Source: an uncultured Alphaproteobacteria bacterium
GTDB lineage: Bacteria > Pseudomonadota > Alphaproteobacteria > Caulobacterales > Hyphomonadaceae
Direction: 5' to 3'
Assembly: GCA_903831255.1 (NCBI GenBank)
Contig: CAIKWZ010000041.1
Coordinates: 1-64,000 of the forward strand
DNA length: 64,000 bases
The notes below the pieces were generated by a model. The model worked only from the letters and a program-made list of their open reading frames with translations. It made no database searches and was not told where the DNA came from. Positions 1 through 64,000 of this stretch are shown here, in pieces. The position numbers were made by a program, and so were the translations under genes. Numbering within the stretch: the first letter of the stretch is position 1; every line of letters starts with the position of its first letter.

Positions 1-405
1 CCCACAGAGAGCTGAAGGTCACAGTCACCCTCGAGGAGATGAACAACCCAAACGCCCGTCGACAGCATGGGGACCTTCCATCGGTCGACGTGATGGCGAT
101 CAGGCAAAGGACCGGCTGACTGCAGAGCGGCTTCGCTGCCATCGTCGTCGTGCCAAAAGGCGCTTGGATAGACTGGGAAGACGGTCGCCGGAAGCCGTTG
201 GGGCCGGTCAAGGTGCTGCTCGCCCTGCTGGCGAAGAAGCCCAATCTCGTAATGGAGCCTTATCCTGGGGCGCAGCCGAGGGTCCGATGCCCCCCGGGCG
301 TCCAGATCTCAACAGCATGACCGCAGATGAGATGTCGGCTGAGGTCGGGCAGATCGCTGCAGGCATCAAGAGGATGTATTCAAGCAAGTCGCCCGCGCTG
401 CGGCG
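1..405. other. Region without a supported gene
   Basis: No frame gives a recognisable protein. One plus frame after a stop near 117 reads protein-like to about 315, and another ends at 409 with a basic, helical-looking tail (TADEMSAEVGQI). The two are not continuous. I infer a decayed gene or the edge of an accessory segment, since an insertion-sequence remnant lies just downstream. Confidence 0.4.
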
Positions 406-876
406 CTAAGCCCGTTGTCCAGGAAAACGAAAACCTTTCCGAACCAGGCGCCGCCAGCGCTCCTGGCGGTGCCGGTAGAACCAGTGCGCGAAAAGCCAAA
501 CGCCAAGTGTGAGAACCCCTGCTCTTACCTCCACTTCATCACGATAGTCCGTGCGGCCGTCGGTTCGCGCCTCGATCACGATAAGATGGTCCCAGACTTT
601 GGCGATGTCGCCTATTCCATTGTCGCGAATGCGGAATGCGCCTCGGGCCTGGTCCTCGGGTTGCGGCGTCGTGGTGACGATCCACTGACGGCCAATCGGG
701 ATCAGGCCCAGAAACCGCATACTGACCAGATAACGTCCGTCGCCCCAGTGAGCGGGCATGGTCGCGGGATCAATGAGATCAAAGACGATGAGAGGCGCCG
801 CCACGTAGTTTAGCAAGCGAGGTGTTTTCACCTCCGCCCAGATCAGCTCGACCGGGGCATCGAGAATCGTTGTCAC
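406..876 (-). CDS. SRPBCC-like hypothetical protein
   Basis: The product is about 156 residues. Its opening (TTILDAPVELIWAEVKTPRLLNYV) resembles the first strand and helix of SRPBCC/polyketide-cyclase-like ligand-binding proteins, in which a domain of about 150 residues forms a deep pocket. The C-terminal quarter is basic and aromatic (WFYRHRQERW) and could lie on a membrane. The listed start is GTG with a weak ribosome site. A CTG at 888 lies a few bases after AGAGG and would add four residues, so the start is uncertain. No catalytic residues can be named and the ligand is unknown. The gene sits alone next to an IS66 remnant. Confidence 0.6.
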   Translation of the reverse strand: MTTILDAPVELIWAEVKTPRLLNYVAAPLIVFDLIDPATMPAHWGDGRYLVSMRFLGLIPIGRQWIVTTTPQPEDQARGAFRIRDNGIGDIAKVWDHLIVIEARTDGRTDYRDEVEVRAGVLTLGVWLFAHWFYRHRQERWRRLVRKGFRFPGQRA

Positions 877-1073
877 AATGACTTTCAGGGGAACCTCTCA
901 GAGCTACAGTTGAAACATTCTGGCGGCGCTTGGGTCTCAAGCGGCAGCGGCTTCTGGCCGCGCTCGATCGGCAAAGTTTGCGATGTCGCGCGGACAATAC
1001 GGATCCTGCGGTTGGAGGCGAAGATAGAGCGATGGCGCTTCGCTGATTTTCGGTTCGACTTCAACTTAACGCC

Positions 1074-1446
1074 GTAAGCGATGCGACCATCACCTCCCTC
1101 AGCAGATCTTGACGTTCCGCTTGAACGGTTCAGAGAGCAGTTCATCGAGACGGGATTGTGGATAACCGTTGGCGATCCTCTCAAGGGTTGAGGTGAGATA
1201 GCTTAGCGGTTCGATATCATCCATACGGCATGTTCCGACGAGGGAAGCTATCAACACTCATGAACAGCCGCCTTCGTCGTGCCCGGCGAAGAGGTGGTGC
1301 TTGCGCCGGAGGGCAGTCGGTCGGATTCCATCCTCGACCGGATTGGAGTCCATTTCCACACGCCCATCCCGGAGGAACACCTTAAGGCCCTCCCAGTGAT
1401 TGGCGATATAGGTCAGCTTCAGGCCCAGGCGAGACTTCGTGCGCAC
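1074..1446 (-). pseudogene. Truncated IS66-family transposase with in-frame TGA
   Basis: The minus frame reads as the C-terminal part of an IS66 TnpC transposase. It has LTYIANHWEGL, then DGRVEMDSNPVEDGIRP, then RKHHLFAGHDEGG. The frame meets a TGA at 1258-1260, where IS66 proteins usually have Trp. It then continues without shift through IASLVGTCRMDDIEPLSYL and NGYPQSRLDELL to a normal stop at 1099. Upstream of about 1446 the homology ends, so most of the transposase is missing. At 1074 the plus strand starts GTAAGCG, which resembles an IS66 terminal repeat, so this looks like the right end of the element. It should be inactive. Confidence 0.75.
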
Positions 1447-1676
1447 GAAGCATTGAACTCTGGGACCCCAGCAGGAAACGTCATGTCGCCCGGGAATTCA
1501 CGCGGCTTTTGGCCGGAGATCTGCACAAGCCAGATCAACCGCTGGAGACCTGCCCATCGCGCGAATAAGGCACGGACACTTCTTCCCGTAATCATCGGGC
1601 ATGAAGCGGCGCCCAAGATACCAACCGACCACAAAGCTGCCGCGATCGGGCGCCGCCGTTCGTGTGGCCGCTAAGT
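1447..1676. other. Unassigned spacer beside IS66 remnant
   Basis: The DNA between the IS66 remnant and the secreted-protein gene has a minus-strand open frame (within 1498-1701) containing WYLGRRFMPDDYGKK and DLACADLRPKAA. I cannot assign it to any family and its start would lie inside the neighbouring gene. It may be debris from the lost part of the insertion or of an older gene. Confidence 0.3.
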
Positions 1677-1979
1677 CTAGCTTTGAAACTCTCTCAGACA
1701 CACGCCAACAGCAGGCGCGTTTTTCTGCGCAAGATCACGGGACAGCTTTCCCGTCAGAAGCAAGCCCCGCACTTCGCGCATCAGCACATCCCGTAATTTG
1801 CTATCAGGCGTCACCTTTGCAGCTGCCGCATCGAACATCATCCTACCCTCAGCCGAAAGAGCGCTGGCGCAGGCCCGGCCGGCTGCTGCGTCGGCAGAAG
1901 CGGAGCCTGGCGCTGCGAGCACCGAGATCAACAGCAGTAACGATGCTCTTGTTAGGTTGGCTCCTGAACTCGGGCGCAT
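1677..1979 (-). CDS. Small secreted hypothetical protein
   Basis: This 100-residue product starts with a signal peptide: a short basic N-terminus, a hydrophobic stretch (SLLLLISVLAAPG) and a likely cleavage after SASA. The mature part is about 70 residues, mainly helical, with one Cys near its start (GRACASAL) and one near its end (VGVCLREF) that could form a disulfide in the periplasm. It begins 12 bases after the DUF2855 gene on the same strand, so it is probably the last gene of that operon. I do not recognise a family and assign no function. Confidence 0.55.
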   Translation of the reverse strand: MRPSSGANLTRASLLLLISVLAAPGSASADAAAGRACASALSAEGRMMFDAAAAKVTPDSKLRDVLMREVRGLLLTGKLSRDLAQKNAPAVGVCLREFQS

Positions 1980-1991
1980 TGAGACCCCCTT

Positions 1992-3080
1992 CTATCGTTT
2001 GCCAACGTTGGCGATCACCCCAATATCGGGCGGCGTCTCGTTGGCGACAAGTTCACGCAACGCCGCCGCAACCGCCTCCGGCCCTTCGACGCGGCGGATC
2101 GACATGTGCTTTCGCATGTCCACCGAAATTCGCGCGGATTCGGCGGTGGCGCGCCGCATGACTTCTCCGGGACCCCATTCCTGCTCGCGCTTCAGGAATT
2201 GGCCTGGCGCAAAGAAGAAATTGTGGGGCGCTGCGACGCTCTCGCGGCGGAAGCGCTCGGAGCCCCAGTGGGTTGCGCCGACCGCACAGCTGAGCTTCAG
2301 ATTCGCGCCGAACCGGTCATGAATCGCCGCCACGATCGCCCCGTCACCCGACATATCCACGAACGCCGACAATACGGATCCGTCGAGAGAAGAGATCTCA
2401 CCATAGGCGCAGACCTCGTCGCAACCGTCGAGCGCGCGAACAAAGCCCTGATTGCGTGGCGATGTGAGGCCTATGACCTGCGCCCGAGCGCCCGAGTGGC
2501 GCTTCAATAGATTGCACAGGCCGAAACCTGTCTTTGACGACGCGCTGCCGACGAGCACCTGACGAGCGCCGAAGAAGTCATTATCGATCAGGTAGTCGTA
2601 AAGCAGGTAGGACGTCGAGAAGAGCGGAAACAGAATGCAACGCTCGTCCTCCATGGCCTTCAGGGCCTCCGGGTCGCTTTCGGTGCGCTGGTAGGCATTG
2701 TAGATTGCGGGCAAGGGAATGCGATGCGCGACCTCGTCGACAAAAGACCTCTCCGAAATCTGGCCCGGCCTGATCAGAACTTCTGACGCCATGGGGAAGA
2801 ACCCCCAGATACGCTCGCCCACCGGCACCGCCGGGCATCGGCTTTCGACCACATCCGCGAAGCCCCAAACGGGCACAATTCCCCAAGGCTCTTCAACCGG
2901 AAAGAACTTCCAGTAACCGATCATGTCGCCGGACAAGGCGTAGGAGACATTATTGGCGGTGAGTGCGAATTTATCGATCCGCGCCAGCACCTCCCCGTCC
3001 GCGAGCGCCGGTGTCGATCGCTCCGTCACTCGTGTCTCCCCGAACGACTTCCGCCGCACTTCAACCTGAATGATGGTCAT
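1992..3080 (-). CDS. DUF2855 family protein (MDR-like fold)
   Basis: The 362-residue protein matches DUF2855 in length and layout: an N-terminal GroES-like domain (DGEVLARIDKFALTANNVSYAL, then WGFADVVES and VGERIWGFFPMA), followed by a Rossmann-like part (VLVGSASSKTGFGLCNLLK). The family is related to medium-chain quinone oxidoreductases but lacks the usual zinc ligands. No substrate is established. The start overlaps the stop of the upstream glutathione S-transferase gene by four bases, so the two are translationally coupled. The neighbours (GST-like proteins, dehalogenase-like hydrolases) suggest a role in xenobiotic or lipid breakdown, by inference only. Confidence 0.8.
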   Translation of the reverse strand: MTIIQVEVRRKSFGETRVTERSTPALADGEVLARIDKFALTANNVSYALSGDMIGYWKFFPVEEPWGIVPVWGFADVVESRCPAVPVGERIWGFFPMASEVLIRPGQISERSFVDEVAHRIPLPAIYNAYQRTESDPEALKAMEDERCILFPLFSTSYLLYDYLIDNDFFGARQVLVGSASSKTGFGLCNLLKRHSGARAQVIGLTSPRNQGFVRALDGCDEVCAYGEISSLDGSVLSAFVDMSGDGAIVAAIHDRFGANLKLSCAVGATHWGSERFRRESVAAPHNFFFAPGQFLKREQEWGPGEVMRRATAESARISVDMRKHMSIRRVEGPEAVAAALRELVANETPPDIGVIANVGKR

Positions 3081-4261
3081 TTGAGGTCTCCCCAGACTTC
3101 GAGATGGTTCACGCGTTCGACACGACGAGAGGTGCGCAGGGTCAGCAGGTCGGAGAGACCTGTCTCCGCGAGCAGCGCCTGCATGTCGGCGCTGTCGGCT
3201 GGACTCGCTCGATCGGCGACGTCCTGGATCTTCTGCAGTAAATAGAGCCGATACGGCACAACGCCCACCCGCACGGAATGGCCACGCCAGATGAACTCAA
3301 CTTCGCCGATGCGTCTTTCCTGGGGGCGGTCGAAACCGCTTGTGCCCGACGCCAAGTCCGGGCGCTCCGCGAGCCAGGCGTTGGTGAAGGCGACATAGGC
3401 CCGGACCTCAGGCAGGTAATCCTCAGCGATGAAGCGCAGGAGGGCTTTCAAAGTTGCGGGAACGGCGTCAGCCGGGAACAGCTCTTCCGGCGGCCGTCCA
3501 TATTCGCCAGCGTCCTGAGCTGCGAAGTTCATGCGTTCAGTCCAGCGCCAGACCCGGTAGGCGGTCCGCTTCATGATTGTTGCGGGATAGGGATCGCGCC
3601 CGAGATGTGCATGGAGCGGCGCGATCAGACCGTAGTCGCCGATCGTCGGGCGCCCCCCTAGCAGATAGGGTGAACCGTCCAGGTGCGCCTCGAACAGTCG
3701 GAGAAATTCAGCGTACGACGCCTCCACTGTCGGGATGGTTTCCGGCGATACGCCGAAGCTCGCCATGGCCGCCCGCATGCGAAAACTCGCCATGTCGAAA
3801 ATGCCCGCCTTCAGCTCAGGCGGCGCGCCTGTCGGCGCGAAGCCCAGCGGGAAGTCGACCGACAGGAAGTCCCGATTAACGTCGTCAAAATTCCAGCGGT
3901 AGTGCATCGCCGGTCGCAACAGGCCTTCACCACCGAAAAACTCGAAGATCTGACCGATCAACGCATGCAGCGGGGTATTCGGGTAGGCAGGATAGCGAGT
4001 AGGCCCCTTCGACTCGAAGTGCGCAATGATGTCGGATCCATCCTGAACGAGCGCGCCATCGTCGTGTTCGACGACCGGGATGATCCAGCGGCTGATGCGC
4101 GGCACAATCTCATCGCGGAAATGGGCCTCGCCTGCAGCGCAGCTTTCGAACGGGACGCCCTGCTTGATGAGATAGCTGCGCGCCTTGGCCGTATAGAGCG
4201 AGCTCGGCGTGCCGTAGAGGCGGAAGGGCCGTGTCCCTGAAGCGTCTGTCCCGTGGGTCAT
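3077..4261 (-). CDS. Glutathione S-transferase family protein, long form
   Basis: The N-terminus is a thioredoxin-fold GST domain (FRLYGTPSSLYTAKARSYL, then the cis-Pro-type IIPVVEHDDG and QDGSDIIAHFES). A helical C-terminal GST domain follows (YLLGGRPTIGDYGLIAPLHAHLGRDPYP). At 394 residues it is much longer than the usual 200-230; the extra 120 or so C-terminal residues are shared with the neighbour at 4752. I place the start at 4261 because that ATG forms an ATGA overlap with the stop of the upstream membrane-protein gene. Glutathione conjugation or isomerisation is likely. The substrate is unknown. Confidence 0.8.
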   Translation of the reverse strand: MTHGTDASGTRPFRLYGTPSSLYTAKARSYLIKQGVPFESCAAGEAHFRDEIVPRISRWIIPVVEHDDGALVQDGSDIIAHFESKGPTRYPAYPNTPLHALIGQIFEFFGGEGLLRPAMHYRWNFDDVNRDFLSVDFPLGFAPTGAPPELKAGIFDMASFRMRAAMASFGVSPETIPTVEASYAEFLRLFEAHLDGSPYLLGGRPTIGDYGLIAPLHAHLGRDPYPATIMKRTAYRVWRWTERMNFAAQDAGEYGRPPEELFPADAVPATLKALLRFIAEDYLPEVRAYVAFTNAWLAERPDLASGTSGFDRPQERRIGEVEFIWRGHSVRVGVVPYRLYLLQKIQDVADRASPADSADMQALLAETGLSDLLTLRTSRRVERVNHLEVWGDLK

Positions 4262-4740
4262 TGTGCAAGATCCTTGGCGCGTCCTGGGCACAGTGCAAGA
4301 TAAAGTGCGGTCAGCACGATAGGCATTAGAGCGTAGTTGAAGGCGCTCCCCGGCGCCGTGCCCACGGTCTCAATTGGCTTCAGATATCCTGCGAGCGAGC
4401 GCAACAGGGGCTCCGCCGCAAACACGCACAGGACGAGCGGCAGAGTTCCCGGGTATCGAATGAGCAACACCCAAAGCAGGCCCGCCAGCAGGAGCTGGAT
4501 CGCGCCCCATTGGCCAAAAAGTCCGATGATGTTGGGCCCGCCCGCAACCGAAATGTCGATGGTGGCGATGCTGTGCGCGCCGCCATCGGGCAGGAAGACG
4601 TGAATGAGGCTCCGGGCGGTGATCCCCAGGAGGATGAGAATCGCCACTCCATACGGGAGACCTGGCCCGACATAGATGCCGGGATCGCGAGGCAGAAGCT
4701 GCGCGGTTTTGGGAACCCATGAGACAGGAAGGATAGCCAT
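4258..4740 (-). CDS. Small multi-pass membrane protein
   Basis: About 160 residues with roughly four hydrophobic segments (YGVAILILLGITARSLIHVFL; IQLLLAGLLWVLLI; LPLVLCVFAAEPLL; ALMPIVLTALYLAL). The start at 4740 follows AAAGGGTGTAGGT and lies 11 bases after the upstream GST stop. The stop overlaps the next GST start. It is therefore inserted in one operon between two paralogous GST-like genes. I recognise no family. It could anchor or assist the enzymes, or be a small transport-type protein, but nothing in the sequence decides this. Confidence 0.65.
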   Translation of the reverse strand: MAILPVSWVPKTAQLLPRDPGIYVGPGLPYGVAILILLGITARSLIHVFLPDGGAHSIATIDISVAGGPNIIGLFGQWGAIQLLLAGLLWVLLIRYPGTLPLVLCVFAAEPLLRSLAGYLKPIETVGTAPGSAFNYALMPIVLTALYLALCPGRAKDLAQ

Positions 4741-4751
4741 ACCTACACCCT

Positions 4752-5927
4752 TTAAAGCGCTGAGGGAGATGTGCGCGGGCCCCAAACCTCGCGATGGTTT
4801 TCTCGTTTGACCCGCCGGGTGGTACGCATCTCCAGGAGCTGCCCCAAACCCACGCTATCGTAAAAGGATCGACACACGCTGCGACTGGCATCGTCCATAG
4901 CAGCGTAAACGTCCGTGACCCGCTGAAGCATGCATATCTTATAGCCGTTAACGTGACCGAGAACCGGCCGGTCGCGAAGCATGAACTCCCGCCCCTTGAA
5001 GCCTCGCCCGTCCGGGGAGGATGCAGCCAGCTGGCCTTCCTGCGCATCAGGGTGCGCGGCTAGCCACTCGTTGATCACATCGACGGCCATTGAGATCTCG
5101 GGAAGAAAGTCGCTGGCGATATGAGCGAAAATCGCCCGCAGCGTCTCTGGCAGCTTGTCGTCCCCTGTCAGAGCGTGGGGATAATGTGGAAATTCCGGCG
5201 TGTCGGGATCATTCGCGTTCATGCGTTCGACCCAACGATAAAGGCTGGTCCATCGGCGCTTCATCATGTCGGCTGGATAGGGGTCGCGGCCCAAATGCGC
5301 CCAGAGTGAGGCAATGAACCCGAAATCGGCGCATGTCGGGCGCCCACCCAAAAGGTAGGGATGATGACGGAAATGGACGTTCAGGCATTCGGCTAACGCC
5401 TCATACGATTCCTCGATTGCCGGGATCGCCTCTGCCGTCACGCCGAGCGCCGGAAGGTGCCCGTTGAAATAGTCCATCATCGGACCAATCCGCGCGGCCA
5501 TGTCTGCGTCTGAAGCGCCGAAAGCCCGCATCGACAATCCAAATTCGTGCGCGATGAATTGCTCCTGGTAGGAACGGAAGCTCCATCGATAGTGCATGGC
5601 TGCGCGGACCAGGCCCTCCCCGCCAAAGAGGTCCAAGGTCAGCGCAGCGATTTTCTGAAGCGGCGTTTCGGGGTAGACCGAAATGCGCCCTAGCCCGCGC
5701 GTCTCGCACCAGTCGATGATGTCCGCCGTGTCCTGAACGATCTCGCCATCATCGGTCATCAGGACCGGATTCTGAAATCGACCGATGGCCGGCAGAACGA
5801 TCTTCTGGAATCGTGGATCACCGGGAAGAGCCTCGACGTAGGGGATGCTCTGCTTACGCAGATAGCAGCGTACCTTGCCGGTATAGAGCCCGACCGGCGC
5901 CCCGAAAATTGTGATGCCTGGGTTCAC
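4752..5927 (-). CDS. Glutathione S-transferase family protein, long form (paralogue)
   Basis: A 391-residue paralogue of the product at 3077. Shared blocks include ITIFGAPVGLYTGKVRCYL, QDTADIIDWCETRG, GGEGLVRAAMHYRW, YLLGGRPTCADFGFIASLWAHLGRDPYP and a similar C-terminal block (LEMRTTRRVKRENHREVWG). I chose the GTG start at 5927 because a GGGAGA ribosome site lies just upstream and the GST fold begins directly after it. The paired long forms may make a heterodimer or act on successive substrates; that is inference. It is the first clear gene of the 5.9 to 1.7 kb minus-strand operon. Confidence 0.8.
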   Translation of the reverse strand: MNPGITIFGAPVGLYTGKVRCYLRKQSIPYVEALPGDPRFQKIVLPAIGRFQNPVLMTDDGEIVQDTADIIDWCETRGLGRISVYPETPLQKIAALTLDLFGGEGLVRAAMHYRWSFRSYQEQFIAHEFGLSMRAFGASDADMAARIGPMMDYFNGHLPALGVTAEAIPAIEESYEALAECLNVHFRHHPYLLGGRPTCADFGFIASLWAHLGRDPYPADMMKRRWTSLYRWVERMNANDPDTPEFPHYPHALTGDDKLPETLRAIFAHIASDFLPEISMAVDVINEWLAAHPDAQEGQLAASSPDGRGFKGREFMLRDRPVLGHVNGYKICMLQRVTDVYAAMDDASRSVCRSFYDSVGLGQLLEMRTTRRVKRENHREVWGPRTSPSAL

Positions 5928-6230
5928 GATACAGTCTCCCTGCCGCGGCGCGGCGACAATGAGTGCGCGGGAACAACCAACCCGAGCGCTGCAGAGATTG
6001 GGCTGGCATAGCGCCCGGGCGGATGATGGCGGCCAGCGCATTTAGGACGCCGGCCGTCGAGCGTCATCTGCGCCGACGGCATGTGCGGCCCGCCGAACCA
6101 GGCCAGGCTTGTGATCATCGCTTCGCGACGCTCCGACAGGTCCATGTACGCGATCACTCAACTGCCGCCGTCAGGCAAGCGATAATGGATGAAATCAGGC
6201 GTAACTCGGAAATGGCGACCATTGTCAGAC
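5924..6230 (-). pseudogene. Possible small gene remnant with in-frame TGA
   Basis: The 375-base gap upstream of the GST operon has a minus frame that reads FRVTPDFIHYRLPDGGS, meets TGA at 6158, and continues in the same frame with VIAYMDLSERREAMITSLAWFGGPH. The composition looks protein-like, but I recognise no family and see no good start. It could instead hold the promoter of the GST operon and no gene. Confidence 0.2.
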
Positions 6231-6302
6231 CCTAGGCGGCGACTTTTGACCCGCGAGAGCCCCCCGCTGGCGCAAGGCGGAATGACGGACATCGCCCCCC
6301 CC

Positions 6303-7202
6303 CTACTGAACACCAAGAAAGCGGATGATGTGGTCAACCAGTTCTTGTGGAGCGTCTTCCTGGATGAAGTGGTTGGCGTGCGCGATGTTATGGTGCGCCT
6401 GGCCCTTGGCCCCTGGAATATGTCCTTGCGCACGCTTGTCCCAGCCCCGTGCGACCGGGTCGAGATCTCCAAAAATCGTCAGGAACGGCTTCCGAAATTC
6501 CGCAAGACGCGCCCAGGCCTCGCGATTGAGCGGCGCGCCGGGGTTGTCTGTCTGAACCGCGATCAGTACCGGGAATTCGCAGATGCCAGCTTCGTACTCA
6601 GGCGACGGAAACGGAGCGTGATAGGCCGCCAATTCGGCCTCAGACAACTTCGCCGTCATACCTTGCTGCAACACCGGCCAGGGAAACTGCGTCGCCTGCC
6701 GCATCATGCCAACCCACATCTTCATGAATTCACTCTCGCCCTCGCCGAGCGGGAGGCCGGTATTAGACGCAATGACTCTATCGAAGCGATCCGGGTATTT
6801 TGACACGAGGTAAAGGCCGATCGTTCCACCCCAATCCTGACAGAACAATGTGATGTTCGAGAGGTCCATGGCCTCGAGCCATTTCGACATCCAGTCATAA
6901 TGGCGGGCCAATGTGTAATCCGACTTCTTCGACGGCTTGTCTGATCGGCCGCACCCCACAAGATCGACGGCAATGACCCGCCGTCCTGTTGCCGCAAGCT
7001 GCGGGATCATCTTTCTGTACAAATAGGCCCAGGTCGGATTGCCATGGATTAACAGGATGGGTTGAGCGTCTTTCGGACCCACATCGACATGGTGGATGCG
7101 TATGTCCACGCCGCTCGCGTCACGCACCACCGTGTAGGACGGTGCGAAAGCATAATCGGGCAGATTCTCAAACCGCGTATCCGGAGTCCTAAGAATCTCC
7201 AT
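6303..7202 (-). CDS. Haloalkane dehalogenase-like alpha/beta hydrolase
   Basis: The 299-residue product has the alpha/beta-hydrolase layout of subfamily I haloalkane dehalogenases, which hydrolyse carbon-halogen bonds to alcohol plus halide in the cytoplasm. HGNPTW (53-58) forms the oxyanion region. CQDWGG carries the probable nucleophile Asp123 and halide-binding Trp124. FGDLDPV supplies the probable acid Asp248 and ANHFIQED the base His278. Trp163 or Trp175 in the cap may be the second halide ligand. Asn55 stands where DhlA has Glu. Many homologues are untested and some hydrolyse epoxides or esters, so activity is inferred. It is the last gene of a three-gene minus-strand group. Confidence 0.85.
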   Translation of the reverse strand: MEILRTPDTRFENLPDYAFAPSYTVVRDASGVDIRIHHVDVGPKDAQPILLIHGNPTWAYLYRKMIPQLAATGRRVIAVDLVGCGRSDKPSKKSDYTLARHYDWMSKWLEAMDLSNITLFCQDWGGTIGLYLVSKYPDRFDRVIASNTGLPLGEGESEFMKMWVGMMRQATQFPWPVLQQGMTAKLSEAELAAYHAPFPSPEYEAGICEFPVLIAVQTDNPGAPLNREAWARLAEFRKPFLTIFGDLDPVARGWDKRAQGHIPGAKGQAHHNIAHANHFIQEDAPQELVDHIIRFLGVQ

Positions 7203-7274
7203 GCTCGCCTTCTCCCTTCATTCAGTGGCGCCTATCGCGCCGGTCGTTATCGGGCCGATCAACCTGCCCCGTAC

Positions 7275-8282
7275 TCAGACTTCGATCAGAAGCTTGCCAT
7301 TATTGGCGCCTGCGAAAAGCATGTCGAAGGCTTCCGGAAAACGCTCGATCCCTTTGACGATATGCTCGCGGAACATCAGCTTGCCCGCTGCGCGCCAGCC
7401 CGCCAGCGCCATGAACGCCTCGGGAACTCGGTCGATATAATCGCGCATCGTGAACCCCTGCATCCGCGCGCTTTGCGCAATCAGCTGAAGGTAGTTCGAT
7501 GGGCCCCTGACCAAGTCCATGTCGCCGTACTGCGAGATGCCGCCGCACACGACGATGCGGCCGTGACGGTTGATTTGCCCCAGCGCTGCGTCGAGTATCT
7601 CACCGCCGACATTGTCGAAATAGACATCGATCCCGTCCGGCGCCGCCATCGCCAGCTGCTGCGCGACGTCGCCAGCCTTGTAATCGATAGCTGCGTCGAC
7701 CTTCAGTTCCTCTAGCAAAAAGGCTCGTTTTTCAGCTCCCCCAGCGATCCCTACGACGCGAGCCCCCTGAATACGCCCAACCTGACATGCGATCGCACCC
7801 ACAGCGCCAGCCGCCGCCGAGACAACCATCGTCTCTCCCGGCTGCGGACGCCCTATGTCGGTCACTCCGAAATAAGCCGTGTAGCCCGTCATGCCAAGTC
7901 CGCTGAGGAAGAGCTGGGGCGGCGCAAGATCAGGTCTAATGGCGCGAAGCCCGTTCGCCGGCAGGTTCGCCAACGTCTGCACTCCAGTAAAGCCTGTCAC
8001 CCAGTCGCCAACCTTGAACCTTTCGGAGCGGCTTTCAACTACCTCGCCGACGCCGAAGGCCCGCATGACCTCTCCAGGCTGAACAGGCGGCATGTAGCTT
8101 CGCTTCGGCGTGATCCAACCCCGCATTCCAGGATCAACGGAAAGGTGCGAAATGCGCACCATCACCTCATCCTCGCGCAGTTCGGGCAATGCATCTCGGG
8201 TCATTGCCCAGACGCCGTCGACCTGACCGGCGTGCGGGTAACGTACCATCCGGAATTGGATTGGCGTCGTTTCTGTCGTCAT
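7275..8282 (-). CDS. Zinc-independent MDR NADP-dependent oxidoreductase
   Basis: The 335-residue protein belongs to the medium-chain dehydrogenase/reductase group that includes prostaglandin reductase (leukotriene B4 12-hydroxydehydrogenase) and CurA. It begins with a substrate-binding part (VRISHLSVDPGMRGWI). The nucleotide-binding domain has AAAGAVGAIACQVGRIQGA and VVGIAGG, followed by YFDNVGGEILDA. No zinc-binding Cys cluster is visible. Such enzymes reduce C=C bonds of enones or act on quinones using NADPH. The start at 8282 is chosen because the longer frame would overlap the upstream gene and the family begins here. It lies between two dehalogenase-like genes. Confidence 0.85.
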   Translation of the reverse strand: MTTETTPIQFRMVRYPHAGQVDGVWAMTRDALPELREDEVMVRISHLSVDPGMRGWITPKRSYMPPVQPGEVMRAFGVGEVVESRSERFKVGDWVTGFTGVQTLANLPANGLRAIRPDLAPPQLFLSGLGMTGYTAYFGVTDIGRPQPGETMVVSAAAGAVGAIACQVGRIQGARVVGIAGGAEKRAFLLEELKVDAAIDYKAGDVAQQLAMAAPDGIDVYFDNVGGEILDAALGQINRHGRIVVCGGISQYGDMDLVRGPSNYLQLIAQSARMQGFTMRDYIDRVPEAFMALAGWRAAGKLMFREHIVKGIERFPEAFDMLFAGANNGKLLIEV

Positions 8283-8328
8283 TTTCGACTCACTCTGGTC
8301 CTGCGCCTCACTCAGTGCACGATCTGTG

Positions 8329-9234
8329 TCAGCCCCCGGACCGGGAGATGACGCCCTCAATCACCCGGACAACGTCTTCAGGACTGTCCTCCTGAACGAA
8401 GTGGCCGCCTTTTAGCGTCTGGTGAGGCTGGCCCGTCGCGCCGGGGACCCGCGCTATGAACTCGGCGTCGCCGCCGCCCGTGACCGGATCACCGTCGCTG
8501 AAGGCCAGAACTACTGGCTTTTTGAAGGCTTCGAGGACGGCCCAGGCAGCGATGTTCTCTGCGACAGATGCATGCTGCCGGGTGATCGGAACCAGAGTTG
8601 GAAACTGCCGGGCCCCGGCCTTGAAACTCTCGTCCGGGAAAGGCGCATCATATGCCGCCACTTCGGCCTCGCTCAGCCCACGGCTGGTTCCGGCACTGAC
8701 GATTCTGCCTGTAGGAAATTCCGGAATGGACTGACTGAAGTTGAGCCAGTTCGCGAAGCCTTCACTCATCTGCTCGCCAACCGGCAGGCCCGTATTCGAT
8801 ATGACCACACCGGCGAAACGCTCAGGGAACGCAGCCACAAGCCGCAAGCCGATCAAACCGCCCCAATCCTGGCAGAAGAGTGTGATATCTTTGAGATCAA
8901 GCGCCACGAGCCACTGGCTCATCCACGCCACGTGACGCTCATAGGTGTAGTCCCCCCGCTCAGACGGCTTATCTGATTGGCCGAATCCGATGAGGTCCGG
9001 CGCCACCACCCGGCGGCCGTTGGCGGAGAGCGGGGCGATGACCTTGCGATAGAGATATGACCAGGTTGGCTCGCCGTGCATAAGCAGGACGGTGCGGCCG
9101 CTGCGGGGACCTTCGTCATAGTAGGCAAGACGCAGGGCGCCCCCGCTTCCGTCTTTGATCTCCGTAAATTCAGGGCTGAACGGCCAATCCGGCAGACCAG
9201 AGAAACGGTCCGCAGGGGTTCTTAGAACTTTCAT
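8329..9234 (-). CDS. Second haloalkane dehalogenase-like hydrolase
   Basis: A 301-residue paralogue of the product at 6303, with the same spacing throughout: HGEPTW at 53-58 (with the Glu found in DhlA), CQDWGG with nucleophile Asp123 and Trp124, SDGDPV with probable acid Asp249, and GGHFVQED with base His278. Trp163 in the cap is shared by both. The ATG at 9234 is preceded by GGAAG at good spacing; a GTG two codons upstream is possible. It heads the minus-strand trio with the MDR oxidoreductase and the first dehalogenase. The two paralogues may differ in substrate range. Epoxide hydrolase activity is the main alternative. Confidence 0.85.
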
Positions 9235-10279
9235 GGGCACGCTTCCGACTTAAAGGGCCACGCCGTATTTATGGCATGCTAAATGCCAATTTTCTATTCT
9301 GTGGTCAATACGAATTCAAGAACCTCATTCCCGCTGGAGCTGACGCTGGCCAGATGGAAGGCTTGGATGGCGACTTCAGCCGAGCTCGTCTCCCTGAAAG
9401 ACGCCCCTCCAGCAGGGCGTCGAGGGATCAGGGTCATGCAAAAAGGCCGAGACCCAGGCCGGAGGAAATGGCCGACGCTTTTTGCGGAATGGGGGCTCTT
9501 GACTTGCCTTCCTTCCGTGTCTCAGCCCCGCTGCCCGTCACCTGCACGCCCTTTTGGCTGAGGTTGAGGCCTCGAATTCCGCGAAGGGACCGCCCTCGCG
9601 AGGTACGAGCGCCGTGACTTGGGCAGGCCGAGTTAGCGTGTCGCGTAGCCAGACCCAGCCCGTGATGCGAACGCACAACATCGTAAGGCGAGCGTCGCCA
9701 ACAGGAATTGATCGGAGCAAGTCTTCTACGCCGACTTCGGTCGGCATGTCGCATTTCCGGGATCCATACGATCAGCTCCCCCCTCAAACATTCTGGAAGC
9801 CAGATCCTGAGCTGCAGCGCGTACTCGGCCCCAATTGGCGGGCTTGTTCAAACGCACTCCAGAAGACCGGCCAGGCGGAGTTTCAGACAGCACAAGGCGC
9901 CTGATCGACGCAAATGAGCAGAGCGTTCATCATCGGGGCGTCGAAAACCGAAGGCGGGGCAAGGTCTTTTTTCTATCCCGCCATCAAAGCCATCAGCCCA
10001 CGCGAGCGCCGAATTCTTTGTCCCCTTTGACTGTCATCGAGGACGCTGGCCGGTGGGCACGGCGCCTAACGTAAAGTGGGCGCCGGCAATTCGGGGGTCA
10101 GGCGATAATCATAGCCGATGTTTTGTAAGTCTGCATGTATTGTGTCGGTCCGTACCAAACACATCCCCGGCCACAGCTGCGCTCCGCAGGACACCCTCGG
10201 CGAATGTCATGGCGGCTATCCCTCATTTGCGGTCGCCGCCGTCACTGGATAGTGTGGTAACGTCTGTTGGGAGACTCTG
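9235..10279. other. 1-kb region without a supported gene
   Basis: Several frames stay open on both strands, but none gives a recognisable family or a good ribosome site. A minus frame at 9538-9747 (LTMLCVRITGWVWLRDTLTRP) looks briefly protein-like but is short and has no context. The right part should contain the promoter of the lipoprotein gene at 10280, and the left end that of the dehalogenase group. I see no tRNA or strong hairpin. Confidence 0.45.
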
Positions 10280-11674
10280 ATGCGTCGACGTACCTTCCTG
10301 AGCGCATCTGCTGCTGCGGCAGCAATGGCGGGCCTTGGCGCCTGTCAGCCGCGAGATACGGAGGCCTTAACGCAGCCCCCCGCCCCACCGCCCCCCGAGG
10401 AGGTCGTCCTTCCGTCTGCAGATGACGAGGCAGATAGTTCCAACGCCCTGGAGCTTGGGGATTTCGAGGGGGTTGAAACGCCCGCTCTCGGCGCCAGTCT
10501 CATCGAGCCGGTGGACGCCACCCAATCTCAAGCTGTCCGAAGCCTGATCTACACGAAGGCCCTCACACAGGGCGCCTGGCCTGCGCCACCACTCGATGAC
10601 GCTCTTAAGGAGCTGATCGCCCGGAAGCGATACTGGGACATCGAGGATGCTGACCGACCGGTTCCAAACTGGCCGAACCTCCTGCGCGCGCCGGATTATC
10701 GACACCTCGAGGGCTTCGCGCAGCCCGCTGGAGAGACGTTCGAGCTCACTGCCGAGGCTCTCGTCTTTCTCGCAGAGCGAAACTCCTTTCAGTTCGCGGA
10801 CCGCCGGGCCGTGCGGGTCTTTGGGCTCCGCGGCTGCGCCCTGTCCGCCCCAGAGGAGGCCAGACCCTTCGCCGCCGCCCATTCGCTGCGGGTTCAGACC
10901 CCGGGACATCTCTCTTGTGAATGCGTCATGGGATTGTGGCGTCCTGAAGACAACATGATCGCAGTGTTTCGCGCCTCCACCACACCGTCTGCGTCGAACA
11001 TGTTCAAGGCTCTTCCGGCCGCCGGATATGGGACAAGCCTCCTGCCCACAGGCAAGTATCGATACCGCGCTGGCACACACAAGGCGAGCGACCCGAAGAA
11101 AGCTCAGACGGGCGCCCTTCTCATGGACCAGGACTATGTCGTTCTTCGTACGACGGATGATCTTTCCTTCGACCCCTATCAGGCCGGCGATGTGTGGACA
11201 CGAGGAGCGGCTCACAACATTCACAGCGCAGGACGATTCCGGGACGGACCGGATGTCTTCGACTCGGCTGGGTGCCAGGTCGTCCGTGGGTATTACGACC
11301 TCAACGACCGGACGCGATGCAACGGCCCCTGGGCGGCGTTTCGCCGTGATGCCGGTCTTGTCGATCCCAGCGGGGCCCCGACGGCGGAGGAAGCTCCAGG
11401 CGACGGCAGTTTCGAGTATATGCTGCTGACGGGACAAGAGGCGGCCCTTGCAGCGTCGAAGGAGCCCGGCTTCATGGAAGGATACTATCGCCTTCGCCCC
11501 GGCAGTTCAGGTCAGAGCGTTCTGGATTACAAGCAGAAGCTCTCAGCTCTCTTCCCGGACATCAAGCTGGCGGCGGTCGATCGGTTCGACAGCCCGACGT
11601 CATTTGCGACGCTGATACTTCATAAGGACCGACAGGGAGAATTCGCATCTGTCGTGACTGAACCGCTGGCCTGA
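10280..11674 (+). CDS. Tat-exported lipoprotein, possible L,D-transpeptidase-like
   Basis: The 464-residue product opens with a twin-arginine motif (RRRTFLS) and a lipobox ending at Cys22 (GLGAC), so it should be exported folded and lipidated. A Pro-rich linker follows. The central part has TTPS and LLPTGKY near 235-260, then His312 and His315 followed by SAGCQVV with Cys332. This His...S-x-G-C arrangement recalls the YkuD-type L,D-transpeptidase active site. The C-terminus has LRPGSSGQSVLDYKQKL, reminiscent of a peptidoglycan-binding repeat. A cell-wall role is inferred. Direct family membership is not clear to me. Confidence 0.55.
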   Translation: MRRRTFLSASAAAAAMAGLGACQPRDTEALTQPPAPPPPEEVVLPSADDEADSSNALELGDFEGVETPALGASLIEPVDATQSQAVRSLIYTKALTQGAWPAPPLDDALKELIARKRYWDIEDADRPVPNWPNLLRAPDYRHLEGFAQPAGETFELTAEALVFLAERNSFQFADRRAVRVFGLRGCALSAPEEARPFAAAHSLRVQTPGHLSCECVMGLWRPEDNMIAVFRASTTPSASNMFKALPAAGYGTSLLPTGKYRYRAGTHKASDPKKAQTGALLMDQDYVVLRTTDDLSFDPYQAGDVWTRGAAHNIHSAGRFRDGPDVFDSAGCQVVRGYYDLNDRTRCNGPWAAFRRDAGLVDPSGAPTAEEAPGDGSFEYMLLTGQEAALAASKEPGFMEGYYRLRPGSSGQSVLDYKQKLSALFPDIKLAAVDRFDSPTSFATLILHKDRQGEFASVVTEPLA

Positions 11675-11822
11675 GCCATTCTCCTGTCGGCTCTCCGACG
11701 CGTCGAAAAACGGAGCGGCGCCAGCCCCGTCCCTGTCGACATGCTAAGGCTAGGGGTCGAAACGTCCCTCTGGCTGAGGCGCGGTCCAGGATCAAGCCTG
11801 AGAGACGCCCATAGACGGGTCG

Positions 11823-12383
11823 TCAGCGAACCGTCCGAGCAATCCATCCGGCAAAGGCGTCCGCAAAGGCCTTGAAGAAGTCCTGAGTTCTGGCGGCGCG
11901 GAACTCCCCAGCGTCATCAAAAAGGGAGAAAGCGTCACCGACATAGGCCTCAGGCTGCTGCATCACAGGCATATCGAGGAAGACAAGAGACTGGCGCAGG
12001 TGATGATTGGCGCCGAAACCGCCAAGGGCCCCGGGCGACAGAGACATGATCGCAGCAGGCTTTCCAGACCAAGCACTCTGGCCATAGGGACGCGAGCCGA
12101 CGTCTATGGCGTTCTTCAGAGCCGCAGGTACGGAACGGTTGTATTCCGGCGTTACGAACAGAACGGCGTCGCACGATCGGATCTCATGGCGAAAGCGCGT
12201 CCAGGCTTCCGGCGCGCCGGCAGCCTCGACATCCTCGTTGTAAAGCGAGAGATCGCCGATCTCGGCGATCCTCAATACCGTCTGGTCTGACGCGAGGCGA
12301 ATAAGCGCCTGAGCGGCCTTGCGGCTCACGGACGCTTCACGAAGGCTTCCGATCACGACAGATACGGCAAAGGGTGCAGGCAT
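11823..12383 (-). CDS. NADPH-dependent FMN reductase
   Basis: The 186-residue flavodoxin-like protein has the FMN phosphate loop (VIGSLREASVSRKAA), the family block FVTPEYNRSVPAALKNAID and SGKPAAIMSLSPGALGG. The family reduces FMN, quinones or chromate with NAD(P)H in the cytoplasm. The ATG at 12383 follows AAGGAG at six bases. The pirin gene lies 70 bases upstream on the same strand, and together they probably form an operon divergent from the LysR regulator at 13253. This suggests a redox or electrophile stress response, by inference. Confidence 0.88.
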   Translation of the reverse strand: MPAPFAVSVVIGSLREASVSRKAAQALIRLASDQTVLRIAEIGDLSLYNEDVEAAGAPEAWTRFRHEIRSCDAVLFVTPEYNRSVPAALKNAIDVGSRPYGQSAWSGKPAAIMSLSPGALGGFGANHHLRQSLVFLDMPVMQQPEAYVGDAFSLFDDAGEFRAARTQDFFKAFADAFAGWIARTVR

Positions 12384-12453
12384 GACGAGCTCCTTTGGCA
12401 AAGGTGAAAAGGGCGATTGATGAGGTGTTCAGGACGGCGGATCGGGCGTCCGT

Positions 12454-13152
12454 TCAGGCTGTATCGACCAGTACGAGTTCGCTGTCCTCGAGAGCGATCA
12501 GTTCGAGGCGATCCAGACCCGCTATAGCGACGCCGTCTCGGGCGTTCACTTCGGTATCGCCCAGACGAACCCGTCCGAGGGCTGGAGCAAGATAAAGAAA
12601 GCGATCCGGCCTGGATGGGTAGACGACACGTTCTCCGGCCCTGAGGGTGGCTCCAAGCACCCGGGCCTGCGCCCGGATCGGAAGAGCGCCTTCATCTCCG
12701 GCCATGCCCGAGGCGAGCACCCCAAACCGACCGGTCCGGTCGCTCTTCGGAAACGGTCGGGCGCCCCATGCAGGTTGTCCGCCGGCCTGATCGGGTAAGA
12801 TCCAGATCTGGAAGATCCTCGTCTCGACGTCTTCCATGTTGAATTCGGAATGGGTCACGCCGGTCCCAGCCGACATCACCTGAACATCACCCGCTCCCGT
12901 GCGGCCCATGTTTCCGAGGCTGTCGCGATGAGTAATAGCTCCTTCGCGGACATAGGTGATGATCTCCATGTCCTGGTGACCGTGAGTTGGAAACCCGCTT
13001 CCGGGCGCGATGACGTCGTCATTCCAGACCCGAAGTCGTCCCCAGTTCATTCGACGGGGATCACGATAGGCGGCGAAGGAGAAGTGGTGTCGGGCCTTGA
13101 GCCACCCATGGTCGGCGGCGCCGAGGCTGGAGAAGGGGCGAAGATCGATCAT
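12454..13152 (-). CDS. Pirin family protein
   Basis: The 232-residue bicupin has the pirin core: GWLKARHHFSFAAY, then the metal-binding PTHGHQDMEIITYVREG with its His pair, and GTGVTHSEFN. Some bacterial pirins are quercetin 2,3-dioxygenases; others act as regulators. The ATG at 13152 is taken as start because the fold begins there, while the longer frame would run into the divergent LysR gene. A LysR regulator is transcribed from the opposite side of a 100-base spacer, a common arrangement for controlled pirin genes. Confidence 0.88.
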   Translation of the reverse strand: MIDLRPFSSLGAADHGWLKARHHFSFAAYRDPRRMNWGRLRVWNDDVIAPGSGFPTHGHQDMEIITYVREGAITHRDSLGNMGRTGAGDVQVMSAGTGVTHSEFNMEDVETRIFQIWILPDQAGGQPAWGARPFPKSDRTGRFGVLASGMAGDEGALPIRAQARVLGATLRAGERVVYPSRPDRFLYLAPALGRVRLGDTEVNARDGVAIAGLDRLELIALEDSELVLVDTA

Positions 13153-13199
13153 GGCGGAACCGGTCCCGGGTTTTGAGACCAACACCCTAGCCCTTGCCT

Positions 13200-13252
13200 G
13201 ATGATCGTATAACCGGGATAAAGTGGTTTGTTTTGTTCTATAAAGTTGTACG
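13200..13252. promoter_or_regulatory. Divergent pirin/LysR control region
   Basis: The 100-base spacer between the pirin and LysR genes is AT-richer than its surroundings. It contains an interrupted dyad AACC (13211-13214) - 10 bases - GGTT (13225-13228), similar in form to LysR-type binding sites, and an AT-rich TATAAAG just before the LysR start. This is a candidate operator for the LysR protein. No footprint is implied. Confidence 0.35.
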
Positions 13253-14149
13253 ATGGACATCGGTCGGCCCACCCTTGATCAGATCCGCATCTTTCTGGCG
13301 GTTGCGGACGCCGGCAGCTTCAATTTAGCGGCCAAGAAGCTCGGGCGCGCCCTCTCCGTCGTCAGCTACGGAATCGCAACTCTTGAGGCCCAGCTTGGCG
13401 TGGAGCTGTTCGAGAGGCACGGCTCAAGGCGGCCGCAGCTGACGCCCGCGGGACGCGCGCTTCTGGCGGACGCCCGAGCCGTATCTGACGAAACCGACGG
13501 ACTGATCGCCCGGGCGCGGGGAATTCGCCAGGGACTGGAGACGGAAGTCTCCCTCGCCTTCGACGTGATGGTCCCCAGTCGGACGATTGCCGAATTACTG
13601 CGCGACTTTCAGGAGACCTTTCCAACCGTCAATCTGCGCCTGCATGTGGAGGCGCTCGGCGCCGTCGCCGCGCTGGTGATTGATGAAAAGGCGCACCTCG
13701 CCCTCGCGGGTCCCAATCTTCTTTCCCTGCCTGAGCTGGAACGTCGGGCTGCCGGTTCTGTAGAGCTTATCCCGGTGGCAGCGCCTGATCATCCCCTCGC
13801 GCTTAGCAAGCTGATTGTGCCCGGAGACATCCGACGCCACCTGCAGCTGGTCCTGACCGACCGCTCGAAGCTGACCGAGGGGCGGGACTTCTCGGTTCTC
13901 AGTGATCGCACCTGGCGGCTCGCAGACCTTGGGGCCAAGCACGCTCTGCTGCTCGAGGGCATCGGCTGGGGCAACATGCCGGCACATGCGATCGCCGACG
14001 ATCTGAGCGCCGGACGTCTGGTCGAGCTCTCTGTGCCTGACTCCCCGCGTGTCAAATACAATCTCAACCTGCTGTGGCGGAAAGACAGCCGCCCCGGCCC
14101 GGCAAGCTGCTGGCTTCTGGAAGCGCTGGTGGACAGACGCCCATCCTGA
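13253..14149 (+). CDS. LysR family transcriptional regulator
   Basis: The 298-residue protein has an N-terminal winged helix-turn-helix of LysR type (DQIRIFLAVADAGSFNLAAKKLGRALSVVSYGI, then LEAQLGVELFER and TPAGRALL) followed by a two-lobe effector-binding domain from about residue 90. It is divergent from the pirin/FMN-reductase pair, so it likely controls that pair and itself. The inducer is unknown. The start ATG is the first in frame and places the HTH at the N-terminus, as in the family. Confidence 0.92.
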   Translation: MDIGRPTLDQIRIFLAVADAGSFNLAAKKLGRALSVVSYGIATLEAQLGVELFERHGSRRPQLTPAGRALLADARAVSDETDGLIARARGIRQGLETEVSLAFDVMVPSRTIAELLRDFQETFPTVNLRLHVEALGAVAALVIDEKAHLALAGPNLLSLPELERRAAGSVELIPVAAPDHPLALSKLIVPGDIRRHLQLVLTDRSKLTEGRDFSVLSDRTWRLADLGAKHALLLEGIGWGNMPAHAIADDLSAGRLVELSVPDSPRVKYNLNLLWRKDSRPGPASCWLLEALVDRRPS

Positions 14150-14346
14150 GGGCCTCGATTATGCGCGTGCGAGACATCCGGGAACCGCCCCTGCGCTCAG
14201 AGTTGAGCTTCGCCGAGGATCGGTCGGGGAAAGTCCCCGCAGGATCATTACTGCGCATGATTGTGACACAAGATCCTGCGCGATATGTCCTTCAGCAACG
14301 ACGGCTGATGATCCAACCGGACCGTCGACACACAGGGGACGGACGC

Positions 14347-16680
14347 ATGCGAGGCTTCAACAAGAGACCGGGATCTTTTAAACCCATGCTCGCCTGCGCT
14401 GCATTGCTGGCGTTAGCGGGCTGCGCCGCGGCTGTCATGGCGCAACAGGGCCCCTCGACGCTCAAAGCCTATGATGCAGGTCAGTGGACCTATTGGGGAG
14501 GCGATGCGGGCCAGACCCGCTATGCGCCGCTTGGCGACATCAACCTTTCCAATGTCGATCGACTGAAGATCGCCTGGAGATGGACCGCTGACTCTAACGG
14601 AGGCCCTGGGGCGGACAACTACAAGGCCACCCCCCTGCTTGATGACGGCGTCCTCTATGTCCCATGGGTCAACCATGGAGCGGCCGCCATCGACGCCGGT
14701 ACGGGCAAGACGCTCTGGACCTACGAAACCCAGCCGGCGGATATTGGCGGGGGGGCCTCATCCCTCGCTCCGAGAAGTCTCGCCTATTGGACTGACGGCG
14801 CCGACAAGCGCCTCTTCCATAACTCGCTTGATGGACGTCTGATCGCGATTGACGCCCGAACGGGACAAGCGGCGAGGGAGTTCGGTCGGGACGGCGTTGT
14901 CAATCTGCGTGATGATCTCGCCCCGGAACGCTCCGTGCGCAGCGATGTGCGGTCCGTCTCGCCAGCGATTGTGGTCGGCGACATCGTGATCGCTCAGATC
15001 ATACCCTCTGGGGGGCGTAACAAGGAGGTCCTTCCCGGCGATATACGCGGTTACGACGTACGAACGGGCCGCCTCGTCTGGACGTTCCACGTTGTGCCCA
15101 GACCGGGCGAGTTCGGATACGAAACCTGGGAGAACGGAAGCGCCGATTATGTCGGACAGGCTGGCGTCTGGACCATGATGAGCGCGGATCCGGAACTGGG
15201 CTATGTCTATCTTCCCACAGATACGCCCTCGAACGACTTTGCCGGCGTCGACAGACCGGGAGACGGGCTCTTCGCCGAGAGCCTTGTCTGCCTCGATGCG
15301 AAGACCGGACGTCGGGTCTGGCACTTTCAGACGGTCCACCACGGGGTCTTCGACTATGATAATCCTTCTGCTCCTATTCTTCATGACGTCATTGTGGACG
15401 GCGAACGTATTGAGGCGGTCAGCCAGCTGACCAAGCAGGGTTTCATCTTCACCTTTGATCGACGCACGGGGGAGCCTGTCTGGCCGATCGAGGAGCGCGC
15501 TGTTCCACAGAGCCGGGTCCCCGGCGAGAAGACATCGCCGACCCAGCCATTTCCGACACGGCCGGTCCCGTTCGCACCGCAGGGCTACAGCGAAGCGAAC
15601 CTTATCGACTTCACGCCTGAGCTGAGAGCAGAGGCGATCGACATCATGAAGGCCTATGACAAGGGCCCGCTATTCACTCCGCCTGCCGAGGTGACCGCGA
15701 GTATCAAGGGGACGCTGATCTACCCGGGCTTCGGAGGCGGAGCGAACTGGAATGGCGGAGCCTTTGATCCAGCCACCCACATTCTCTACATCCCGACCCG
15801 CAATCGACCGAGCGCCGTCGGCGTGACGCGCGGAGACCCCGCTCGGACCAACCTGTCCTATGTTCAGGCCAACAACACGACCCTGATGGGCCCTCGGGGC
15901 CTGCCCCTGTTCAAGCCGCCCTATAGCGAGCTGGTGGCCATGAACATGAATACGGGCGAGATCGCCTGGCGACAGGCCAACGGCGCCGCACCGGATTTTG
16001 TCCGCAATCATCCTGATCTTCAGGGGCTCGGGCTTGATTTCAACGCCATGGGTCAGTTCGACATACGTCCAGGTCCTCTGCTCACCCGGGAGCTTCTGTT
16101 CATGGGCGAGTCCGGCACCATATCCGCCAGTCGTGGCGGGGCTCTGCTTCGGATCTATGACAAGCGGGACGGACGCGTCGTCCATGCGACGCCTCTGCCG
16201 ACCCTGTCGACCGGAGCGCCTATGACCTATGTCCAGAACGGTCGTCAGTATGTCGTGATCGCCGTCTCGGCTCCAGGAAAACCCGCCGAGATCGTCGCTC
16301 TCACCCTCGACGGGATGAGCGATAACGGCGCTCCGCCTCCCAGAGGCGTTCCCCTGTCTCCGGCGCCGACGTCTCGATCGACGGCAATCGCCTCAATCAG
16401 CGCCACTCCCGCAGAGCTGGCGATCGGCGCTTCAGCCTTCGGACGCATGTGCGCCGGCTGTCACGCGGCAGACGGCTCCGGCGGCGCCGGACCACGTATT
16501 ACCGGGCGCACTGACCCCGCCAATATCGCGCGGGTCATCTCTCAGGGACAGGGAGAGATGCCCGCGCTGGCTAACAGCCTCACGGTCTCTGAGATCGACG
16601 CCATCGCCAAATACGTTGTCAAAACACTCGTGGCGCCAGCAGCAATAACCCGAAGCGGCGCGGCGCCTGACAATCCCTAG
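14347..16680 (+). CDS. PQQ-dependent dehydrogenase with fused cytochrome c domain
   Basis: The 777-residue product has a signal peptide (with an LAGC that might be a lipobox; cleavage after VMA is the alternative). An eight-bladed quinoprotein propeller follows: its opening WTYWGGDAGQTRYAPL and the NVDRLKIAWRW repeat are typical of PQQ alcohol and sugar dehydrogenases. The C-terminus is a class I cytochrome c domain with CAGCH at 702-706 and a likely Met738 ligand (GEMPAL). It should oxidise an alcohol or sugar in the periplasm and pass electrons through its own haem. The ATG at 14347 follows AGGGGACGG. It stands before the glycoside-oxidation genes. Confidence 0.9.
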   Translation: MRGFNKRPGSFKPMLACAALLALAGCAAAVMAQQGPSTLKAYDAGQWTYWGGDAGQTRYAPLGDINLSNVDRLKIAWRWTADSNGGPGADNYKATPLLDDGVLYVPWVNHGAAAIDAGTGKTLWTYETQPADIGGGASSLAPRSLAYWTDGADKRLFHNSLDGRLIAIDARTGQAAREFGRDGVVNLRDDLAPERSVRSDVRSVSPAIVVGDIVIAQIIPSGGRNKEVLPGDIRGYDVRTGRLVWTFHVVPRPGEFGYETWENGSADYVGQAGVWTMMSADPELGYVYLPTDTPSNDFAGVDRPGDGLFAESLVCLDAKTGRRVWHFQTVHHGVFDYDNPSAPILHDVIVDGERIEAVSQLTKQGFIFTFDRRTGEPVWPIEERAVPQSRVPGEKTSPTQPFPTRPVPFAPQGYSEANLIDFTPELRAEAIDIMKAYDKGPLFTPPAEVTASIKGTLIYPGFGGGANWNGGAFDPATHILYIPTRNRPSAVGVTRGDPARTNLSYVQANNTTLMGPRGLPLFKPPYSELVAMNMNTGEIAWRQANGAAPDFVRNHPDLQGLGLDFNAMGQFDIRPGPLLTRELLFMGESGTISASRGGALLRIYDKRDGRVVHATPLPTLSTGAPMTYVQNGRQYVVIAVSAPGKPAEIVALTLDGMSDNGAPPPRGVPLSPAPTSRSTAIASISATPAELAIGASAFGRMCAGCHAADGSGGAGPRITGRTDPANIARVISQGQGEMPALANSLTVSEIDAIAKYVVKTLVAPAAITRSGAAPDNP

Positions 16681-17040
16681 GACCGGTCCTGCGGGGGAGA
16701 TGTCCATTGGGTCCTAAGGTTCAACGGACTGGCTTCTCGAAAGACCTTGTCGATTCGTAAGGTCGGGGTCTTCCCACCTCTCGTCTGGATTGATCTGGGC
16801 GGGCGGTCGCATTGTCGGTCAGGATCGCACTGTGGTTGGGCCTCTCAACCCTTCAGAACACAAGCGTCATCCCGGCGCCGGTTTTATCCCCGGCTCGCAG
16901 CGCGCGGGACCCGGGACGGTCCAGATCTCAAACCGAAGGGCTTTCACTGTCACAAGGCGTGGTCAGGCTGTCTGACGAAAGCTGCGTCAGCTGGGTCTCA
17001 GCAATGCGCGCCGTCGTTATCCGGCGCCGAGACCCATCCG
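16681..17040. other. Convergent intergenic region
   Basis: This 360-base gap lies between the ends of two convergent genes. I see no coding frame with family features. Its right end holds an interrupted hairpin, described separately. Confidence 0.5.
16993..17035 (-). terminator. Interrupted hairpin, possible terminator
   Basis: GGGTCTC (16993-16999) pairs with GAGACCC (17029-17035), and an inner GCGCC/GGCGC stem (17008-17012 with 17023-17027) closes a 10-base loop. It lies just after the stop of the minus-strand gene ending at 17041. There is no clear T-run, so a simple intrinsic terminator is not proven. Confidence 0.35.
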
Positions 17041-17973
17041 TCAAAGAAAGGTGCTGTCTTCCGGGCGCCAGTCATTGAACATGCCGATCAGGGAACGCCC
17101 ATCGACCTCAGCTCGGACGATAGCTCCGTTCCACATGCGGCCGAAAATCGGCACGTCATAGGAAGCCACACGGGCGACGCGGCCCTTCAATACTCGCCCA
17201 TCCTGCAACCGACCATCGAAGACGCGCTCGCGACCGGGGGCCGTCGGTCGAAAATCCGTTACGGCCGTCGCAATACCATCCGCCTCGTAATCTCCGCTCC
17301 TTCTGCGAGCCGCCGCGGTCGCGATGAAGGATGTCTCATCATTCCAGAGCATGGCGTAGGTGAAGGGCGCATCAAAACGAGGAGCCGTCTGGACCTGTTC
17401 ATGGGCCTTGGCCGCCCCGGACAGCTGCATACGCCGACCATCCACAGTGAGAGCGATATCGGCCCATCCTGTCCACTCGGATCGTCCGGCGGGCAGATTA
17501 CTCTTGAGCCGAGGGCTCGTAAACGCGGCCTCGATCGAGATCGGCGTCTCACCGGGACCGTCGCGTCCCTCGGAACTCTGACGCGCCCGCAGTGTCGCAG
17601 ACAGGTCGACCCCCGCCAGGGAATGGGCGGATCCCTGCCTTAGAAACCCTACGCCCGTCGACGGCGCCGAGTAGTCGCCGCGGATCATTTCCGGGAGGTT
17701 CCGCCACGCAGGGCAGGACACGCGGCGCTCCGTATAGGCGTAGATACGTCCCTCAAACAGGACATGACACCAGACCCAGGTCGCGTTGAGATCTGGGTAG
17801 CGCGACACTCTTACGCTGATCCCATTACGGACGTCCCTGTCGAAATAGACGAGCATCAGGGATTCGCTCCAGGTCTCAGCGCCCTGCGTCACCGTCCCAT
17901 GGGGTTCGTCCGCATGAGCCGTTCCCAAAGTGAACGCCGAGAGGGACCCTCCCAGAAGGGCGCGTCTGTTCAT
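17041..17973 (-). CDS. Tat-exported protein, AttH/CrtC-like possible
   Basis: The 310-residue product begins MNRRALLGGSLSAF, a twin-arginine-like signal, with likely cleavage after AHA. The rest is predominantly beta-type with many Trp and polar strands (DLNATWVWCHVLFEG; SEWTGWADIALTVDGRRMQL; MLWNDETSFIAT). This pattern recalls the two-lipocalin fold of AttH and hydroxyneurosporene-synthase-like proteins, but the match is weak and I would not name a reaction. It faces the PQQ dehydrogenase gene convergently and is divergent from the GMC operon at 18204, so it may belong to the same locus. Confidence 0.5.
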   Translation of the reverse strand: MNRRALLGGSLSAFTLGTAHADEPHGTVTQGAETWSESLMLVYFDRDVRNGISVRVSRYPDLNATWVWCHVLFEGRIYAYTERRVSCPAWRNLPEMIRGDYSAPSTGVGFLRQGSAHSLAGVDLSATLRARQSSEGRDGPGETPISIEAAFTSPRLKSNLPAGRSEWTGWADIALTVDGRRMQLSGAAKAHEQVQTAPRFDAPFTYAMLWNDETSFIATAAARRRSGDYEADGIATAVTDFRPTAPGRERVFDGRLQDGRVLKGRVARVASYDVPIFGRMWNGAIVRAEVDGRSLIGMFNDWRPEDSTFL

Positions 17974-18203
17974 CTCAACCATCCCCTATAGCTCACGTCT
18001 AGACATGCAGACGTTGGACGCAGGCTGGGATCGTTGTCCAGAGCGCCCAGCCATGGGATCGCCCCTGGTCCCGCCCGGTTCGCCGTATTCCTCATTCCCT
18101 CGCCGAGCTCAGCGCCCGGGCTCTGGCGTTTTGTCATCATTGGCGCCAACCTAAGCGCAATTCCAGGGCGCGATGGACGTCCGGGGCAATGGGCGAGGAT
18201 CAG

Positions 18204-19937
18204 ATGAGCACCCTTGGGGCGGCCTCACGAGAGGCGAGAACTTTCGACGCCATCGTGGTGGGGAGCGGCATATCAGGCGGATGGGCGGCCAAGGAGCTCT
18301 CGGAAAAAGGCCTTAAGACGCTGGTGCTTGAGCGTGGCCGCGATGTCCGCCACGGATCAGACTACAAGACGTTCAATCACGCTCCCTGGGATTTCAAGTA
18401 CCCGGGAGGGCGCCTGCCGCAGGCGGAGATCGACCGTCACTACCCTAAGCAGAGCCGCACCGGATACACGGTCAACGAGGCGTGGAACCACTGGTTCGTG
18501 AAGGATGACGAACATCCCTACACCGAGACCCATCGCTATGACTGGATCCGTGGCTATCATGTGGGCGGCCGTTCCCTGACCTGGGGACGTCAAAGCTATC
18601 GACACAGCCCGCTCGATTTCGAGGCGAACGCCCGCGAAGGGGTCGGTGTGGACTGGCCGATCCGGTACGAGGACCTCGCGCCGTGGTACGATCGCGTTGA
18701 AAGCTATATCGGCGTCAGCGGGCGCGAGGAGGGCCTCGCCCACTTTCCCGACGGCCAGTTCCAGCCGCCGATGGACATGAATGTCGTCGAAAAAAGCTTC
18801 AAGGCGAAGGTCGAGGAACGGTTTGCGGAACGCCGTGTCACCATCGGCCGAACCGCTCATCTGACAGCTCCAACCCCAGAACAGACACAGCTCGGACGGG
18901 GAACCTGCCAGAACCGCAATCTCTGCATGAGAGGATGCCTGTTCGGAGCCTATTTCTCCAGTAACGCCTCCACGCTGGTCGCCGCGCAGAGATCGGGCAA
19001 CATGACCCTCGAGCCCAACGCAATCGTGACATCGCTCATGCATGATGCGCGCACCTCCCGCGCGACGGGGGTCCGGGTGCGCGACGCTGAAACCGGCGCA
19101 GAGACGGAGTACTACGCCCGGATCATTTTCCTCTGCGCCTCAACCCTCAATACGGCGTGGATCCTCCTCAACTCCACCTCAACGCGCTTTCCAACCGGCT
19201 ACGGCAATGACAGCGACCAGGTCGGACGCAACATCATGGACCACCATTTCATGGTCGGCGCCCAGGCGGATGTCGACGGATATGAGGACCGCTACTACAC
19301 AGGCCGCCGACCCAACGGCATCTATATTCCCCGCTTCCGGAATCTCGGCGACGACCGGACAAAGGCGAAGGACTTCATTCGCGGATACGGCTATCAGGGC
19401 GGCGCCAGTCGCCTCGGCTGGCAGAGACTGATTGCGGAAATGGGCTTCGGCGAGGAAATGAAAAAGGCGCTTCAGGACCCCGGCGGCTGGACGATGGGAA
19501 TCAACGCGTTCGGCGAGACCCTTCCTTATGAGGACAATCGGGTCACGCTCAACGAGGCCGTCAAGGATACCCATGGCCTACCGACCCTGACGATGGACGT
19601 CCGGATTCGTGAAAACGAACTCAACATGCGAAAGGACATGCAGGCCTCGGCTGTCGAAATGCTCGAGACGGCCGGGTTCAAGAATGTCCGCGGGTATGAT
19701 CGGCCCTATGCGCCGGGACTGGGCATCCATGAAATGGGCGCCTGCCGCATGGGCCGGGACCCGAAGACCTCCGTGCTCAATGCGTGGAACCAGATGCATG
19801 CGAGCCCGAACGTCTACATCACCGACGGGGCCTGCATGACATCCGCCTCATCGGTGAACCCCTCCCTCACCTACATGGCGATGACCGCACGAGCCTGCGA
19901 GCATGCGGTTAGAGAACTCAGATCAGGCAATCTTTGA
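18204..19937 (+). CDS. GMC-family flavoprotein, probable glycoside/sugar dehydrogenase large subunit
   Basis: The 577-residue protein binds FAD through VVGSGISGG (19-27) and VLERGRD. GGRSLTWGRQSYR is typical of the gluconate- and fructose-dehydrogenase branch of GMC enzymes. The active-site pair is probably His509 (GIHEMGACRMG) and Asn552 (SSVNPSLT). Cys235, Cys241 and Cys245 form C-x5-C-x3-C, placed like the cluster ligands of FAD glucose dehydrogenase, so a [3Fe-4S] centre is possible. The ATG at 18204 follows GAGGATC. A small-subunit gene starts 15 bases after the stop. It has no signal of its own and may cross the membrane with the Tat-bearing small subunit. Substrate (glycoside C3) is inferred from context. 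Confidence 0.85.
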   Translation: MSTLGAASREARTFDAIVVGSGISGGWAAKELSEKGLKTLVLERGRDVRHGSDYKTFNHAPWDFKYPGGRLPQAEIDRHYPKQSRTGYTVNEAWNHWFVKDDEHPYTETHRYDWIRGYHVGGRSLTWGRQSYRHSPLDFEANAREGVGVDWPIRYEDLAPWYDRVESYIGVSGREEGLAHFPDGQFQPPMDMNVVEKSFKAKVEERFAERRVTIGRTAHLTAPTPEQTQLGRGTCQNRNLCMRGCLFGAYFSSNASTLVAAQRSGNMTLEPNAIVTSLMHDARTSRATGVRVRDAETGAETEYYARIIFLCASTLNTAWILLNSTSTRFPTGYGNDSDQVGRNIMDHHFMVGAQADVDGYEDRYYTGRRPNGIYIPRFRNLGDDRTKAKDFIRGYGYQGGASRLGWQRLIAEMGFGEEMKKALQDPGGWTMGINAFGETLPYEDNRVTLNEAVKDTHGLPTLTMDVRIRENELNMRKDMQASAVEMLETAGFKNVRGYDRPYAPGLGIHEMGACRMGRDPKTSVLNAWNQMHASPNVYITDGACMTSASSVNPSLTYMAMTARACEHAVRELRSGNL

Positions 19938-19952
19938 GAGGCAGGTGCGAAC

Positions 19953-20531
19953 ATGATCGACCGACGAGACCTGATCCGACGCGCGGCCTTCATTCTCGGC
20001 GGCAGTCTCTCTGCAGGCGCCATCGCCGGCGTGCTGTCAGGATGCGCTTCACTGCCCGAAGGTGAGGATGGCGCAAGCCGATATCTGACCGGAGATGAAA
20101 GACTGTCTGTCACAGCCCTGTGCGACCGGATTCTACCGCGGACAGATTCCCCTGGGGCGGTCGATGTCGGGGTTGTATCCTTCCTCGACCGGATGATGGC
20201 GGATTTTTACGGAGAGACGGAACGCTCAACGCTGCGAGCCGGGCTGGCCCGGGTGAATAACGAGGCTCTCAGCCAGCATGGACAGACCTTTCATCTCGTG
20301 TCGCCGGCGCAGCAGACTGCTCTCATGACAAGATATGATCAGGAGGCGACCGCCCAGAATCGGACCTCAGGGGCGCCCCTGCATTTCTTCCGTATCCTCA
20401 AGGAACTCACCACGCTTGGCTTTTTCACCTCGGAATACGGCGCCAGCCAGTTCCTCAGATATGATCCGACCCCGGGCCCTTACCGCGCAGACGTGCCCTA
20501 TTCGGATGTGGGACGAGCGTTCGTCACCTGA
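19953..20531 (+). CDS. Gluconate 2-dehydrogenase subunit 3-like small subunit
   Basis: The 192-residue protein has a Tat-like signal (DRRDLIRRAAF) and a hydrophobic stretch ending in SGCAS. The mature part shows the family's LTGDERLSVTALCDRILPRTDSPGAVDVGV opening and helical body. Such small subunits pair with a GMC flavoprotein, help it mature and provide its Tat export signal. It is 15 bases after the GMC gene, so the two form one complex and one transcript. Its last 34 bases overlap the 3' end of the convergent DUF1080 gene. Confidence 0.85.
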   Translation: MIDRRDLIRRAAFILGGSLSAGAIAGVLSGCASLPEGEDGASRYLTGDERLSVTALCDRILPRTDSPGAVDVGVVSFLDRMMADFYGETERSTLRAGLARVNNEALSQHGQTFHLVSPAQQTALMTRYDQEATAQNRTSGAPLHFFRILKELTTLGFFTSEYGASQFLRYDPTPGPYRADVPYSDVGRAFVT

Positions 20532-21355
20532 GGCGGTTTCAGAGCCCCGAGATCCATGATCTCGATGTTTCGGAATTCAATCGGCGCCCCTTCGCTTTGG
20601 AGGGATATATACCCGCCTTTCATTTCAAGTCGTCCGCCTGCATCTCTGATCAAAGGCAGTGAATCCGCCATGTCCGCCTTCGGATCGAGCTGGGGGCTGG
20701 AATAGACGATGCTCACCTCTCCATCGACCCTCTGAGTGACAAGGCCCGAGGGCGACACCTCGATTTCAAATCGGAGCCACCCACCGTCTGCAGGCCTCGC
20801 CGACACGGACGAGTTGATGCAATGCTGCTTCGTCAGGCGGCCATCCATCACAATATCCGTTCCAGGCGTGCAGACATTTCCGTTGGTTCGCGGAGCCGAT
20901 CCGTCCGCGGCCAGAAGTTGCGCCTCCACCGATACCGGAAAGCCCTGATCGCGGGCGATGCCGGCGGGATCCTGAGAAAAGGTCATGACGCCGCTGTTGT
21001 ATCGGGCCCATCCCGGAGTATCGGCCGGCCCATCGCCTAAAAAGCGATACTCGAGCCGCAGGCGAAACGCCGACACTGGCGCCTCGTGAAACAGATGGCC
21101 GAAGCGCGAGCCGAACTCCTGATAGCTGTCATACGACACCCGTATGGCGCCGTCACGTACGGTAAAGGTGTCGCGGTAGTTCTCGCCCAGCTCATAGCCA
21201 CGGATTTTGGGCGTCCAGCCCTCCAGCGTGCGGCCGTCGAAAAGGGGTCGCCAGCGATTTTCGGGAGCCGAAGGCGCCTCGCCAGCGGAGAGGGCGCATC
21301 CGCCCGTGATCAACATCGCCCAAGCCGCAAACCCCGACGCCCAGTTCGCCCGCAT
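20498..21355 (-). CDS. DUF1080 lipoprotein, 3-keto-disaccharide hydrolase type
   Basis: The 285-residue product has a signal peptide with a lipobox-like ITGGC. It has the family entry motif LFDGRTLEGWTPKI, a jelly-roll body (EFGSRFGHLFHEAPVSAFRLRLEY; YNSGVMTF; VSVEAQLL) and the end pattern GYISLQSEGAPIEFRNIEI. Members of this family cleave 3-keto-glycosidic bonds in bacterial 3-keto-glycoside pathways; others are uncharacterised. It faces the GMC operon convergently with a 34-base overlap. The ATG at 21355 follows GGAGAGAAGG. Its companion at 26346 is more compact. I infer periplasmic cleavage of the oxidised glycoside. Confidence 0.82.
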   Translation of the reverse strand: MRANWASGFAAWAMLITGGCALSAGEAPSAPENRWRPLFDGRTLEGWTPKIRGYELGENYRDTFTVRDGAIRVSYDSYQEFGSRFGHLFHEAPVSAFRLRLEYRFLGDGPADTPGWARYNSGVMTFSQDPAGIARDQGFPVSVEAQLLAADGSAPRTNGNVCTPGTDIVMDGRLTKQHCINSSVSARPADGGWLRFEIEVSPSGLVTQRVDGEVSIVYSSPQLDPKADMADSLPLIRDAGGRLEMKGGYISLQSEGAPIEFRNIEIMDLGALKPPQVTNARPTSE

Positions 21356-21543
21356 GCGCCTTCTCTCCAAAACATCCTATCCAGCGCTCAACGACCGATG
21401 GACAGGCCCCTAACAGACCGGCAATGTAGCGCCCGTTCGCATCAGGCAGCAATCGTTCGGACTTACGTCACGAACGGGATCTGCAGACAGCCGGAAAATC
21501 GCCCCCGACAAGATGGGGCGACAGCGCTTGGGGAGACAGACAG

Positions 21544-23076
21544 ATGAGCGACGCCGACATCAAATCAAGGTCAGGGCTATTCGCCACCGCCTTTTCCGCC
21601 ATCGTGGCGACCTCATTCTGCTTCATTCTTCGCGCTCTCGTTATCGGAGAGTGGGGGGTTGAGTTCGATCTGTCGGAGACTCAGAAGGGAGAACTGACCG
21701 GCGCCGGTCTGTGGCCATTCGCTATCACCATCGTCCTTCTCAGCCTTCTCATTGACCGGATCGGCTTTCGTCTGACCTTCTGGTTCGCCGCCCTCTGCCA
21801 TGTCGTCGGACTGGGAATTCTTCTGACCGCTCAGGGATACTGGGCGCTCTATGCCGGAACATTCATTATGGCGCTTGGAAACGGAGCTGTTGAAGCCGCC
21901 GCCAATCCGCTGGTGGCGACGCTCTATGCGGACAACAAGCCCAAGCATCTCAATCGCCTCCATGCCGCCTGGCCACTCGGACTAATGCTCGGCGGAGTTC
22001 TGGCGATGGGCCTCGGGGATGCGTTCGACTGGCGGATCAAGGTCGCGCTGATGGCGGCGCCGGTCGCCCTCTACGCCTTTCTTCTGCTCGGTCGATCCTT
22101 TCCGAAGAGCGAGAGGGAGGCTGCAGGCGTTCCCTACAGGGAGATGCTGGCTGAGGCCGGATTTGTCAGCGCCTTCATCATCATCGCCCTGATGATGCTG
22201 GAAGTGGGGCGAGTCGCCGGATGGCAGACCCCGCTGACCTGGGGGCTCATCGCCGCTCTCACTCTCGTCTACGCATGGTTTTCCCGTTCGCCTGGCAAGC
22301 CGCTCTACATCGTGTTCGTGCTCCTGATGATCCCGCTGGCGGTCACTGAGCTATCCACCGACAGCTGGATTACCGAGCTGATGGAGCCTGAGATGACGGC
22401 ACTCGGGCTGCAGGCGGGATGGGTTCTTGTCTACACCTCGGCGGTCATGTTCGTGGTGAGACTCTATGCCGGCCCGATCCTCCACCTCGTGAAGCCGCTG
22501 GGCGTGCTCGCCGGAGCCTCCCTCATCGCTGCGGCGGGCCTGTTCTGGCTCTCCGGCGCCACGGGCCTCGCGCTGCTCGCGGCCGCAACTCTCTACGGAA
22601 TTGGAAAGAGCTTCTTCTGGGGCACCAGCCTCGCGATCGCTTCCGAACAGTTCCCCCGCGGGGGGGCGGTGACGCTCAATGTTATGGCGGGCGCGGGCAT
22701 GCTGGCGGCGGGGATCGTCGGAACGGTGATGCTGGGCGCCCTTCAGGACCGGGCGATAGAGCGTGGCCTGTCGGCTCACGATACAACTGCCGGATCAAGC
22801 CTGTCGCAGACCTATCTGACTGACCGCACAGGCCTGCTCGGATCATACAAAGCCGTGGATCAGACAAAACTCGCCGCCGCTCCGGCAGAGGACCAGCAGG
22901 TGATCGCCTCCCTTTCAGCGACGGGCAAAAAGGACGCCCTCAAGGAGGTTGCCCTTGTACCCATGCTGATGCTTGCCTGCTATCTCGCCCTCATGGTCTT
23001 CTTTCGGTCGAGGGGCGGTTATCGGCCGGTATCTATCGGCGGAAACGCTCCGTCGACAGACAGTGAAACGACCTGA
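21544..23076 (+). CDS. MFS transporter, sugar type
   Basis: The 510-residue protein has about twelve hydrophobic segments of major-facilitator type, with an RIGFRL-like loop after the second segment and EAAANPLVATLYAD in an early helix, a pattern seen in FucP-like sugar transporters. A longer polar loop lies between the last two segments (residues about 415-475). Transport of a sugar or keto-sugar across the inner membrane is inferred from the following two TIM-barrel genes, oxidoreductase gene and DUF1080 gene, all on the same strand with short gaps. It heads that operon, with GGGGAGA before the start. Confidence 0.85.
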   Translation: MSDADIKSRSGLFATAFSAIVATSFCFILRALVIGEWGVEFDLSETQKGELTGAGLWPFAITIVLLSLLIDRIGFRLTFWFAALCHVVGLGILLTAQGYWALYAGTFIMALGNGAVEAAANPLVATLYADNKPKHLNRLHAAWPLGLMLGGVLAMGLGDAFDWRIKVALMAAPVALYAFLLLGRSFPKSEREAAGVPYREMLAEAGFVSAFIIIALMMLEVGRVAGWQTPLTWGLIAALTLVYAWFSRSPGKPLYIVFVLLMIPLAVTELSTDSWITELMEPEMTALGLQAGWVLVYTSAVMFVVRLYAGPILHLVKPLGVLAGASLIAAAGLFWLSGATGLALLAAATLYGIGKSFFWGTSLAIASEQFPRGGAVTLNVMAGAGMLAAGIVGTVMLGALQDRAIERGLSAHDTTAGSSLSQTYLTDRTGLLGSYKAVDQTKLAAAPAEDQQVIASLSATGKKDALKEVALVPMLMLACYLALMVFFRSRGGYRPVSIGGNAPSTDSETT

Positions 23077-23120
23077 TTGCGAAATCCCAGCAACAAGCCT
23101 GTCCTGAAAGCGAGTGAGCC

Positions 23121-24080
23121 ATGGTTGTCTTCAGTCGACGGACCTTCATGACGGGGGCGGCCGCAGCAGGGTGCGCCGTTCCTCTGGCAGGCGGCTGCGC
23201 CAGCCTCGCGCCCTCGCCGTTCTTCGGCGGACGAGACCTTCCGATCGGCGTCCAACTCTACACCTTCGGAGACCTCCTGCGAACGGACCTCGAGGGCACT
23301 CTCCGGGACATCGCCCGTATCGGCTACAAAACCGTCGAGATCCCAAGCTACATGGGGAAAACTCCCGCACAGCTGCGCGCGTTCTTTGACGCCGCCGGCC
23401 TTCGATGCACCAGCGCCCATGTCGGTCTGCGCGCTGGCACAGCGGCTGAGCCGGGTCTTCTTGGCGACCTTGACGCGCTGGCGCGCGATATGTCTGTCAT
23501 CGGCGCACGTCACGTTATCGCTCCAATCCTCACGGCCCCCGACGACCTGAAGGTGGAGGCCGCCGCCGGCGTCCACATCTATGCGGCGACTGCGTCGGCA
23601 ATGACCGCGGACCACTGGAAACGTTTCGCAGCTCGTCTCAACGCCATCGGATCGGCTCTGAGGTCGCGAGGACTGAGCTTCGGCTACCACAACCATAATA
23701 TCGAGTTTGTTCCGGTGGCCGGGAAAACAGCCTGGGACCTTATTCTGGCGGAGACGGATCCCGAACTCGTCACCTTCGAGCTCGATGTGGGATGGGTCGC
23801 GGCTGCAGGACAGGATCCTGCCGAAGTCTTCGCCCGTAATCCGGGGCGGTATCGTCTGATGCATATGAAGGATCTCAAGGCCGCTTCACAGACAAACCTC
23901 GCCCTCAGAATGGATCCGACTGAAGTCGGCTCGGGCCGCCTCGACTGGAGCCGGATCCTGCCAGCCGCCTACTCAGCCGGCGTTCGGGAGTTCTTCCTCG
24001 AACAGGAGCCGCCCTTCGCGATCCCGCGGATCGACGCGGCGGCTCGCGGCTTCGCCTATCTCAACGCCCTCACCCTTTAA
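23121..24080 (+). CDS. Exported sugar phosphate isomerase/epimerase-like TIM barrel
   Basis: The 319-residue protein opens with SRRTFM and a lipobox-like LAGGC at Cys26, so unlike most of the family it seems exported by Tat and lipidated. The barrel shows YTFGDLL, TVEIPSY, GYHNHNIEF (188-196), FELDVGW, HMKD and LEQEPPF, the order of metal-binding and catalytic blocks in xylose-isomerase-like enzymes. Related barrels act in 3-keto-sugar pathways and C-glycoside cleavage. It is the second gene of the operon starting at 21544. The exact step (isomerisation or beta-elimination of a keto-glycoside) is inference. Confidence 0.85.
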   Translation: MVVFSRRTFMTGAAAAGCAVPLAGGCASLAPSPFFGGRDLPIGVQLYTFGDLLRTDLEGTLRDIARIGYKTVEIPSYMGKTPAQLRAFFDAAGLRCTSAHVGLRAGTAAEPGLLGDLDALARDMSVIGARHVIAPILTAPDDLKVEAAAGVHIYAATASAMTADHWKRFAARLNAIGSALRSRGLSFGYHNHNIEFVPVAGKTAWDLILAETDPELVTFELDVGWVAAAGQDPAEVFARNPGRYRLMHMKDLKAASQTNLALRMDPTEVGSGRLDWSRILPAAYSAGVREFFLEQEPPFAIPRIDAAARGFAYLNALTL

Positions 24081-24100
24081 CTCTCCGGGCCAAGCACTCC

Positions 24101-25159
24101 ATGAAGACCATCAAGGGCCCCGGCCTCTTCCTCGCCCAGTTCGCAGGACCCGACGCCCCCTTCAACAGCCTGCCCGCTATCGCCGCCTGGACAGCCGGAA
24201 AGGGATTTTCCGGCGTCCAGATGCCAACGACCGACCCGCGCCTGTTCAACCTCGAGCTAGCGGCCGAGAGCCAGACTTACTGCGACGAGATCCAGGGGGT
24301 TCTCAAAGACGCCGGCCTCGAGATCACGGATCTCTCGACCCACCTCCAGGGACAGCTTCTCGCGGTTCATCCGGCGTATGATACGCTCTTTGACGGCTTT
24401 GCTCCGGAGACCGTGCGTGGAAACCCTACCGCCCGGCAGGCTTGGGCATCTGATCAGCTCCGGCTCGCGGCGCGGGCTTCGAAGCGTCTTGGCCTTACCG
24501 CTCACGCCACGTTCTCCGGCGCCCTCGCCTGGCCCTACCTCTATCCATGGCCGCAGCGCCCTCCCGGGCTCATCGAAGAGGCCTTTGACGAGCTGGCCCG
24601 CAGATGGAGACCGATTCTGGACGCCTTCGAGGATGCCGGGGTCGATGTCTGCTATGAGATCCATCCCGGAGAAGACCTCTTCGACGGAGCGACCTACGAG
24701 ATGTTTCTGGATCGGGTAGGCGGGCATCCGCGCGCCTGTCTGCTTTACGATCCCAGCCACTTCGTCCTGCAGCAGCTGGACTATCTCGAATACATCGATC
24801 TTTATCATGAGCGGATCCGCATCTTCCATGTGAAGGATGCGGAGTTCAATCCGACGGGCCGTCAGGGGGTCTATGGCGGATACCAGCCCTGGCTGAACCG
24901 GGCGGGACGTTTCCGATCGGTGGGCGACGGTCAGGTGGACTTCAAGGCGATCTTCTCGAAGATGGCCGCCTACGACTTTCCAGGGTGGGCCATTCTCGAA
25001 TGGGAGTGTTGCATCAAGCATCCCGAGGACGGGGCTCGAGAGGGCGCGGCGTTCATCCGCGACCAGATCATCCGCGTCACCGACAGAAGCTTCGACGACT
25101 TCGCCGCTTCCGGCGCCGATGTCAGAGCCAATCGCGCCCTGCTCGGACTTGACCGATGA
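24101..25159 (+). CDS. Cytoplasmic sugar phosphate isomerase/epimerase-like TIM barrel
   Basis: At 352 residues without a signal peptide, this second barrel has CYEIHPGEDLF with Glu186, His188 and Glu191, then LLYDPSHF with Asp217 and His220, IFHVKDAEF with His243, and ILEWECC near the end. These are the usual divalent-metal and substrate residues. Its stop overlaps the start of the Gfo/Idh/MocA gene in an ATGA, so the two proteins are probably made together and act on one sugar. It should convert a keto-sugar produced by the dehydrogenase complexes. Confidence 0.88.
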   Translation: MKTIKGPGLFLAQFAGPDAPFNSLPAIAAWTAGKGFSGVQMPTTDPRLFNLELAAESQTYCDEIQGVLKDAGLEITDLSTHLQGQLLAVHPAYDTLFDGFAPETVRGNPTARQAWASDQLRLAARASKRLGLTAHATFSGALAWPYLYPWPQRPPGLIEEAFDELARRWRPILDAFEDAGVDVCYEIHPGEDLFDGATYEMFLDRVGGHPRACLLYDPSHFVLQQLDYLEYIDLYHERIRIFHVKDAEFNPTGRQGVYGGYQPWLNRAGRFRSVGDGQVDFKAIFSKMAAYDFPGWAILEWECCIKHPEDGAREGAAFIRDQIIRVTDRSFDDFAASGADVRANRALLGLDR

Positions 25160-26301
25160 GTGCGAAGCGACGCCTGAGACTGGGCATGGTCGGCGGCGGG
25201 GCAGGCGCCTTCATTGGCGCAGTCCACAGAATGGCTGCACGGCTTGATGACGCGTGGGAGCTCACAGCGGGCGCGTTTCAGTCCGATCCTGAAGCTTCGC
25301 GCGCCTTCGGCCTCGCACTGGGTCTGCCGGAGGAGCGATGCTATCCGAGTTTTCAGGTCATGGCTCAGGCTGAGGCCGGCCGAGCGGATCGCATCGACGC
25401 GGTCGCCATCTGCGCACCTAATCATGTTCACGCGCCTGCGGCCCGCGCCTTCCTTGAGGCGGGGACGCCGGTGATCTGCGACAAGCCGCTCGCGATTTCG
25501 AGGGAGGAGGCCGAGGCGCTGGAGGAACTGGTGAGGCGCACAGGCCTTCCGTTCATTCTCACGCACAATTATTCCGGCTATCCGATGGTGCGCGAAGCGC
25601 GACATCTCGTCAGCTCCGGGGCGCTGGGCGCCATACGTGTGGTGCAGGCTGAATACGCACAGGACTGGCTGAGCGTTCCCCTTGAGGACAATAAGCAGGC
25701 GCAGTGGCGAGGAGATCCCGCCAGGGCTGGCCCGGGCGGCGCGCTTGGAGACATTGCAACGCATGCGTTCCATCTCTGTGAATTCATCACCGGCCTTGAG
25801 ACACAAGAGGTCTCCGCAGAGCTCACGACATTTGTTCCGGGACGCCGCCTCGACGACAATGCGCAGATACTCCTGCGCTACAAGGACGGCGCCAGAGGGT
25901 CTATCTGGGCCAGCCAGGTCGCTGTCGGGGCTGCAAACGGTCTGCGGATCCGCATCTTCGGCGACCGGGCAGCGCTCGACTGGTCCCAGGAGACGCCTGA
26001 GGAGCTGAGAGTCTCTTCCCTTGGCGAGGCGCCGCGCATCCTTCGACGAGGAACCGGCGGCCTCTCCCAAGCGGCCATGAGGGCGACACGACTGCCAGCG
26101 GGTCATCCTGAGGGATATCTTGAAGGCTTCGCCCAGATCTATTCGGATGCTGCGGAGCTCGTTCGCGCCCACATGGAGCTGCGACCGCCGGATCCGCTTG
26201 CAGCTCTCGCTCCCTCGATCAGCGATGGCGTGCGAGGCGTTCGTTTCATTCATGCCTCTGTGGCCTCAAGCCGAGAGAGCAGCCAGTGGACGCGTGTATG
26301 A
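25156..26301 (+). CDS. Gfo/Idh/MocA family oxidoreductase
   Basis: The 381-residue protein has the Rossmann loop GMVGGGAGAFIGAVHR near residue 10, AICAPNHVHAPAA and VICDKP with Lys110 (family EKP motif). GALGDIATHAFHL supplies Asp199 and His203, the catalytic pair seen in inositol dehydrogenase-like enzymes. These NAD(P) enzymes interconvert a sugar hydroxyl and ketone, often at C3. Translational coupling to the barrel gene points to reduction of a 3-keto-sugar, or oxidation of a sugar, in the cytoplasm. The direction is not determined by sequence. Confidence 0.9.
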   Translation: MSAKRRLRLGMVGGGAGAFIGAVHRMAARLDDAWELTAGAFQSDPEASRAFGLALGLPEERCYPSFQVMAQAEAGRADRIDAVAICAPNHVHAPAARAFLEAGTPVICDKPLAISREEAEALEELVRRTGLPFILTHNYSGYPMVREARHLVSSGALGAIRVVQAEYAQDWLSVPLEDNKQAQWRGDPARAGPGGALGDIATHAFHLCEFITGLETQEVSAELTTFVPGRRLDDNAQILLRYKDGARGSIWASQVAVGAANGLRIRIFGDRAALDWSQETPEELRVSSLGEAPRILRRGTGGLSQAAMRATRLPAGHPEGYLEGFAQIYSDAAELVRAHMELRPPDPLAALAPSISDGVRGVRFIHASVASSRESSQWTRV

Positions 26302-26345
26302 CGACCCGGCTCCGACACCCCCGATGATCGCAAAGAGAGGACACC

Positions 26346-27089
<744 letters not shown>

Positions 27090-27096
27090 TCCCCCA

Positions 27097-27792
27097 TCAG
27101 CCTGAAACGAGGGTCAGTCCCATGGCTTCAACTGCGCTGCGAAGATGAGACATGGCCTCTGAGCTCGGCCCTTCATAGGGGCCGGAAGCCGGGCGATTCC
27201 CTGGATAGCCGATCTCCTTCCAGCCTTCAGCTGTGGTGTAGTAGGCCCCGATGGTCAGAGCGCGCATACGAGAGAAAAATCGCCCCGCTGTTTCCAGCTC
27301 GGGCGGGATCCGGTCCTTGAACGCGACCCGATCGAGGATGCCGCGCCGAACCTCAGGGCTCGCCTCGGCAAAGGACGGCTCGCCACCTTTTCGGGCCTCG
27401 TTATCCAGCCAGGCGAGGCCTGGAAGGATGAGCCCGCGCTGCTCCTGCTGAGAGGGATAAGGCGCACTCACCCACTCATCGATAAACAGCGGCACCCCCG
27501 CCGCGCTTGCCGAGGGCCAGTCCCCATCGGCGGGAAGGATCAGATCAACCAGCGCGCCGACCGTCTTCAGCTCGGCGGCCGTCAGGGTCAGCGGCCAGGG
27601 CGTTTTGGGATCCAGCAAGTCGGGGTCGGTCCCGTATCCCTTCCCCGTCAAAGCCTCCGGGGGCGACCAGGAAAACTCGCCTCCCAGCTCTCCGCACGCA
27701 GCCAGCTGACCAGCGGCAAGGCCCGCGAACAGCCAGCGAAGCGTTGTGCGTCGATCGACGATGGGCAGGCGTCTTATCAGAGTGTGCTTCAT
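27097..27792 (-). CDS. Gluconate 2-dehydrogenase subunit 3-like small subunit (second copy)
   Basis: The 231-residue product begins with VDRRTTLRW, a Tat-type pair of arginines, and a lipobox-like LAACG. The mature domain shows LTAAELKTVGALVDLILPADGDWPSAS and a helical body ending in SHLRSAVEAMG. It starts 9 bases after the stop of the GMC gene at 27802 and should be its partner. It is longer than the first copy at 19953 and clearly diverged from it, so the two complexes probably differ in substrate. Confidence 0.85.
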   Translation of the reverse strand: MKHTLIRRLPIVDRRTTLRWLFAGLAAGQLAACGELGGEFSWSPPEALTGKGYGTDPDLLDPKTPWPLTLTAAELKTVGALVDLILPADGDWPSASAAGVPLFIDEWVSAPYPSQQEQRGLILPGLAWLDNEARKGGEPSFAEASPEVRRGILDRVAFKDRIPPELETAGRFFSRMRALTIGAYYTTAEGWKEIGYPGNRPASGPYEGPSSEAMSHLRSAVEAMGLTLVSG

Positions 27793-27801
27793 CGCCCTCT
27801 C

Positions 27802-29490
27802 CTAGAGTTCGCCCATGCGCAGACGGTCCGCAATATGATCAGCCGAACGCATGGCCAGCGCCATAATGGTCAAGGTGGGATTTTTATGCGCCTTCGAGGC
27901 GAAGACCGACCCGTCGGTCAGATAAAGATTGTCCACATCCCAGGTTCGATTGAACCCGTCGACGACTGACGCGGACGCCTTCGCGCCCATACGCGCGGTC
28001 CCGACTTCATGAATGATTTCTCCACCGACAGAGATCGCCTTGTCCGGCGAGGGGACGTCTCCGAGGATGGTCCCGCCCAGTCGATCGACCAGGTCACGCA
28101 TGGCGCTCTGAAAATGAGCGACCTGTTTCAGTTCATGCTCAGACCAGCCGAAGGAGAATTTCAATACCGGAATGCCGTGGCGGTCTTTAAGGTCAGGATC
28201 GATCGTACAGAACGACTTCTCGTTCGGGATCATCTCGCCGCGCTGGGTCAGTCCGATCTGAGCCCCATAGCGCCCCCGCACCGCCCGACGCAGGTCCGAA
28301 CCATACCCGTCGAGATCGCCGTATCCTCCCAGACCCGGCTCACGAAATCCCCCGCCGATCTCCACGTGATAGCCGCGCGGAAAATCCAGCCGTCCCGCCG
28401 CCTGTTCTCGATAAAGCCAGAAGGGAATGTAAGCGTGCAGCCCCATCGCGCCATCCTCGTTATAAACGGGACGACCTTCGAGGGCGGGGAAATACGCTGA
28501 GATATTGGAGCCGACCGTATCCATCAGGTTACGTCCGAGCTGACCGCTGGAATTGGCAAGGCCCTCGGAACGTCCATTGGGCTGCGAATTCAGGAGAATG
28601 CGCGCCGTCTCTCCCGTACTTGCCGCGAGGATCACCACCCGACCGCGGGCCTCCCGATGAGCTCCGGTCGCCTTGTCGATATAGCGAACGCCCGAGGCCT
28701 TGCCGCTGGCGTCGAGCATCACTTCATAGACCATCGCTCCGGTCTGAACTGTGAGCTTGCCTGTCGCTTTCGCCCACGGGATGAGAGAGGTCGTGGTCTG
28801 GAAGGCTGCGCCGATCGCGCAACCCCGACCACAGGGAGACGCCCAGTAACAAGCCTCCCGTTCATCGATCTTGCGGGTCAGGATCGCTCGTCGGGCCGGG
28901 ACGACGGGAACGCCTAGCGCGTCCCCTCCCGCCTTGAGAAAAAGCTCCCAGACCCGCATCGCCGGCGGCGGCTGGAGAACGCCCGGACCAGAGTCCGGAT
29001 GATTCTCGAGGCCCAGATTGGCGCCATAGACGCCGACAATTCGTTCTGTACGATCATACCATGGCGAGATGTCCTCGTAGGAGATCGGCCAGTCCACCCC
29101 CAGACCATCGCGCGTGTAGGGCTTGAAGTCATAAGGCCCCATACGAAAGGAGTTGCGTCCCCAGTGATTGGTCCGGCCGCCAAGCATCCGGCTTCGAAAC
29201 CACATGAAGTCCGAGCCCTCAGCTTTCGAATAGGGCTCATCCGGCACTTCCCAGCCGCCGTCGACAATGGCGTCATAAAACCCAAAGGGCTTGTCGGGCG
29301 TCCCCGTTCCCCTCAGCGGAGCATCTCTCGATAGATTGAGCATCGGCGCTTCGTCAGGACTGTAATCCCGACCGGCTTCCAGCATGAGCACGCTCGCGCC
29401 GGCCTTGGTCAGAACGTACGCGGCCATCGCGCCGCCCGCGCCTGATCCAACAACAACCGCATCATACGGTTCTGTCGTCTGATCGACCAT
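27802..29490 (-). CDS. GMC-family flavoprotein, probable glycoside/sugar dehydrogenase large subunit (second copy)
   Basis: The 562-residue flavoprotein has VVGSGAGGAMAAY (14-26), the family block RMLGGRTNHWGR, and probable catalytic His494 (IIHEVGTARMG) and Asn537 (HKNPTLTI). Cys214, Cys220 and Cys224 again make C-x5-C-x3-C, exactly the spacing of the copy at 18204, although the residues between them differ. The start follows GGAGGGCTG. It is transcribed toward the DUF1080/MFS operon and with its small subunit. Electrons would go to a cytochrome not encoded beside it; the cytochrome domain at 14347 is one candidate. Confidence 0.86.
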   Translation of the reverse strand: MVDQTTEPYDAVVVGSGAGGAMAAYVLTKAGASVLMLEAGRDYSPDEAPMLNLSRDAPLRGTGTPDKPFGFYDAIVDGGWEVPDEPYSKAEGSDFMWFRSRMLGGRTNHWGRNSFRMGPYDFKPYTRDGLGVDWPISYEDISPWYDRTERIVGVYGANLGLENHPDSGPGVLQPPPAMRVWELFLKAGGDALGVPVVPARRAILTRKIDEREACYWASPCGRGCAIGAAFQTTTSLIPWAKATGKLTVQTGAMVYEVMLDASGKASGVRYIDKATGAHREARGRVVILAASTGETARILLNSQPNGRSEGLANSSGQLGRNLMDTVGSNISAYFPALEGRPVYNEDGAMGLHAYIPFWLYREQAAGRLDFPRGYHVEIGGGFREPGLGGYGDLDGYGSDLRRAVRGRYGAQIGLTQRGEMIPNEKSFCTIDPDLKDRHGIPVLKFSFGWSEHELKQVAHFQSAMRDLVDRLGGTILGDVPSPDKAISVGGEIIHEVGTARMGAKASASVVDGFNRTWDVDNLYLTDGSVFASKAHKNPTLTIMALAMRSADHIADRLRMGEL

Positions 29491-29575
29491 CAGCCCGCCC
29501 TCCGCGCCTTACCCAGACACGAACCCTAACCTCATCGCAACGGCTCGTCGAGACGGAGACGGCGGGCCGAACTCT

Positions 29576-30793
29576 TCAGCGTCCCGTGGGGAGATCCTTG
29601 AACGCCACGCCCTTGTCGACGCGCACATCCTGAGGAAGGCCAAGGACGCGCTCGGCGATGATATTGCGCAGGATCTCATCGGTTCCCCCGGCTATGCGAA
29701 GCCCAGGCGCCCACATGTAAGAGGCCTGGAACACCGCCTGCTCAGGGGCGATCGCCGGGTCGGAAATGATCCCGAAATGATCCTCCGCCTCAATAGCGGC
29801 GCTTGTCAGATCCTGAAGGCGATTGGCGTTGAGAATCTTTCCAATGGAGGATTCAGGTCCAGGCGTCTGCCCCTTGGACAACGCCGTCATTGTCCGGTAC
29901 TTGCCCAGCGTGTAGCCCTCCGCGCTCACATACCAGGCGGCGAGCTTCTCGCGGAACGCCTGATCCTGAAGAAGGGATCCGCGTCCTGCCGGCGCCGGCG
30001 TATTGCGCGCGAGCTCAAGTATCTCAGCGTAGTCCGGCCCATTGGATCCGCCGACCGCGAGACGTTCATTCATCAGCGTGACAAGAGCGACATTCCATCC
30101 GTCCCCAACCTCGCCGAGACGCTGCGCATCGGGGATCCTGACATCCGTGAAATAGACCTCGTTGAAGTTCGATCCGCCTGACATCTGATGGATCGGACGC
30201 ACCTCGACGCCAGGACTTTTCAGGTCGAGGAAGAACATGGTCAGGCCCTTGTGCTTCTCCTTCTCTGGATTGGTGCGGGTCAGCAGGATCCCGTAGTCGG
30301 AATAATGCGCGCCTGAGGTCCATACCTTCTGGCCGTTCACCACCCAGTCGTCGCCGTCGCGAACGGCGCGGGTCTTCAGACCGGCCACATCCGAGCCGGC
30401 GCTTGGTTCAGAAAAGAGCTGGCACCAGATCTCCTCGCCACGCAGGGCCGGGGCGACATACCGCTTCTTCTGCTCCTCGCTGGCGAAGGCGATCATGGTG
30501 GGAATGCACATACCGAGGCCGATGGCGAAGGGCCCGACCGGCGCCTGAAAACGCGCCTCTTCCTGACCAAAAATCACAGAAAAAATCGGAGGCAGCTCAC
30601 GACCGCCGACGCTCTTGCGCCAGGTCAGGCCCGCATAGCCGGCCCCGGCCTTGAGCGCCTGATAGGCCTTCGCGGCCTTCAGGGGCTCGTCTTCCGAGAA
30701 GGCCGCCCGCGTGGCGGGAGACAGGGTCTTTTCAAGCCAGGCGCGCGCTTCGGCGCGGAAGGCGGCTTCTTCGGGCGTGTCGTTGAAATCCAT
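29576..30793 (-). CDS. Acyl-CoA dehydrogenase, large-type subunit
   Basis: The 405-residue flavoprotein has the family order: helical N-terminus, CQLFSEPSAGSDVAGLKTRA and WVVNGQKVWTSGAH in the beta domain, then a helical C-terminus ending in GGTDEILRNIIAERVLGLP. It should oxidise an acyl-CoA to the 2-enoyl-CoA, passing electrons to ETF. The next gene upstream, 11 bases away, is a shorter dehydrogenase of a different type. Such unlike adjacent pairs often form heterotetramers acting on bulky or sterol-like side chains. The substrate is not readable here. Confidence 0.92.
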   Translation of the reverse strand: MDFNDTPEEAAFRAEARAWLEKTLSPATRAAFSEDEPLKAAKAYQALKAGAGYAGLTWRKSVGGRELPPIFSVIFGQEEARFQAPVGPFAIGLGMCIPTMIAFASEEQKKRYVAPALRGEEIWCQLFSEPSAGSDVAGLKTRAVRDGDDWVVNGQKVWTSGAHYSDYGILLTRTNPEKEKHKGLTMFFLDLKSPGVEVRPIHQMSGGSNFNEVYFTDVRIPDAQRLGEVGDGWNVALVTLMNERLAVGGSNGPDYAEILELARNTPAPAGRGSLLQDQAFREKLAAWYVSAEGYTLGKYRTMTALSKGQTPGPESSIGKILNANRLQDLTSAAIEAEDHFGIISDPAIAPEQAVFQASYMWAPGLRIAGGTDEILRNIIAERVLGLPQDVRVDKGVAFKDLPTGR

Positions 30794-30804
30794 GAGGGTC
30801 TCCT

Positions 30805-31920
30805 TCAGGCCGCATTCTTGGTTTCAAGGCGTCGGACGAGCTTCTCCTTCCATACGCCGGGCGCACCGGCCTGGACTGAAAGTAGCTTGGCCCGTCGGTA
30901 AAAGAGATGGCAATCCACCTCCCAGGTGAAGCCCATCCCGCCATGGGTCTGGATGTTCTCCTTGGAGGCCAGGTAGTACGCGTCGCAGGCGGCAACCCGC
31001 GCGGCGGCGGCCGCGAGCGGAAGTTCGGAGGCGTCTGTCGAGAGGGCCCACGCCCCGTAATACGTGTTCGAGCGGGCGACTTCGATGGCGACATACATGT
31101 CCGCCAGCTTGTGTTTGATCGCCTGGAAGGAGGCGATCTGACGAGAAAAGGCGTATCGACCCTTGGCGTAGTCCACCGCCATGTCGAGGCAGGCCTGCGC
31201 GCCGCCGACCTGCTCGAAGGCGATCAGAACAGCCGCCCGGTCAAGCACCGCCTCGGCAAGGTCCCATCCCTCGCCAGCGGCGCCCAGGCGCTCGGCCCTG
31301 GCGCCGCGGAAGGTCAACCTCGCGTGCCCGCGGGTCGGATCAAGCGTGGTCAGGGTCTCTCGCGTCACCGCCTCCTGTCGCAGATCGACAAGCACCAGGC
31401 TCAGAGACTGGCCCTCGCGGGCGAGGACCACCGCATGGGTGGCGATATCGCCGTCAGTGACGGGGATCTTCACGCCCGTCAGGACCGATCCGTCAAACAA
31501 AGTCTGTATCGACCCCGGCGCAGGCGCCCCCGGTCCCTCCGATATCGCAAAAGCGCCTATCACGCCGCCTTCCGCAACCTGCGGGAGCACAGCGCTCTTC
31601 TGGGCCTGAGATCCCCCCTTGAGCAGAGCCTCGGTGAAAAAGTACGCGGTGCTCGAGAACGGTATCGGCGCCAAAGCGCGGCCCATCTCCTCGGCCAGGA
31701 CACAAAGCTCGAGCTTCCCTAAGCCGAGGCCGCCGAATTCCTCGGGGATGGCGGCGCCGAGCCATCCCATCTCCGCCACCGCCGTCCAGAGATCCTTGTC
31801 AAAGGATTTGCCAGCATCGTTGAGCACCGATCGAACCACACCCCGGTCCGAGCGTTCAGACAGAAAACGACGAGCCTGGTCCTGGAGCTGCTTCTGCTCG
31901 TCTGAAAAATCGAAGTTCAC
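30805..31920 (-). CDS. Acyl-CoA dehydrogenase, probable partner subunit
   Basis: The 371-residue protein opens MNFDFSDEQKQLQDQARRFL and has GWLGAAIPEEFGGLGLG in the N-terminal domain. The middle domain is shorter than usual (AFAISEGPGAPAPG, then VLTGVKIPVTDG), lacking the full TEPxAGSD-type flavin motif of its neighbour. The C-terminal domain has YAKGRYAFSRQIASFQAIKHKLADM and QTHGGMGFTWEVDCHLFYRRA, including the common HGG motif. A subunit lacking part of the FAD site is a feature of heteromeric dehydrogenases. It is co-transcribed with the gene at 29576. Confidence 0.9.
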   Translation of the reverse strand: MNFDFSDEQKQLQDQARRFLSERSDRGVVRSVLNDAGKSFDKDLWTAVAEMGWLGAAIPEEFGGLGLGKLELCVLAEEMGRALAPIPFSSTAYFFTEALLKGGSQAQKSAVLPQVAEGGVIGAFAISEGPGAPAPGSIQTLFDGSVLTGVKIPVTDGDIATHAVVLAREGQSLSLVLVDLRQEAVTRETLTTLDPTRGHARLTFRGARAERLGAAGEGWDLAEAVLDRAAVLIAFEQVGGAQACLDMAVDYAKGRYAFSRQIASFQAIKHKLADMYVAIEVARSNTYYGAWALSTDASELPLAAAAARVAACDAYYLASKENIQTHGGMGFTWEVDCHLFYRRAKLLSVQAGAPGVWKEKLVRRLETKNAA

Positions 31921-32104
31921 GCCGGACCTCCCTCAGGAATGACAGCCTCACCTTAACGCACACGTCAGGCGTGGAAAGAGCCCCGCCCCCAGAAAACGAT
32001 CTCCTCGGGCGCGTGGATAGGCGTTGACCGCCGACTTGACGCAGGGACAGGATAGGCGGGACTTTGTCACGGGCGCCTCCAGCCCAACCCAAGGGGAGAG
32101 GATC

Positions 32105-32935
32105 ATGATCGCCACCAAGGCCGTGTCGCATGCGGGCGGCGCGCTGAGCGCCCGCATTCTCGGCCTCTCGGCCGGTCTCCTGACTGCGGTCGTTTGGGTG
32201 AGCTCGATCCTCTTCGGGCTCTATATCCTGGCCTTCTATGGAGGCGCCCTGCGGGCGGGCCAGCCTGAAGCCTGGAACGAAACCCTGCCTCGCCTTTATG
32301 AACCCGAGACGCTCGCAGCCTCGATCGGGATCGGAGCGCATTTCGCCGCCGGCGGCATACTTCTGGTGCTCGGACCGATTCAGCTTCTGGCGCCCATCCG
32401 TCGCCTCGCGCCCTCCGTTCACCGGTGGATGGGACGCGTCTATGCGCTCTGCGCCCTGATCGCGGGGCTTGGGGGACTGACGTTCATCGCCATCCGCGGC
32501 ACCGTCGGGGGCCTGCCCATGTCCATCGGCTTCGCCCTCTATGGAGCGCTGATGGCGCTCTCAGCTTTCCAGACCGCCCGCTTCGGGATCGCCCGTGACC
32601 TCGAACGCCACAGGGCCTGGGCGATCCGCCTGTTCGCCCTGGCGATCGGCTCCTGGCTCTACCGGATGGAGTACGGCTTCTGGACGATCATCACCGGCGG
32701 CGTCGGACATACGGCAAACTTTCAGGGCTGGTTCGACGTGATCATGGACTTTTTCTTCTACGTCCCGAACCTCCTCGTCGCGGAGGCGTTCATTCGGGCC
32801 GGTCGACCCAGGGCCGGCTCATCGACCCGGTGGCTCGCTTCCGGCGCACTTCTTGTGGCTGCAGGCTATCTCGCTCTTGCGACCTGGTTCTTCAGCCTTC
32901 ACATCTGGGCGCCGGGCATACTCCGCTTCACGTGA
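32105..32935 (+). CDS. DUF2306 family membrane protein
   Basis: The 276-residue protein has seven or eight hydrophobic segments. The core (IGAHFAAGGILLVLGPIQL, then SVHRWMGRVYAL, and ERHRAWAIRLFALAIG) carries the His/Arg pairs typical of the DUF2306 group, which resembles cytochrome-b-like membrane proteins; the function is unknown. The ATG at 32105 follows AAGGGGAGAGG. It is divergent from the acyl-CoA dehydrogenase pair and lies upstream of the LOG gene on the same strand, with an 88-base gap. Confidence 0.8.
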   Translation: MIATKAVSHAGGALSARILGLSAGLLTAVVWVSSILFGLYILAFYGGALRAGQPEAWNETLPRLYEPETLAASIGIGAHFAAGGILLVLGPIQLLAPIRRLAPSVHRWMGRVYALCALIAGLGGLTFIAIRGTVGGLPMSIGFALYGALMALSAFQTARFGIARDLERHRAWAIRLFALAIGSWLYRMEYGFWTIITGGVGHTANFQGWFDVIMDFFFYVPNLLVAEAFIRAGRPRAGSSTRWLASGALLVAAGYLALATWFFSLHIWAPGILRFT

Positions 32936-33023
32936 CCGCCGGTTAGGACTGCTGAGACACGCCGCACCCTCCGGCTTCCTTAAGACCATAGGTATCCGGA
33001 CTTACTGCAAGGAACTGTCGCTG

Positions 33024-33860
33024 ATGCCATCGCCCCCCGACGCCTCGTCATCCGACACTACAGCCTCGAACGCCGCTCAGATGACCTCGCCTTCTTTCCG
33101 TCTGGCGGCGCTTGATCAGGATTTTCTGCTTGATGATTCGATGCGCGGCGTGCGCTTTCTTCTGGAATACGCGAAGGCCGAAAACGCGCTCAGGGACTGG
33201 GGCGTCCGGTCGACGATCGTGGTCTTCGGAAGCGCGCGAGCGCGGGATGCAGCGCCAGATCCTCAGAGGAGATGGTACGCTGAAGCCAGAAAGTTTGCGT
33301 ATCTGGCTTCACGCAAAGGCGGCGCGCTTCACTCAAACGGATCCTATCGCGACAACGTCATCGCTACAGGAGGAGGACCTGGCATCATGGAAGCCGCCAA
33401 TCGCGGCGCCCATGATGCAGGCGCGCCCTCGATCGGCTTTAATATCACCCTGCCGCACGAGCAGGAGCCTAACGCCTATTCGACGCCTGAACTGACCTTC
33501 CGCTTTCACTACTTCGCCATGCGCAAGATGCATCTGGCGATGCGCGCCAACGCTCTTGTGGTTTTTCCCGGGGGGTTTGGGACCCTCGACGAGCTCTTCG
33601 AGCTTCTGACCTTGAGACAAACAGGGAAAGCTCCCCCTATTCCTATCGCTCTCTTCGACCAGACCTACTGGAGGTCGATCATCAATTTCGAAGCGATGTC
33701 AAAAATGGGTATGGTCGATCGCTCCGACCTCGATCTCATCACCTACGCCGACACCGCAGAGGACCTGTGGAGACAGCTGACCGAGAAAGGCGTTCTCAAC
33801 CGGCTGTCTCCCGAGGCGCGCATCAGGCTGCAAGAAATCCCTGAAGACGGCGGGCGATAA
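33024..33860 (+). CDS. LOG-family nucleoside 5'-monophosphate phosphoribohydrolase
   Basis: The 278-residue protein has the two diagnostic blocks of the LOG (formerly lysine-decarboxylase-like) family: GGGPGIMEAANRGAHDAGA and VVFPGGFGTLDELFELLT, with the nucleotide-binding PGGxGTxxE. LOG enzymes release a base from a nucleoside monophosphate, as in cytokinin activation; many bacterial members have a housekeeping role. The ATG at 33024 is chosen because the family domain starts about 45 residues later and upstream residues look noncoding. The 3' end overlaps the convergent nitronate monooxygenase gene by 38 bases. Confidence 0.88.
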   Translation: MPSPPDASSSDTTASNAAQMTSPSFRLAALDQDFLLDDSMRGVRFLLEYAKAENALRDWGVRSTIVVFGSARARDAAPDPQRRWYAEARKFAYLASRKGGALHSNGSYRDNVIATGGGPGIMEAANRGAHDAGAPSIGFNITLPHEQEPNAYSTPELTFRFHYFAMRKMHLAMRANALVVFPGGFGTLDELFELLTLRQTGKAPPIPIALFDQTYWRSIINFEAMSKMGMVDRSDLDLITYADTAEDLWRQLTEKGVLNRLSPEARIRLQEIPEDGGR

Positions 33861-34800
33861 TCGCCTCGGCGTCGCGCATAATGCCGTCGATCAGCTCCTT
33901 GCAGGTCGGAATGTCGTGGATCAGGCCTGCAACCATTCCGCAGCTCCAGGCTCCGGCGTCCATGTCTCCCTCAGTCATGATCCTCGGGTAGACGCCAGCG
34001 ACCTCGCCCGCGATATCCTCGAATTTGAGGCTCGCCCCAAGAGCCTTCTCCTTTTCCAGGAGACGCTCAACCGCAGGGTTGTTCAGCACGCGCTCGGTAT
34101 TTCTCAAGGGCCGCATCACCAGGCGCGTATCCAGCTCGCTAGCCGCGACGATCGCCTGCTTGACGTTCTCATGCACGGGCGCTTCGCGGGTCGCAATGAA
34201 ACGCGTTCCCATATTCATCCCTTCGGCTCCCAGAGAGAGCGCAGCCACCAGCGAGCGACCGTCGGCCATGCCGCCTGACGCCACGAACGGGATCTTCAAC
34301 TCCTCAGCGGCTCGCGGCAGCAGAATGAAGTTCGGGATATCGTCTTCGCCCGGATGTCCGCCGCACTCAAACCCGTCCACGCTGACCGCGTCGCACCCGA
34401 TCGCCTCGGCCTTGAGCGAATGACGCACCGAAGTGCATTTGTGGATCACCTTGACGCCGTTCTCCTTGAGAACCGGAAGCCACTTCGACGGGTTGTTACC
34501 CGCCGTCTCAACGATTTTCACTCCGCCCTCGATAATGGCGCGAACATAGCCGGGATAATCGGGCGGCGTGACCGAAGGCAGAAAAGTCAGATTGACCCCA
34601 ATCGGCTTGTCGGTCATTTCGCGGCAACGGGCGATCTCACGAGCCAGGAGATCGGGGGTGCGCTGGGTCAGGGCGGTTATGATCCCGAGCCCCCCGGCGT
34701 TCGAGACGGCGGCAGCCATTTCCGCGAACCCGACATAGTGCATGCCGCCCTGGATGATCGGATGCTCGATCCCGAAAAGCTCTGTAATCCTGGTCTTCAT
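33823..34800 (-). CDS. Nitronate monooxygenase family protein
   Basis: The 325-residue FMN-binding TIM barrel has HPIIQGGMHYVGFAEMAAAVSNAGGLGIITAL at the N-terminus, VDGFECGGHPGEDD in the middle (GGHxG region with catalytic His) and ASGGMADGRSLVAALSLGAEGMNMGTRFIAT for the phosphate site. The family oxidises alkyl nitronates, or acts on enones and quinones in some members. I take ATG at 34800 rather than the TTG two codons before it. It is divergent from the virB operon and convergent with the LOG gene. Confidence 0.9.
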   Translation of the reverse strand: MKTRITELFGIEHPIIQGGMHYVGFAEMAAAVSNAGGLGIITALTQRTPDLLAREIARCREMTDKPIGVNLTFLPSVTPPDYPGYVRAIIEGGVKIVETAGNNPSKWLPVLKENGVKVIHKCTSVRHSLKAEAIGCDAVSVDGFECGGHPGEDDIPNFILLPRAAEELKIPFVASGGMADGRSLVAALSLGAEGMNMGTRFIATREAPVHENVKQAIVAASELDTRLVMRPLRNTERVLNNPAVERLLEKEKALGASLKFEDIAGEVAGVYPRIMTEGDMDAGAWSCGMVAGLIHDIPTCKELIDGIMRDAEAIIARRLQGFLAA

Positions 34801-34962
34801 AGTCAAAACCTTCTTGTCCTTCCGCCCCAGACAGTCTGACCCGCGGTGTCACCCGCACTTTTGATCGAGACATCGAGGATGGCAATGCTGCGTTTGATTC
34901 TAACTGCCCCTAACTCGACTTCACGCTTCATCCAAATTAGCGTTATCCACCCAAGAAACCGG

Positions 34963-35556
34963 ATGACGATGTTTCAAGCTCTTTTCTCGCCGCTTCGTCT
35001 GACAATCCTGGGCGCGCTGGCTGCGGCCGGGACGCCCGCCGGCTTTGCCCAGGTCATGGAGGTAGGAGCCCACGGCGTCGTCGTCACCAGCGCCCCCATA
35101 CGCTCCCAGCCGCCCGCTCCCGGGCCAGCCTCCGGCCGGCCCGGAGCCGCGGCGCCCCCGGCCGCCGTGGCTCCGCTTCTGGAAACGGCTGGACGCGAGG
35201 CTGAGCTGTCCACGCGCCTGATCGAGGCGGTCAGCTATGTGGAATCGCGCTTCAACCCCGGCGCCCGTTCGCCCAAGGGGGCCATCGGCCTCATGCAGCT
35301 GATGCCGGGGACAGCGCAGGACCTTGGCGTCGATCCGGCCGATCCCGTCCAGAACGCCTCGGGCGGCGCTCAATACCTCAAACGCATGCTCGAGCTGTTC
35401 AACGATAATGTCGAGCTCGCGCTCGCCGCCTATAATGCAGGACCCGAGGCCGTCATTCGTCACGGAGGCGTTCCACCCTTCCGCGAGACGCAGGAGTATG
35501 TTTCACAGGTCATGTCATATCTCGCCGAGATCAGCGCATCGGAGACACCCCCATGA
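34963..35556 (+). CDS. virB1: VirB1-like lytic transglycosylase
   Basis: The product, about 197 residues, has a signal-like N-terminus and a Pro/Ala-rich linker. The SLT domain follows, with catalytic Glu in [11 protein letters not shown], then [21 protein letters not shown] and [12 protein letters not shown]. VirB1 opens peptidoglycan for the type IV secretion channel. A second ATG two codons later is equally possible as start. The stop overlaps virB2 by four bases, and it is the first gene of the operon. No clear promoter motif is visible in the 160 bases before it. Confidence 0.88.
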
Positions 35557-35867
35557 AGCAGGCAAGGCTCATTTCCGGGGCAGGCCTCCTGGCCCTCGCC
35601 TCATCCTTCAGCGCTCATGCGCAAACCGCATCCGACCCAAGGGGCTCGGGGCCCATCCTGGCTGCCGTGAACTGGGTTCAAGGAACTCTGCTGGGGAATG
35701 TGGCGACGGCGGTGGCGGTCGTCGCCGTCGCCATCGTGGGCTTCATGATGCTGACAGGACGCATGAACTGGCGCCATGCCATTACCGTGATCGTCGGTTG
35801 CTTCATCCTGTTCGGCGCCGCCGCCATCGTGGCGGGCATCCAGACTGCCGCACGCCTGGCCGGATGA
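35553..35867 (+). CDS. virB2: VirB2-type pilin
   Basis: The 104-residue protein has a signal peptide ending near AHAQ and two hydrophobic helices ([20 protein letters not shown] and [18 protein letters not shown]) joined by a short basic loop RMNWRHA, the layout of VirB2/TrbC pilins. It starts within the virB1 stop (ATGA). In a working system it forms the extracellular pilus. Confidence 0.85.
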
Positions 35868-35870
35868 CCC

Positions 35871-36155
35871 ATGACGAGCCTTGAGAGAGACATCGTCTTT
35901 TCCGCTCTGACGCGGCCCCAGATGTTCGCCGGCGTGAGCTATTCCTTCTTCGTCCTCAACCTGGTCGCGACCACTGAAATCTTCCTTATCACCAAATCCT
36001 TCTGGGCGATTCTGGCCGCTCTGGCGCTCCATGCGGCGGGCTATGTCATGTCATTGCGAGAGCCTCGCTTCCTCGATCTGTGGATTCTCAAGGTGAGCCG
36101 CTGTCCGAGGGTTCCAAACTATCATCACTGGCGCTGCAACTCCTACGCTCCATGA
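35871..36155 (+). CDS. virB3: VirB3-type inner-membrane protein
   Basis: This 94-residue protein shows the VirB3 pattern: SALTRPQMFAGVSYSFF, two hydrophobic segments, then EPRFLDLWILKVSRCP and the ending NYHHWRCNSYAP, closely similar to VirB3 C-termini. It helps VirB4 assemble at the membrane. Its stop overlaps the virB4 start. Confidence 0.86.
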   Translation: MTSLERDIVFSALTRPQMFAGVSYSFFVLNLVATTEIFLITKSFWAILAALALHAAGYVMSLREPRFLDLWILKVSRCPRVPNYHHWRCNSYAP

Positions 36156-38536
36156 CAGCCCGGAACCTGCCCCGTCAGGGTCGCGAGACGACCGCCCGCT
36201 TTCTCAGACGTGAGCGCCTGGCGCGGGACATGCTGCCCTATGCGCGCCTGATCGATGAGGCGACACTCGAGACACGGGACGGGCAGCAGATCCAGATCAT
36301 TCATCTGACTGGCTTCGCCTTCGAAACCGCCGATACCCAGGACCTCAATTATCGGAAGTCCATCCGCGACACGCTGTTGAGAAGTCTCGCTTCATCACGC
36401 CTTGAGATCGGAGCCTATCTGGTTCGTCATCTTGTCAGGCCAGACACACCCGCCGGATTTCTGAACCCCTTCGCCCGCCGCCTCGACGAGATATGGCGCG
36501 CCCGCCTTCAGGACCGACGCCTGTTCGTCAACGATCTGTTCATAACGCTGGCCAGACGCCCCGGTCTCACCAGGGGGAAGACGCTCGGCTTTGGGCGTAA
36601 TCAGACCTGGGACGCCGTGGGACGCGCCCGCGACCGACGCGACCTCGACGCCGCCCGGGATAATCTGATGGCGAGCCTCGCATCCTATGGGCCGCGGCTT
36701 CTCAGCGCCTATGAGGCGGGGGGAGAGACATTCTCGGAGCCGCTCGAGTTTCTCGCCTTTCTGTCTGATGGCGAACTTCGGGCTGTTCGCAAGCCTGCCG
36801 GAGATCCGGGGCGGAGCGTCATCGATCGGCGGATCAGCTTCGGACGTGACGCCCTTGAATTCAGCGCCAACGATCGAAGTACGGCCCAACTTGGCGCCGT
36901 CGTGTCGATCCGGGAATATCCGCCTCACTCGGCGCCCGGCCAGCTCGATGCGCTGATGCGGGCTCCACATGAGATGGTCATCTCGCAAAGCTTTGCCTTC
37001 GTTGACCGACAGACCGCCCTCAACCGTATCAACCTGTCGATCCGCCGCATGCGCGCGGCAGACGATGAGGCGTTATCGCTCCGACGCGACCTCATCCAGG
37101 CGAAGGATGATGTCGCCGCCGGACGAGCCGCCTTCGGCCATCACCACCTCACCGTTCTGATCAAGGCGGCGGATTTCGAGGCCCTCGACGCTGCGACCGC
37201 AGATGTTCAGGCCGCGCTGACCGATGCAGGCGCAATCGGCGTTCGCGAGGATATCGCCCTTGAGGCGTCCTACTGGGCCCAGTTCCCGGGGAACTCCGCC
37301 TTCATTCCCCGCCGGGCCCTGCTCTCCTCGGGCAACTTTGCAAGCCTTGCGAGCCTCCACAACCATCCCGTTGGCCGGCCGGAGGGCAATCACTGGGGCG
37401 GCGCGGTATGCGTTCTCGAGACCACAGCGGCCTCGCCCTATTATTTCAACTTCCATGCGGGGGACCTGGGGAACTTTCTCCTTATCGGGCCATCAGGATC
37501 CGGAAAGACCGTGATCCTCAACTTTCTTCTCGCCCAGGCTCAGCGCTTCGATCCGAAGGTCGTCTTCTTCGACAAGGACAGAGGCGCGGATATCTTCCTG
37601 CGCGCCATGGGGGGACAATATGAGGTTATCCGACCCGGAGTGGCCACTCAGTTCAATCCGCTGCAGTTGCCTGACACGCCCTCCAACCGCCGCTTTCTTC
37701 AACAATGGACTGCGAAGCTGACCACGTCGAATGGCGAAGTTCTGACAGCTGAGGATGTGGCGCTCATCGCCTCCGCCGTCAGCGCAAATTATGATCAGGA
37801 CATCTCGTTCCGTCGCCTGAGATACTTCCGCGAACTCTTTCTCGGCGGCCGGCGCCCGACGCCTGGCGACCTCGCCTCGCGATTATCGCCCTGGCTCGGC
37901 GAGGGCGATCGCGCATGGCTGTTCGACAATGAAGTCGACCGGATGGATCTTGAGGCCCGGATCTGCGGGTTCGACATGACCCATCTTCTGGACGATCCTG
38001 TTCTCAGGACCCCGGCGATGATGTATCTCTTCCACCGCGTTGAGGAACGCCTCAACGGGCAGCCCTCAATCATCGTGGTGGACGAAGGCTGGAAGGCGCT
38101 GGATGACGAGGTCTTTGTGGCGCGTATCCGCGACTGGGAGAAGACTATCCGCAAACGCAATGGAATCGTTGGATTTGCGACCCAGTCTGCGGGTGATGCG
38201 CTCGAAAGCCGGATCGCCAATGCCGTTATCGAGCAGTCCGCCACCCAGATATTTCTCCCCAATCCGAAAGCTCAGGAGCGCGAGTACCGGCAGGGGTTTG
38301 GACTCTCGGCGCACGAGTTCGATCTGATCCGCTCTCTTCCTGATACATCCCGCTGTTTTCTTATCCGACACGGAACCGAGAGCGTGGTTGCGCGCCTCAA
38401 CCTGAACGGACAGCGAGATGTCCTGACGGTGCTGTCCGGGCGCGAGCGAACGGTAAGGCTGCTTGATCGTATCCGTGCTGAGGTCGGTGACGATCCGGAG
38501 ACCTGGCTCCCACGCCTTCTTGAGGAGGCGCGCTGA
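36152..38536 (+). CDS. virB4: VirB4-type secretion ATPase
   Basis: The 794-residue ATPase has a Walker A motif (GPSGSGKT) near residue 447, DKDRGADIFLRAMGGQY shortly after, and a Walker B (IIVVDEGWKAL) near residue 640. IFLPNPKAQEREYRQGFGL near the C-terminus is typical. VirB4 energises pilus assembly and substrate transfer at the inner membrane. The ATG at 36152 overlaps the virB3 stop, which decides it over the longer frame. The stop overlaps the virB6 start by one base, leaving no room for virB5. Confidence 0.93.
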   Translation: MTARNLPRQGRETTARFLRRERLARDMLPYARLIDEATLETRDGQQIQIIHLTGFAFETADTQDLNYRKSIRDTLLRSLASSRLEIGAYLVRHLVRPDTPAGFLNPFARRLDEIWRARLQDRRLFVNDLFITLARRPGLTRGKTLGFGRNQTWDAVGRARDRRDLDAARDNLMASLASYGPRLLSAYEAGGETFSEPLEFLAFLSDGELRAVRKPAGDPGRSVIDRRISFGRDALEFSANDRSTAQLGAVVSIREYPPHSAPGQLDALMRAPHEMVISQSFAFVDRQTALNRINLSIRRMRAADDEALSLRRDLIQAKDDVAAGRAAFGHHHLTVLIKAADFEALDAATADVQAALTDAGAIGVREDIALEASYWAQFPGNSAFIPRRALLSSGNFASLASLHNHPVGRPEGNHWGGAVCVLETTAASPYYFNFHAGDLGNFLLIGPSGSGKTVILNFLLAQAQRFDPKVVFFDKDRGADIFLRAMGGQYEVIRPGVATQFNPLQLPDTPSNRRFLQQWTAKLTTSNGEVLTAEDVALIASAVSANYDQDISFRRLRYFRELFLGGRRPTPGDLASRLSPWLGEGDRAWLFDNEVDRMDLEARICGFDMTHLLDDPVLRTPAMMYLFHRVEERLNGQPSIIVVDEGWKALDDEVFVARIRDWEKTIRKRNGIVGFATQSAGDALESRIANAVIEQSATQIFLPNPKAQEREYRQGFGLSAHEFDLIRSLPDTSRCFLIRHGTESVVARLNLNGQRDVLTVLSGRERTVRLLDRIRAEVGDDPETWLPRLLEEAR

Positions 38537-39693
38537 TGGCGATCTGTCCCTCTCCGTCCGGCGAGAGCATGGTTGGCGGCATCGTCCACACAGTCGACTG
38601 CCATATCCGGGTCCTCGTTCACGACAGCTATCGCGAGCTGGTGGGGCCCGACACATGGTTTTCAGCGGCCTTCACGGGCCTGCTCACCATCTATATCGCC
38701 CTGCTCGGATACCAGCTTCTCTTCGGTCGCGGAGGCGTGCGTGTGACAGAGCTCCCGTTCACCGCCGTCAAGATCGGCCTGATCCTGGCCTTCCTCACCA
38801 GCTGGGCCGCCTATCAGACAGTTATCTTCAATCTTCTGTTTGAGGGGCCCGCCGACCTGATGCGCACACTTCTGCGACCACTTCAGATGCAGGGGTCGGG
38901 GTTTGATGGAGACGTGATGGCGGGCCTTGAGCGCGCCTTCGACGACATGAGCGAAGCGGCGGGCGCCTATGGGGAGATGGCGAGCCCAACGGCCAACATT
39001 CTGCAAGGCGGTCCGATGCTGGGGTCAGGCCTGCTCTGGCTGTCGTCCATCTCGCTGCTTCTTGTGACGCTGGGGGTCATTGTCGCCGCCAAGATCGTCC
39101 TCGCCTTCCTTCTGGCAATCGGACCGGTGTTCATTGGCTTTCTGCTGTTTGATGCGACAAGGGGGCTCTTCGAGGGCTGGCTCAGGGCGACGTTCAGCTT
39201 TTCGATGGCGCCCATGGCGGTGACGGTCTTCGGCGCCTCCCTCATCATGATCCTTCAGCCCTTTCTTGAGATCCTGACCGAAAACGCTCAGATGAGACTG
39301 TTCGATATGGGGGTGGTGATCACGATCAGCCTCGTGATCGCAGTGTTCGCGATCGTGATGATGTTCGGACTGAGCGCAGTCGGGGGCATCGCCAGCGGCC
39401 TGCGTTTGGAAGCGTCGCGTCGACCCGAAGTTCCTCAATCCGCCCGCGGAGACATGTACGACAGCCAGGGCGGATCGGCCTTCAGCGATCGAGCCGAACA
39501 GATCGCGGCCCGGATCGCGATCCTTGACCGCCAGGCGGGAGGGCCTGCGCAGAGCGCCTATCTTGAACGTGAGATACGTGCTCACGACCGAGGCGGCGCG
39601 GGAGAGACCCCAGCCATGTCTCCAGAGGGGCGCCTCGGGGAGGCCTATCGGCGTATCCCCCGGGCAGGATTTGATCGCAGAGTCGGGTCATGA
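38536..39693 (+). CDS. virB6: VirB6-type polytopic channel protein
   Basis: The 385-residue protein has about six hydrophobic segments, including FTGLLTIYIALLGYQLLFG, VKIGLILAFLTSWAAY and IVLAFLLAIGPVFIGFLLF, followed by a polar C-terminal tail of about 95 residues. LFDATRGLFEGWLR matches the conserved TrbL/VirB6 core. It forms the inner-membrane part of the transfer channel. The ATG shares one base with the virB4 stop. Confidence 0.88.
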   Translation: MAICPSPSGESMVGGIVHTVDCHIRVLVHDSYRELVGPDTWFSAAFTGLLTIYIALLGYQLLFGRGGVRVTELPFTAVKIGLILAFLTSWAAYQTVIFNLLFEGPADLMRTLLRPLQMQGSGFDGDVMAGLERAFDDMSEAAGAYGEMASPTANILQGGPMLGSGLLWLSSISLLLVTLGVIVAAKIVLAFLLAIGPVFIGFLLFDATRGLFEGWLRATFSFSMAPMAVTVFGASLIMILQPFLEILTENAQMRLFDMGVVITISLVIAVFAIVMMFGLSAVGGIASGLRLEASRRPEVPQSARGDMYDSQGGSAFSDRAEQIAARIAILDRQAGGPAQSAYLEREIRAHDRGGAGETPAMSPEGRLGEAYRRIPRAGFDRRVGS

Positions 39694-40562
39694 CGGCTCA
39701 GGAGCGCACGCAGATCGCCGCCTCGGCGACACGTCTTCCCGCCAGCGCATCGCCTTCGGAAGAGGACAGGAACGCTCTGGCGGCGGAAATCTGGCGCGAC
39801 GAGGCTCTGGCTTCCGCAAGGAGCGGACGGCGCGTCGCCTGGATCGTCGCATCCATAATGATCATCGTATGCGCAGCCCAGGCTGCAGGCCTTGCCATTC
39901 TCCTGCCCCTTAAAGAAGTCGTTCCCTACACCGTTCTGGTTGATCGCCAGACGGGGTATGTCGAGACGACGCGGGGCGTGCGCCTCGGCGACCTCGATGA
40001 CGAGCAGGCCGTCATCCATTCGATGCTGGCCCAGTACGTCCTGGCGCGGGAAACCTTCGATCCGGCCGATTTTGCGGAACGATATGCACGAACTGCGCTC
40101 TGGTCGCTCGGTCCTGCGAGAGCGGAGTATGTCGAGCAGTATCGGGAGGGATCCTCCGCCAGCATCCTCGGCGACCTCAGACCCGGGAGCGTCATCCGTA
40201 TCTCCATTTCCGCCATCGACATTCTCTCCAAGGATACGGCTGAGGTCCGTTTTGAGGCGACGCGCAGGGATTCGGGTCTTGAGGCCTCCGCTGCGACCTG
40301 GCGAGCGGTGGTGTCGTTTCGCTTCACCGGCGCGCCGATGAGAATGGAGGACCGCCTCCTTAATCCCCTCGGATTTCAGGTCATGGCCTACAGGAAGGAC
40401 AGATTGTCGCCTCCGGAAGTGATGTCAGCGGTCAACGATGGAGCCGGTTCTCAGGAATCCCCCACCTCCCCCCTTGCGCAGACGCCTGGGATGGGGATCG
40501 ATAGCTCTTCGCCGCCCCCAGGCGCACAGCCGACCCTGACAGAGGAGGCCCGAACGCCATGA
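39690..40562 (+). CDS. virB8: VirB8-type bitopic protein
   Basis: The 290-residue protein has one transmembrane helix (VAWIVASIMIIVCAAQAAGLAI, about residues 48-70) and a periplasmic NTF2-like domain, ending with the family NPLGFQVMAYRKD motif. A Pro/Ser-rich tail of about 45 residues follows. VirB8 links inner-membrane and core parts of the machine. Its start overlaps the virB6 stop by four bases. Confidence 0.9.
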   Translation: MTAQERTQIAASATRLPASASPSEEDRNALAAEIWRDEALASARSGRRVAWIVASIMIIVCAAQAAGLAILLPLKEVVPYTVLVDRQTGYVETTRGVRLGDLDDEQAVIHSMLAQYVLARETFDPADFAERYARTALWSLGPARAEYVEQYREGSSASILGDLRPGSVIRISISAIDILSKDTAEVRFEATRRDSGLEASAATWRAVVSFRFTGAPMRMEDRLLNPLGFQVMAYRKDRLSPPEVMSAVNDGAGSQESPTSPLAQTPGMGIDSSSPPPGAQPTLTEEARTP

Positions 40563-41365
40563 TCGCCCGCCCTATCCTCTGCCTGCTGTTCGCCACCGCC
40601 GCCGCCGGAGCCAGCCTTGCCCAGGCCCCGGTCTCACCCGCGCCAGGCCCCGGCGACCCTCGCATTCGCGAGCTTTTGTACGATCCCAATCAGGTGATCG
40701 ATATCAAGGGATATCTCGGATTTGAGATGGCGATCGAGTTCGACCCCGAAGAGCGGATCGAAACGGTGTCGATCGGCGACAGCCTCTCCTGGCAGGTGAC
40801 CCCGAACCGGAAGGCGACCCTGCTGTTTCTAAAGCCCATGGCTGTGGGCGGAACAACCAGCATGACAGTCGCCACGAGCAAGAGGCTTTATAGCTTCCTG
40901 CTCACAGCAGCCGAAGCTTCGAGACGCGCCCCTCCGCCAATGCTGCGCCTCCGACTTCTCTACCCGGCGCCTCCTGAGCCAGCGAACGAAGCTCCTCCGC
41001 TGTCGCCGCCGGCTCCGCCGACGCCTGAACAACTCAATTTCCGCTATGCCTTCAAAGGCGCCAAGGCGATCCATCCGGTGAGGGTCTTCGACGACGGCGT
41101 TTCGACATATTTCGAGTTTGTCAGCGACAAGGACACCCCTGCTGTCTTTGTGATTGGTTCAGACGGTAAGGAGGAAATGGCCTCCACCCGCATCGCGGGT
41201 CGCTTTACGGTCGCCGATATACGCGCCGAGCGCTTCGTTCTTCGATACGGCAAGGCGAAGGTCGATGTTCTCAACTCCGGCTGGAGCGTTGCCCCGGCGG
41301 CTGCGCCAGCCACGCCAACCGCTTCAGGATCAGGCGCCACTTCATCCACAGGGGCCGACCAATGA
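40559..41365 (+). CDS. virB9: VirB9-type outer-membrane core protein
   Basis: The 268-residue product has a signal peptide ending LAQA. The N-terminal domain has DPNQVIDIKGYLGFEMAIEF, and the C-terminal beta domain has NFRYAFKGAKAIHPVRVFDDGVSTYFEF. This matches VirB9/TrbG proteins of the outer-membrane core ring. It has no lipobox, so it does not itself replace the missing VirB7 lipoprotein. The last 25 residues are Ala/Thr/Ser-rich. Start and stop overlap both neighbours. Confidence 0.9.
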   Translation: MIARPILCLLFATAAAGASLAQAPVSPAPGPGDPRIRELLYDPNQVIDIKGYLGFEMAIEFDPEERIETVSIGDSLSWQVTPNRKATLLFLKPMAVGGTTSMTVATSKRLYSFLLTAAEASRRAPPPMLRLRLLYPAPPEPANEAPPLSPPAPPTPEQLNFRYAFKGAKAIHPVRVFDDGVSTYFEFVSDKDTPAVFVIGSDGKEEMASTRIAGRFTVADIRAERFVLRYGKAKVDVLNSGWSVAPAAAPATPTASGSGATSSTGADQ

Positions 41366-42546
41366 GCCCCCCTCCCTCGTCCTCATCGGGCAGGCCCCGT
41401 GCAGGAATGAACGAACCGCTCCCACGTGTCGGCATGGCGAGCTCGCCCTGGCCGGTAGTCGCCGGGCTTCTCGGCGCCCTTACCCTCGGCGCCCTGATCT
41501 TCATCCAGCTGTCCGCCAATCGCGCGCGTATTGAAGCGGCCCGGCTGACGGACCCAGCCCCAGGAGCCGCGCCGCTGTCAGCGGAGGATGTCCCCCCGCC
41601 GCCGGACCTGTCGGCCTTCTCCCAAACGCCCCTGGCTCCGCCGGCGCCAACGCCTGAGGACGCCGCCGAAGCGCCAGCGCCAGCTGCTGCGGCAACATCG
41701 CCTCCCCCTCCGGCCCCAGGCCCCACTCAGGCCGAGCTCGAACGCCTGAGGGCTCCGGCGCTGATCATCGATCTGGGAGAGTTCAGAGCGGAGGGCGCGC
41801 CGGAGCGAACGACGCCGTCAGGGGGGCCGAGCGCTGCAGCGATCACCGCAGCTGTCGGAGCTTCTCAGGCGCCGGTCGCCGGGGGCACGCCCGGGGCCGA
41901 CGCCGATGAGCGGTTCGCTCGTCGTCTTGGCCTCGGCGAAGCAGGCAAACCCGCGCAGGCGGTCTCGATGGTCAATCTCTCAACCACGGTCGTCGAAGGA
42001 TCGATCATTCCCGCCGTGCTTGAAACGGCCCTTAATTCCGACCTGCCCGGTTATGTCAGGGCGGTGGTCAGTCGGGATGTCCGGGGCTTCGACGGTGCGG
42101 CCGTGCTCGTCCCGCGAGGTAGCCGGCTGATTGGGCAGTACCGATCGGGCATCGCGTTAGGCCAATCGCGGACCTTTGTGATCTGGACGCGACTGATCCG
42201 ACCAGACGGGGCGAGCGTCCCGCTCGCCTCACCGGCCACCGATGCGCTGGGACGCGGCGGTCTCGACGGAGATGTCGACCGACATTTTCTCCAGCGTTTC
42301 GGCGGCGCGATGCTGCTGACTCTTCTGAATCTCGGCGTCAGCGCAGCTACGGAAGCGTCCGACACAAGCATTGTTATCGCTTCGACACGCGCAGGCGCCG
42401 ATTCGGTCGGGGTCGCCCTCTCCAAGGACCTCGACATCTCGCCCACAGTGAACGTTCCTCAGGGATCTCCTGTGCGTGTCTTCGTGTCTCAGGACCTGGA
42501 CTTCTCGACGGTCGGACCTGCGCCGGTCCAGGAGACCAATCGGTGA
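41362..42546 (+). CDS. virB10: VirB10-type core protein
   Basis: The 394-residue protein has a short cytoplasmic tail, one transmembrane helix (VVAGLLGALTLGALIFIQL), a long Pro/Ala-rich periplasmic linker and the VirB10 beta-barrel domain. The barrel shows EGSIIPAVLETALNSDLPGYVRAVVSRDV, LVPRGSRLIGQYRSG and VIWTRLIRPDGASV. VirB10 spans both membranes and gates the core channel. The stop overlaps the GTG of virB11. Confidence 0.93.
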   Translation: MSPPPSSSSGRPRAGMNEPLPRVGMASSPWPVVAGLLGALTLGALIFIQLSANRARIEAARLTDPAPGAAPLSAEDVPPPPDLSAFSQTPLAPPAPTPEDAAEAPAPAAAATSPPPPAPGPTQAELERLRAPALIIDLGEFRAEGAPERTTPSGGPSAAAITAAVGASQAPVAGGTPGADADERFARRLGLGEAGKPAQAVSMVNLSTTVVEGSIIPAVLETALNSDLPGYVRAVVSRDVRGFDGAAVLVPRGSRLIGQYRSGIALGQSRTFVIWTRLIRPDGASVPLASPATDALGRGGLDGDVDRHFLQRFGGAMLLTLLNLGVSAATEASDTSIVIASTRAGADSVGVALSKDLDISPTVNVPQGSPVRVFVSQDLDFSTVGPAPVQETNR

Positions 42547-43526
42547 ACGGGGGTGGGGTTTATCTCAGGACCTATATGGCTCCGCTCTCGCCCTGGCTCG
42601 ACAGGGGCGACATTACGGACATCATGGTCAACAGACCCGGAGAGGTCTGGATCGAAAACGCCTCCGGCGTCGAACGCATCGAGGCGCCTGCGATCACGGA
42701 GCTGATGCTTCAGCGTCTCGCCCAGCAGATTGCAGCATCATCCAGTCAGGGCGTCAGCCGGGAACATCCGCTTCTGGCCGCCACCCTTCCCGACGGGGCG
42801 CGCGTTCAGCTGGCAGGGCCGCCGGCGACACGCGGGGCCATCGCTCTTGCGATCCGGAAGCATGTCGTTCCAGATCTGACGCTCGAGGACTACGAAGCGG
42901 CAGGGGCGTTTAATCCAGTCGACCGCGCGCTAGAGCCGTCTCGTTGCGATATCGACGCCCGTCTGGATGAGCTTCTTCAGGCAGGAGATCTAAGAGCGTT
43001 CTTCGCCCTGGCGGTCAGAGCGCGCCGAAACATCGTGATTTCCGGAGGAACAGCGTCCGGCAAGACCACGTTTCTCAACGCGCTGCTCAAAGAAACGCCT
43101 GACACAGACCGTATCATCGTGATTGAAGACACGGCGGAGATTTCCCTTACTCAGCCCAATTCCGTCGGACTTGTCGCTGTTAAGAGCGAGCTTGGCGAAT
43201 CCCAGGTCGGCGTCGACGACCTCCTTCGCGCCTCCCTCCGAATGAGACCCGACCGCCTCCTGGTTGGAGAAATCCGTGGGGCTGAAGCCTTCACCTTCCT
43301 GCGCGCCGTCAACACGGGACATCCCGGTTCCTTCACGACTGTGCATGCGGACAGCCCAGAAGGGGCGCTCGAGCAGATCGCCTTCATGAGCCTGCAGAGC
43401 GGGCTCAGCCTGACGCGGTCGGATATTCGCGACTATGCGCGTTCCGTCCTCGACATCGTCGTCCAGCTGACGCGCACGAATGGGCGGCGAATGGTCGAAC
43501 GTGTGGTGATCAATCGCCGAGCCTGA
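42543..43526 (+). CDS. virB11: VirB11-type secretion ATPase
   Basis: The 327-residue hexameric ATPase has Walker A GGTASGKTT (168-176), an Asp box (IVIEDTAEI), LRMRPDRLLVGEIRGAEAFTFLRAVNTGHPG and TTVHADSPEGAL. The GTG start is fixed by a four-base overlap with the virB10 stop. It drives pilus and translocation steps with VirB4. It is the last gene of the operon: 31 bases later a convergent gene ends. No virD4 coupling protein follows. Confidence 0.93.
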   Translation: MNGGGVYLRTYMAPLSPWLDRGDITDIMVNRPGEVWIENASGVERIEAPAITELMLQRLAQQIAASSSQGVSREHPLLAATLPDGARVQLAGPPATRGAIALAIRKHVVPDLTLEDYEAAGAFNPVDRALEPSRCDIDARLDELLQAGDLRAFFALAVRARRNIVISGGTASGKTTFLNALLKETPDTDRIIVIEDTAEISLTQPNSVGLVAVKSELGESQVGVDDLLRASLRMRPDRLLVGEIRGAEAFTFLRAVNTGHPGSFTTVHADSPEGALEQIAFMSLQSGLSLTRSDIRDYARSVLDIVVQLTRTNGRRMVERVVINRRA

Positions 43527-43557
43527 AGCCGGCAGCGAGATCCCGCGATCATTTATG

Positions 43558-45135
43558 TCAGGCGACGGCTCCAGCCATGAAATCTGGAACCCCGCTCGAA
43601 AAGTTCCTCAGATTGGGAAAGATGCTGTCTAGAGAAGCCTGCGGAACGCCGAACCATCGGCCAAGAGCGCCTGCGTACTGATCGACAGACATGGTCGGAA
43701 TGAGAATGTTTCCAGACATGTCGGGGTTCTGGAAGCCGTTGGTCTGATCGACGCCAAGTGTCGGGTACTGGCCGTACATCCTCCCTCCCCTCACCGAACC
43801 GCCCATGATGAAGTGATGCGCGCCCCAGGCATGATCGGTGCCGTCGCCATTAGTGGTGAAGGTGCGGGAGAAATCAGATGCGGTGAAGGTGGTGACGGCC
43901 GGGCGCATGTCGACACCGTTCAGGTTTGACAAGACGCTGTCGAAATAGGCCATCGCATGCCCCAGACGCGCCATCAGCGGCGACTGAGCCGTGTTCTGAA
44001 CGTCATGATTATCGAATCCGCCCATGCTCACGAAGAACACCTGTCTGCGCATTCCCAGACTGGCATTGGCAGCAATCGTACGCGCGACCGCCTGAAGCTG
44101 AACCGCCAGTGCGTTCGTCTCTGAGGCGCGGGTGATCGGATTGACGAGCTGACCTGGAGCGGGAACTCCCGAAATCGACGGAGTTGCGAAGGCAGCGTTC
44201 AGCAACTCCGAAGAGTCCATCGATCGCACGACTTTGGCGGCGTAATCCTTCATGAAATAGCTCGCGCCGGACGTGTCGCGGATGATCTCCCGGACCCGCG
44301 CTCCGGCGTTTGCGGCGCCGAACACCGTCGTCGTCGTCGCAGCAGCCGAGGTAATTCTCACCGCTGGCGTCGCCGTCGCTGTCACCTGATACTGGACCAC
44401 ATTCTGGCCAGCCAGAAAGACCGCATTTCCAGCTGTCGACATGGCGGTGAAGACGTTATTGGTCCCATTGAGAGACAGGAACTGATCCGCCATCAGCCCG
44501 CCCCAGCCGCGGCGGGCGCCTTCGGCGGCCCCTGCCTGCCAGGTCGCCTGCTGGTCATTGTGCGACATCAGACTTGTCGGCAGCGGAACGCTGCGCGCAC
44601 GATACTGCGCTTTGGTCGTCGGCTGGATCAGCGGTCCGACATTGGCCGCCACCGCGAGGCGACCAGCCTGCCAGATGGGCACGAGCGGGGCGAGGTGCGG
44701 ATTAAGGCCAAAGGTGCGCGCAGACGCATTGGTGCCGGGAGGAACCGGATTGGGAGTTGAAGGGGTGATGGGAAGAACTCCGCCCCAGCTCTCAGGAATC
44801 TGCAGGGTGGAGGTTCTGCCCGTTACAGGATTGACCTCTCCGACCGGCGTAGGCGGCGTCCCCACAGGCATCAGGGCGATCGGGACGGCTCCGGTATTCC
44901 TCGCTGCGAAATAGCGCGACCAGCTGTCGGTATCGGTCGCCAGCACCATGTTGTGGGCATCGTTCCCACCGAACAGGAAAATGCAGACAAGGGCCTTAAA
45001 GTCAGGGGCCGTCTGCGCCGCCGCGGCGCCGACGGTGGCGAGCTGAAAGCCGAAGGTCGAAGCCGCGGCCCCTACGGTCGAGAGGGCGGCGGCTCTGCGA
45101 AGGATCTCTCTTCGGGTCTGGACGGACATTGTCAT
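43558..45135 (-). CDS. DUF1501 family Tat-exported protein
   Basis: The 525-residue product has a Tat-type N-terminus (TRREILRRAAALSTVG) and a signal ending AAAAQ. The family core follows: FKALVCIFLFGGNDAHNMV, then SMGGFDNHD, FTASDFSRTF and DGTDHAWGAHHFIMGG. DUF1501 proteins belong to the alkaline-phosphatase-like superfamily and are nearly always paired with DUF1800 proteins; their role is unknown. ATG at 45135 follows GAGGAG at seven bases. It ends just past the convergent virB11. Confidence 0.88.
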   Translation of the reverse strand: MTMSVQTRREILRRAAALSTVGAAASTFGFQLATVGAAAAQTAPDFKALVCIFLFGGNDAHNMVLATDTDSWSRYFAARNTGAVPIALMPVGTPPTPVGEVNPVTGRTSTLQIPESWGGVLPITPSTPNPVPPGTNASARTFGLNPHLAPLVPIWQAGRLAVAANVGPLIQPTTKAQYRARSVPLPTSLMSHNDQQATWQAGAAEGARRGWGGLMADQFLSLNGTNNVFTAMSTAGNAVFLAGQNVVQYQVTATATPAVRITSAAATTTTVFGAANAGARVREIIRDTSGASYFMKDYAAKVVRSMDSSELLNAAFATPSISGVPAPGQLVNPITRASETNALAVQLQAVARTIAANASLGMRRQVFFVSMGGFDNHDVQNTAQSPLMARLGHAMAYFDSVLSNLNGVDMRPAVTTFTASDFSRTFTTNGDGTDHAWGAHHFIMGGSVRGGRMYGQYPTLGVDQTNGFQNPDMSGNILIPTMSVDQYAGALGRWFGVPQASLDSIFPNLRNFSSGVPDFMAGAVA

Positions 45136-45146
45136 CACCCTGCTCC

Positions 45147-46850
45147 TCAGCGCTGAACCAGATAGTCGGGCGAAATCATGGAGAAGAACACAGCGGTCTT
45201 GGCCCGATTGAGACGAGCGGCGTCGATCTGGGCCTGGGTGCCGCTGGCGGGTATCGTCACCCCATTGACGGCCGCCAGCAGCCGGGTCTGCTGCGCGGCC
45301 GACATCTGACCGTAGAACAGCAGATTGTTCATCCGGTCCACCAGCGCTGAAGGCGTCTCAGCCAAAGCGATCTCTGAAGCGTAGGCCGAACGCACATCGC
45401 GTCCGGAGCCGCCGGTCGGGGTCGACCCTGCTCCCGCATCGACCACCGACTGAATGGTGTTGATCCACGAAGCGGTCGTGACCTCGTCAACAGCCTGAAA
45501 CTCCGGGGCGGTCAACGATCTCTGACCAAGCTCCGTAGTGGAAGGCGGAACAAATCCCGGTCTCCAGAAATTGAAAACCGAAGGTGACGTCAGAGGAGAC
45601 TGACCGAGGATGGTGTTGGCGCTGGTGGAGGTGAATAACCACTTGCCGGACTGAGACGTCGCGCCGAATGCGCGCGCCCAGTTCGCGACGCGGATCACCG
45701 GCTCACGAAGTTTTCCGAAGTCCGATGCGGCGACCGACGCCATGTTGCGCGCGTCGTTGTCGGTCAGGACAGCGCGAACCACCGCAGCCATGTCCCCCCT
45801 CACTCCGGAGCCGTTGTTGTTGAACACTCCCGCGACACGACTGACATAGGCTGGTGAGGGATTGCTTGTCACAAGCTGTTGAATCAGGCGCTTCGAGATG
45901 AAGGGGCCGACATTGGGATGGTTGTAGAGCTGATCGAGCGCGATCTTCAGGTCGCCGGCGACGTCGACGGTTGTACTTGCGGGGATCGTCGTTCCGAGAA
46001 AAGTCTTGGCCGAGGTCGAATGGTAGACGGGGTAAAAGATCATCGGCCGCACTGAGCGGTCGGAATGGGCGCTGCCGCCAAAGAAAGTCGTCGCCGTAGG
46101 CGCATTGTGGTACCAGCTGATGCCGGTGAAGACCTTCGCCAGCCCCGCAATGTCAGAGGGAGTGTAGGCGGCGATGGGCTGTCCGTCAGACAGCTTCGGC
46201 GTCCCGTCCTGATTGAGCTCCTGCAGACCGACCGTCATTAGCTGCATGACCTCTCGGGCGTAATTCTCATCAGGGGTCCGCGTTCCGTTGACGTCCTCTT
46301 TCTGATTTCCAAGGAAGGTCAGATAACGCCCCATCATCGGATGAAGGGTCACGTCCTCCAAAAGCTGTCGGAAATTTCCGAACGCATTGCGGTTGAGCAT
46401 GTCGTAGTAGGAGGCGGCTCCGCGCACATCGACCGCCGTATCCGCAAGGGAAATCACGAAGATCTGCGAAAGCGCGAAGGCTGTTCGCTGTCGAAGCTGG
46501 TCAGGTTCGGTGACGGCCTGACGCCACCAACTCTCGTAGAAGTTATTGGCGGATACGGATCCAAGCTCGGCGAGACGCTCGGAAACATACTGCTCGTGGG
46601 AGACCGCCGGCAGCGGCGCTGAGATCTGGGCATTGATCCATCCGGCGAGACCTGCGTCCTGAACCGCCGAAATGGTGCTGTCGGTCGGACCAAAACTCGC
46701 CTGAGTGAGTAGGCGGGAGGCCTCCGCAACCGTCGGCTTCACCGCGACCGGGGGAGTCGTTCCTCCCCCTGGGGCTGACGATCCGCCGCCGCCGCCGCAG
46801 GCTGCGAGCAGTCCAATGAGTCCGAAGACAAGAGACCGAAAGTTGGTCAT
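45147..46850 (-). CDS. DUF1800 family lipoprotein
   Basis: The 567-residue product has a lipobox (LLAACGGGGG) followed by a Gly/Pro linker. The DUF1800 domain then runs from EASRLLTQASFGPTDSTI through DENYAREVMQLMTVGL and SKRLIQQLVTSNPSPAYVSRVAGVF, with VFNFWRPGF and NRAKTAVFFSMISPDYLVQR near the end. The function of the family is unknown. The DUF1501 gene begins 11 bases after its stop, so they form the usual operon. Confidence 0.88.
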   Translation of the reverse strand: MTNFRSLVFGLIGLLAACGGGGGSSAPGGGTTPPVAVKPTVAEASRLLTQASFGPTDSTISAVQDAGLAGWINAQISAPLPAVSHEQYVSERLAELGSVSANNFYESWWRQAVTEPDQLRQRTAFALSQIFVISLADTAVDVRGAASYYDMLNRNAFGNFRQLLEDVTLHPMMGRYLTFLGNQKEDVNGTRTPDENYAREVMQLMTVGLQELNQDGTPKLSDGQPIAAYTPSDIAGLAKVFTGISWYHNAPTATTFFGGSAHSDRSVRPMIFYPVYHSTSAKTFLGTTIPASTTVDVAGDLKIALDQLYNHPNVGPFISKRLIQQLVTSNPSPAYVSRVAGVFNNNGSGVRGDMAAVVRAVLTDNDARNMASVAASDFGKLREPVIRVANWARAFGATSQSGKWLFTSTSANTILGQSPLTSPSVFNFWRPGFVPPSTTELGQRSLTAPEFQAVDEVTTASWINTIQSVVDAGAGSTPTGGSGRDVRSAYASEIALAETPSALVDRMNNLLFYGQMSAAQQTRLLAAVNGVTIPASGTQAQIDAARLNRAKTAVFFSMISPDYLVQR

Positions 46851-47078
46851 GGATCACTCCGCGCTCCGAGCGCGCCAGCGAGGGTCAAAACGGGCTTGAC
46901 CAACCTCCGGGCGCGCGTCGATGTCTCCTCCGAAAGTCCGACCGACGCCTCACTGGCGCTCTGTTCGGCTGCAGAGCCGAAACCATGCCAGCATCCTCCT
47001 CGGGGGTCCAGTCTTGCCTGACGCGGCGCCTCGGTTTTCGGGTCCGGAGCAGGGTTCCGCAGAGGAACGCCTGAAACT

Positions 47079-48119
47079 CTAGTCCCGCGAGTACCTCACC
47101 CAGGACCCGTCGCGCCCGCGCAAACGAACCGAACCACTCTCTGTTTCGATATCCTGCGGGGACATGAGGGCCTTGGACATCCCCCCGGGGATATCGAGCA
47201 CATAATCCGGCTGACAGAGCCCAGACGTTTCATCACGGAGGCGCCGCACAAGGTCTCGTCCTTCTTCGATGGACACGCGGAAATGGGATGTGCCAGGCGC
47301 CAGATCAGGATGGTGAAGATAATAGGGTCGCACGCGGCATTCCACGAGCGCGCGCATCAGATCGCGCAGGGTTTCGAAGGTGTTATTGACCCCCTTGAGA
47401 AGAACGCTCTGAGACAGAAGCAATACTCCTGCATCCGAGAGACGCGCGAGCGAGGCGCGGGCGGATGGCGACAACTCCCGCGCGTGGTTGACATGAACAG
47501 CCGCATAGACCGCCTTGCGGCGACTTGCGATCGCCGAGGCATACTCCTCAGTCACCCGGTCGGGATCAGCAACGGGCATGCGCGTATGCCATCGGATCAC
47601 CTTTACGTGGTCGATGGCCTCCAGCTCAGCCGTCAGCTCGCGCGCCCTGCGTGCGGACAGCATGAACGGGTCGCCTCCGGTCAGAATGACCTCCCAGACA
47701 GCCTCGGTGCGGCGGATGTAGTCCAGGGCGGCTTCAAGCCCGGCGGGAGACAATCCCGGCTCCCGCCCAGGTCCCACCATTTCGCGACGAAAGCAGAACC
47801 GACAATAGACGGGACAGACCGAGACAACTTTCAGGAGCACGCGGTCAGGATAGCGATGGATGAGCCCTTCCACCGGCTCATGGGCATGATCGCCGATCGG
47901 ATCAGCGCTCTCATCAGGATGCTGAACCAGCTCAGCCTCATCCGGAAGAAACTGACGAGCGATGGGATCGGTGTCGTCCGATGTCTCCATCAACGACTTC
48001 ACATGAGGGGTGACGGCGATCGCATAGCGCTCCGCGACAGCGCCAAGCCTGTCTCTCCGATCCGGCGACAGGAGCCCTTCGATCAACAGGTCGTCAAGGT
48101 CGCGCAAGGTCCTGGACAT
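47079..48119 (-). CDS. epmB: EF-P (R)-beta-lysine-forming aminomutase-like radical SAM enzyme
   Basis: The 346-residue radical SAM protein has the cluster motif CPVYCRFCF with Cys102, Cys106 and Cys109, then VILTGGDPFML, IRWHTRMPV and YYLHHPDLAPGTSHF, all typical of lysine 2,3-aminomutase-like EpmB (YjeK). It lacks the long C-terminal extension of catabolic lysine aminomutases, and it lies next to the EpmA gene. It makes (R)-beta-lysine, which EpmA attaches to EF-P. It is transcribed with epmA but separated from it by 163 bases. Confidence 0.9.
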   Translation of the reverse strand: MSRTLRDLDDLLIEGLLSPDRRDRLGAVAERYAIAVTPHVKSLMETSDDTDPIARQFLPDEAELVQHPDESADPIGDHAHEPVEGLIHRYPDRVLLKVVSVCPVYCRFCFRREMVGPGREPGLSPAGLEAALDYIRRTEAVWEVILTGGDPFMLSARRARELTAELEAIDHVKVIRWHTRMPVADPDRVTEEYASAIASRRKAVYAAVHVNHARELSPSARASLARLSDAGVLLLSQSVLLKGVNNTFETLRDLMRALVECRVRPYYLHHPDLAPGTSHFRVSIEEGRDLVRRLRDETSGLCQPDYVLDIPGGMSKALMSPQDIETESGSVRLRGRDGSWVRYSRD

Positions 48120-48282
48120 GGCAGGGTTCGAAACTTCGAATGAAATGTGAAAACGGTAAGGTCGCCGGAAGAACGGAAGGGGCCTGCTAGCATGGCGCGC
48201 GCCTCGCGTCTGCCCTGCCGCTTCGAGCCTCGCGGGCTATGCGCCATCGCCAGAGGGTTCGGCGGACAGAGCGGGTCAGCGT

Positions 48283-49308
48283 CTAGACGGCCAGAGGCGT
48301 CCAAAGAACGTCGGAGATCGAGCGGGCGCCTGACGCCAGCATCACCAGACGGTCAAACCCCATGGCGACGCCCGAGGCCTCCGGCATGATCTCCAGAGCT
48401 CTCAGAAAGTCCTCATCCAGCGGATAGCGCTCCGAATAGCGGCGCGCTTTTTCAGCCATCTCCGCCTCAAACCTTCGCCTCTGCTCGACCGGATCGGTCA
48501 GCTCGCCAAAGCCGTTGGCCAGTTCGACACCGCAGGCGTAAAGCTCGAAGCGTTCAGCGACCGCTGGTCGGCTCGCGACAGGCCGGGCAAGCGCCGCCTC
48601 GCAGAGAGGATACTCGCAAAGAACCGTCAGGCGGCCTTCTCCCAGATGAGGCTCTATGCGCTCGACCAGAATTCGTGAAAACAGGTCCGACCACGCATCG
48701 TCGGCCGCGACCCGAACCCCGATGCGCGCTGCTTCGCGGGCCAGGCCTGTGCGATCCTCCATCACCCGATCCAGGTCGATCCCGGCATGTCGGGCAAACG
48801 CCTCGGCGAGGGTCAGCCTTTCGGGGTCGAGACCAGGATCGCAGGTCTTTCCTCGCCAGCTGAAGAGATCTCGTCCGAGACACGTTGAGGCCCTTCGGGC
48901 CAGAGCGACCGCATCGGCGGTTACGCGTTCATAGGGCTCAAGGGCGCGGTACCACTCGATCATGGTGAACTCAGGGGCGTGGAGAGCTCCCGCCTCCCGA
49001 TTCCGGTAGACCCGCGCGAAATCAAAGATCCGTCGTTCGCCGGCCGCCAGAAGCTTCTTGGAGGCAAACTCCGGCGAGGTATGGAGATAAAAGACCTGCT
49101 CCTCGCCCGTCTCGGCGAGCCAACGGGTCGAAAAGGCATGGAGATGAGCCTCATTGCCCGGTGAAACCTGCAAGGCGCCGCACTCGACCTCAAGGAAGCC
49201 TTCGGCCTCGAACCAGGATCTCAGGGCCGTACGAATCTGTCCCCGCGCGAGGAGGAAGGGACGCCGGTCGGCGTGAATATCCGGGCGCCACCAGGTGCGT
49301 TCCGCCAT
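48283..49308 (-). CDS. epmA: EF-P lysyl-transferase EpmA (lysyl-tRNA synthetase-like)
   Basis: The 341-residue protein is a class II lysyl-tRNA-synthetase catalytic core with no anticodon-binding domain. It has VSPGNEAHLHAF, motif 2 as FARVYRNREAGALHAPEFTMIEWY (about 98-120) and motif 3 ending GVAMGFDRLVML. This is the usual length of EpmA/GenX, which activates beta-lysine and transfers it to EF-P. It is divergent from efp with a 160-base spacer that should hold both promoters. Confidence 0.9.
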   Translation of the reverse strand: MAERTWWRPDIHADRRPFLLARGQIRTALRSWFEAEGFLEVECGALQVSPGNEAHLHAFSTRWLAETGEEQVFYLHTSPEFASKKLLAAGERRIFDFARVYRNREAGALHAPEFTMIEWYRALEPYERVTADAVALARRASTCLGRDLFSWRGKTCDPGLDPERLTLAEAFARHAGIDLDRVMEDRTGLAREAARIGVRVAADDAWSDLFSRILVERIEPHLGEGRLTVLCEYPLCEAALARPVASRPAVAERFELYACGVELANGFGELTDPVEQRRRFEAEMAEKARRYSERYPLDEDFLRALEIMPEASGVAMGFDRLVMLASGARSISDVLWTPLAV

Positions 49309-49469
49309 TTTCTTTACCCCAAATCGCCCCTAAATCCGTCGATCAGCCGCTGAGGCGCCCGTCTCGCCCTTGGCCGGACGGCCGGTTAGGGCTATGACCC
49401 ACACCGCTTCAACCCATTCGAGCCGCTGAGCGCTTAGCCCGGCGAGCGTCAGACACAAAGGCGTTTTCC

Positions 49470-50042
49470 GTGGTCAAAGTCATCGCCAGCAACATCCGTA
49501 AGGGCAATGTGATCGAGCAGGAGGACGGGCGGCTGTATATCGTTCTCAAGGCGGAGACCTATCGGCCGGGAAAAGGCACGCCGACGACGTCAGTGGAAAT
49601 GCGGCGCATCTCGGACGGCATCAAGGTCATCGAAAGCTACAAGACCACCGATCAGGTCGAGCGGGCGTTCGTCGAAGAGATCAATCACAACTACCTCTAT
49701 CAGGATGGCGACAACTATATCTTCATGAACCCGGAGAATTTCGAGCAGATCACCGTTCCGGGCGACATGCTCGGCGACATGGCGGCGTATCTCGGCGAGA
49801 ATATGAGCTGTATCCTGATGATGTTCGACGGGCGGCCTGTCTCGATCGAGCTTCCGCAGCGGGTCACGCTGGAGATCGTCGAGACCGAACCGGTCGTGAA
49901 GGGCCAGACCGCTTCCGGGTCCTACAAGCCGGCCATTCTCGCCAACGGGGTTCGGGTGATGGTGCCTCCTCACATCGGGGTCGGGACCCGGGTCATCGTC
50001 TCGACCGAGGACGGTTCCTACCAGGAACGCGCCAAGGACTGA
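49470..50042 (+). CDS. efp: Elongation factor P
   Basis: The 190-residue protein has the three-domain EF-P layout: a KOW-like N-terminal domain with [12 protein letters not shown], where Lys35 (Lys34 in mature numbering) is the modified residue; a middle OB domain ([12 protein letters not shown]); and a C-terminal OB domain ([31 protein letters not shown]). It relieves ribosome stalling at polyproline. The start is GTG after AAAGGCG. With epmA and epmB next door, the organism evidently uses beta-lysylation and not rhamnosylation or 5-aminopentanol. Confidence 0.95.
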
Positions 50043-50141
50043 GCCTCCCCTCTCGCAGACCTCGCCGAGCCGAACTCGCGGCCCGGAGACCAGACAAGGC
50101 GCGCGAGCGCGTTATGGACGGTATGCGGTTTCAGCAGGCAA

Positions 50142-50164
50142 CCGGACGCCCAATAGGCGTCCGG
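50142..50164. terminator. Perfect 9-bp hairpin between convergent genes
   Basis: CCGGACGCC (50142-50150) pairs perfectly with GGCGTCCGG (50156-50164) around the loop CAATA. It lies between the ends of efp and the convergent XRE-regulator gene, where a shared terminator is expected. There is no strong T-run on either side, so termination might need Rho or depend on the stem alone. Confidence 0.55.
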
Positions 50165-50250
50165 GCTCGAGTATGTGTCTCCCCCCATCGCAGAAGCCAC
50201 ACCCATATGTCTCAGGGAGCGCCCCAACATGTTCGTGGAGGCGAACACGA

Positions 50251-50451
50251 TCAGGCGCCCTGCTCGTCGATGAAGATCTCTTCGATCCTGAGACTGAAGG
50301 TCCTCGCGATGGCGAAGGCCAGCGGAAGGGACGGATCAAAACGTCCTGTCTCCACCGCATTGACCGTCTGGCGGGAGACGCCCAGCGCTAGAGCGAGATC
50401 CGCCTGCGACAGACCACGCTCGGCACGCAGGAGACGAAGTCGGTTCTTCAC
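50251..50451 (-). CDS. Short XRE-family regulator
   Basis: The 66-residue protein is almost only a helix-turn-helix: KNRLRLLRAERGLSQADLALALGVSRQTVNAVETGRFDPSL, followed by LAFAIARTFSLRIEEIF. This is the compact Cro/CI-like type often coupled to a membrane protein gene. The GTG at 50451 overlaps the stop of the upstream membrane-protein gene (GTGA) and follows GGAGG at seven bases, which sets the start. It probably binds the repeat array at 51322-51379 and controls its own operon. Confidence 0.85.
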   Translation of the reverse strand: MKNRLRLLRAERGLSQADLALALGVSRQTVNAVETGRFDPSLPLAFAIARTFSLRIEEIFIDEQGA

Positions 50452-51311
50452 GGTTCGACCTCCTCTCCGCCAAACTCCTCCGTAAAGACCTCTGGCGTGC
50501 GCCTCATGGTGACGACGATCGTGCACACGATGAAGACTACATAAATCGCCATCACCCAGTGATGTGGAGCGCTACCGGCGATAAACGGCTTCATCCAGCT
50601 TGCGATCAGGACCGCCCCCAGAGCGATCACGAGCGTGGTCAGCGACATAGCATCCACAAAGATCCGCCGGTGCAGCTCGTCGCTCAGCCGAAAGGTTCTA
50701 ATGTAAAAGAAGACGCTCGCCGCCGCCGTGAGGGGCGCAAGAGCGCTGAAAGCCGCCCCCGTCAAACCCGAGATCTCCGTCGCGGCGAAAAGCAAGGACA
50801 GGGTGAGGACATCGAACACAAGCGCCACGCTGGAGGGTCGGGACCAAACCATCAAGCCAGGATCTCTCAAACCCTTTTCCAGGGCCTGCCTCAGGGCGGG
50901 AAGTCGATACAGGAGCTGCAGATTGATGGCGAGCACCCAAAGACATGCGAGAGCGACGACATACCCCAAGTCGGCAAGCGACTTAGTCAATTCGAATGAG
51001 GCCAGCTCGTAGTGGGTGGCGACCAACGCACCGGCGAACGCCGGATAGACCAACAGAACCGCTTCCCGGAGAACAGGTTTAGAGCGAACGATCGGGTAAA
51101 GCCCGCTCAGGAGCGCGTAAACCGTCATCACAAACGCGAGGCTCGCAACGGGGATGACGAGTTCGTAGTTGTCCGGCGCCAGCCGACCGATCGGACTGTC
51201 TGGCAGGGGCTTCAAAACCCACCAGAACACCGCAATCCAGCAAAGCGGCTGCACCAGCCATGGTAGAATTCCGGATGAGGGCAAGCGGGTTGGAGACGCA
51301 GGCGACGACAT
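50448..51311 (-). CDS. Multi-pass membrane protein coupled to XRE regulator
   Basis: The 287-residue product has about eight hydrophobic segments (for example ILPWLVQPLCWIAVFWWVL; VIPVASLAFVMTVYALLSGLY; HHWVMAIYVVFIVCTIVVTM). The ATG at 51311 follows GGAAG at six bases; a longer frame would start inside the promoter repeats. I recognise no family. Pairing with a tiny XRE regulator is a common two-gene arrangement in which the membrane protein may relay a signal, but that role is not shown by sequence. Confidence 0.7.
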   Translation of the reverse strand: MSSPASPTRLPSSGILPWLVQPLCWIAVFWWVLKPLPDSPIGRLAPDNYELVIPVASLAFVMTVYALLSGLYPIVRSKPVLREAVLLVYPAFAGALVATHYELASFELTKSLADLGYVVALACLWVLAINLQLLYRLPALRQALEKGLRDPGLMVWSRPSSVALVFDVLTLSLLFAATEISGLTGAAFSALAPLTAAASVFFYIRTFRLSDELHRRIFVDAMSLTTLVIALGAVLIASWMKPFIAGSAPHHWVMAIYVVFIVCTIVVTMRRTPEVFTEEFGGEEVEP

Positions 51312-51692
51312 GGCAAGCTTCCTTTCCTTTGTGGAAAGTTTATTTGTCATTCTTTCTGCCTTTGTCAAGTCTACTTTCCATCTGATCGTCCCGGCCTGAC
51401 CGCGAAGGCCTCGCTGTCGAGGGTTCGATCTCGTTGTGATCGCGTCGCCCTGGCCTGACGTCCCCCCGCGCCCTTACGACCGGACAAGGTTCGTCCAATC
51501 CGGTCGATACCCGGCTTAATGCAGGTCAGGACGATGGATCTGAAAACGGTCCCCGGGCGCGAGGGCTTTGCCCCCGCCCCGCGGTGCGACATGGAGGCCT
51601 TGTAGGGCCCATCTCCCGACAGATTGCGCCTCTTCAGACGCCCGCACGACGGACCGAAGGGGTTTTCGGCCCCCCGGGCATCGGCGCCAAGG
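51312..51692. promoter_or_regulatory. Intergenic region with repeat-flanked promoter
   Basis: The right two thirds (51380-51692) shows no gene. The left part is an AT-rich island. On the minus strand TTGACA (51368-51363) and AAATAA (51345-51340) are spaced 17 bases apart, a sigma-70-like promoter for the membrane-protein/XRE operon. CTTTCC (51322-51327) and GGAAAG (51333-51338) form one dyad, and GGAAAGT (51333-51339) with ACTTTCC (51373-51379) forms a wider one that brackets the promoter. These are likely XRE operator arms. Confidence 0.6.
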
Positions 51693-52853
51693 TCAAAGCG
51701 TGCGCGCGATGAGGACCTTCATGATTTCATTGGTCCCGCCGTAAATCCTCTGAATTCGGGCGTCCCGATACATGCGCGAGATCGGATACTCCTCCATGTA
51801 GCCGTACCCGCCGAAGAACTGCAGACAGCGATCCACAATCTTGTTTTCCAGGTCCGTCAGCCAGTACTTCGCCATGGAGGCGGTCGAGGCGTCCAGCTTT
51901 CCCGCCAGATGCAAGCCGATGCAGTGATTGACGAACACCCGACCGACGGTCGCTTCCGTCTTGCACTCGGCAAGTGTGAACTGCGTGTTCTGAAAATCCA
52001 GGATCGTCTTGCCGAAAGCCTTGCGCTGCTTGACGTAATCAATGGTCAAGGACAGAGCCCGCTCAATAGCGGTGATGGCCTGAATGGCGATATTCAGACG
52101 CTCCTGAGGTAGCTGCCCCATCAGCTGATAGAAACCCTTACCCTCCGCCCCTCCCAGCAGGTTGCCGACGGGCGCCCTCACATCATTGAAGAACAACTCC
52201 GAGGTGTCCTGAGCATCCTGTCCGAGCTTGTCGAGATTACGCCCGCGCTGAAAGCCTTCTGCGCCATCGGTTTCTACAAAAATGAGCGAGACGCCCTTCG
52301 CGCCCTCCGCACGGTCCGTCTTGACCACTACGCAGATCAGATTGGCGGTCTGACCATTTGTGATGAACGTCTTGGATCCGTTGATCACGTAATGATCGCC
52401 CGAGCGAACCGCAGTGGTCTTGATGGCCTGGAGATCGGACCCTGCCCCGGGCTCGGTCATGGCGATAGCGGTCACAAACTTCCCGGAGCAGATGCCGGGC
52501 AACCATCTCTCTTTCTGCTCTTCGGTGCCGTAATGAAGAATGTAAGGCGCAACGATAGCGTTGTGCAGACTGATCCCAAAGCCGTCGACGCCGTGTCGAC
52601 CCAGCTGCTCCATCAGAATGACTTCGTGGCGATAATCGCCTCCGGCCCCGCCATACGCCTCAGGAAGAGACAATCCCAGAAGACCCGCGTCCGCAGCCTT
52701 GCGCCACATATCGCGTTCGACACGCTTCTCGCGCCGCCACTGAGCGATTTTCTCCTCCGGAGCGTTCTGCTCAAAAAACTTCGAGACCCCGGCCTCAAAG
52801 ATCGTCAGCTCCTCGTCCGCCAGGAAAGAAGGCCTGTCCACATTCAGAACCAC
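51693..52853 (-). CDS. Acyl-CoA dehydrogenase
   Basis: The 386-residue flavoprotein is of standard length with AIAMTEPGAGSDLQAIKTTA, YVINGSKTFITNGQTA, RKAFGKTILDFQNTQF and FFGGYGYMEEYPISRMYRDARIQRIYGGTNEIM. The last block has the Glu after GGTN that is the catalytic base in one major subgroup (as in long-chain-type enzymes). It introduces the 2,3-double bond into acyl-CoA in the cytoplasm. It follows an acyl-CoA synthetase gene on the same strand. Confidence 0.93.
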   Translation of the reverse strand: MVLNVDRPSFLADEELTIFEAGVSKFFEQNAPEEKIAQWRREKRVERDMWRKAADAGLLGLSLPEAYGGAGGDYRHEVILMEQLGRHGVDGFGISLHNAIVAPYILHYGTEEQKERWLPGICSGKFVTAIAMTEPGAGSDLQAIKTTAVRSGDHYVINGSKTFITNGQTANLICVVVKTDRAEGAKGVSLIFVETDGAEGFQRGRNLDKLGQDAQDTSELFFNDVRAPVGNLLGGAEGKGFYQLMGQLPQERLNIAIQAITAIERALSLTIDYVKQRKAFGKTILDFQNTQFTLAECKTEATVGRVFVNHCIGLHLAGKLDASTASMAKYWLTDLENKIVDRCLQFFGGYGYMEEYPISRMYRDARIQRIYGGTNEIMKVLIARTL

Positions 52854-52988
52854 GAGATCACTCTCCCGAACCTAAGACCAATGGTGTCCCCCCTCGAAAC
52901 CGAAGGATGACCAAAGCGCTTTCATGCCCGATCAGAGCCCCGCTTGTCCAATCCGACACCGGGTCGCACGCGCGGGCCCCTTTCAAAC

Positions 52989-54851
52989 TCAGGGAACCCA
53001 AACGCCAGCCCCCGGAGGCTCGGAAAAGAGGGCTGCCACGTCCTTCGCCCGGTGATCCTGAGCCACGCGCTGATTGACATACCCCTTATCGGTGATTTCC
53101 CCAGCATCGAGAGAGGGGGGGCTCGACAGGACGACGAACCGCCCGACCTGGCGAGAGGTCCCGCCCTGGGTCGCATTGAACCCCTTCAAGCGTCCCGCGA
53201 TCTCCTCGCCCATGGCCCTGAGCGCCGCTCCGGCGTCGCCGCCCGCCGCCTGAAGCGCGGCTGCGAAGGCGGCCGGGGCTGGCCAGAGCATCGCCCCGAC
53301 GAAAGGTTTGTCCTGACCGCAAATCACCGCATCCGCCACCAGAGGCGCGCACGCCGCCACCAGGTCGGGACGCAGAACACCGACCGACACCCAGGTGCCG
53401 GAACTGAGCTTGAAATCCTCCGTCACACGTCCGTCGAACACGAGACCCGCCTCAGGGCGATCGGGATCGGCCAAACGCGCCGCATCTCCGAGCCGGTAAA
53501 AGCCCTCCTCGTCAAAGGCGTCCGCATTCTTCTCAGGAAGATTGAGATAACCCGTCATCACGGTCGGGCCCTTGACGCGCACCTCCATCTTCGAGCCCGT
53601 CGGAGCAAGCTTGAGGGTCAGGCCGGGAAGCGGCAGGCCCACCATCCCAACGCGCTCAAGCTCCCAATGCACCATGGTCACGCCCTGCGTTTCGGTCGCG
53701 CCATACATGGTGATCAGCGGCACGCGCTGACCCGTCTCGGCAATGGCCAGGGCCTGAAGACGGTCATAGAGGTCGTCTGAGAGCGTCGCCCCGCCATAGG
53801 CCATGTACTGAAGACGCGAGAAATATGCCTTCCGGAGGGTTGGGTCAGCCTCCATCGCCTCGGCGAGCATGGCGAAGGCGATGGGCGCCGAACCGAAATA
53901 CTGCGGGTGCACCTCGTATAGGTTCTTGATCGTGGTCTGAAAGAGACCCGGCGCAGGGCGACCCTCGTCAATGTGAAAGATCGCCCCGGAGGCCAAGGCG
54001 CCGTGGAAATTGACGTTACCACCAGAGATGTGGCTCCACGGCATCCAGTCGAGGAACACCGGAATCTCGTCGGGATCCGCAGGCTCAAGCTCGATCGCCT
54101 GCCGACAGGCGATCTGCGCCGTCATCGCGCCCTGCGTCTGGGGCGCAGGCTTGGGCATGCCGGTCGAGCCGGAGGTGAAGAGATATTTTCCGACAGAGGC
54201 GGAACTCAGCCAGTACATCGCCGCATCGACCTTCGCCGTCGGCTCGGTTTTCGCAAGCTCATAGAGCGCTTCTGAACCAGGCGATCCGTCCGCGGAGATG
54301 ATCGTGACCCCTTCAAGGGGAAGAGCTTCCAGCGCCTTGCGGAAGGGATCCATCGTCTGAACGAAGATCGCGCCCGGACGAAGGGCGCTGAAGCAATGCT
54401 TCAGCTTGGCGAAGTCGCTCGACATGGTCGAATAGGCCACACTGACGGGACAGGCTGGCGCCCCGACCTGCTGCGCGCCCAGGCTCATGAGCGCATGCTC
54501 GATCGAGTTGCCCGAAAGGATCATCAGGGGACGGTCGCGACCCAGACCGCGATCCAACAGAGCCTGGGCGAGGCCTCTGGTCAGGGATCTGGCCTGTCCG
54601 TAAGTCACCTCACGCCAGGGCCCATGACCCGGCTCCCTCTGTCTTAACCAGGGCCGGTCCGGATGGGCGCTCGCCCTCTCGTCGAGAAGATGCGGGATCG
54701 ACCGGGCCACGGAACCGAGGGACGTTCTCGAGCGGAAATAGAGCGTTCCATCCTTCTTTTTCCGGACCTCCATGTCCGGGCGTCGGAATGGAAGCGGCTT
54801 GAACGGGGGAAGGGTTCCGGAGCCAGGGGCGGCAACTTGATCCTGCGACAT
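52989..54851 (-). CDS. AMP-dependent acyl-CoA synthetase, feruloyl-CoA-synthase-like
   Basis: The 620-residue ligase has the ATP loop LFTSGSTGMPKPAPQTQG, the motif TMYGATETQG, MEVRVKGPTVMTGY, FYRLGDAARL and a C-terminal DAGEITDKGYVNQR with the likely catalytic Lys. The length and C-terminal pattern fit the group of feruloyl-CoA synthases and related aromatic or bulky acid ligases more than FadD. It forms an acyl-AMP then acyl-CoA. The ATG at 54851 follows GGGAGAAGAAG. The substrate is unknown. Confidence 0.85.
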   Translation of the reverse strand: MSQDQVAAPGSGTLPPFKPLPFRRPDMEVRKKKDGTLYFRSRTSLGSVARSIPHLLDERASAHPDRPWLRQREPGHGPWREVTYGQARSLTRGLAQALLDRGLGRDRPLMILSGNSIEHALMSLGAQQVGAPACPVSVAYSTMSSDFAKLKHCFSALRPGAIFVQTMDPFRKALEALPLEGVTIISADGSPGSEALYELAKTEPTAKVDAAMYWLSSASVGKYLFTSGSTGMPKPAPQTQGAMTAQIACRQAIELEPADPDEIPVFLDWMPWSHISGGNVNFHGALASGAIFHIDEGRPAPGLFQTTIKNLYEVHPQYFGSAPIAFAMLAEAMEADPTLRKAYFSRLQYMAYGGATLSDDLYDRLQALAIAETGQRVPLITMYGATETQGVTMVHWELERVGMVGLPLPGLTLKLAPTGSKMEVRVKGPTVMTGYLNLPEKNADAFDEEGFYRLGDAARLADPDRPEAGLVFDGRVTEDFKLSSGTWVSVGVLRPDLVAACAPLVADAVICGQDKPFVGAMLWPAPAAFAAALQAAGGDAGAALRAMGEEIAGRLKGFNATQGGTSRQVGRFVVLSSPPSLDAGEITDKGYVNQRVAQDHRAKDVAALFSEPPGAGVWVP

Positions 54852-54965
54852 CTTCTTCTCCCGACAGGGCCTGAACACGGGAAAAGACTACGAGGAGCGC
54901 TCCTGGCGTTCAATGGCTGTTCGGATCAGACCTTCGAGAGCCAAAGGACGCGATCGCCCGCTCCC

Positions 54966-56378
54966 CTAAACTGGGGCTGACTGAGCCAGAGCCTCGGCCA
55001 CACCCGGATAGGAGGGCTGATCGATCAGGCACTGGGCCAGAACGCTGCTGCGAAGAAGGCGCCTGAGGGCGGGATCGTCGAGATCCACGCTGCGATCGGC
55101 GATCCGGCGACAGAGATCGCCTCGCATATCCTCTAGCTCGCCGCTGCCACCCAGGATCGTCTCAAGGGCCCTCCCCTCCTCTTCCCTCGCCGCAGGTCCC
55201 TGAAGGAGTTCGCGCATCACGGTGTCGATAGAATTCGCTCCGACCCGGGCGAGGAAAAGAGTGCGCTCATTTTGGTCCGAACCGATCTCGTGTCGCAAAA
55301 AGTCCCGCACCGAACGCAGAAGCTCCTGCGTGCCCGGCAGGCTGGTCGTCGACAGAGTGCGAGAGACCGCGGGAGGCGGCGTTGCAGGACCTGGAATCAA
55401 CATGTTTACGCAATCGATCTGACATTCCGAGCTTCGCCGCCCGATAGCGGGTCGTTCAAGGCTCGTCTCGGCGCCCGCTCTGTAAGACTGCGCCATCTGA
55501 AGACATCCGACCGACCACCAGAACGAGCCGAAGACCTCCCAGAAGCGAACCGAGAGCGGATCGACACGAACGCCCGAGACAGCTTCATAACCCTCGAAGA
55601 GATCCTGATACCGCCCAAAGCCCCCCACCGGGAGTTCATTGACCCCAAACCGCCAGGAGCGAGTGCAGAGCCAGCCCAGATCCCGCATCGGATCTCCGAC
55701 ATGGGCGAGCTCCCAGTCCAGCACCGCACGAATGCCTTCACCCGCATCGACGATGAAATTTCCACACCTGAAGTCTCCGTGAACCAGCGTCGTGCGGCTC
55801 TCAGCAGGGAGGTGCTCGAGCAGCCAGCGCGCCGTGAACTCGATCATGGGCTGGTGCGATCCGAGCTCCCGATAGGATGTCAGCGTGCGCCAGACGGCCT
55901 CTTCCGGGGTCATGTGAGGAAGCGCACCCGAAAGCCCCTCCTCCTCGATGTCGATCGCATGCAGATGCGCGAGAATTTCGCCGCAGGCCCGCGCCATACC
56001 GGATCGAACACTGGCGAACTCGGGCCTGCGCACGATGCGCGCCCCGATCGTCTCCCCAGAAATCCAGTCCATGAGAAAGCCGGCGCCCAAACCATCTTCA
56101 GGGATCAGACCCATTCGGACGTCAGGACCCTGAACGCCGGCGCGTCGAGCGGCCGCGATCAGCGTCGCCTCCAGGGCGATCGACGCCCCCTCGCTCACGG
56201 CGGATCCCCCGTCCCCGGGAGCCCGGCGAAGTGCCAGAGATCTCTCACGTCCATCCACAACAGCCTCGATGCGGTAGGTTTCCCGGCTTGCCCCGCCCGT
56301 GAGCCTCGTCCAGCGGCCAAGACTCTCAAAACCCCCAAGACCCCGGCGCAAGGCTGCTTCGAGCTGAGCCCTCTCCAT
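54966..56378 (-). CDS. Phosphotransferase (APH-like) fused to DUF6285-like domain
   Basis: The 470-residue product has two parts. Residues about 20-330 are an aminoglycoside-phosphotransferase-like kinase of the ACAD10/11 group, with TLVHGDFRCGNFIVDAGEG (catalytic Asp) and LDWELAHVGDPMRDLGWL (metal Asp). Residues about 350-470 are helical and resemble DUF6285, which is often a separate small gene beside such kinases. These kinases phosphorylate 4-hydroxyacyl-CoA-type substrates before dehydration, which fits the adjacent dehydrogenase. The ATG at 56378 follows GAGGAG; GTG at 56384, overlapping the previous stop, is the alternative. Confidence 0.85.
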   Translation of the reverse strand: MERAQLEAALRRGLGGFESLGRWTRLTGGASRETYRIEAVVDGRERSLALRRAPGDGGSAVSEGASIALEATLIAAARRAGVQGPDVRMGLIPEDGLGAGFLMDWISGETIGARIVRRPEFASVRSGMARACGEILAHLHAIDIEEEGLSGALPHMTPEEAVWRTLTSYRELGSHQPMIEFTARWLLEHLPAESRTTLVHGDFRCGNFIVDAGEGIRAVLDWELAHVGDPMRDLGWLCTRSWRFGVNELPVGGFGRYQDLFEGYEAVSGVRVDPLSVRFWEVFGSFWWSVGCLQMAQSYRAGAETSLERPAIGRRSSECQIDCVNMLIPGPATPPPAVSRTLSTTSLPGTQELLRSVRDFLRHEIGSDQNERTLFLARVGANSIDTVMRELLQGPAAREEEGRALETILGGSGELEDMRGDLCRRIADRSVDLDDPALRRLLRSSVLAQCLIDQPSYPGVAEALAQSAPV

Positions 56379-56380
56379 GC

Positions 56381-57649
56381 TCACTCCTCGACCCCCTTCG
56401 GAGCGCGCTGGCTCATGAAGCCGAAGAGATAGCCCGCAACTCGCCGCATCTGGATTTCTTCCGCGCCCTCGGTGATGCGATACCGCCGATGGTGACGATA
56501 GATGTGCTCGAAGGGCTTGTGTCGCGAATAGCCCAGACCGCCATGAACCTGCATCGCCCGATCCGCCGCCTCGCAGCAGAGACGATTGCCCCAGTAATTA
56601 CACATCGAAACCTTGTCCGAGACGGAGAACGCGCCGTCACGGTCCATGAGCCAGGCCGTCTTGTGGATCAGCGTGCGCAGCATCTCGCACTGCGTCTGCA
56701 GCTCCACCAGGGGGAACTGAATCGCCTGGTTTGAAGCCAGCGGTTTGCCGAAGGGCTTACGTTCGCGGGCGTAAGCAATAGCCTCGTTAATGCAATACTG
56801 CGCCGCTCCGAGGCTGGAGGCCGCCTGCCGGATCCGGTTCTCATTGAAGAAATGCTGGACAACCTGCAGACCCCGGCCTTCGCCTCCGAAGACTGCAGCA
56901 TGAGGGACGCGAACATCACTGAGCGTTACATGCGCATGATCCGTCGGCATGTTGAACGTCCAGAGATAAGTCTCGATCCGGAAGCCCGGCGCATCAATAG
57001 GAACCAGAAAGGCGGTGATGCCGCCGCCGTCGCCAGCCTTGCCTCCGGTCCGCGCAAAGATGAGATCGTGACTTGCCGTATGGACGCCGGTATTCCAGGT
57101 CTTCTCGCCAGTTATGATCCAGTCGTCCCCGTCACGAACTGCGCGGGTCTCCATATGTGTGGCGTCCGATCCATGGGCCGGCTCGGTGATGCCGAAACCG
57201 AAATGCCGTTGTCCGGTGACGAGGTCCTCCAGCCAGTCCTGCTTCTGCTCAGGCGTGCCGTAGGCCCACATGAGCATGGCGCCCACGGTATTGCCGACAA
57301 TTGAATGCTCATTCTGAAGATCGTTATGGAGGCCGAGGCCCCGCGCGGCGAAATGCTCACGTATGACCGCCATAGCAAGGTTCCCGCCAGCGCGTCCTCC
57401 AAGCTCCCTCGGAAGCGCAAAGCGATAATGGCCAGCCGCGTCCGCTCGTCGTCGGGCCTCCGACAGGAGCGCCTCCCACTCAGGCCGCGGAAGCCCACCC
57501 TTGTCCCAGTCGGTTCGCGCATGCTCGCGGCGATGGTCGAAGAAGCGGATATTGTCGTCCGCCTCCTCGAGCGGCCGGATCTCAGCCTCTATAAAGCGGT
57601 CCAGGATCCTGAGATATTCGGCCAGATCCGGTGGCAGATCGAAATCCAT
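56381..57649 (-). CDS. Acyl-CoA dehydrogenase, ACAD10/11-like group
   Basis: The 422-residue enzyme has FGFGITEPAHGSDATHMETRA, WIITGEKTWNTGVHTASHD, ERKPFGKPLASNQAIQFPLVELQ and MQVHGGLGYSRHKPFEHIYRHHRRYRITEGAEEIQMRRVAGYL. The EGAEEIQ end block and the kinase gene coupled to it match the ACAD10/11-type association, which handles 4-hydroxy acids. It probably acts in the same route as the kinase at 54966. The next gene upstream, an RND pump, ends 93 bases before its start. Confidence 0.9.
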   Translation of the reverse strand: MDFDLPPDLAEYLRILDRFIEAEIRPLEEADDNIRFFDHRREHARTDWDKGGLPRPEWEALLSEARRRADAAGHYRFALPRELGGRAGGNLAMAVIREHFAARGLGLHNDLQNEHSIVGNTVGAMLMWAYGTPEQKQDWLEDLVTGQRHFGFGITEPAHGSDATHMETRAVRDGDDWIITGEKTWNTGVHTASHDLIFARTGGKAGDGGGITAFLVPIDAPGFRIETYLWTFNMPTDHAHVTLSDVRVPHAAVFGGEGRGLQVVQHFFNENRIRQAASSLGAAQYCINEAIAYARERKPFGKPLASNQAIQFPLVELQTQCEMLRTLIHKTAWLMDRDGAFSVSDKVSMCNYWGNRLCCEAADRAMQVHGGLGYSRHKPFEHIYRHHRRYRITEGAEEIQMRRVAGYLFGFMSQRAPKGVEE

Positions 57650-57742
57650 GGCGTCTCTCCCGGCGGGGTGTTGAGCTCATGGCATTTTCCCTCAAATGCT
57701 TGCGAGCGCCAGCATCCTTGTGTCGGTCCGTCGAAAATTCCC

Positions 57743-60700
57743 TCAACGGCCCGCGTCCGGCGCCTCCGAATCCGCCGAAACGACGTCCTTCGGCGCGAGC
57801 AGCATGTACATCGGAGGTGTCACGATACGGGCGATGAGGGTCGAGCTGATCAGTCCGCCTATGATAACGAACGCCAGTGGCGAATACAGAGGCGAGCCCT
57901 CGACAGCGAGCGGAATGAGACCGCCGATCGCCGTCAGGGATGTCAGAAGGACGGGGAGGAAGCGTATCTCGCCCGCACGCTCGACCGCCTCACGCAAGGG
58001 CACTCCCCTCGCCCGCTGCTGGTTGGCGAACTCCACAAGGAGGATGGAGTTCTTGATCTCAATGCCGATGAGAGCGATGAACCCGATGATCGAGGTGTAA
58101 GACAGGCTCTCACCCGCCAGATAGAGCGCGATCAGGCCGCCCATCACGCCGAAGGGGATCACGAACGCCACGATCCCTGCAACGGCGAAAGATCCGAATT
58201 CAAGCAGAAGAACCGCCATGACACCGAAGGCCGCGATGACAATCGCCGGGCCGAGGCCCGAAAAGCTCTCGGACTGCGCTTCGGCCACTCCTCCGTAATC
58301 AATGGTGTAACCCGACGGCAGACGAAGGTCTGCAAGCCTGGCGGCGACGCGATCATTGACCTCTCCGGTGAGCTGACCCGCCTCGGTAAAGGCGCTGACC
58401 GATGCGACGCGCTCGCGGTTATAGCGGCTGATGCGGGCCGGCCCTGATGACAGCTTAGGGTCCGAGAACTCAGACAGCGCAGCGGCTGATCCGCTGTCGG
58501 TCCACAGATAAAGACGCTCCAGGTCGCTGACCTGAACGCGCTCGGAGCGGGGGCCGCGTATCATGATGGGATAGGCGTCGCCCACAGGGTCGCGAAAGGA
58601 CGCCGCCTGGACGCCGCTGATCGCGATCCGCAGGGTCGAATCGATCGCACCCGGGGCGATCCCCCGCAAGGCCGCTGCCTCCGTGTCGATGCCAAGATCA
58701 AGATCAAGGAGACGATCGGCCAGAGGGTTGCGGATGTTGCGCACCCCGTCGGTCTCTTCAAGGACCGCCTCCACCCGACCGGCGATATCGGTCAGAACCT
58801 CGATATCAGCGCCCTGGATGCGCACCTCGATCGGCGCCGCGATCGGCGGACCGTTCAGGAAGCGTTTCACGTTGAAGACCGCTCCGGGGAAGGCTTCGAG
58901 CTCGCTACGCAGGGTCTCAAGACGCGCAGGTCCCTCTTGGGTGTCCCACTCGTCATAACGGGCGTAGATGGCCCCGACATTACTTCTCTGCTCGGAGGGT
59001 GCCTCGTTATAGTAGACGCGAGGATTTCCGCGTCCTGAGTTCGCGAAGCGCCATGTGATATCCTTATGGGCGGCCATCACGCCGTCGGCGAACAAGACCG
59101 CGCGGTCGGTCTCTGCGATCGTCGAACCTTCAGCGAGCTCGACCTCGACCATGAAGTAAGGACTGTCGTTTTCCGGAAACAGGCTGAAGCCCAGCTTGGG
59201 AACGAGGCTCAGCGACGCTGCGAATAGTGCCAGGCCGGCGATCACAGTGACGCGCGGCGCTCCGAGCGCCGCCTTCAGAATGGGTCGGTAGAACGCGTGA
59301 ATACCGCCCATCACGACCTCAAGAACGACGTTCTCCCGACCATGACGGGGCAGAAGTCTGCTGGCGAGAAACGGCACGATCGTCAGGGCCACCACCAGGG
59401 AGGCTGCGACGGTGCAGACGACAGCCATGGGCAGGGAGCGAGTGAAATCTCCGGCAGCTTCCGGAAGATTTAGCAGGGGAAGGAAGGCCAGAAGAAGCGT
59501 CGCGGTGCAACCAAGCACGGCGACGTTGATTTCCTCGACGCCGGCGATGGCGGCGTCACGAGGTGTCAGTCCCTCGCGAAGCCTGCGCGCGATGTTCTCG
59601 GTCACAACAATCGAGTCATCCACCAGAAGTCCCAGAGCGAGAACAAATCCGGCGATGGAGAGCTGATTTAGCGAATAGCCCATGAGATCGAGAGCGACGA
59701 CCCCGATCGCAAAGGAGAAAGGAACAGAAATCATGACCACGATCGAGGCTCTGAAGCCCAGCGGCAGAAGCGTCAGCAGCACCAGAGCGAGTGCGATCCC
59801 GAAGTCCCTCGCGAGAGAGGATAGTCGATGCGCAACCGTCTCAGACTGATCGAATCCGCGCTCGAGACGGATCTCCGGCGGCAGGCCGTCTGCAAACGAG
59901 GCCGTCTCGCGATCGATTCCCTTAACGACATCAAAAATTGTGGCGCCAAGCTTGGCGCGGGCCGTGACGAACAGGGCGCGCTGGCCGTTATAGCGGGTGA
60001 TGTGGGTCGGCTCGTCATTCGTCCACTCAACACTCGCGACATCGCCAATGCGCACAAGCGTGCCACCCGAGGCTCGAAGGACGACATTGCGGATCTCCTC
60101 CAGGCTTTCGAAGGGGCCGGTGGCCTCGACATTAAACCGCCGCCCCGAACTCTCGACGGCGCCAATAGGAAGATCTGCGCCTTCCCTCTGGAGAGCGTCG
60201 AGAAGACCTGCGAGAGGCAATCTGTAGGCCGCCAGGCGGTCGAGATCCGGGCTGACCCGTACTTCCGCCTGCGGCGCACCCCAGATCTCAGCCTGCTGAA
60301 TGCCGGGCGCGCGCTCAATCGCATCACGAAGATCTCGCGCATAGGCCTCCATCCGCCGGAAACTCTCCGTCTCGCTGACGAGAGCCATCTGCACGATATT
60401 GGTCTGTGCAGGATTGGCCCGATCGGCGCGCAGAAGGGTCACTCCCTGCGGCAGGGTTCCTCGTAGGACGTTGAGCTCACGAACAACCTCGTCGTATTTC
60501 TTCTCCGGATCGACGCCGTAGACGAACTCGACGGAAATAGACGCAAGTCCCGCCTGGCTGGTCGAGGAGATGTCGACGACATCCTCAAGACCGTTGAGGG
60601 CGGTCTCGATGGGAATGGCGATCACACGCTCCATCTGGCCGGCATCGGCCCCCGGAAGCACGACCGTCACCCCCACGGCGGGAAAACTGACGATCGGATC

Positions 60701-60811
60701 CTCGGACTTGGGAATAGAGCCGACCGATCCCACGCCCAATGCCAGAAGCATGGCGAAGAGGACGAGGGTCAGCTGCCAACGGTCGACAAAAAAGCGGGTG
60801 ATCGCCTGCAT
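57743..60811 (-). CDS. RND family efflux transporter, inner-membrane pump
   Basis: The 1022-residue pump has the HAE1-type architecture: one N-terminal helix, a large periplasmic loop with VVLPGADAGQMERVIAIPIE, a helix block with GLLVDDSIVVTENIARRL (proton-relay Asp pair), then a second periplasmic loop and GIEIKNSILLVEFANQQRARG. It should export a hydrophobic compound using the proton gradient together with the adaptor encoded 14 bases upstream and an outer-membrane channel encoded elsewhere. It is controlled, by position, by the divergent TetR protein. Confidence 0.93.
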   Translation of the reverse strand: MQAITRFFVDRWQLTLVLFAMLLALGVGSVGSIPKSEDPIVSFPAVGVTVVLPGADAGQMERVIAIPIETALNGLEDVVDISSTSQAGLASISVEFVYGVDPEKKYDEVVRELNVLRGTLPQGVTLLRADRANPAQTNIVQMALVSETESFRRMEAYARDLRDAIERAPGIQQAEIWGAPQAEVRVSPDLDRLAAYRLPLAGLLDALQREGADLPIGAVESSGRRFNVEATGPFESLEEIRNVVLRASGGTLVRIGDVASVEWTNDEPTHITRYNGQRALFVTARAKLGATIFDVVKGIDRETASFADGLPPEIRLERGFDQSETVAHRLSSLARDFGIALALVLLTLLPLGFRASIVVMISVPFSFAIGVVALDLMGYSLNQLSIAGFVLALGLLVDDSIVVTENIARRLREGLTPRDAAIAGVEEINVAVLGCTATLLLAFLPLLNLPEAAGDFTRSLPMAVVCTVAASLVVALTIVPFLASRLLPRHGRENVVLEVVMGGIHAFYRPILKAALGAPRVTVIAGLALFAASLSLVPKLGFSLFPENDSPYFMVEVELAEGSTIAETDRAVLFADGVMAAHKDITWRFANSGRGNPRVYYNEAPSEQRSNVGAIYARYDEWDTQEGPARLETLRSELEAFPGAVFNVKRFLNGPPIAAPIEVRIQGADIEVLTDIAGRVEAVLEETDGVRNIRNPLADRLLDLDLGIDTEAAALRGIAPGAIDSTLRIAISGVQAASFRDPVGDAYPIMIRGPRSERVQVSDLERLYLWTDSGSAAALSEFSDPKLSSGPARISRYNRERVASVSAFTEAGQLTGEVNDRVAARLADLRLPSGYTIDYGGVAEAQSESFSGLGPAIVIAAFGVMAVLLLEFGSFAVAGIVAFVIPFGVMGGLIALYLAGESLSYTSIIGFIALIGIEIKNSILLVEFANQQRARGVPLREAVERAGEIRFLPVLLTSLTAIGGLIPLAVEGSPLYSPLAFVIIGGLISSTLIARIVTPPMYMLLAPKDVVSADSEAPDAGR

Positions 60812-60825
60812 GTGCGCCCCCGGAC

Positions 60826-61869
60826 CTATTGGGCCGCGAGGCGAACGGGATCGCCCTCGCGCAGGAGCGCCGCGCCGCGGGTCACCACACGGTCCCCAGC
60901 AAGAAGCCCCTTGAGTATCAGCACGCCCTCATCGGTCACCCCGCCCGTCTCCACCGCCCGGCGACGCGCAGCTCCGGTGTCGTCGATCACATAGACCACT
61001 CCCTGATCGGCCCGTCCGTCAATCAGAGCGAGGGCCGGAACAACAAACCCTTGAGAACGAGAGGATGCGCCGGGCCCGGCCGCAACGATCACCTCAGCGA
61101 CTTCTCCGCTCCGAAGGTCCGCCCCGTTTTCCAGCTTTACCTCGACCTCGAAGGCCCCTGTCATGTCATCGCTCTTGGCGGCGATCCGCTCGACACGACC
61201 CGGGACAGAGACGGCGGATCTTATTCGAACTTCCGCAGCGGCGCCTCTCATGATCAGAGCGGCCTGCTCACCGGTGGCGGAGGCGCGTACAATACGTCCG
61301 GCAGCGCTCTCGCCGAGCCAGAGGACGGCCTGACCCGCATTGACGATCTGCCCGCGCTCGGCCGACCGCCTCAGCACAACTCCCGAGGCCGGAGCAATGA
61401 TCGCCGCCGTCTCGCGAACGCGCTCGAGGGCGAGCCGCGCGTTGTCGAGCGCCGCCTGAGATGCGAAACCTTTATCGAACAGGGTCTGCGTGCGGGAGAG
61501 CTGGAGCTCCGCGGTTCGACGCGCGATGGCCGATTCTTCCGCGTCAGCGCCTCCCTGGGTTCTGCGAAGCGTGGCAAGGGTCTGTCCTGCCGATACGCGG
61601 TCGCCCTGATCGACCCGGATGCTCTCAATCTCACCGGGAGCGCCGAAGGACAGCGCCGTTTCCCGCTTGTACTCCACCAGCCCGCTGAGGCGAAGACGCG
61701 CCTCACCGGGACCAGAGGCAAGCGTCACGGCTTCGACCAGGATCGCCTGCCCACCCGCCTCCGCCGGAGGAGGCGCGACCTCGTCAGCCTTTTGACAGGC
61801 CGACAACCCCACAAAACTAACGAGCGACGCGAAAGCCCACGTCCGGACTGCTGACAAACGCCTGCTCAT
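60826..61869 (-). CDS. RND periplasmic adaptor (membrane fusion) lipoprotein
   Basis: The 347-residue protein has a lipobox ending at the Cys of LSACQK and a barrel/lipoyl core (IESIRVDQGDRVSAGQTLATL, then IIAPASGVVLRRSAERGQIVNAGQAVLWLG). A coiled-coil hairpin of moderate length runs about residues 110-155, and the end has FVVPALALIDGRADQGVVYVIDD. It bridges the RND pump and the outer-membrane channel. The ATG at 61869 is next to the TetR operators. Confidence 0.92.
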   Translation of the reverse strand: MSRRLSAVRTWAFASLVSFVGLSACQKADEVAPPPAEAGGQAILVEAVTLASGPGEARLRLSGLVEYKRETALSFGAPGEIESIRVDQGDRVSAGQTLATLRRTQGGADAEESAIARRTAELQLSRTQTLFDKGFASQAALDNARLALERVRETAAIIAPASGVVLRRSAERGQIVNAGQAVLWLGESAAGRIVRASATGEQAALIMRGAAAEVRIRSAVSVPGRVERIAAKSDDMTGAFEVEVKLENGADLRSGEVAEVIVAAGPGASSRSQGFVVPALALIDGRADQGVVYVIDDTGAARRRAVETGGVTDEGVLILKGLLAGDRVVTRGAALLREGDPVRLAAQ

Positions 61870-61897
61870 GTGCCACCTAACCGGAAAGACGCGCTTC

Positions 61898-61929
61898 TGA
61901 CACTGTCAAGCTGCGCCCTGACAGTGTCA
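61898..61929. promoter_or_regulatory. Twin palindromic operators between tetR and RND operon
   Basis: TGACACTGTCA (61898-61908) and TGACAGTGTCA (61919-61929) are each perfect palindromes around a central base, and each is the reverse complement of the other. Their centres are 21 bases apart, two helical turns. They sit in the 83-base spacer between the divergent adaptor and TetR genes, so they are strong candidates for cooperative TetR binding that represses both. Confidence 0.75.
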
Positions 61930-61952
61930 AGCCCGTCGGAGTTGATTTTCTC

Positions 61953-62534
61953 GTGAGCGATGACGTCAGAACGGCCATCCTGAAGGCGAGCCTTGAGCTC
62001 ATCGACGAAAACGGACTTCGCGCCTTCAGCATGCGCGAAGCGGCGCGGCGCGCCCATGTCAGTCATCAGGCCCCTTATCACTACTTTCCGGACCGGGAGA
62101 GCATTCTCGCCGAACTCGTCAGGAACGGGTTCGAGCAGCTGCACACCTACATGAGCGCAGGCTCAACTCCAGCCGATACCGCGGCGGAGCGTCTTGAGAG
62201 GATGGGGGAGGCGTATATCCGGTTCGCGATCGAACATCGCGCGCTCTTCCGGCTCATGTTCCGGGACGAGATGGTTGATATCGGTCACCATCCCGAAGCG
62301 AAGGCTGCGGCTGATCGCAGCTTTCACCTCCTTGTTGAAGCCGTGGTCGGCCCCAGCCCATCGGGAGAGATCGCTGACCCGGCTCCGATCCTCGCCGTCT
62401 GGTCGATCGCCCACGGCCTCGCTTCACTGGAGCTCGAAGGCAAGCTGCAGCATCTTTTCGGGGAGAGAACTCCGCAGGAATGGAAGCAGATCTTCAGCGA
62501 GGTGGTGAGGACTGTCATTCCGGCCAGAGGCTGA
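61953..62534 (+). CDS. TetR family transcriptional regulator
   Basis: The 193-residue protein has the TetR N-terminal HTH (AILKASLELIDENGLRAFSMREAARRAHVSHQAPYHYFPDRESILAEL), followed by a helical ligand domain with FAIEHRALFRLMFRDEM and a C-terminal VWSIAHGLASLELEG. The GTG start is chosen because it lies immediately after the operators and gives the usual distance to the HTH. It should repress the divergent RND operon and itself, released by a pump substrate. Confidence 0.9.
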   Translation: MSDDVRTAILKASLELIDENGLRAFSMREAARRAHVSHQAPYHYFPDRESILAELVRNGFEQLHTYMSAGSTPADTAAERLERMGEAYIRFAIEHRALFRLMFRDEMVDIGHHPEAKAAADRSFHLLVEAVVGPSPSGEIADPAPILAVWSIAHGLASLELEGKLQHLFGERTPQEWKQIFSEVVRTVIPARG

Positions 62535-62630
62535 ACAGTTCTCCCGTTCAGCTTTTTTCCAATAGACGCTCACGCGCCCTTTGCGCGCGCATGCCCTAAA
62601 ACGTCTCAGAAACCAGACGCCCTCACCTGT

Positions 62631-63344
62631 TCAGCACCATGCCCCCGAGATCGGTATGACCTGACCGGACACAAAGCCCGAACGGCCGAGTGCGAGAAGC
62701 TCGATGACCGAGGCCACCTCCTCGGCCTCCCCCAGCCGTCCCATCGGCACACGGGCCAGAAGTTTAGGCCCCTTCACAGGATCCTCGAGAAGGGCACGCG
62801 GATAATAAGTCTCCGTCTGGATGAAGTTCGGAGCCACAGCGTTCACCGACACCCCGTCCGGCGCCAGCTCGAGAGCGAGCGTTCTGACCGCGCCGTTCAC
62901 CGCCGATCGCGCAGCCGCATAGGCGGCGAAACCGGGAATGCCGCCGATCGGGCCCGAAGATGTTCCAAATACAATCCGGCCTGATTTCGCCCGCCGCATA
63001 TGGATAGCCGCAGCCGAAGCAAAGAGGAGGGACTGGATGGCGATCCGACTGAAATAGGCCTCGAGCACATCCGCGCTGAGGTCCTCAACCGGGGTCCGCG
63101 GCGCCGGCATGGCCGGCGAGATCACGATCGCATCCAGACGTCCTCCAAGACGATCGACAGCGCTCTCAACGATTCGAGCCGGATCCGACCAGGCCACCAG
63201 GTGGAGCCCCTCCTCGGGCATCTCCGTGTCAACCGACGGATCGGCGCCAACGACATCCGCCCCAGCTTCCATGAGACGACGGGCAATCACGGGATTGGCG
63301 AACCCCCGCACATCGGTGACCAGAACGCCCTTGCGCTCGCCCAT
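62631..63344 (-). CDS. SDR-fold protein with halohydrin-dehalogenase-like signature
   Basis: The 237-residue protein is of short-chain dehydrogenase fold but departs from it twice. The cofactor loop TGxxxGxG is replaced by TDVRGFAN (Thr10, Phe15, Asn17), and the catalytic YxxxK is YAAAR. Ser129, Tyr142 and Arg146 fit S-x12-Y-x3-R, the triad of halohydrin dehalogenases, which also replace the glycine loop by T-x4-F-x-G. The last position here is Asn, so the match is partial. The C-terminal AVAPNFIQTETYYP and SGQVIPISG fit the same fold. ATG at 63344 follows AGAGGAAG. It may dehalogenate or open epoxides, or be an inactive SDR. It lies next to an acyl-CoA synthetase. Confidence 0.75.
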   Translation of the reverse strand: MGERKGVLVTDVRGFANPVIARRLMEAGADVVGADPSVDTEMPEEGLHLVAWSDPARIVESAVDRLGGRLDAIVISPAMPAPRTPVEDLSADVLEAYFSRIAIQSLLFASAAAIHMRRAKSGRIVFGTSSGPIGGIPGFAAYAAARSAVNGAVRTLALELAPDGVSVNAVAPNFIQTETYYPRALLEDPVKGPKLLARVPMGRLGEAEEVASVIELLALGRSGFVSGQVIPISGAWC

Positions 63345-63405
63345 CTGCTTCCTCTCCCTCTTCTTCAGCCGCCGCGTCGCCATCAGAGACGGGATGCGCC
63401 TCATC

Positions 63406-64000
63406 TCAGGCGGTCGTCTCCTCGACAAGCCCTAGCTCCGCCATCATGGCCTTGCGGATTTCGAACTTCTGCACCTTGCCTGTCACCGTCATGGGAAAGG
63501 CCTCCACAAATCTCACATAGCGCGGGATCTTGTAGTGAGCGATGCGGCCCCTGCAGAACTCGATGATCTCCTGCTCGGTTGCGCTCTCACCACCACGAAG
63601 ACGTATCCAGGCGCAGAGCTCCTCGCCATATTTCCGATCGGGCACACCGACAACCTGAACGTCCTCCACCTTGGGATGACGGAAGAGATACTCCTCAACT
63701 TCGCGAGGATAGATGTTCTCCCCTCCCCGGATCACCATGTCCTTGATGCGGCCAACAATGTTGCCATAGCCTTCGTCATCGAGAACGGCCAGATCTCCGG
63801 TATGCATCCACCCTTCGCTGTCGACCGCCTCTCCGGTCTTCTCGGGATCGTCCCAATATCCAAGCATCACGGAATACCCCCGCGTGCATAGCTCGCCAGG
63901 AACTCCTCGCGGAACGGTCTCTCCGTCAGGTCCTGCAATCCTGACCTCAAGATGAGGCTGAACCCGGCCGACCGTCGAGACCCGCCGGTCTATGGGATCA
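63406..64000 (-). CDS. Acyl-CoA synthetase, C-terminal part (runs off window)
   Basis: The 3' part of an AMP-dependent synthetase reads to the window edge without a stop. It shows [80 protein letters not shown] and [14 protein letters not shown], whose Lys is the adenylation residue. The pattern fits fatty-acyl or medium-chain acyl-CoA ligases. The start lies beyond 64000. It is 61 bases upstream of the SDR gene and probably co-transcribed with it. Confidence 0.9.

Follow-up and report, generated by a model that had tools for sequence, protein, structure and literature searches.

What chemistry should be expected of a protein that carries the catalytic triad of the halohydrin dehalogenases (HHDHs) but ends its first loop in asparagine, where the published motif has glycine? 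HHDHs serve as biocatalysts, and other physiological functions of these enzymes cannot be excluded according to PMC4989007. A literature search for halohydrin dehalogenase together with Hyphomonas found no report, and among 15 of the 704 papers matched by a further search none dealt with HHDH function. The question is raised by a gene of an uncultured member of the Hyphomonadaceae (contig CAIKWZ010000041.1), lying near the end of the 64,000-nucleotide stretch analysed here, which we call the window. A preliminary description had recognized at positions 62631-63344 an SDR with Ser129-x12-Tyr142-x3-Arg146 and T-x4-F-x-N; coordinates and residues proved right, and the gene lies on the minus strand (Table 1). 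Its ATG is at position 63344 and its stop codon ends at 62631. By eye, a GAGGAAG-like ribosome site lies just 5' of this ATG, and methionine occupies the same start column in 8 of the 14 aligned sequences of the clade to which the protein belongs, the other 6 being truncated where their matches end.

Table 1. Features of the window discussed in the text, with strand and basis of assignment
Feature	Positions	Strand	Basis
Haloalkane dehalogenase family gene	6303-7202	(-)	NF002043 above cutoff
Haloalkane dehalogenase family gene	8329-9240	(-)	NF002043 above cutoff
TetR-family regulator, convergent, downstream	61953-62534	(+)	related gene adjoins in 10/12 clade loci
HHDH-like gene, 237 aa (P0001)	62631-63344	(-)	ORF, translation, orthologues
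Nucleophile/halide loop A171-P-N173-F-I-Q-T-E-T-Y180-Y-P182	62799-62834	(-)	alignment
Motif 2, S129-x12-Y142-x3-R146 (catalytic triad)	62907-62960	(-)	translation, alignment
V74-I-S76-P77-A-M-P-A-P-R83, place of HheC Asn79-Asp80 (SDR NNAG motif)	63096-63125	(-)	alignment
Motif 1 region, T10-D-V-R-G-F15-A-N17	63294-63317	(-)	translation, alignments
Fatty acid-CoA ligase family gene, upstream, runs to contig position 65133	63406-64000	(-)	NF009233

Pfam and NCBIfam name the window protein merely as a member of the SDR superfamily, with NCBIfam scores far under every cutoff among the 25 matches listed, and this naming is what speaks for a degenerate-loop variant of the ordinary NAD(P)-dependent SDRs. 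We regard that explanation as very improbable. The classical SDR signature (T-G/A-x3-G/A-x-G together with Y-x3-K) is absent, none of the three glycines of the SDR loop T-G-x3-G-x-G is present (their places are taken by D11, F15 and N17), arginine replaces the catalytic lysine, the NNAG motif is lost, the sequence gives no sign of an intact NAD(P) pocket, and phylogenetic trees set the protein apart from SDRs. By the HHDH criteria set out in PMC4989007 and PMC11976700, motif 2 (S-x12-Y-x3-R) is present in 14/14 clade sequences and the glycine-rich NAD(P) loop is replaced, whereas motif 1 (T-x4-F/Y-x-G) ends in asparagine in 14/14 and retains its threonine in 13/14. The window loop 171-182 aligns with the segment of HheC that runs from G174-P175-N176-Y177-L178 to F186-Y-P. 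It had been proposed that the protein follows the HHDH criteria except for the last loop residue; motif 2 and the vanished glycine loop bear this out, but the exception is a weighty one: in HheC and HheG, alanine was the sole substitute for this glycine that left detectable activity (PMC11976700).

Neither an HHDH-type motif 1 nor S-x12-Y-x3-R occurs in any of 17 SDR paralogues of the same genome, 15 of which carry S-x12-Y-x3-K (these paralogues being weak matches). Similarly, among 68 SDR relatives of other genomes S-x12-Y-x3-R was found in none and S-x12-Y-x3-K in 59, and a T-x4-[FY]-x-[GN] loop was absent from the first 120 residues of all 68. Judging from these counts, the motif pair of the window gene is not a product of chance.

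In maximum-likelihood trees, built without L103 and covering HHDH subtypes A to D, a single branch divides the SDRs from the clade of the window protein, a locus termed L060, the class-wide loci and the six solved HHDH-type chains used. The latter, the HHDH side, is separated from 22 SDRs at 100/99, and likewise at 100/99 from 19 more varied SDRs, and the split stays at 100/99 after removal of the motif, NNAG and halide-loop columns. The trees thus group the window protein with HheA, HheB, HheC, HheD2 and HheD8, which supports its membership of the HHDH branch as against the ordinary SDRs compared. The 14 sequences with Asn17 form one group (100/99 with full columns, 100/97 without motif columns), which is joined by L060 at 100/96 and 100/92, respectively. 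Within the HHDH side, support for the deeper branches is mostly weak. If the clade is moved to the base of that side, the resulting tree scores 3.43 log units above the freely found one and is not rejected (p-AU 0.569), and nesting inside the known HHDH subtypes was set aside on these figures; without motif columns, the other 35 sequences of the HHDH side stand together at 94/90. The lineage may perhaps be the deepest branch on this side.

An AlphaFold2 monomer model computed from 31 aligned sequences (pLDDT 93.2, pTM 0.91) fits this placement. The first 12 Foldseek ranks are taken by entries of 6a41, HheA and HheC and rank 13 by FabG, while the top entries of HheG, HheD8 and HheD2 come at ranks 18, 23 and 25, under some FabG entries. 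VIA-align gives HHDHs or 6a41 at ranks 1-11, with 6a41 on top; Z is 29.5-31.5 for HHDHs and 29.2 and below for FabG-like SDRs, partly a tie, and with FabG-like SDRs just 0.3 Z under the last HHDH the fold is in line with the tree yet would be insufficient as a sole criterion. In a sequence search of solved chains the best match is 6a41 (E 2.9e-40), followed by HheD8 (2.8e-24), HheD2 (1.8e-23) and HheA (7.7e-21); FabG and other SDRs score only slightly lower. In keeping with a lineage of its own within the HHDH branch, the window protein is 25-37% identical to the solved HHDH-type chains.

The nearest solved relative, 6a41 ('dehalogenation enzyme'), is itself close to HheC (1pwx, E 2.6e-42) and almost identical to L142, which comes from a genome of the class; a literature text search on 6A41 found nothing. 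It shares the triad and fold of the window protein (36.8% identity over 231 columns; Z 31.5 and rmsd 1.9 over 235 residues of the model). However, 6a41 has the canonical T-N-V-E-K-F-A-G, where the window protein has asparagine for the final glycine, and Asn-Asp at HheC positions 79-80, where the window protein has Ser-Pro. HheA (4z9f, 29.7% identity; also 1zmo) and HheC (1pwx, 25.4%) share with it the threonine and phenylalanine of motif 1, the Ser-Tyr-Arg triad and the P-N-[FY] halide loop, but their Gly14 and Asn79-Asp80 are replaced in the window protein. HheD2 (7b73), HheD8 (8xxb) and HheB (4zd6), at 26-32% identity, share the triad and the motif-1 Thr and Phe/Tyr, and HheD2 further resembles it in the P-A-P that follows HheC position 82; unlike the window protein, all three retain the glycine and the asparagine.

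Two deviations therefore set the clade apart from its solved relatives, and the same holds for its wider kin. At HheC position 14, glycine is found in 41/41 other triad-bearing relatives and asparagine in 14/14 clade members; at HheC position 79, asparagine is found in 42/42 of these relatives and Ser, Ala or Cys in 14/14 clade members. The comparison set of 42 comprises 40 class-wide triad-bearing relatives together with L197 and L198 and holds near copies (e.g. L151, L153 and L155), so that these are not 42 independent cases; one member, L189, ends before motif 1, which leaves 41 letters at position 14. In the alignment, HheC position 79 falls on the second Asn of the motif known in SDRs as NNAG. 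In the SDR fold this segment lies against the glycine loop, and the two places would touch. Literature searches found nothing relevant on NNAG/glycine-loop packing and no report on HheC Asp80.

The order of the two changes is suggested by L060, from the alphaproteobacterial MAG RI_48, a sister lineage with 54.7% identity to the window protein and the same S-S-G-P-I-G-G-I-P-G-F and Q-T-E-T-Y-Y-P loops. L060 retains T-x4-F-x-G and has proline at HheC 79, where the clade has Ser, Ala or Cys. Since the sister has the canonical loop, the Gly-to-Asn change looks derived, and the ancestor of the lineage would have had the full HHDH motif. On the simplest order, Asn79 would have been lost first and glycine would then have given way to asparagine in the first loop.

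Mutagenesis bears on the second step. In PMC11976700, as far as its available text goes, the residues of motif 1 in HheC and in HheG were one by one replaced by other amino acids, and at the glycine alanine alone left detectable, though badly impaired, activity; few variants per position were soluble, so part of the activity loss may be folding. The same text cites an almost inactive SDR variant G14N, mentions natural motif-1 variation at the threonine only, and describes HheG G20A as having almost no activity other than with thiocyanate and bromide, an effect that HheC G14A lacks. This behaviour of HheG G20A indicates that the glycine position can steer the choice of nucleophile. A natural asparagine at so intolerant a site therefore implies either a compensating background or changed chemistry.

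The first of these alternatives corresponds to an ordinary new HHDH subtype, in which Asn17 is offset by the loss of the other asparagine and the enzyme, like other HHDHs, dehalogenates halohydrins and uses azide, cyanide or halide to open epoxides. Such a subtype is possible, though we doubt it. The triad and halide loop are complete, the fold is nearest to 6a41, HheC and HheA, and both changes occur on one lineage alone, the loss of Asn79 apparently being the earlier one (L060 has Pro79 and kept the glycine). Compensation between the two changes is nevertheless our own supposition, the invariance of the glycine among the other triad-bearing relatives speaks against it, and saturation of the site in two HHDHs (in the text of PMC11976700 at hand) points the same way. 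The earlier suggestion of a new HHDH subtype accordingly stands as regards the HHDH branch and a lineage of its own, but not as regards motif 1, where the published glycine is missing, and the second invariant asparagine is lost as well.

The conservation of the gene bears on whether it encodes an enzyme at all. It was found in 14 of the 15 genomes of its genus and in 15 of 105 genomes of the family (E 1e-25), the additional one belonging to another genus; the 11 clade records retrieved are all metagenome-assembled. The residues G14-F15-A16-N17, S129, Y142, R146, N173 and Y180-Y181-P182 are unchanged in the 14 aligned clade members (an alignment without L023, which is close to L024 and carries the same GFAN), and S129, Y142, R146, N173 and Y180 are invariant across 31 aligned sequences. 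With 10 of the 13 other clade sequences used, dN/dS is 0.069 against the nearest orthologue, which indicates purifying selection, and 0.08-0.22 against the nine others, where synonymous change is near saturation.

These data weigh on a non-enzymatic or regulatory role for a protein that kept fold and triad while its pocket became blocked. Asn17 does occupy a position where HheC and HheG accept almost no substitution (PMC11976700), and decay happens in the HHDH-like family, as relatives in the class have lost parts of the triad: L187, L191 and L192 lack the catalytic Tyr and/or Arg, and second copies in L182, L188 and L190 have Gln for Arg. We nevertheless consider this role unlikely, given the low dN/dS and a triad invariant in 14/14 clade sequences; a dead enzyme would not be expected to preserve its three catalytic residues together with the anion loop. 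The degenerate relatives are of interest in themselves. L187, L191 and L192 are HHDH-branch proteins that keep motif 1, while L182, L188 and L190, from three genomes that belong to a single genus of the class, hold tandem HHDH-like pairs, one copy with the full triad and the second with an altered loop besides its Gln, perhaps a pseudoenzyme partner. By eye, the motif-1 Gly is present in 6/6 and the NNAG Asn in 5/6 of these six degenerate copies.

HHDHs had been called rare, a description that does not suit this class, in which a triad-bearing relative occurs in 41 of 385 sampled genomes, the window gene included. The class-wide search gave matches at 50 places in 45 of these genomes: the window gene itself, 40 triad-bearing relatives, 3 without Tyr and/or Arg, 3 tandem second copies, one ordinary SDR (L195) and two halves in genome G662 that were left out. 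The first 29 of these relatives all carry S-x12-Y-x3-R, 28 with T-x4-[FYW]-x-G and one with Ser for Thr. A phylum-level search matched 4 of 398 genomes and was the source of L197 and L198. A plasmid-borne xenobiotic gene was also considered and is not favoured, given no match in 72,556 plasmid records (E 1e-18) and the presence of the gene in almost every genome of the genus.

Taken together, the predicted protein has the triad, the anion loop, a lost NAD(P) glycine loop, Asn17 and no asparagine at position 76. As its motif 1 falls outside the published criterion, it is not filed as a halohydrin dehalogenase; it is a predicted cofactor-free lineage of the HHDH branch with a rebuilt anion pocket, and its dehalogenase function is putative. 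The best explanation, on which our confidence is evenly balanced, is a cofactor-free enzyme that represents a separate deep lineage in the HHDH branch of the SDR fold and converts a vicinal beta-substituted alcohol into an epoxide and back. In this reaction type, the most likely one, Ser129 would hold the alcohol oxygen, Tyr142, tuned by Arg146, would take or give the proton, and the anion would leave into, or attack from, a pocket built from Phe15, residue 17 and the loop of residues 172-182. The rebuilt pocket floor would favour a non-chloride anion (larger, softer or hydrogen-bonding) or tolerate halides weakly. The departure from the published motif 1 and the intolerance of G14N or of the Gly site in the SDR, HheC and HheG count against this explanation. 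A bolder and more tentative version, possible in our view, is that a deep, genus-fixed lineage of the HHDH branch moved its pocket asparagine (lost at 79, gained at 14) and thereby changed its anion, serving a native, non-xenobiotic epoxide chemistry with a non-halide nucleophile.

Nothing in the neighbourhood points to a fixed pathway. The upstream fatty acid-CoA ligase gene (863 bits, cutoff 832) lies 61 nt from the HHDH-like gene, and this neighbour recurs in 2 of 12 clade loci, namely in the own genome and one close relative. Beyond the TetR gene follow genes for an RND pump and its adaptor, for an acyl-CoA dehydrogenase and for an APH-type kinase that carries DUF6285; in similarity clusters over the 12 clade loci the kinase family of the window is found in 9 and the pump family in 8, and this common neighbourhood may be plain shared ancestry. 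In distant relatives the neighbours mostly differ, while some near relatives have them in common (the HHDH-like gene was picked as an ORF in 26 of 28 stretches and missed in L161 and L170). An acyl-CoA dehydrogenase directly adjoins the HHDH-like gene in two other loci (L040 and L176), and a MAPEG-family gene lies two genes away in L060; assigning a function from these neighbours was considered and rejected, the loci being too few for a link. In L060 the HHDH-like gene stands between thrS and infC (L060:7851-11521). No gene for an epoxide hydrolase or another epoxide/halide enzyme was found among the part of the neighbours that was annotated.

Several other genes of the window deserve mention. 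The two haloalkane dehalogenase-like genes named in the preliminary description are real but lie more than 53 kb away and are unlinked to the HHDH-like gene; they flank a curcumin-reductase-like gene that scores below its cutoff (6303-9240). Positions 54966-57649 hold the APH-type kinase, with its C-terminal DUF6285, adjoining the acyl-CoA dehydrogenase, a pair that recalls the ACAD10/11 and Lva 4-hydroxy-acid systems (available parts of PMC12440821 and PMC11342911); since the pump genes and an opposite-strand TetR gene separate it from the HHDH-like gene, we do not build on this likeness. VirB4/TrbE-, TrbI- and T2SSE-family genes at 36080-43526 appear to belong to a type IV secretion cluster, the genes between them being judged by eye. 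Pfam identifies GMC oxidoreductase and 3-keto-disaccharide hydrolase domain genes at 18189-19937 and 20498-21370, and together with sugar isomerase-like genes (by eye) within 18189-29490 they perhaps form a keto-glycoside cluster.

The clade has naturally fixed a residue that saturation mutagenesis in HheC and HheG, in the available account, found inactive, and comparison of its members with the canonical-loop L060 offers a direct test of how the loop glycine sets the choice of anion. We also argue, from relatives found across the class and the retention of the gene through its genus, that HHDH-like genes can serve normal metabolism, and not the breakdown of man-made halohydrins.
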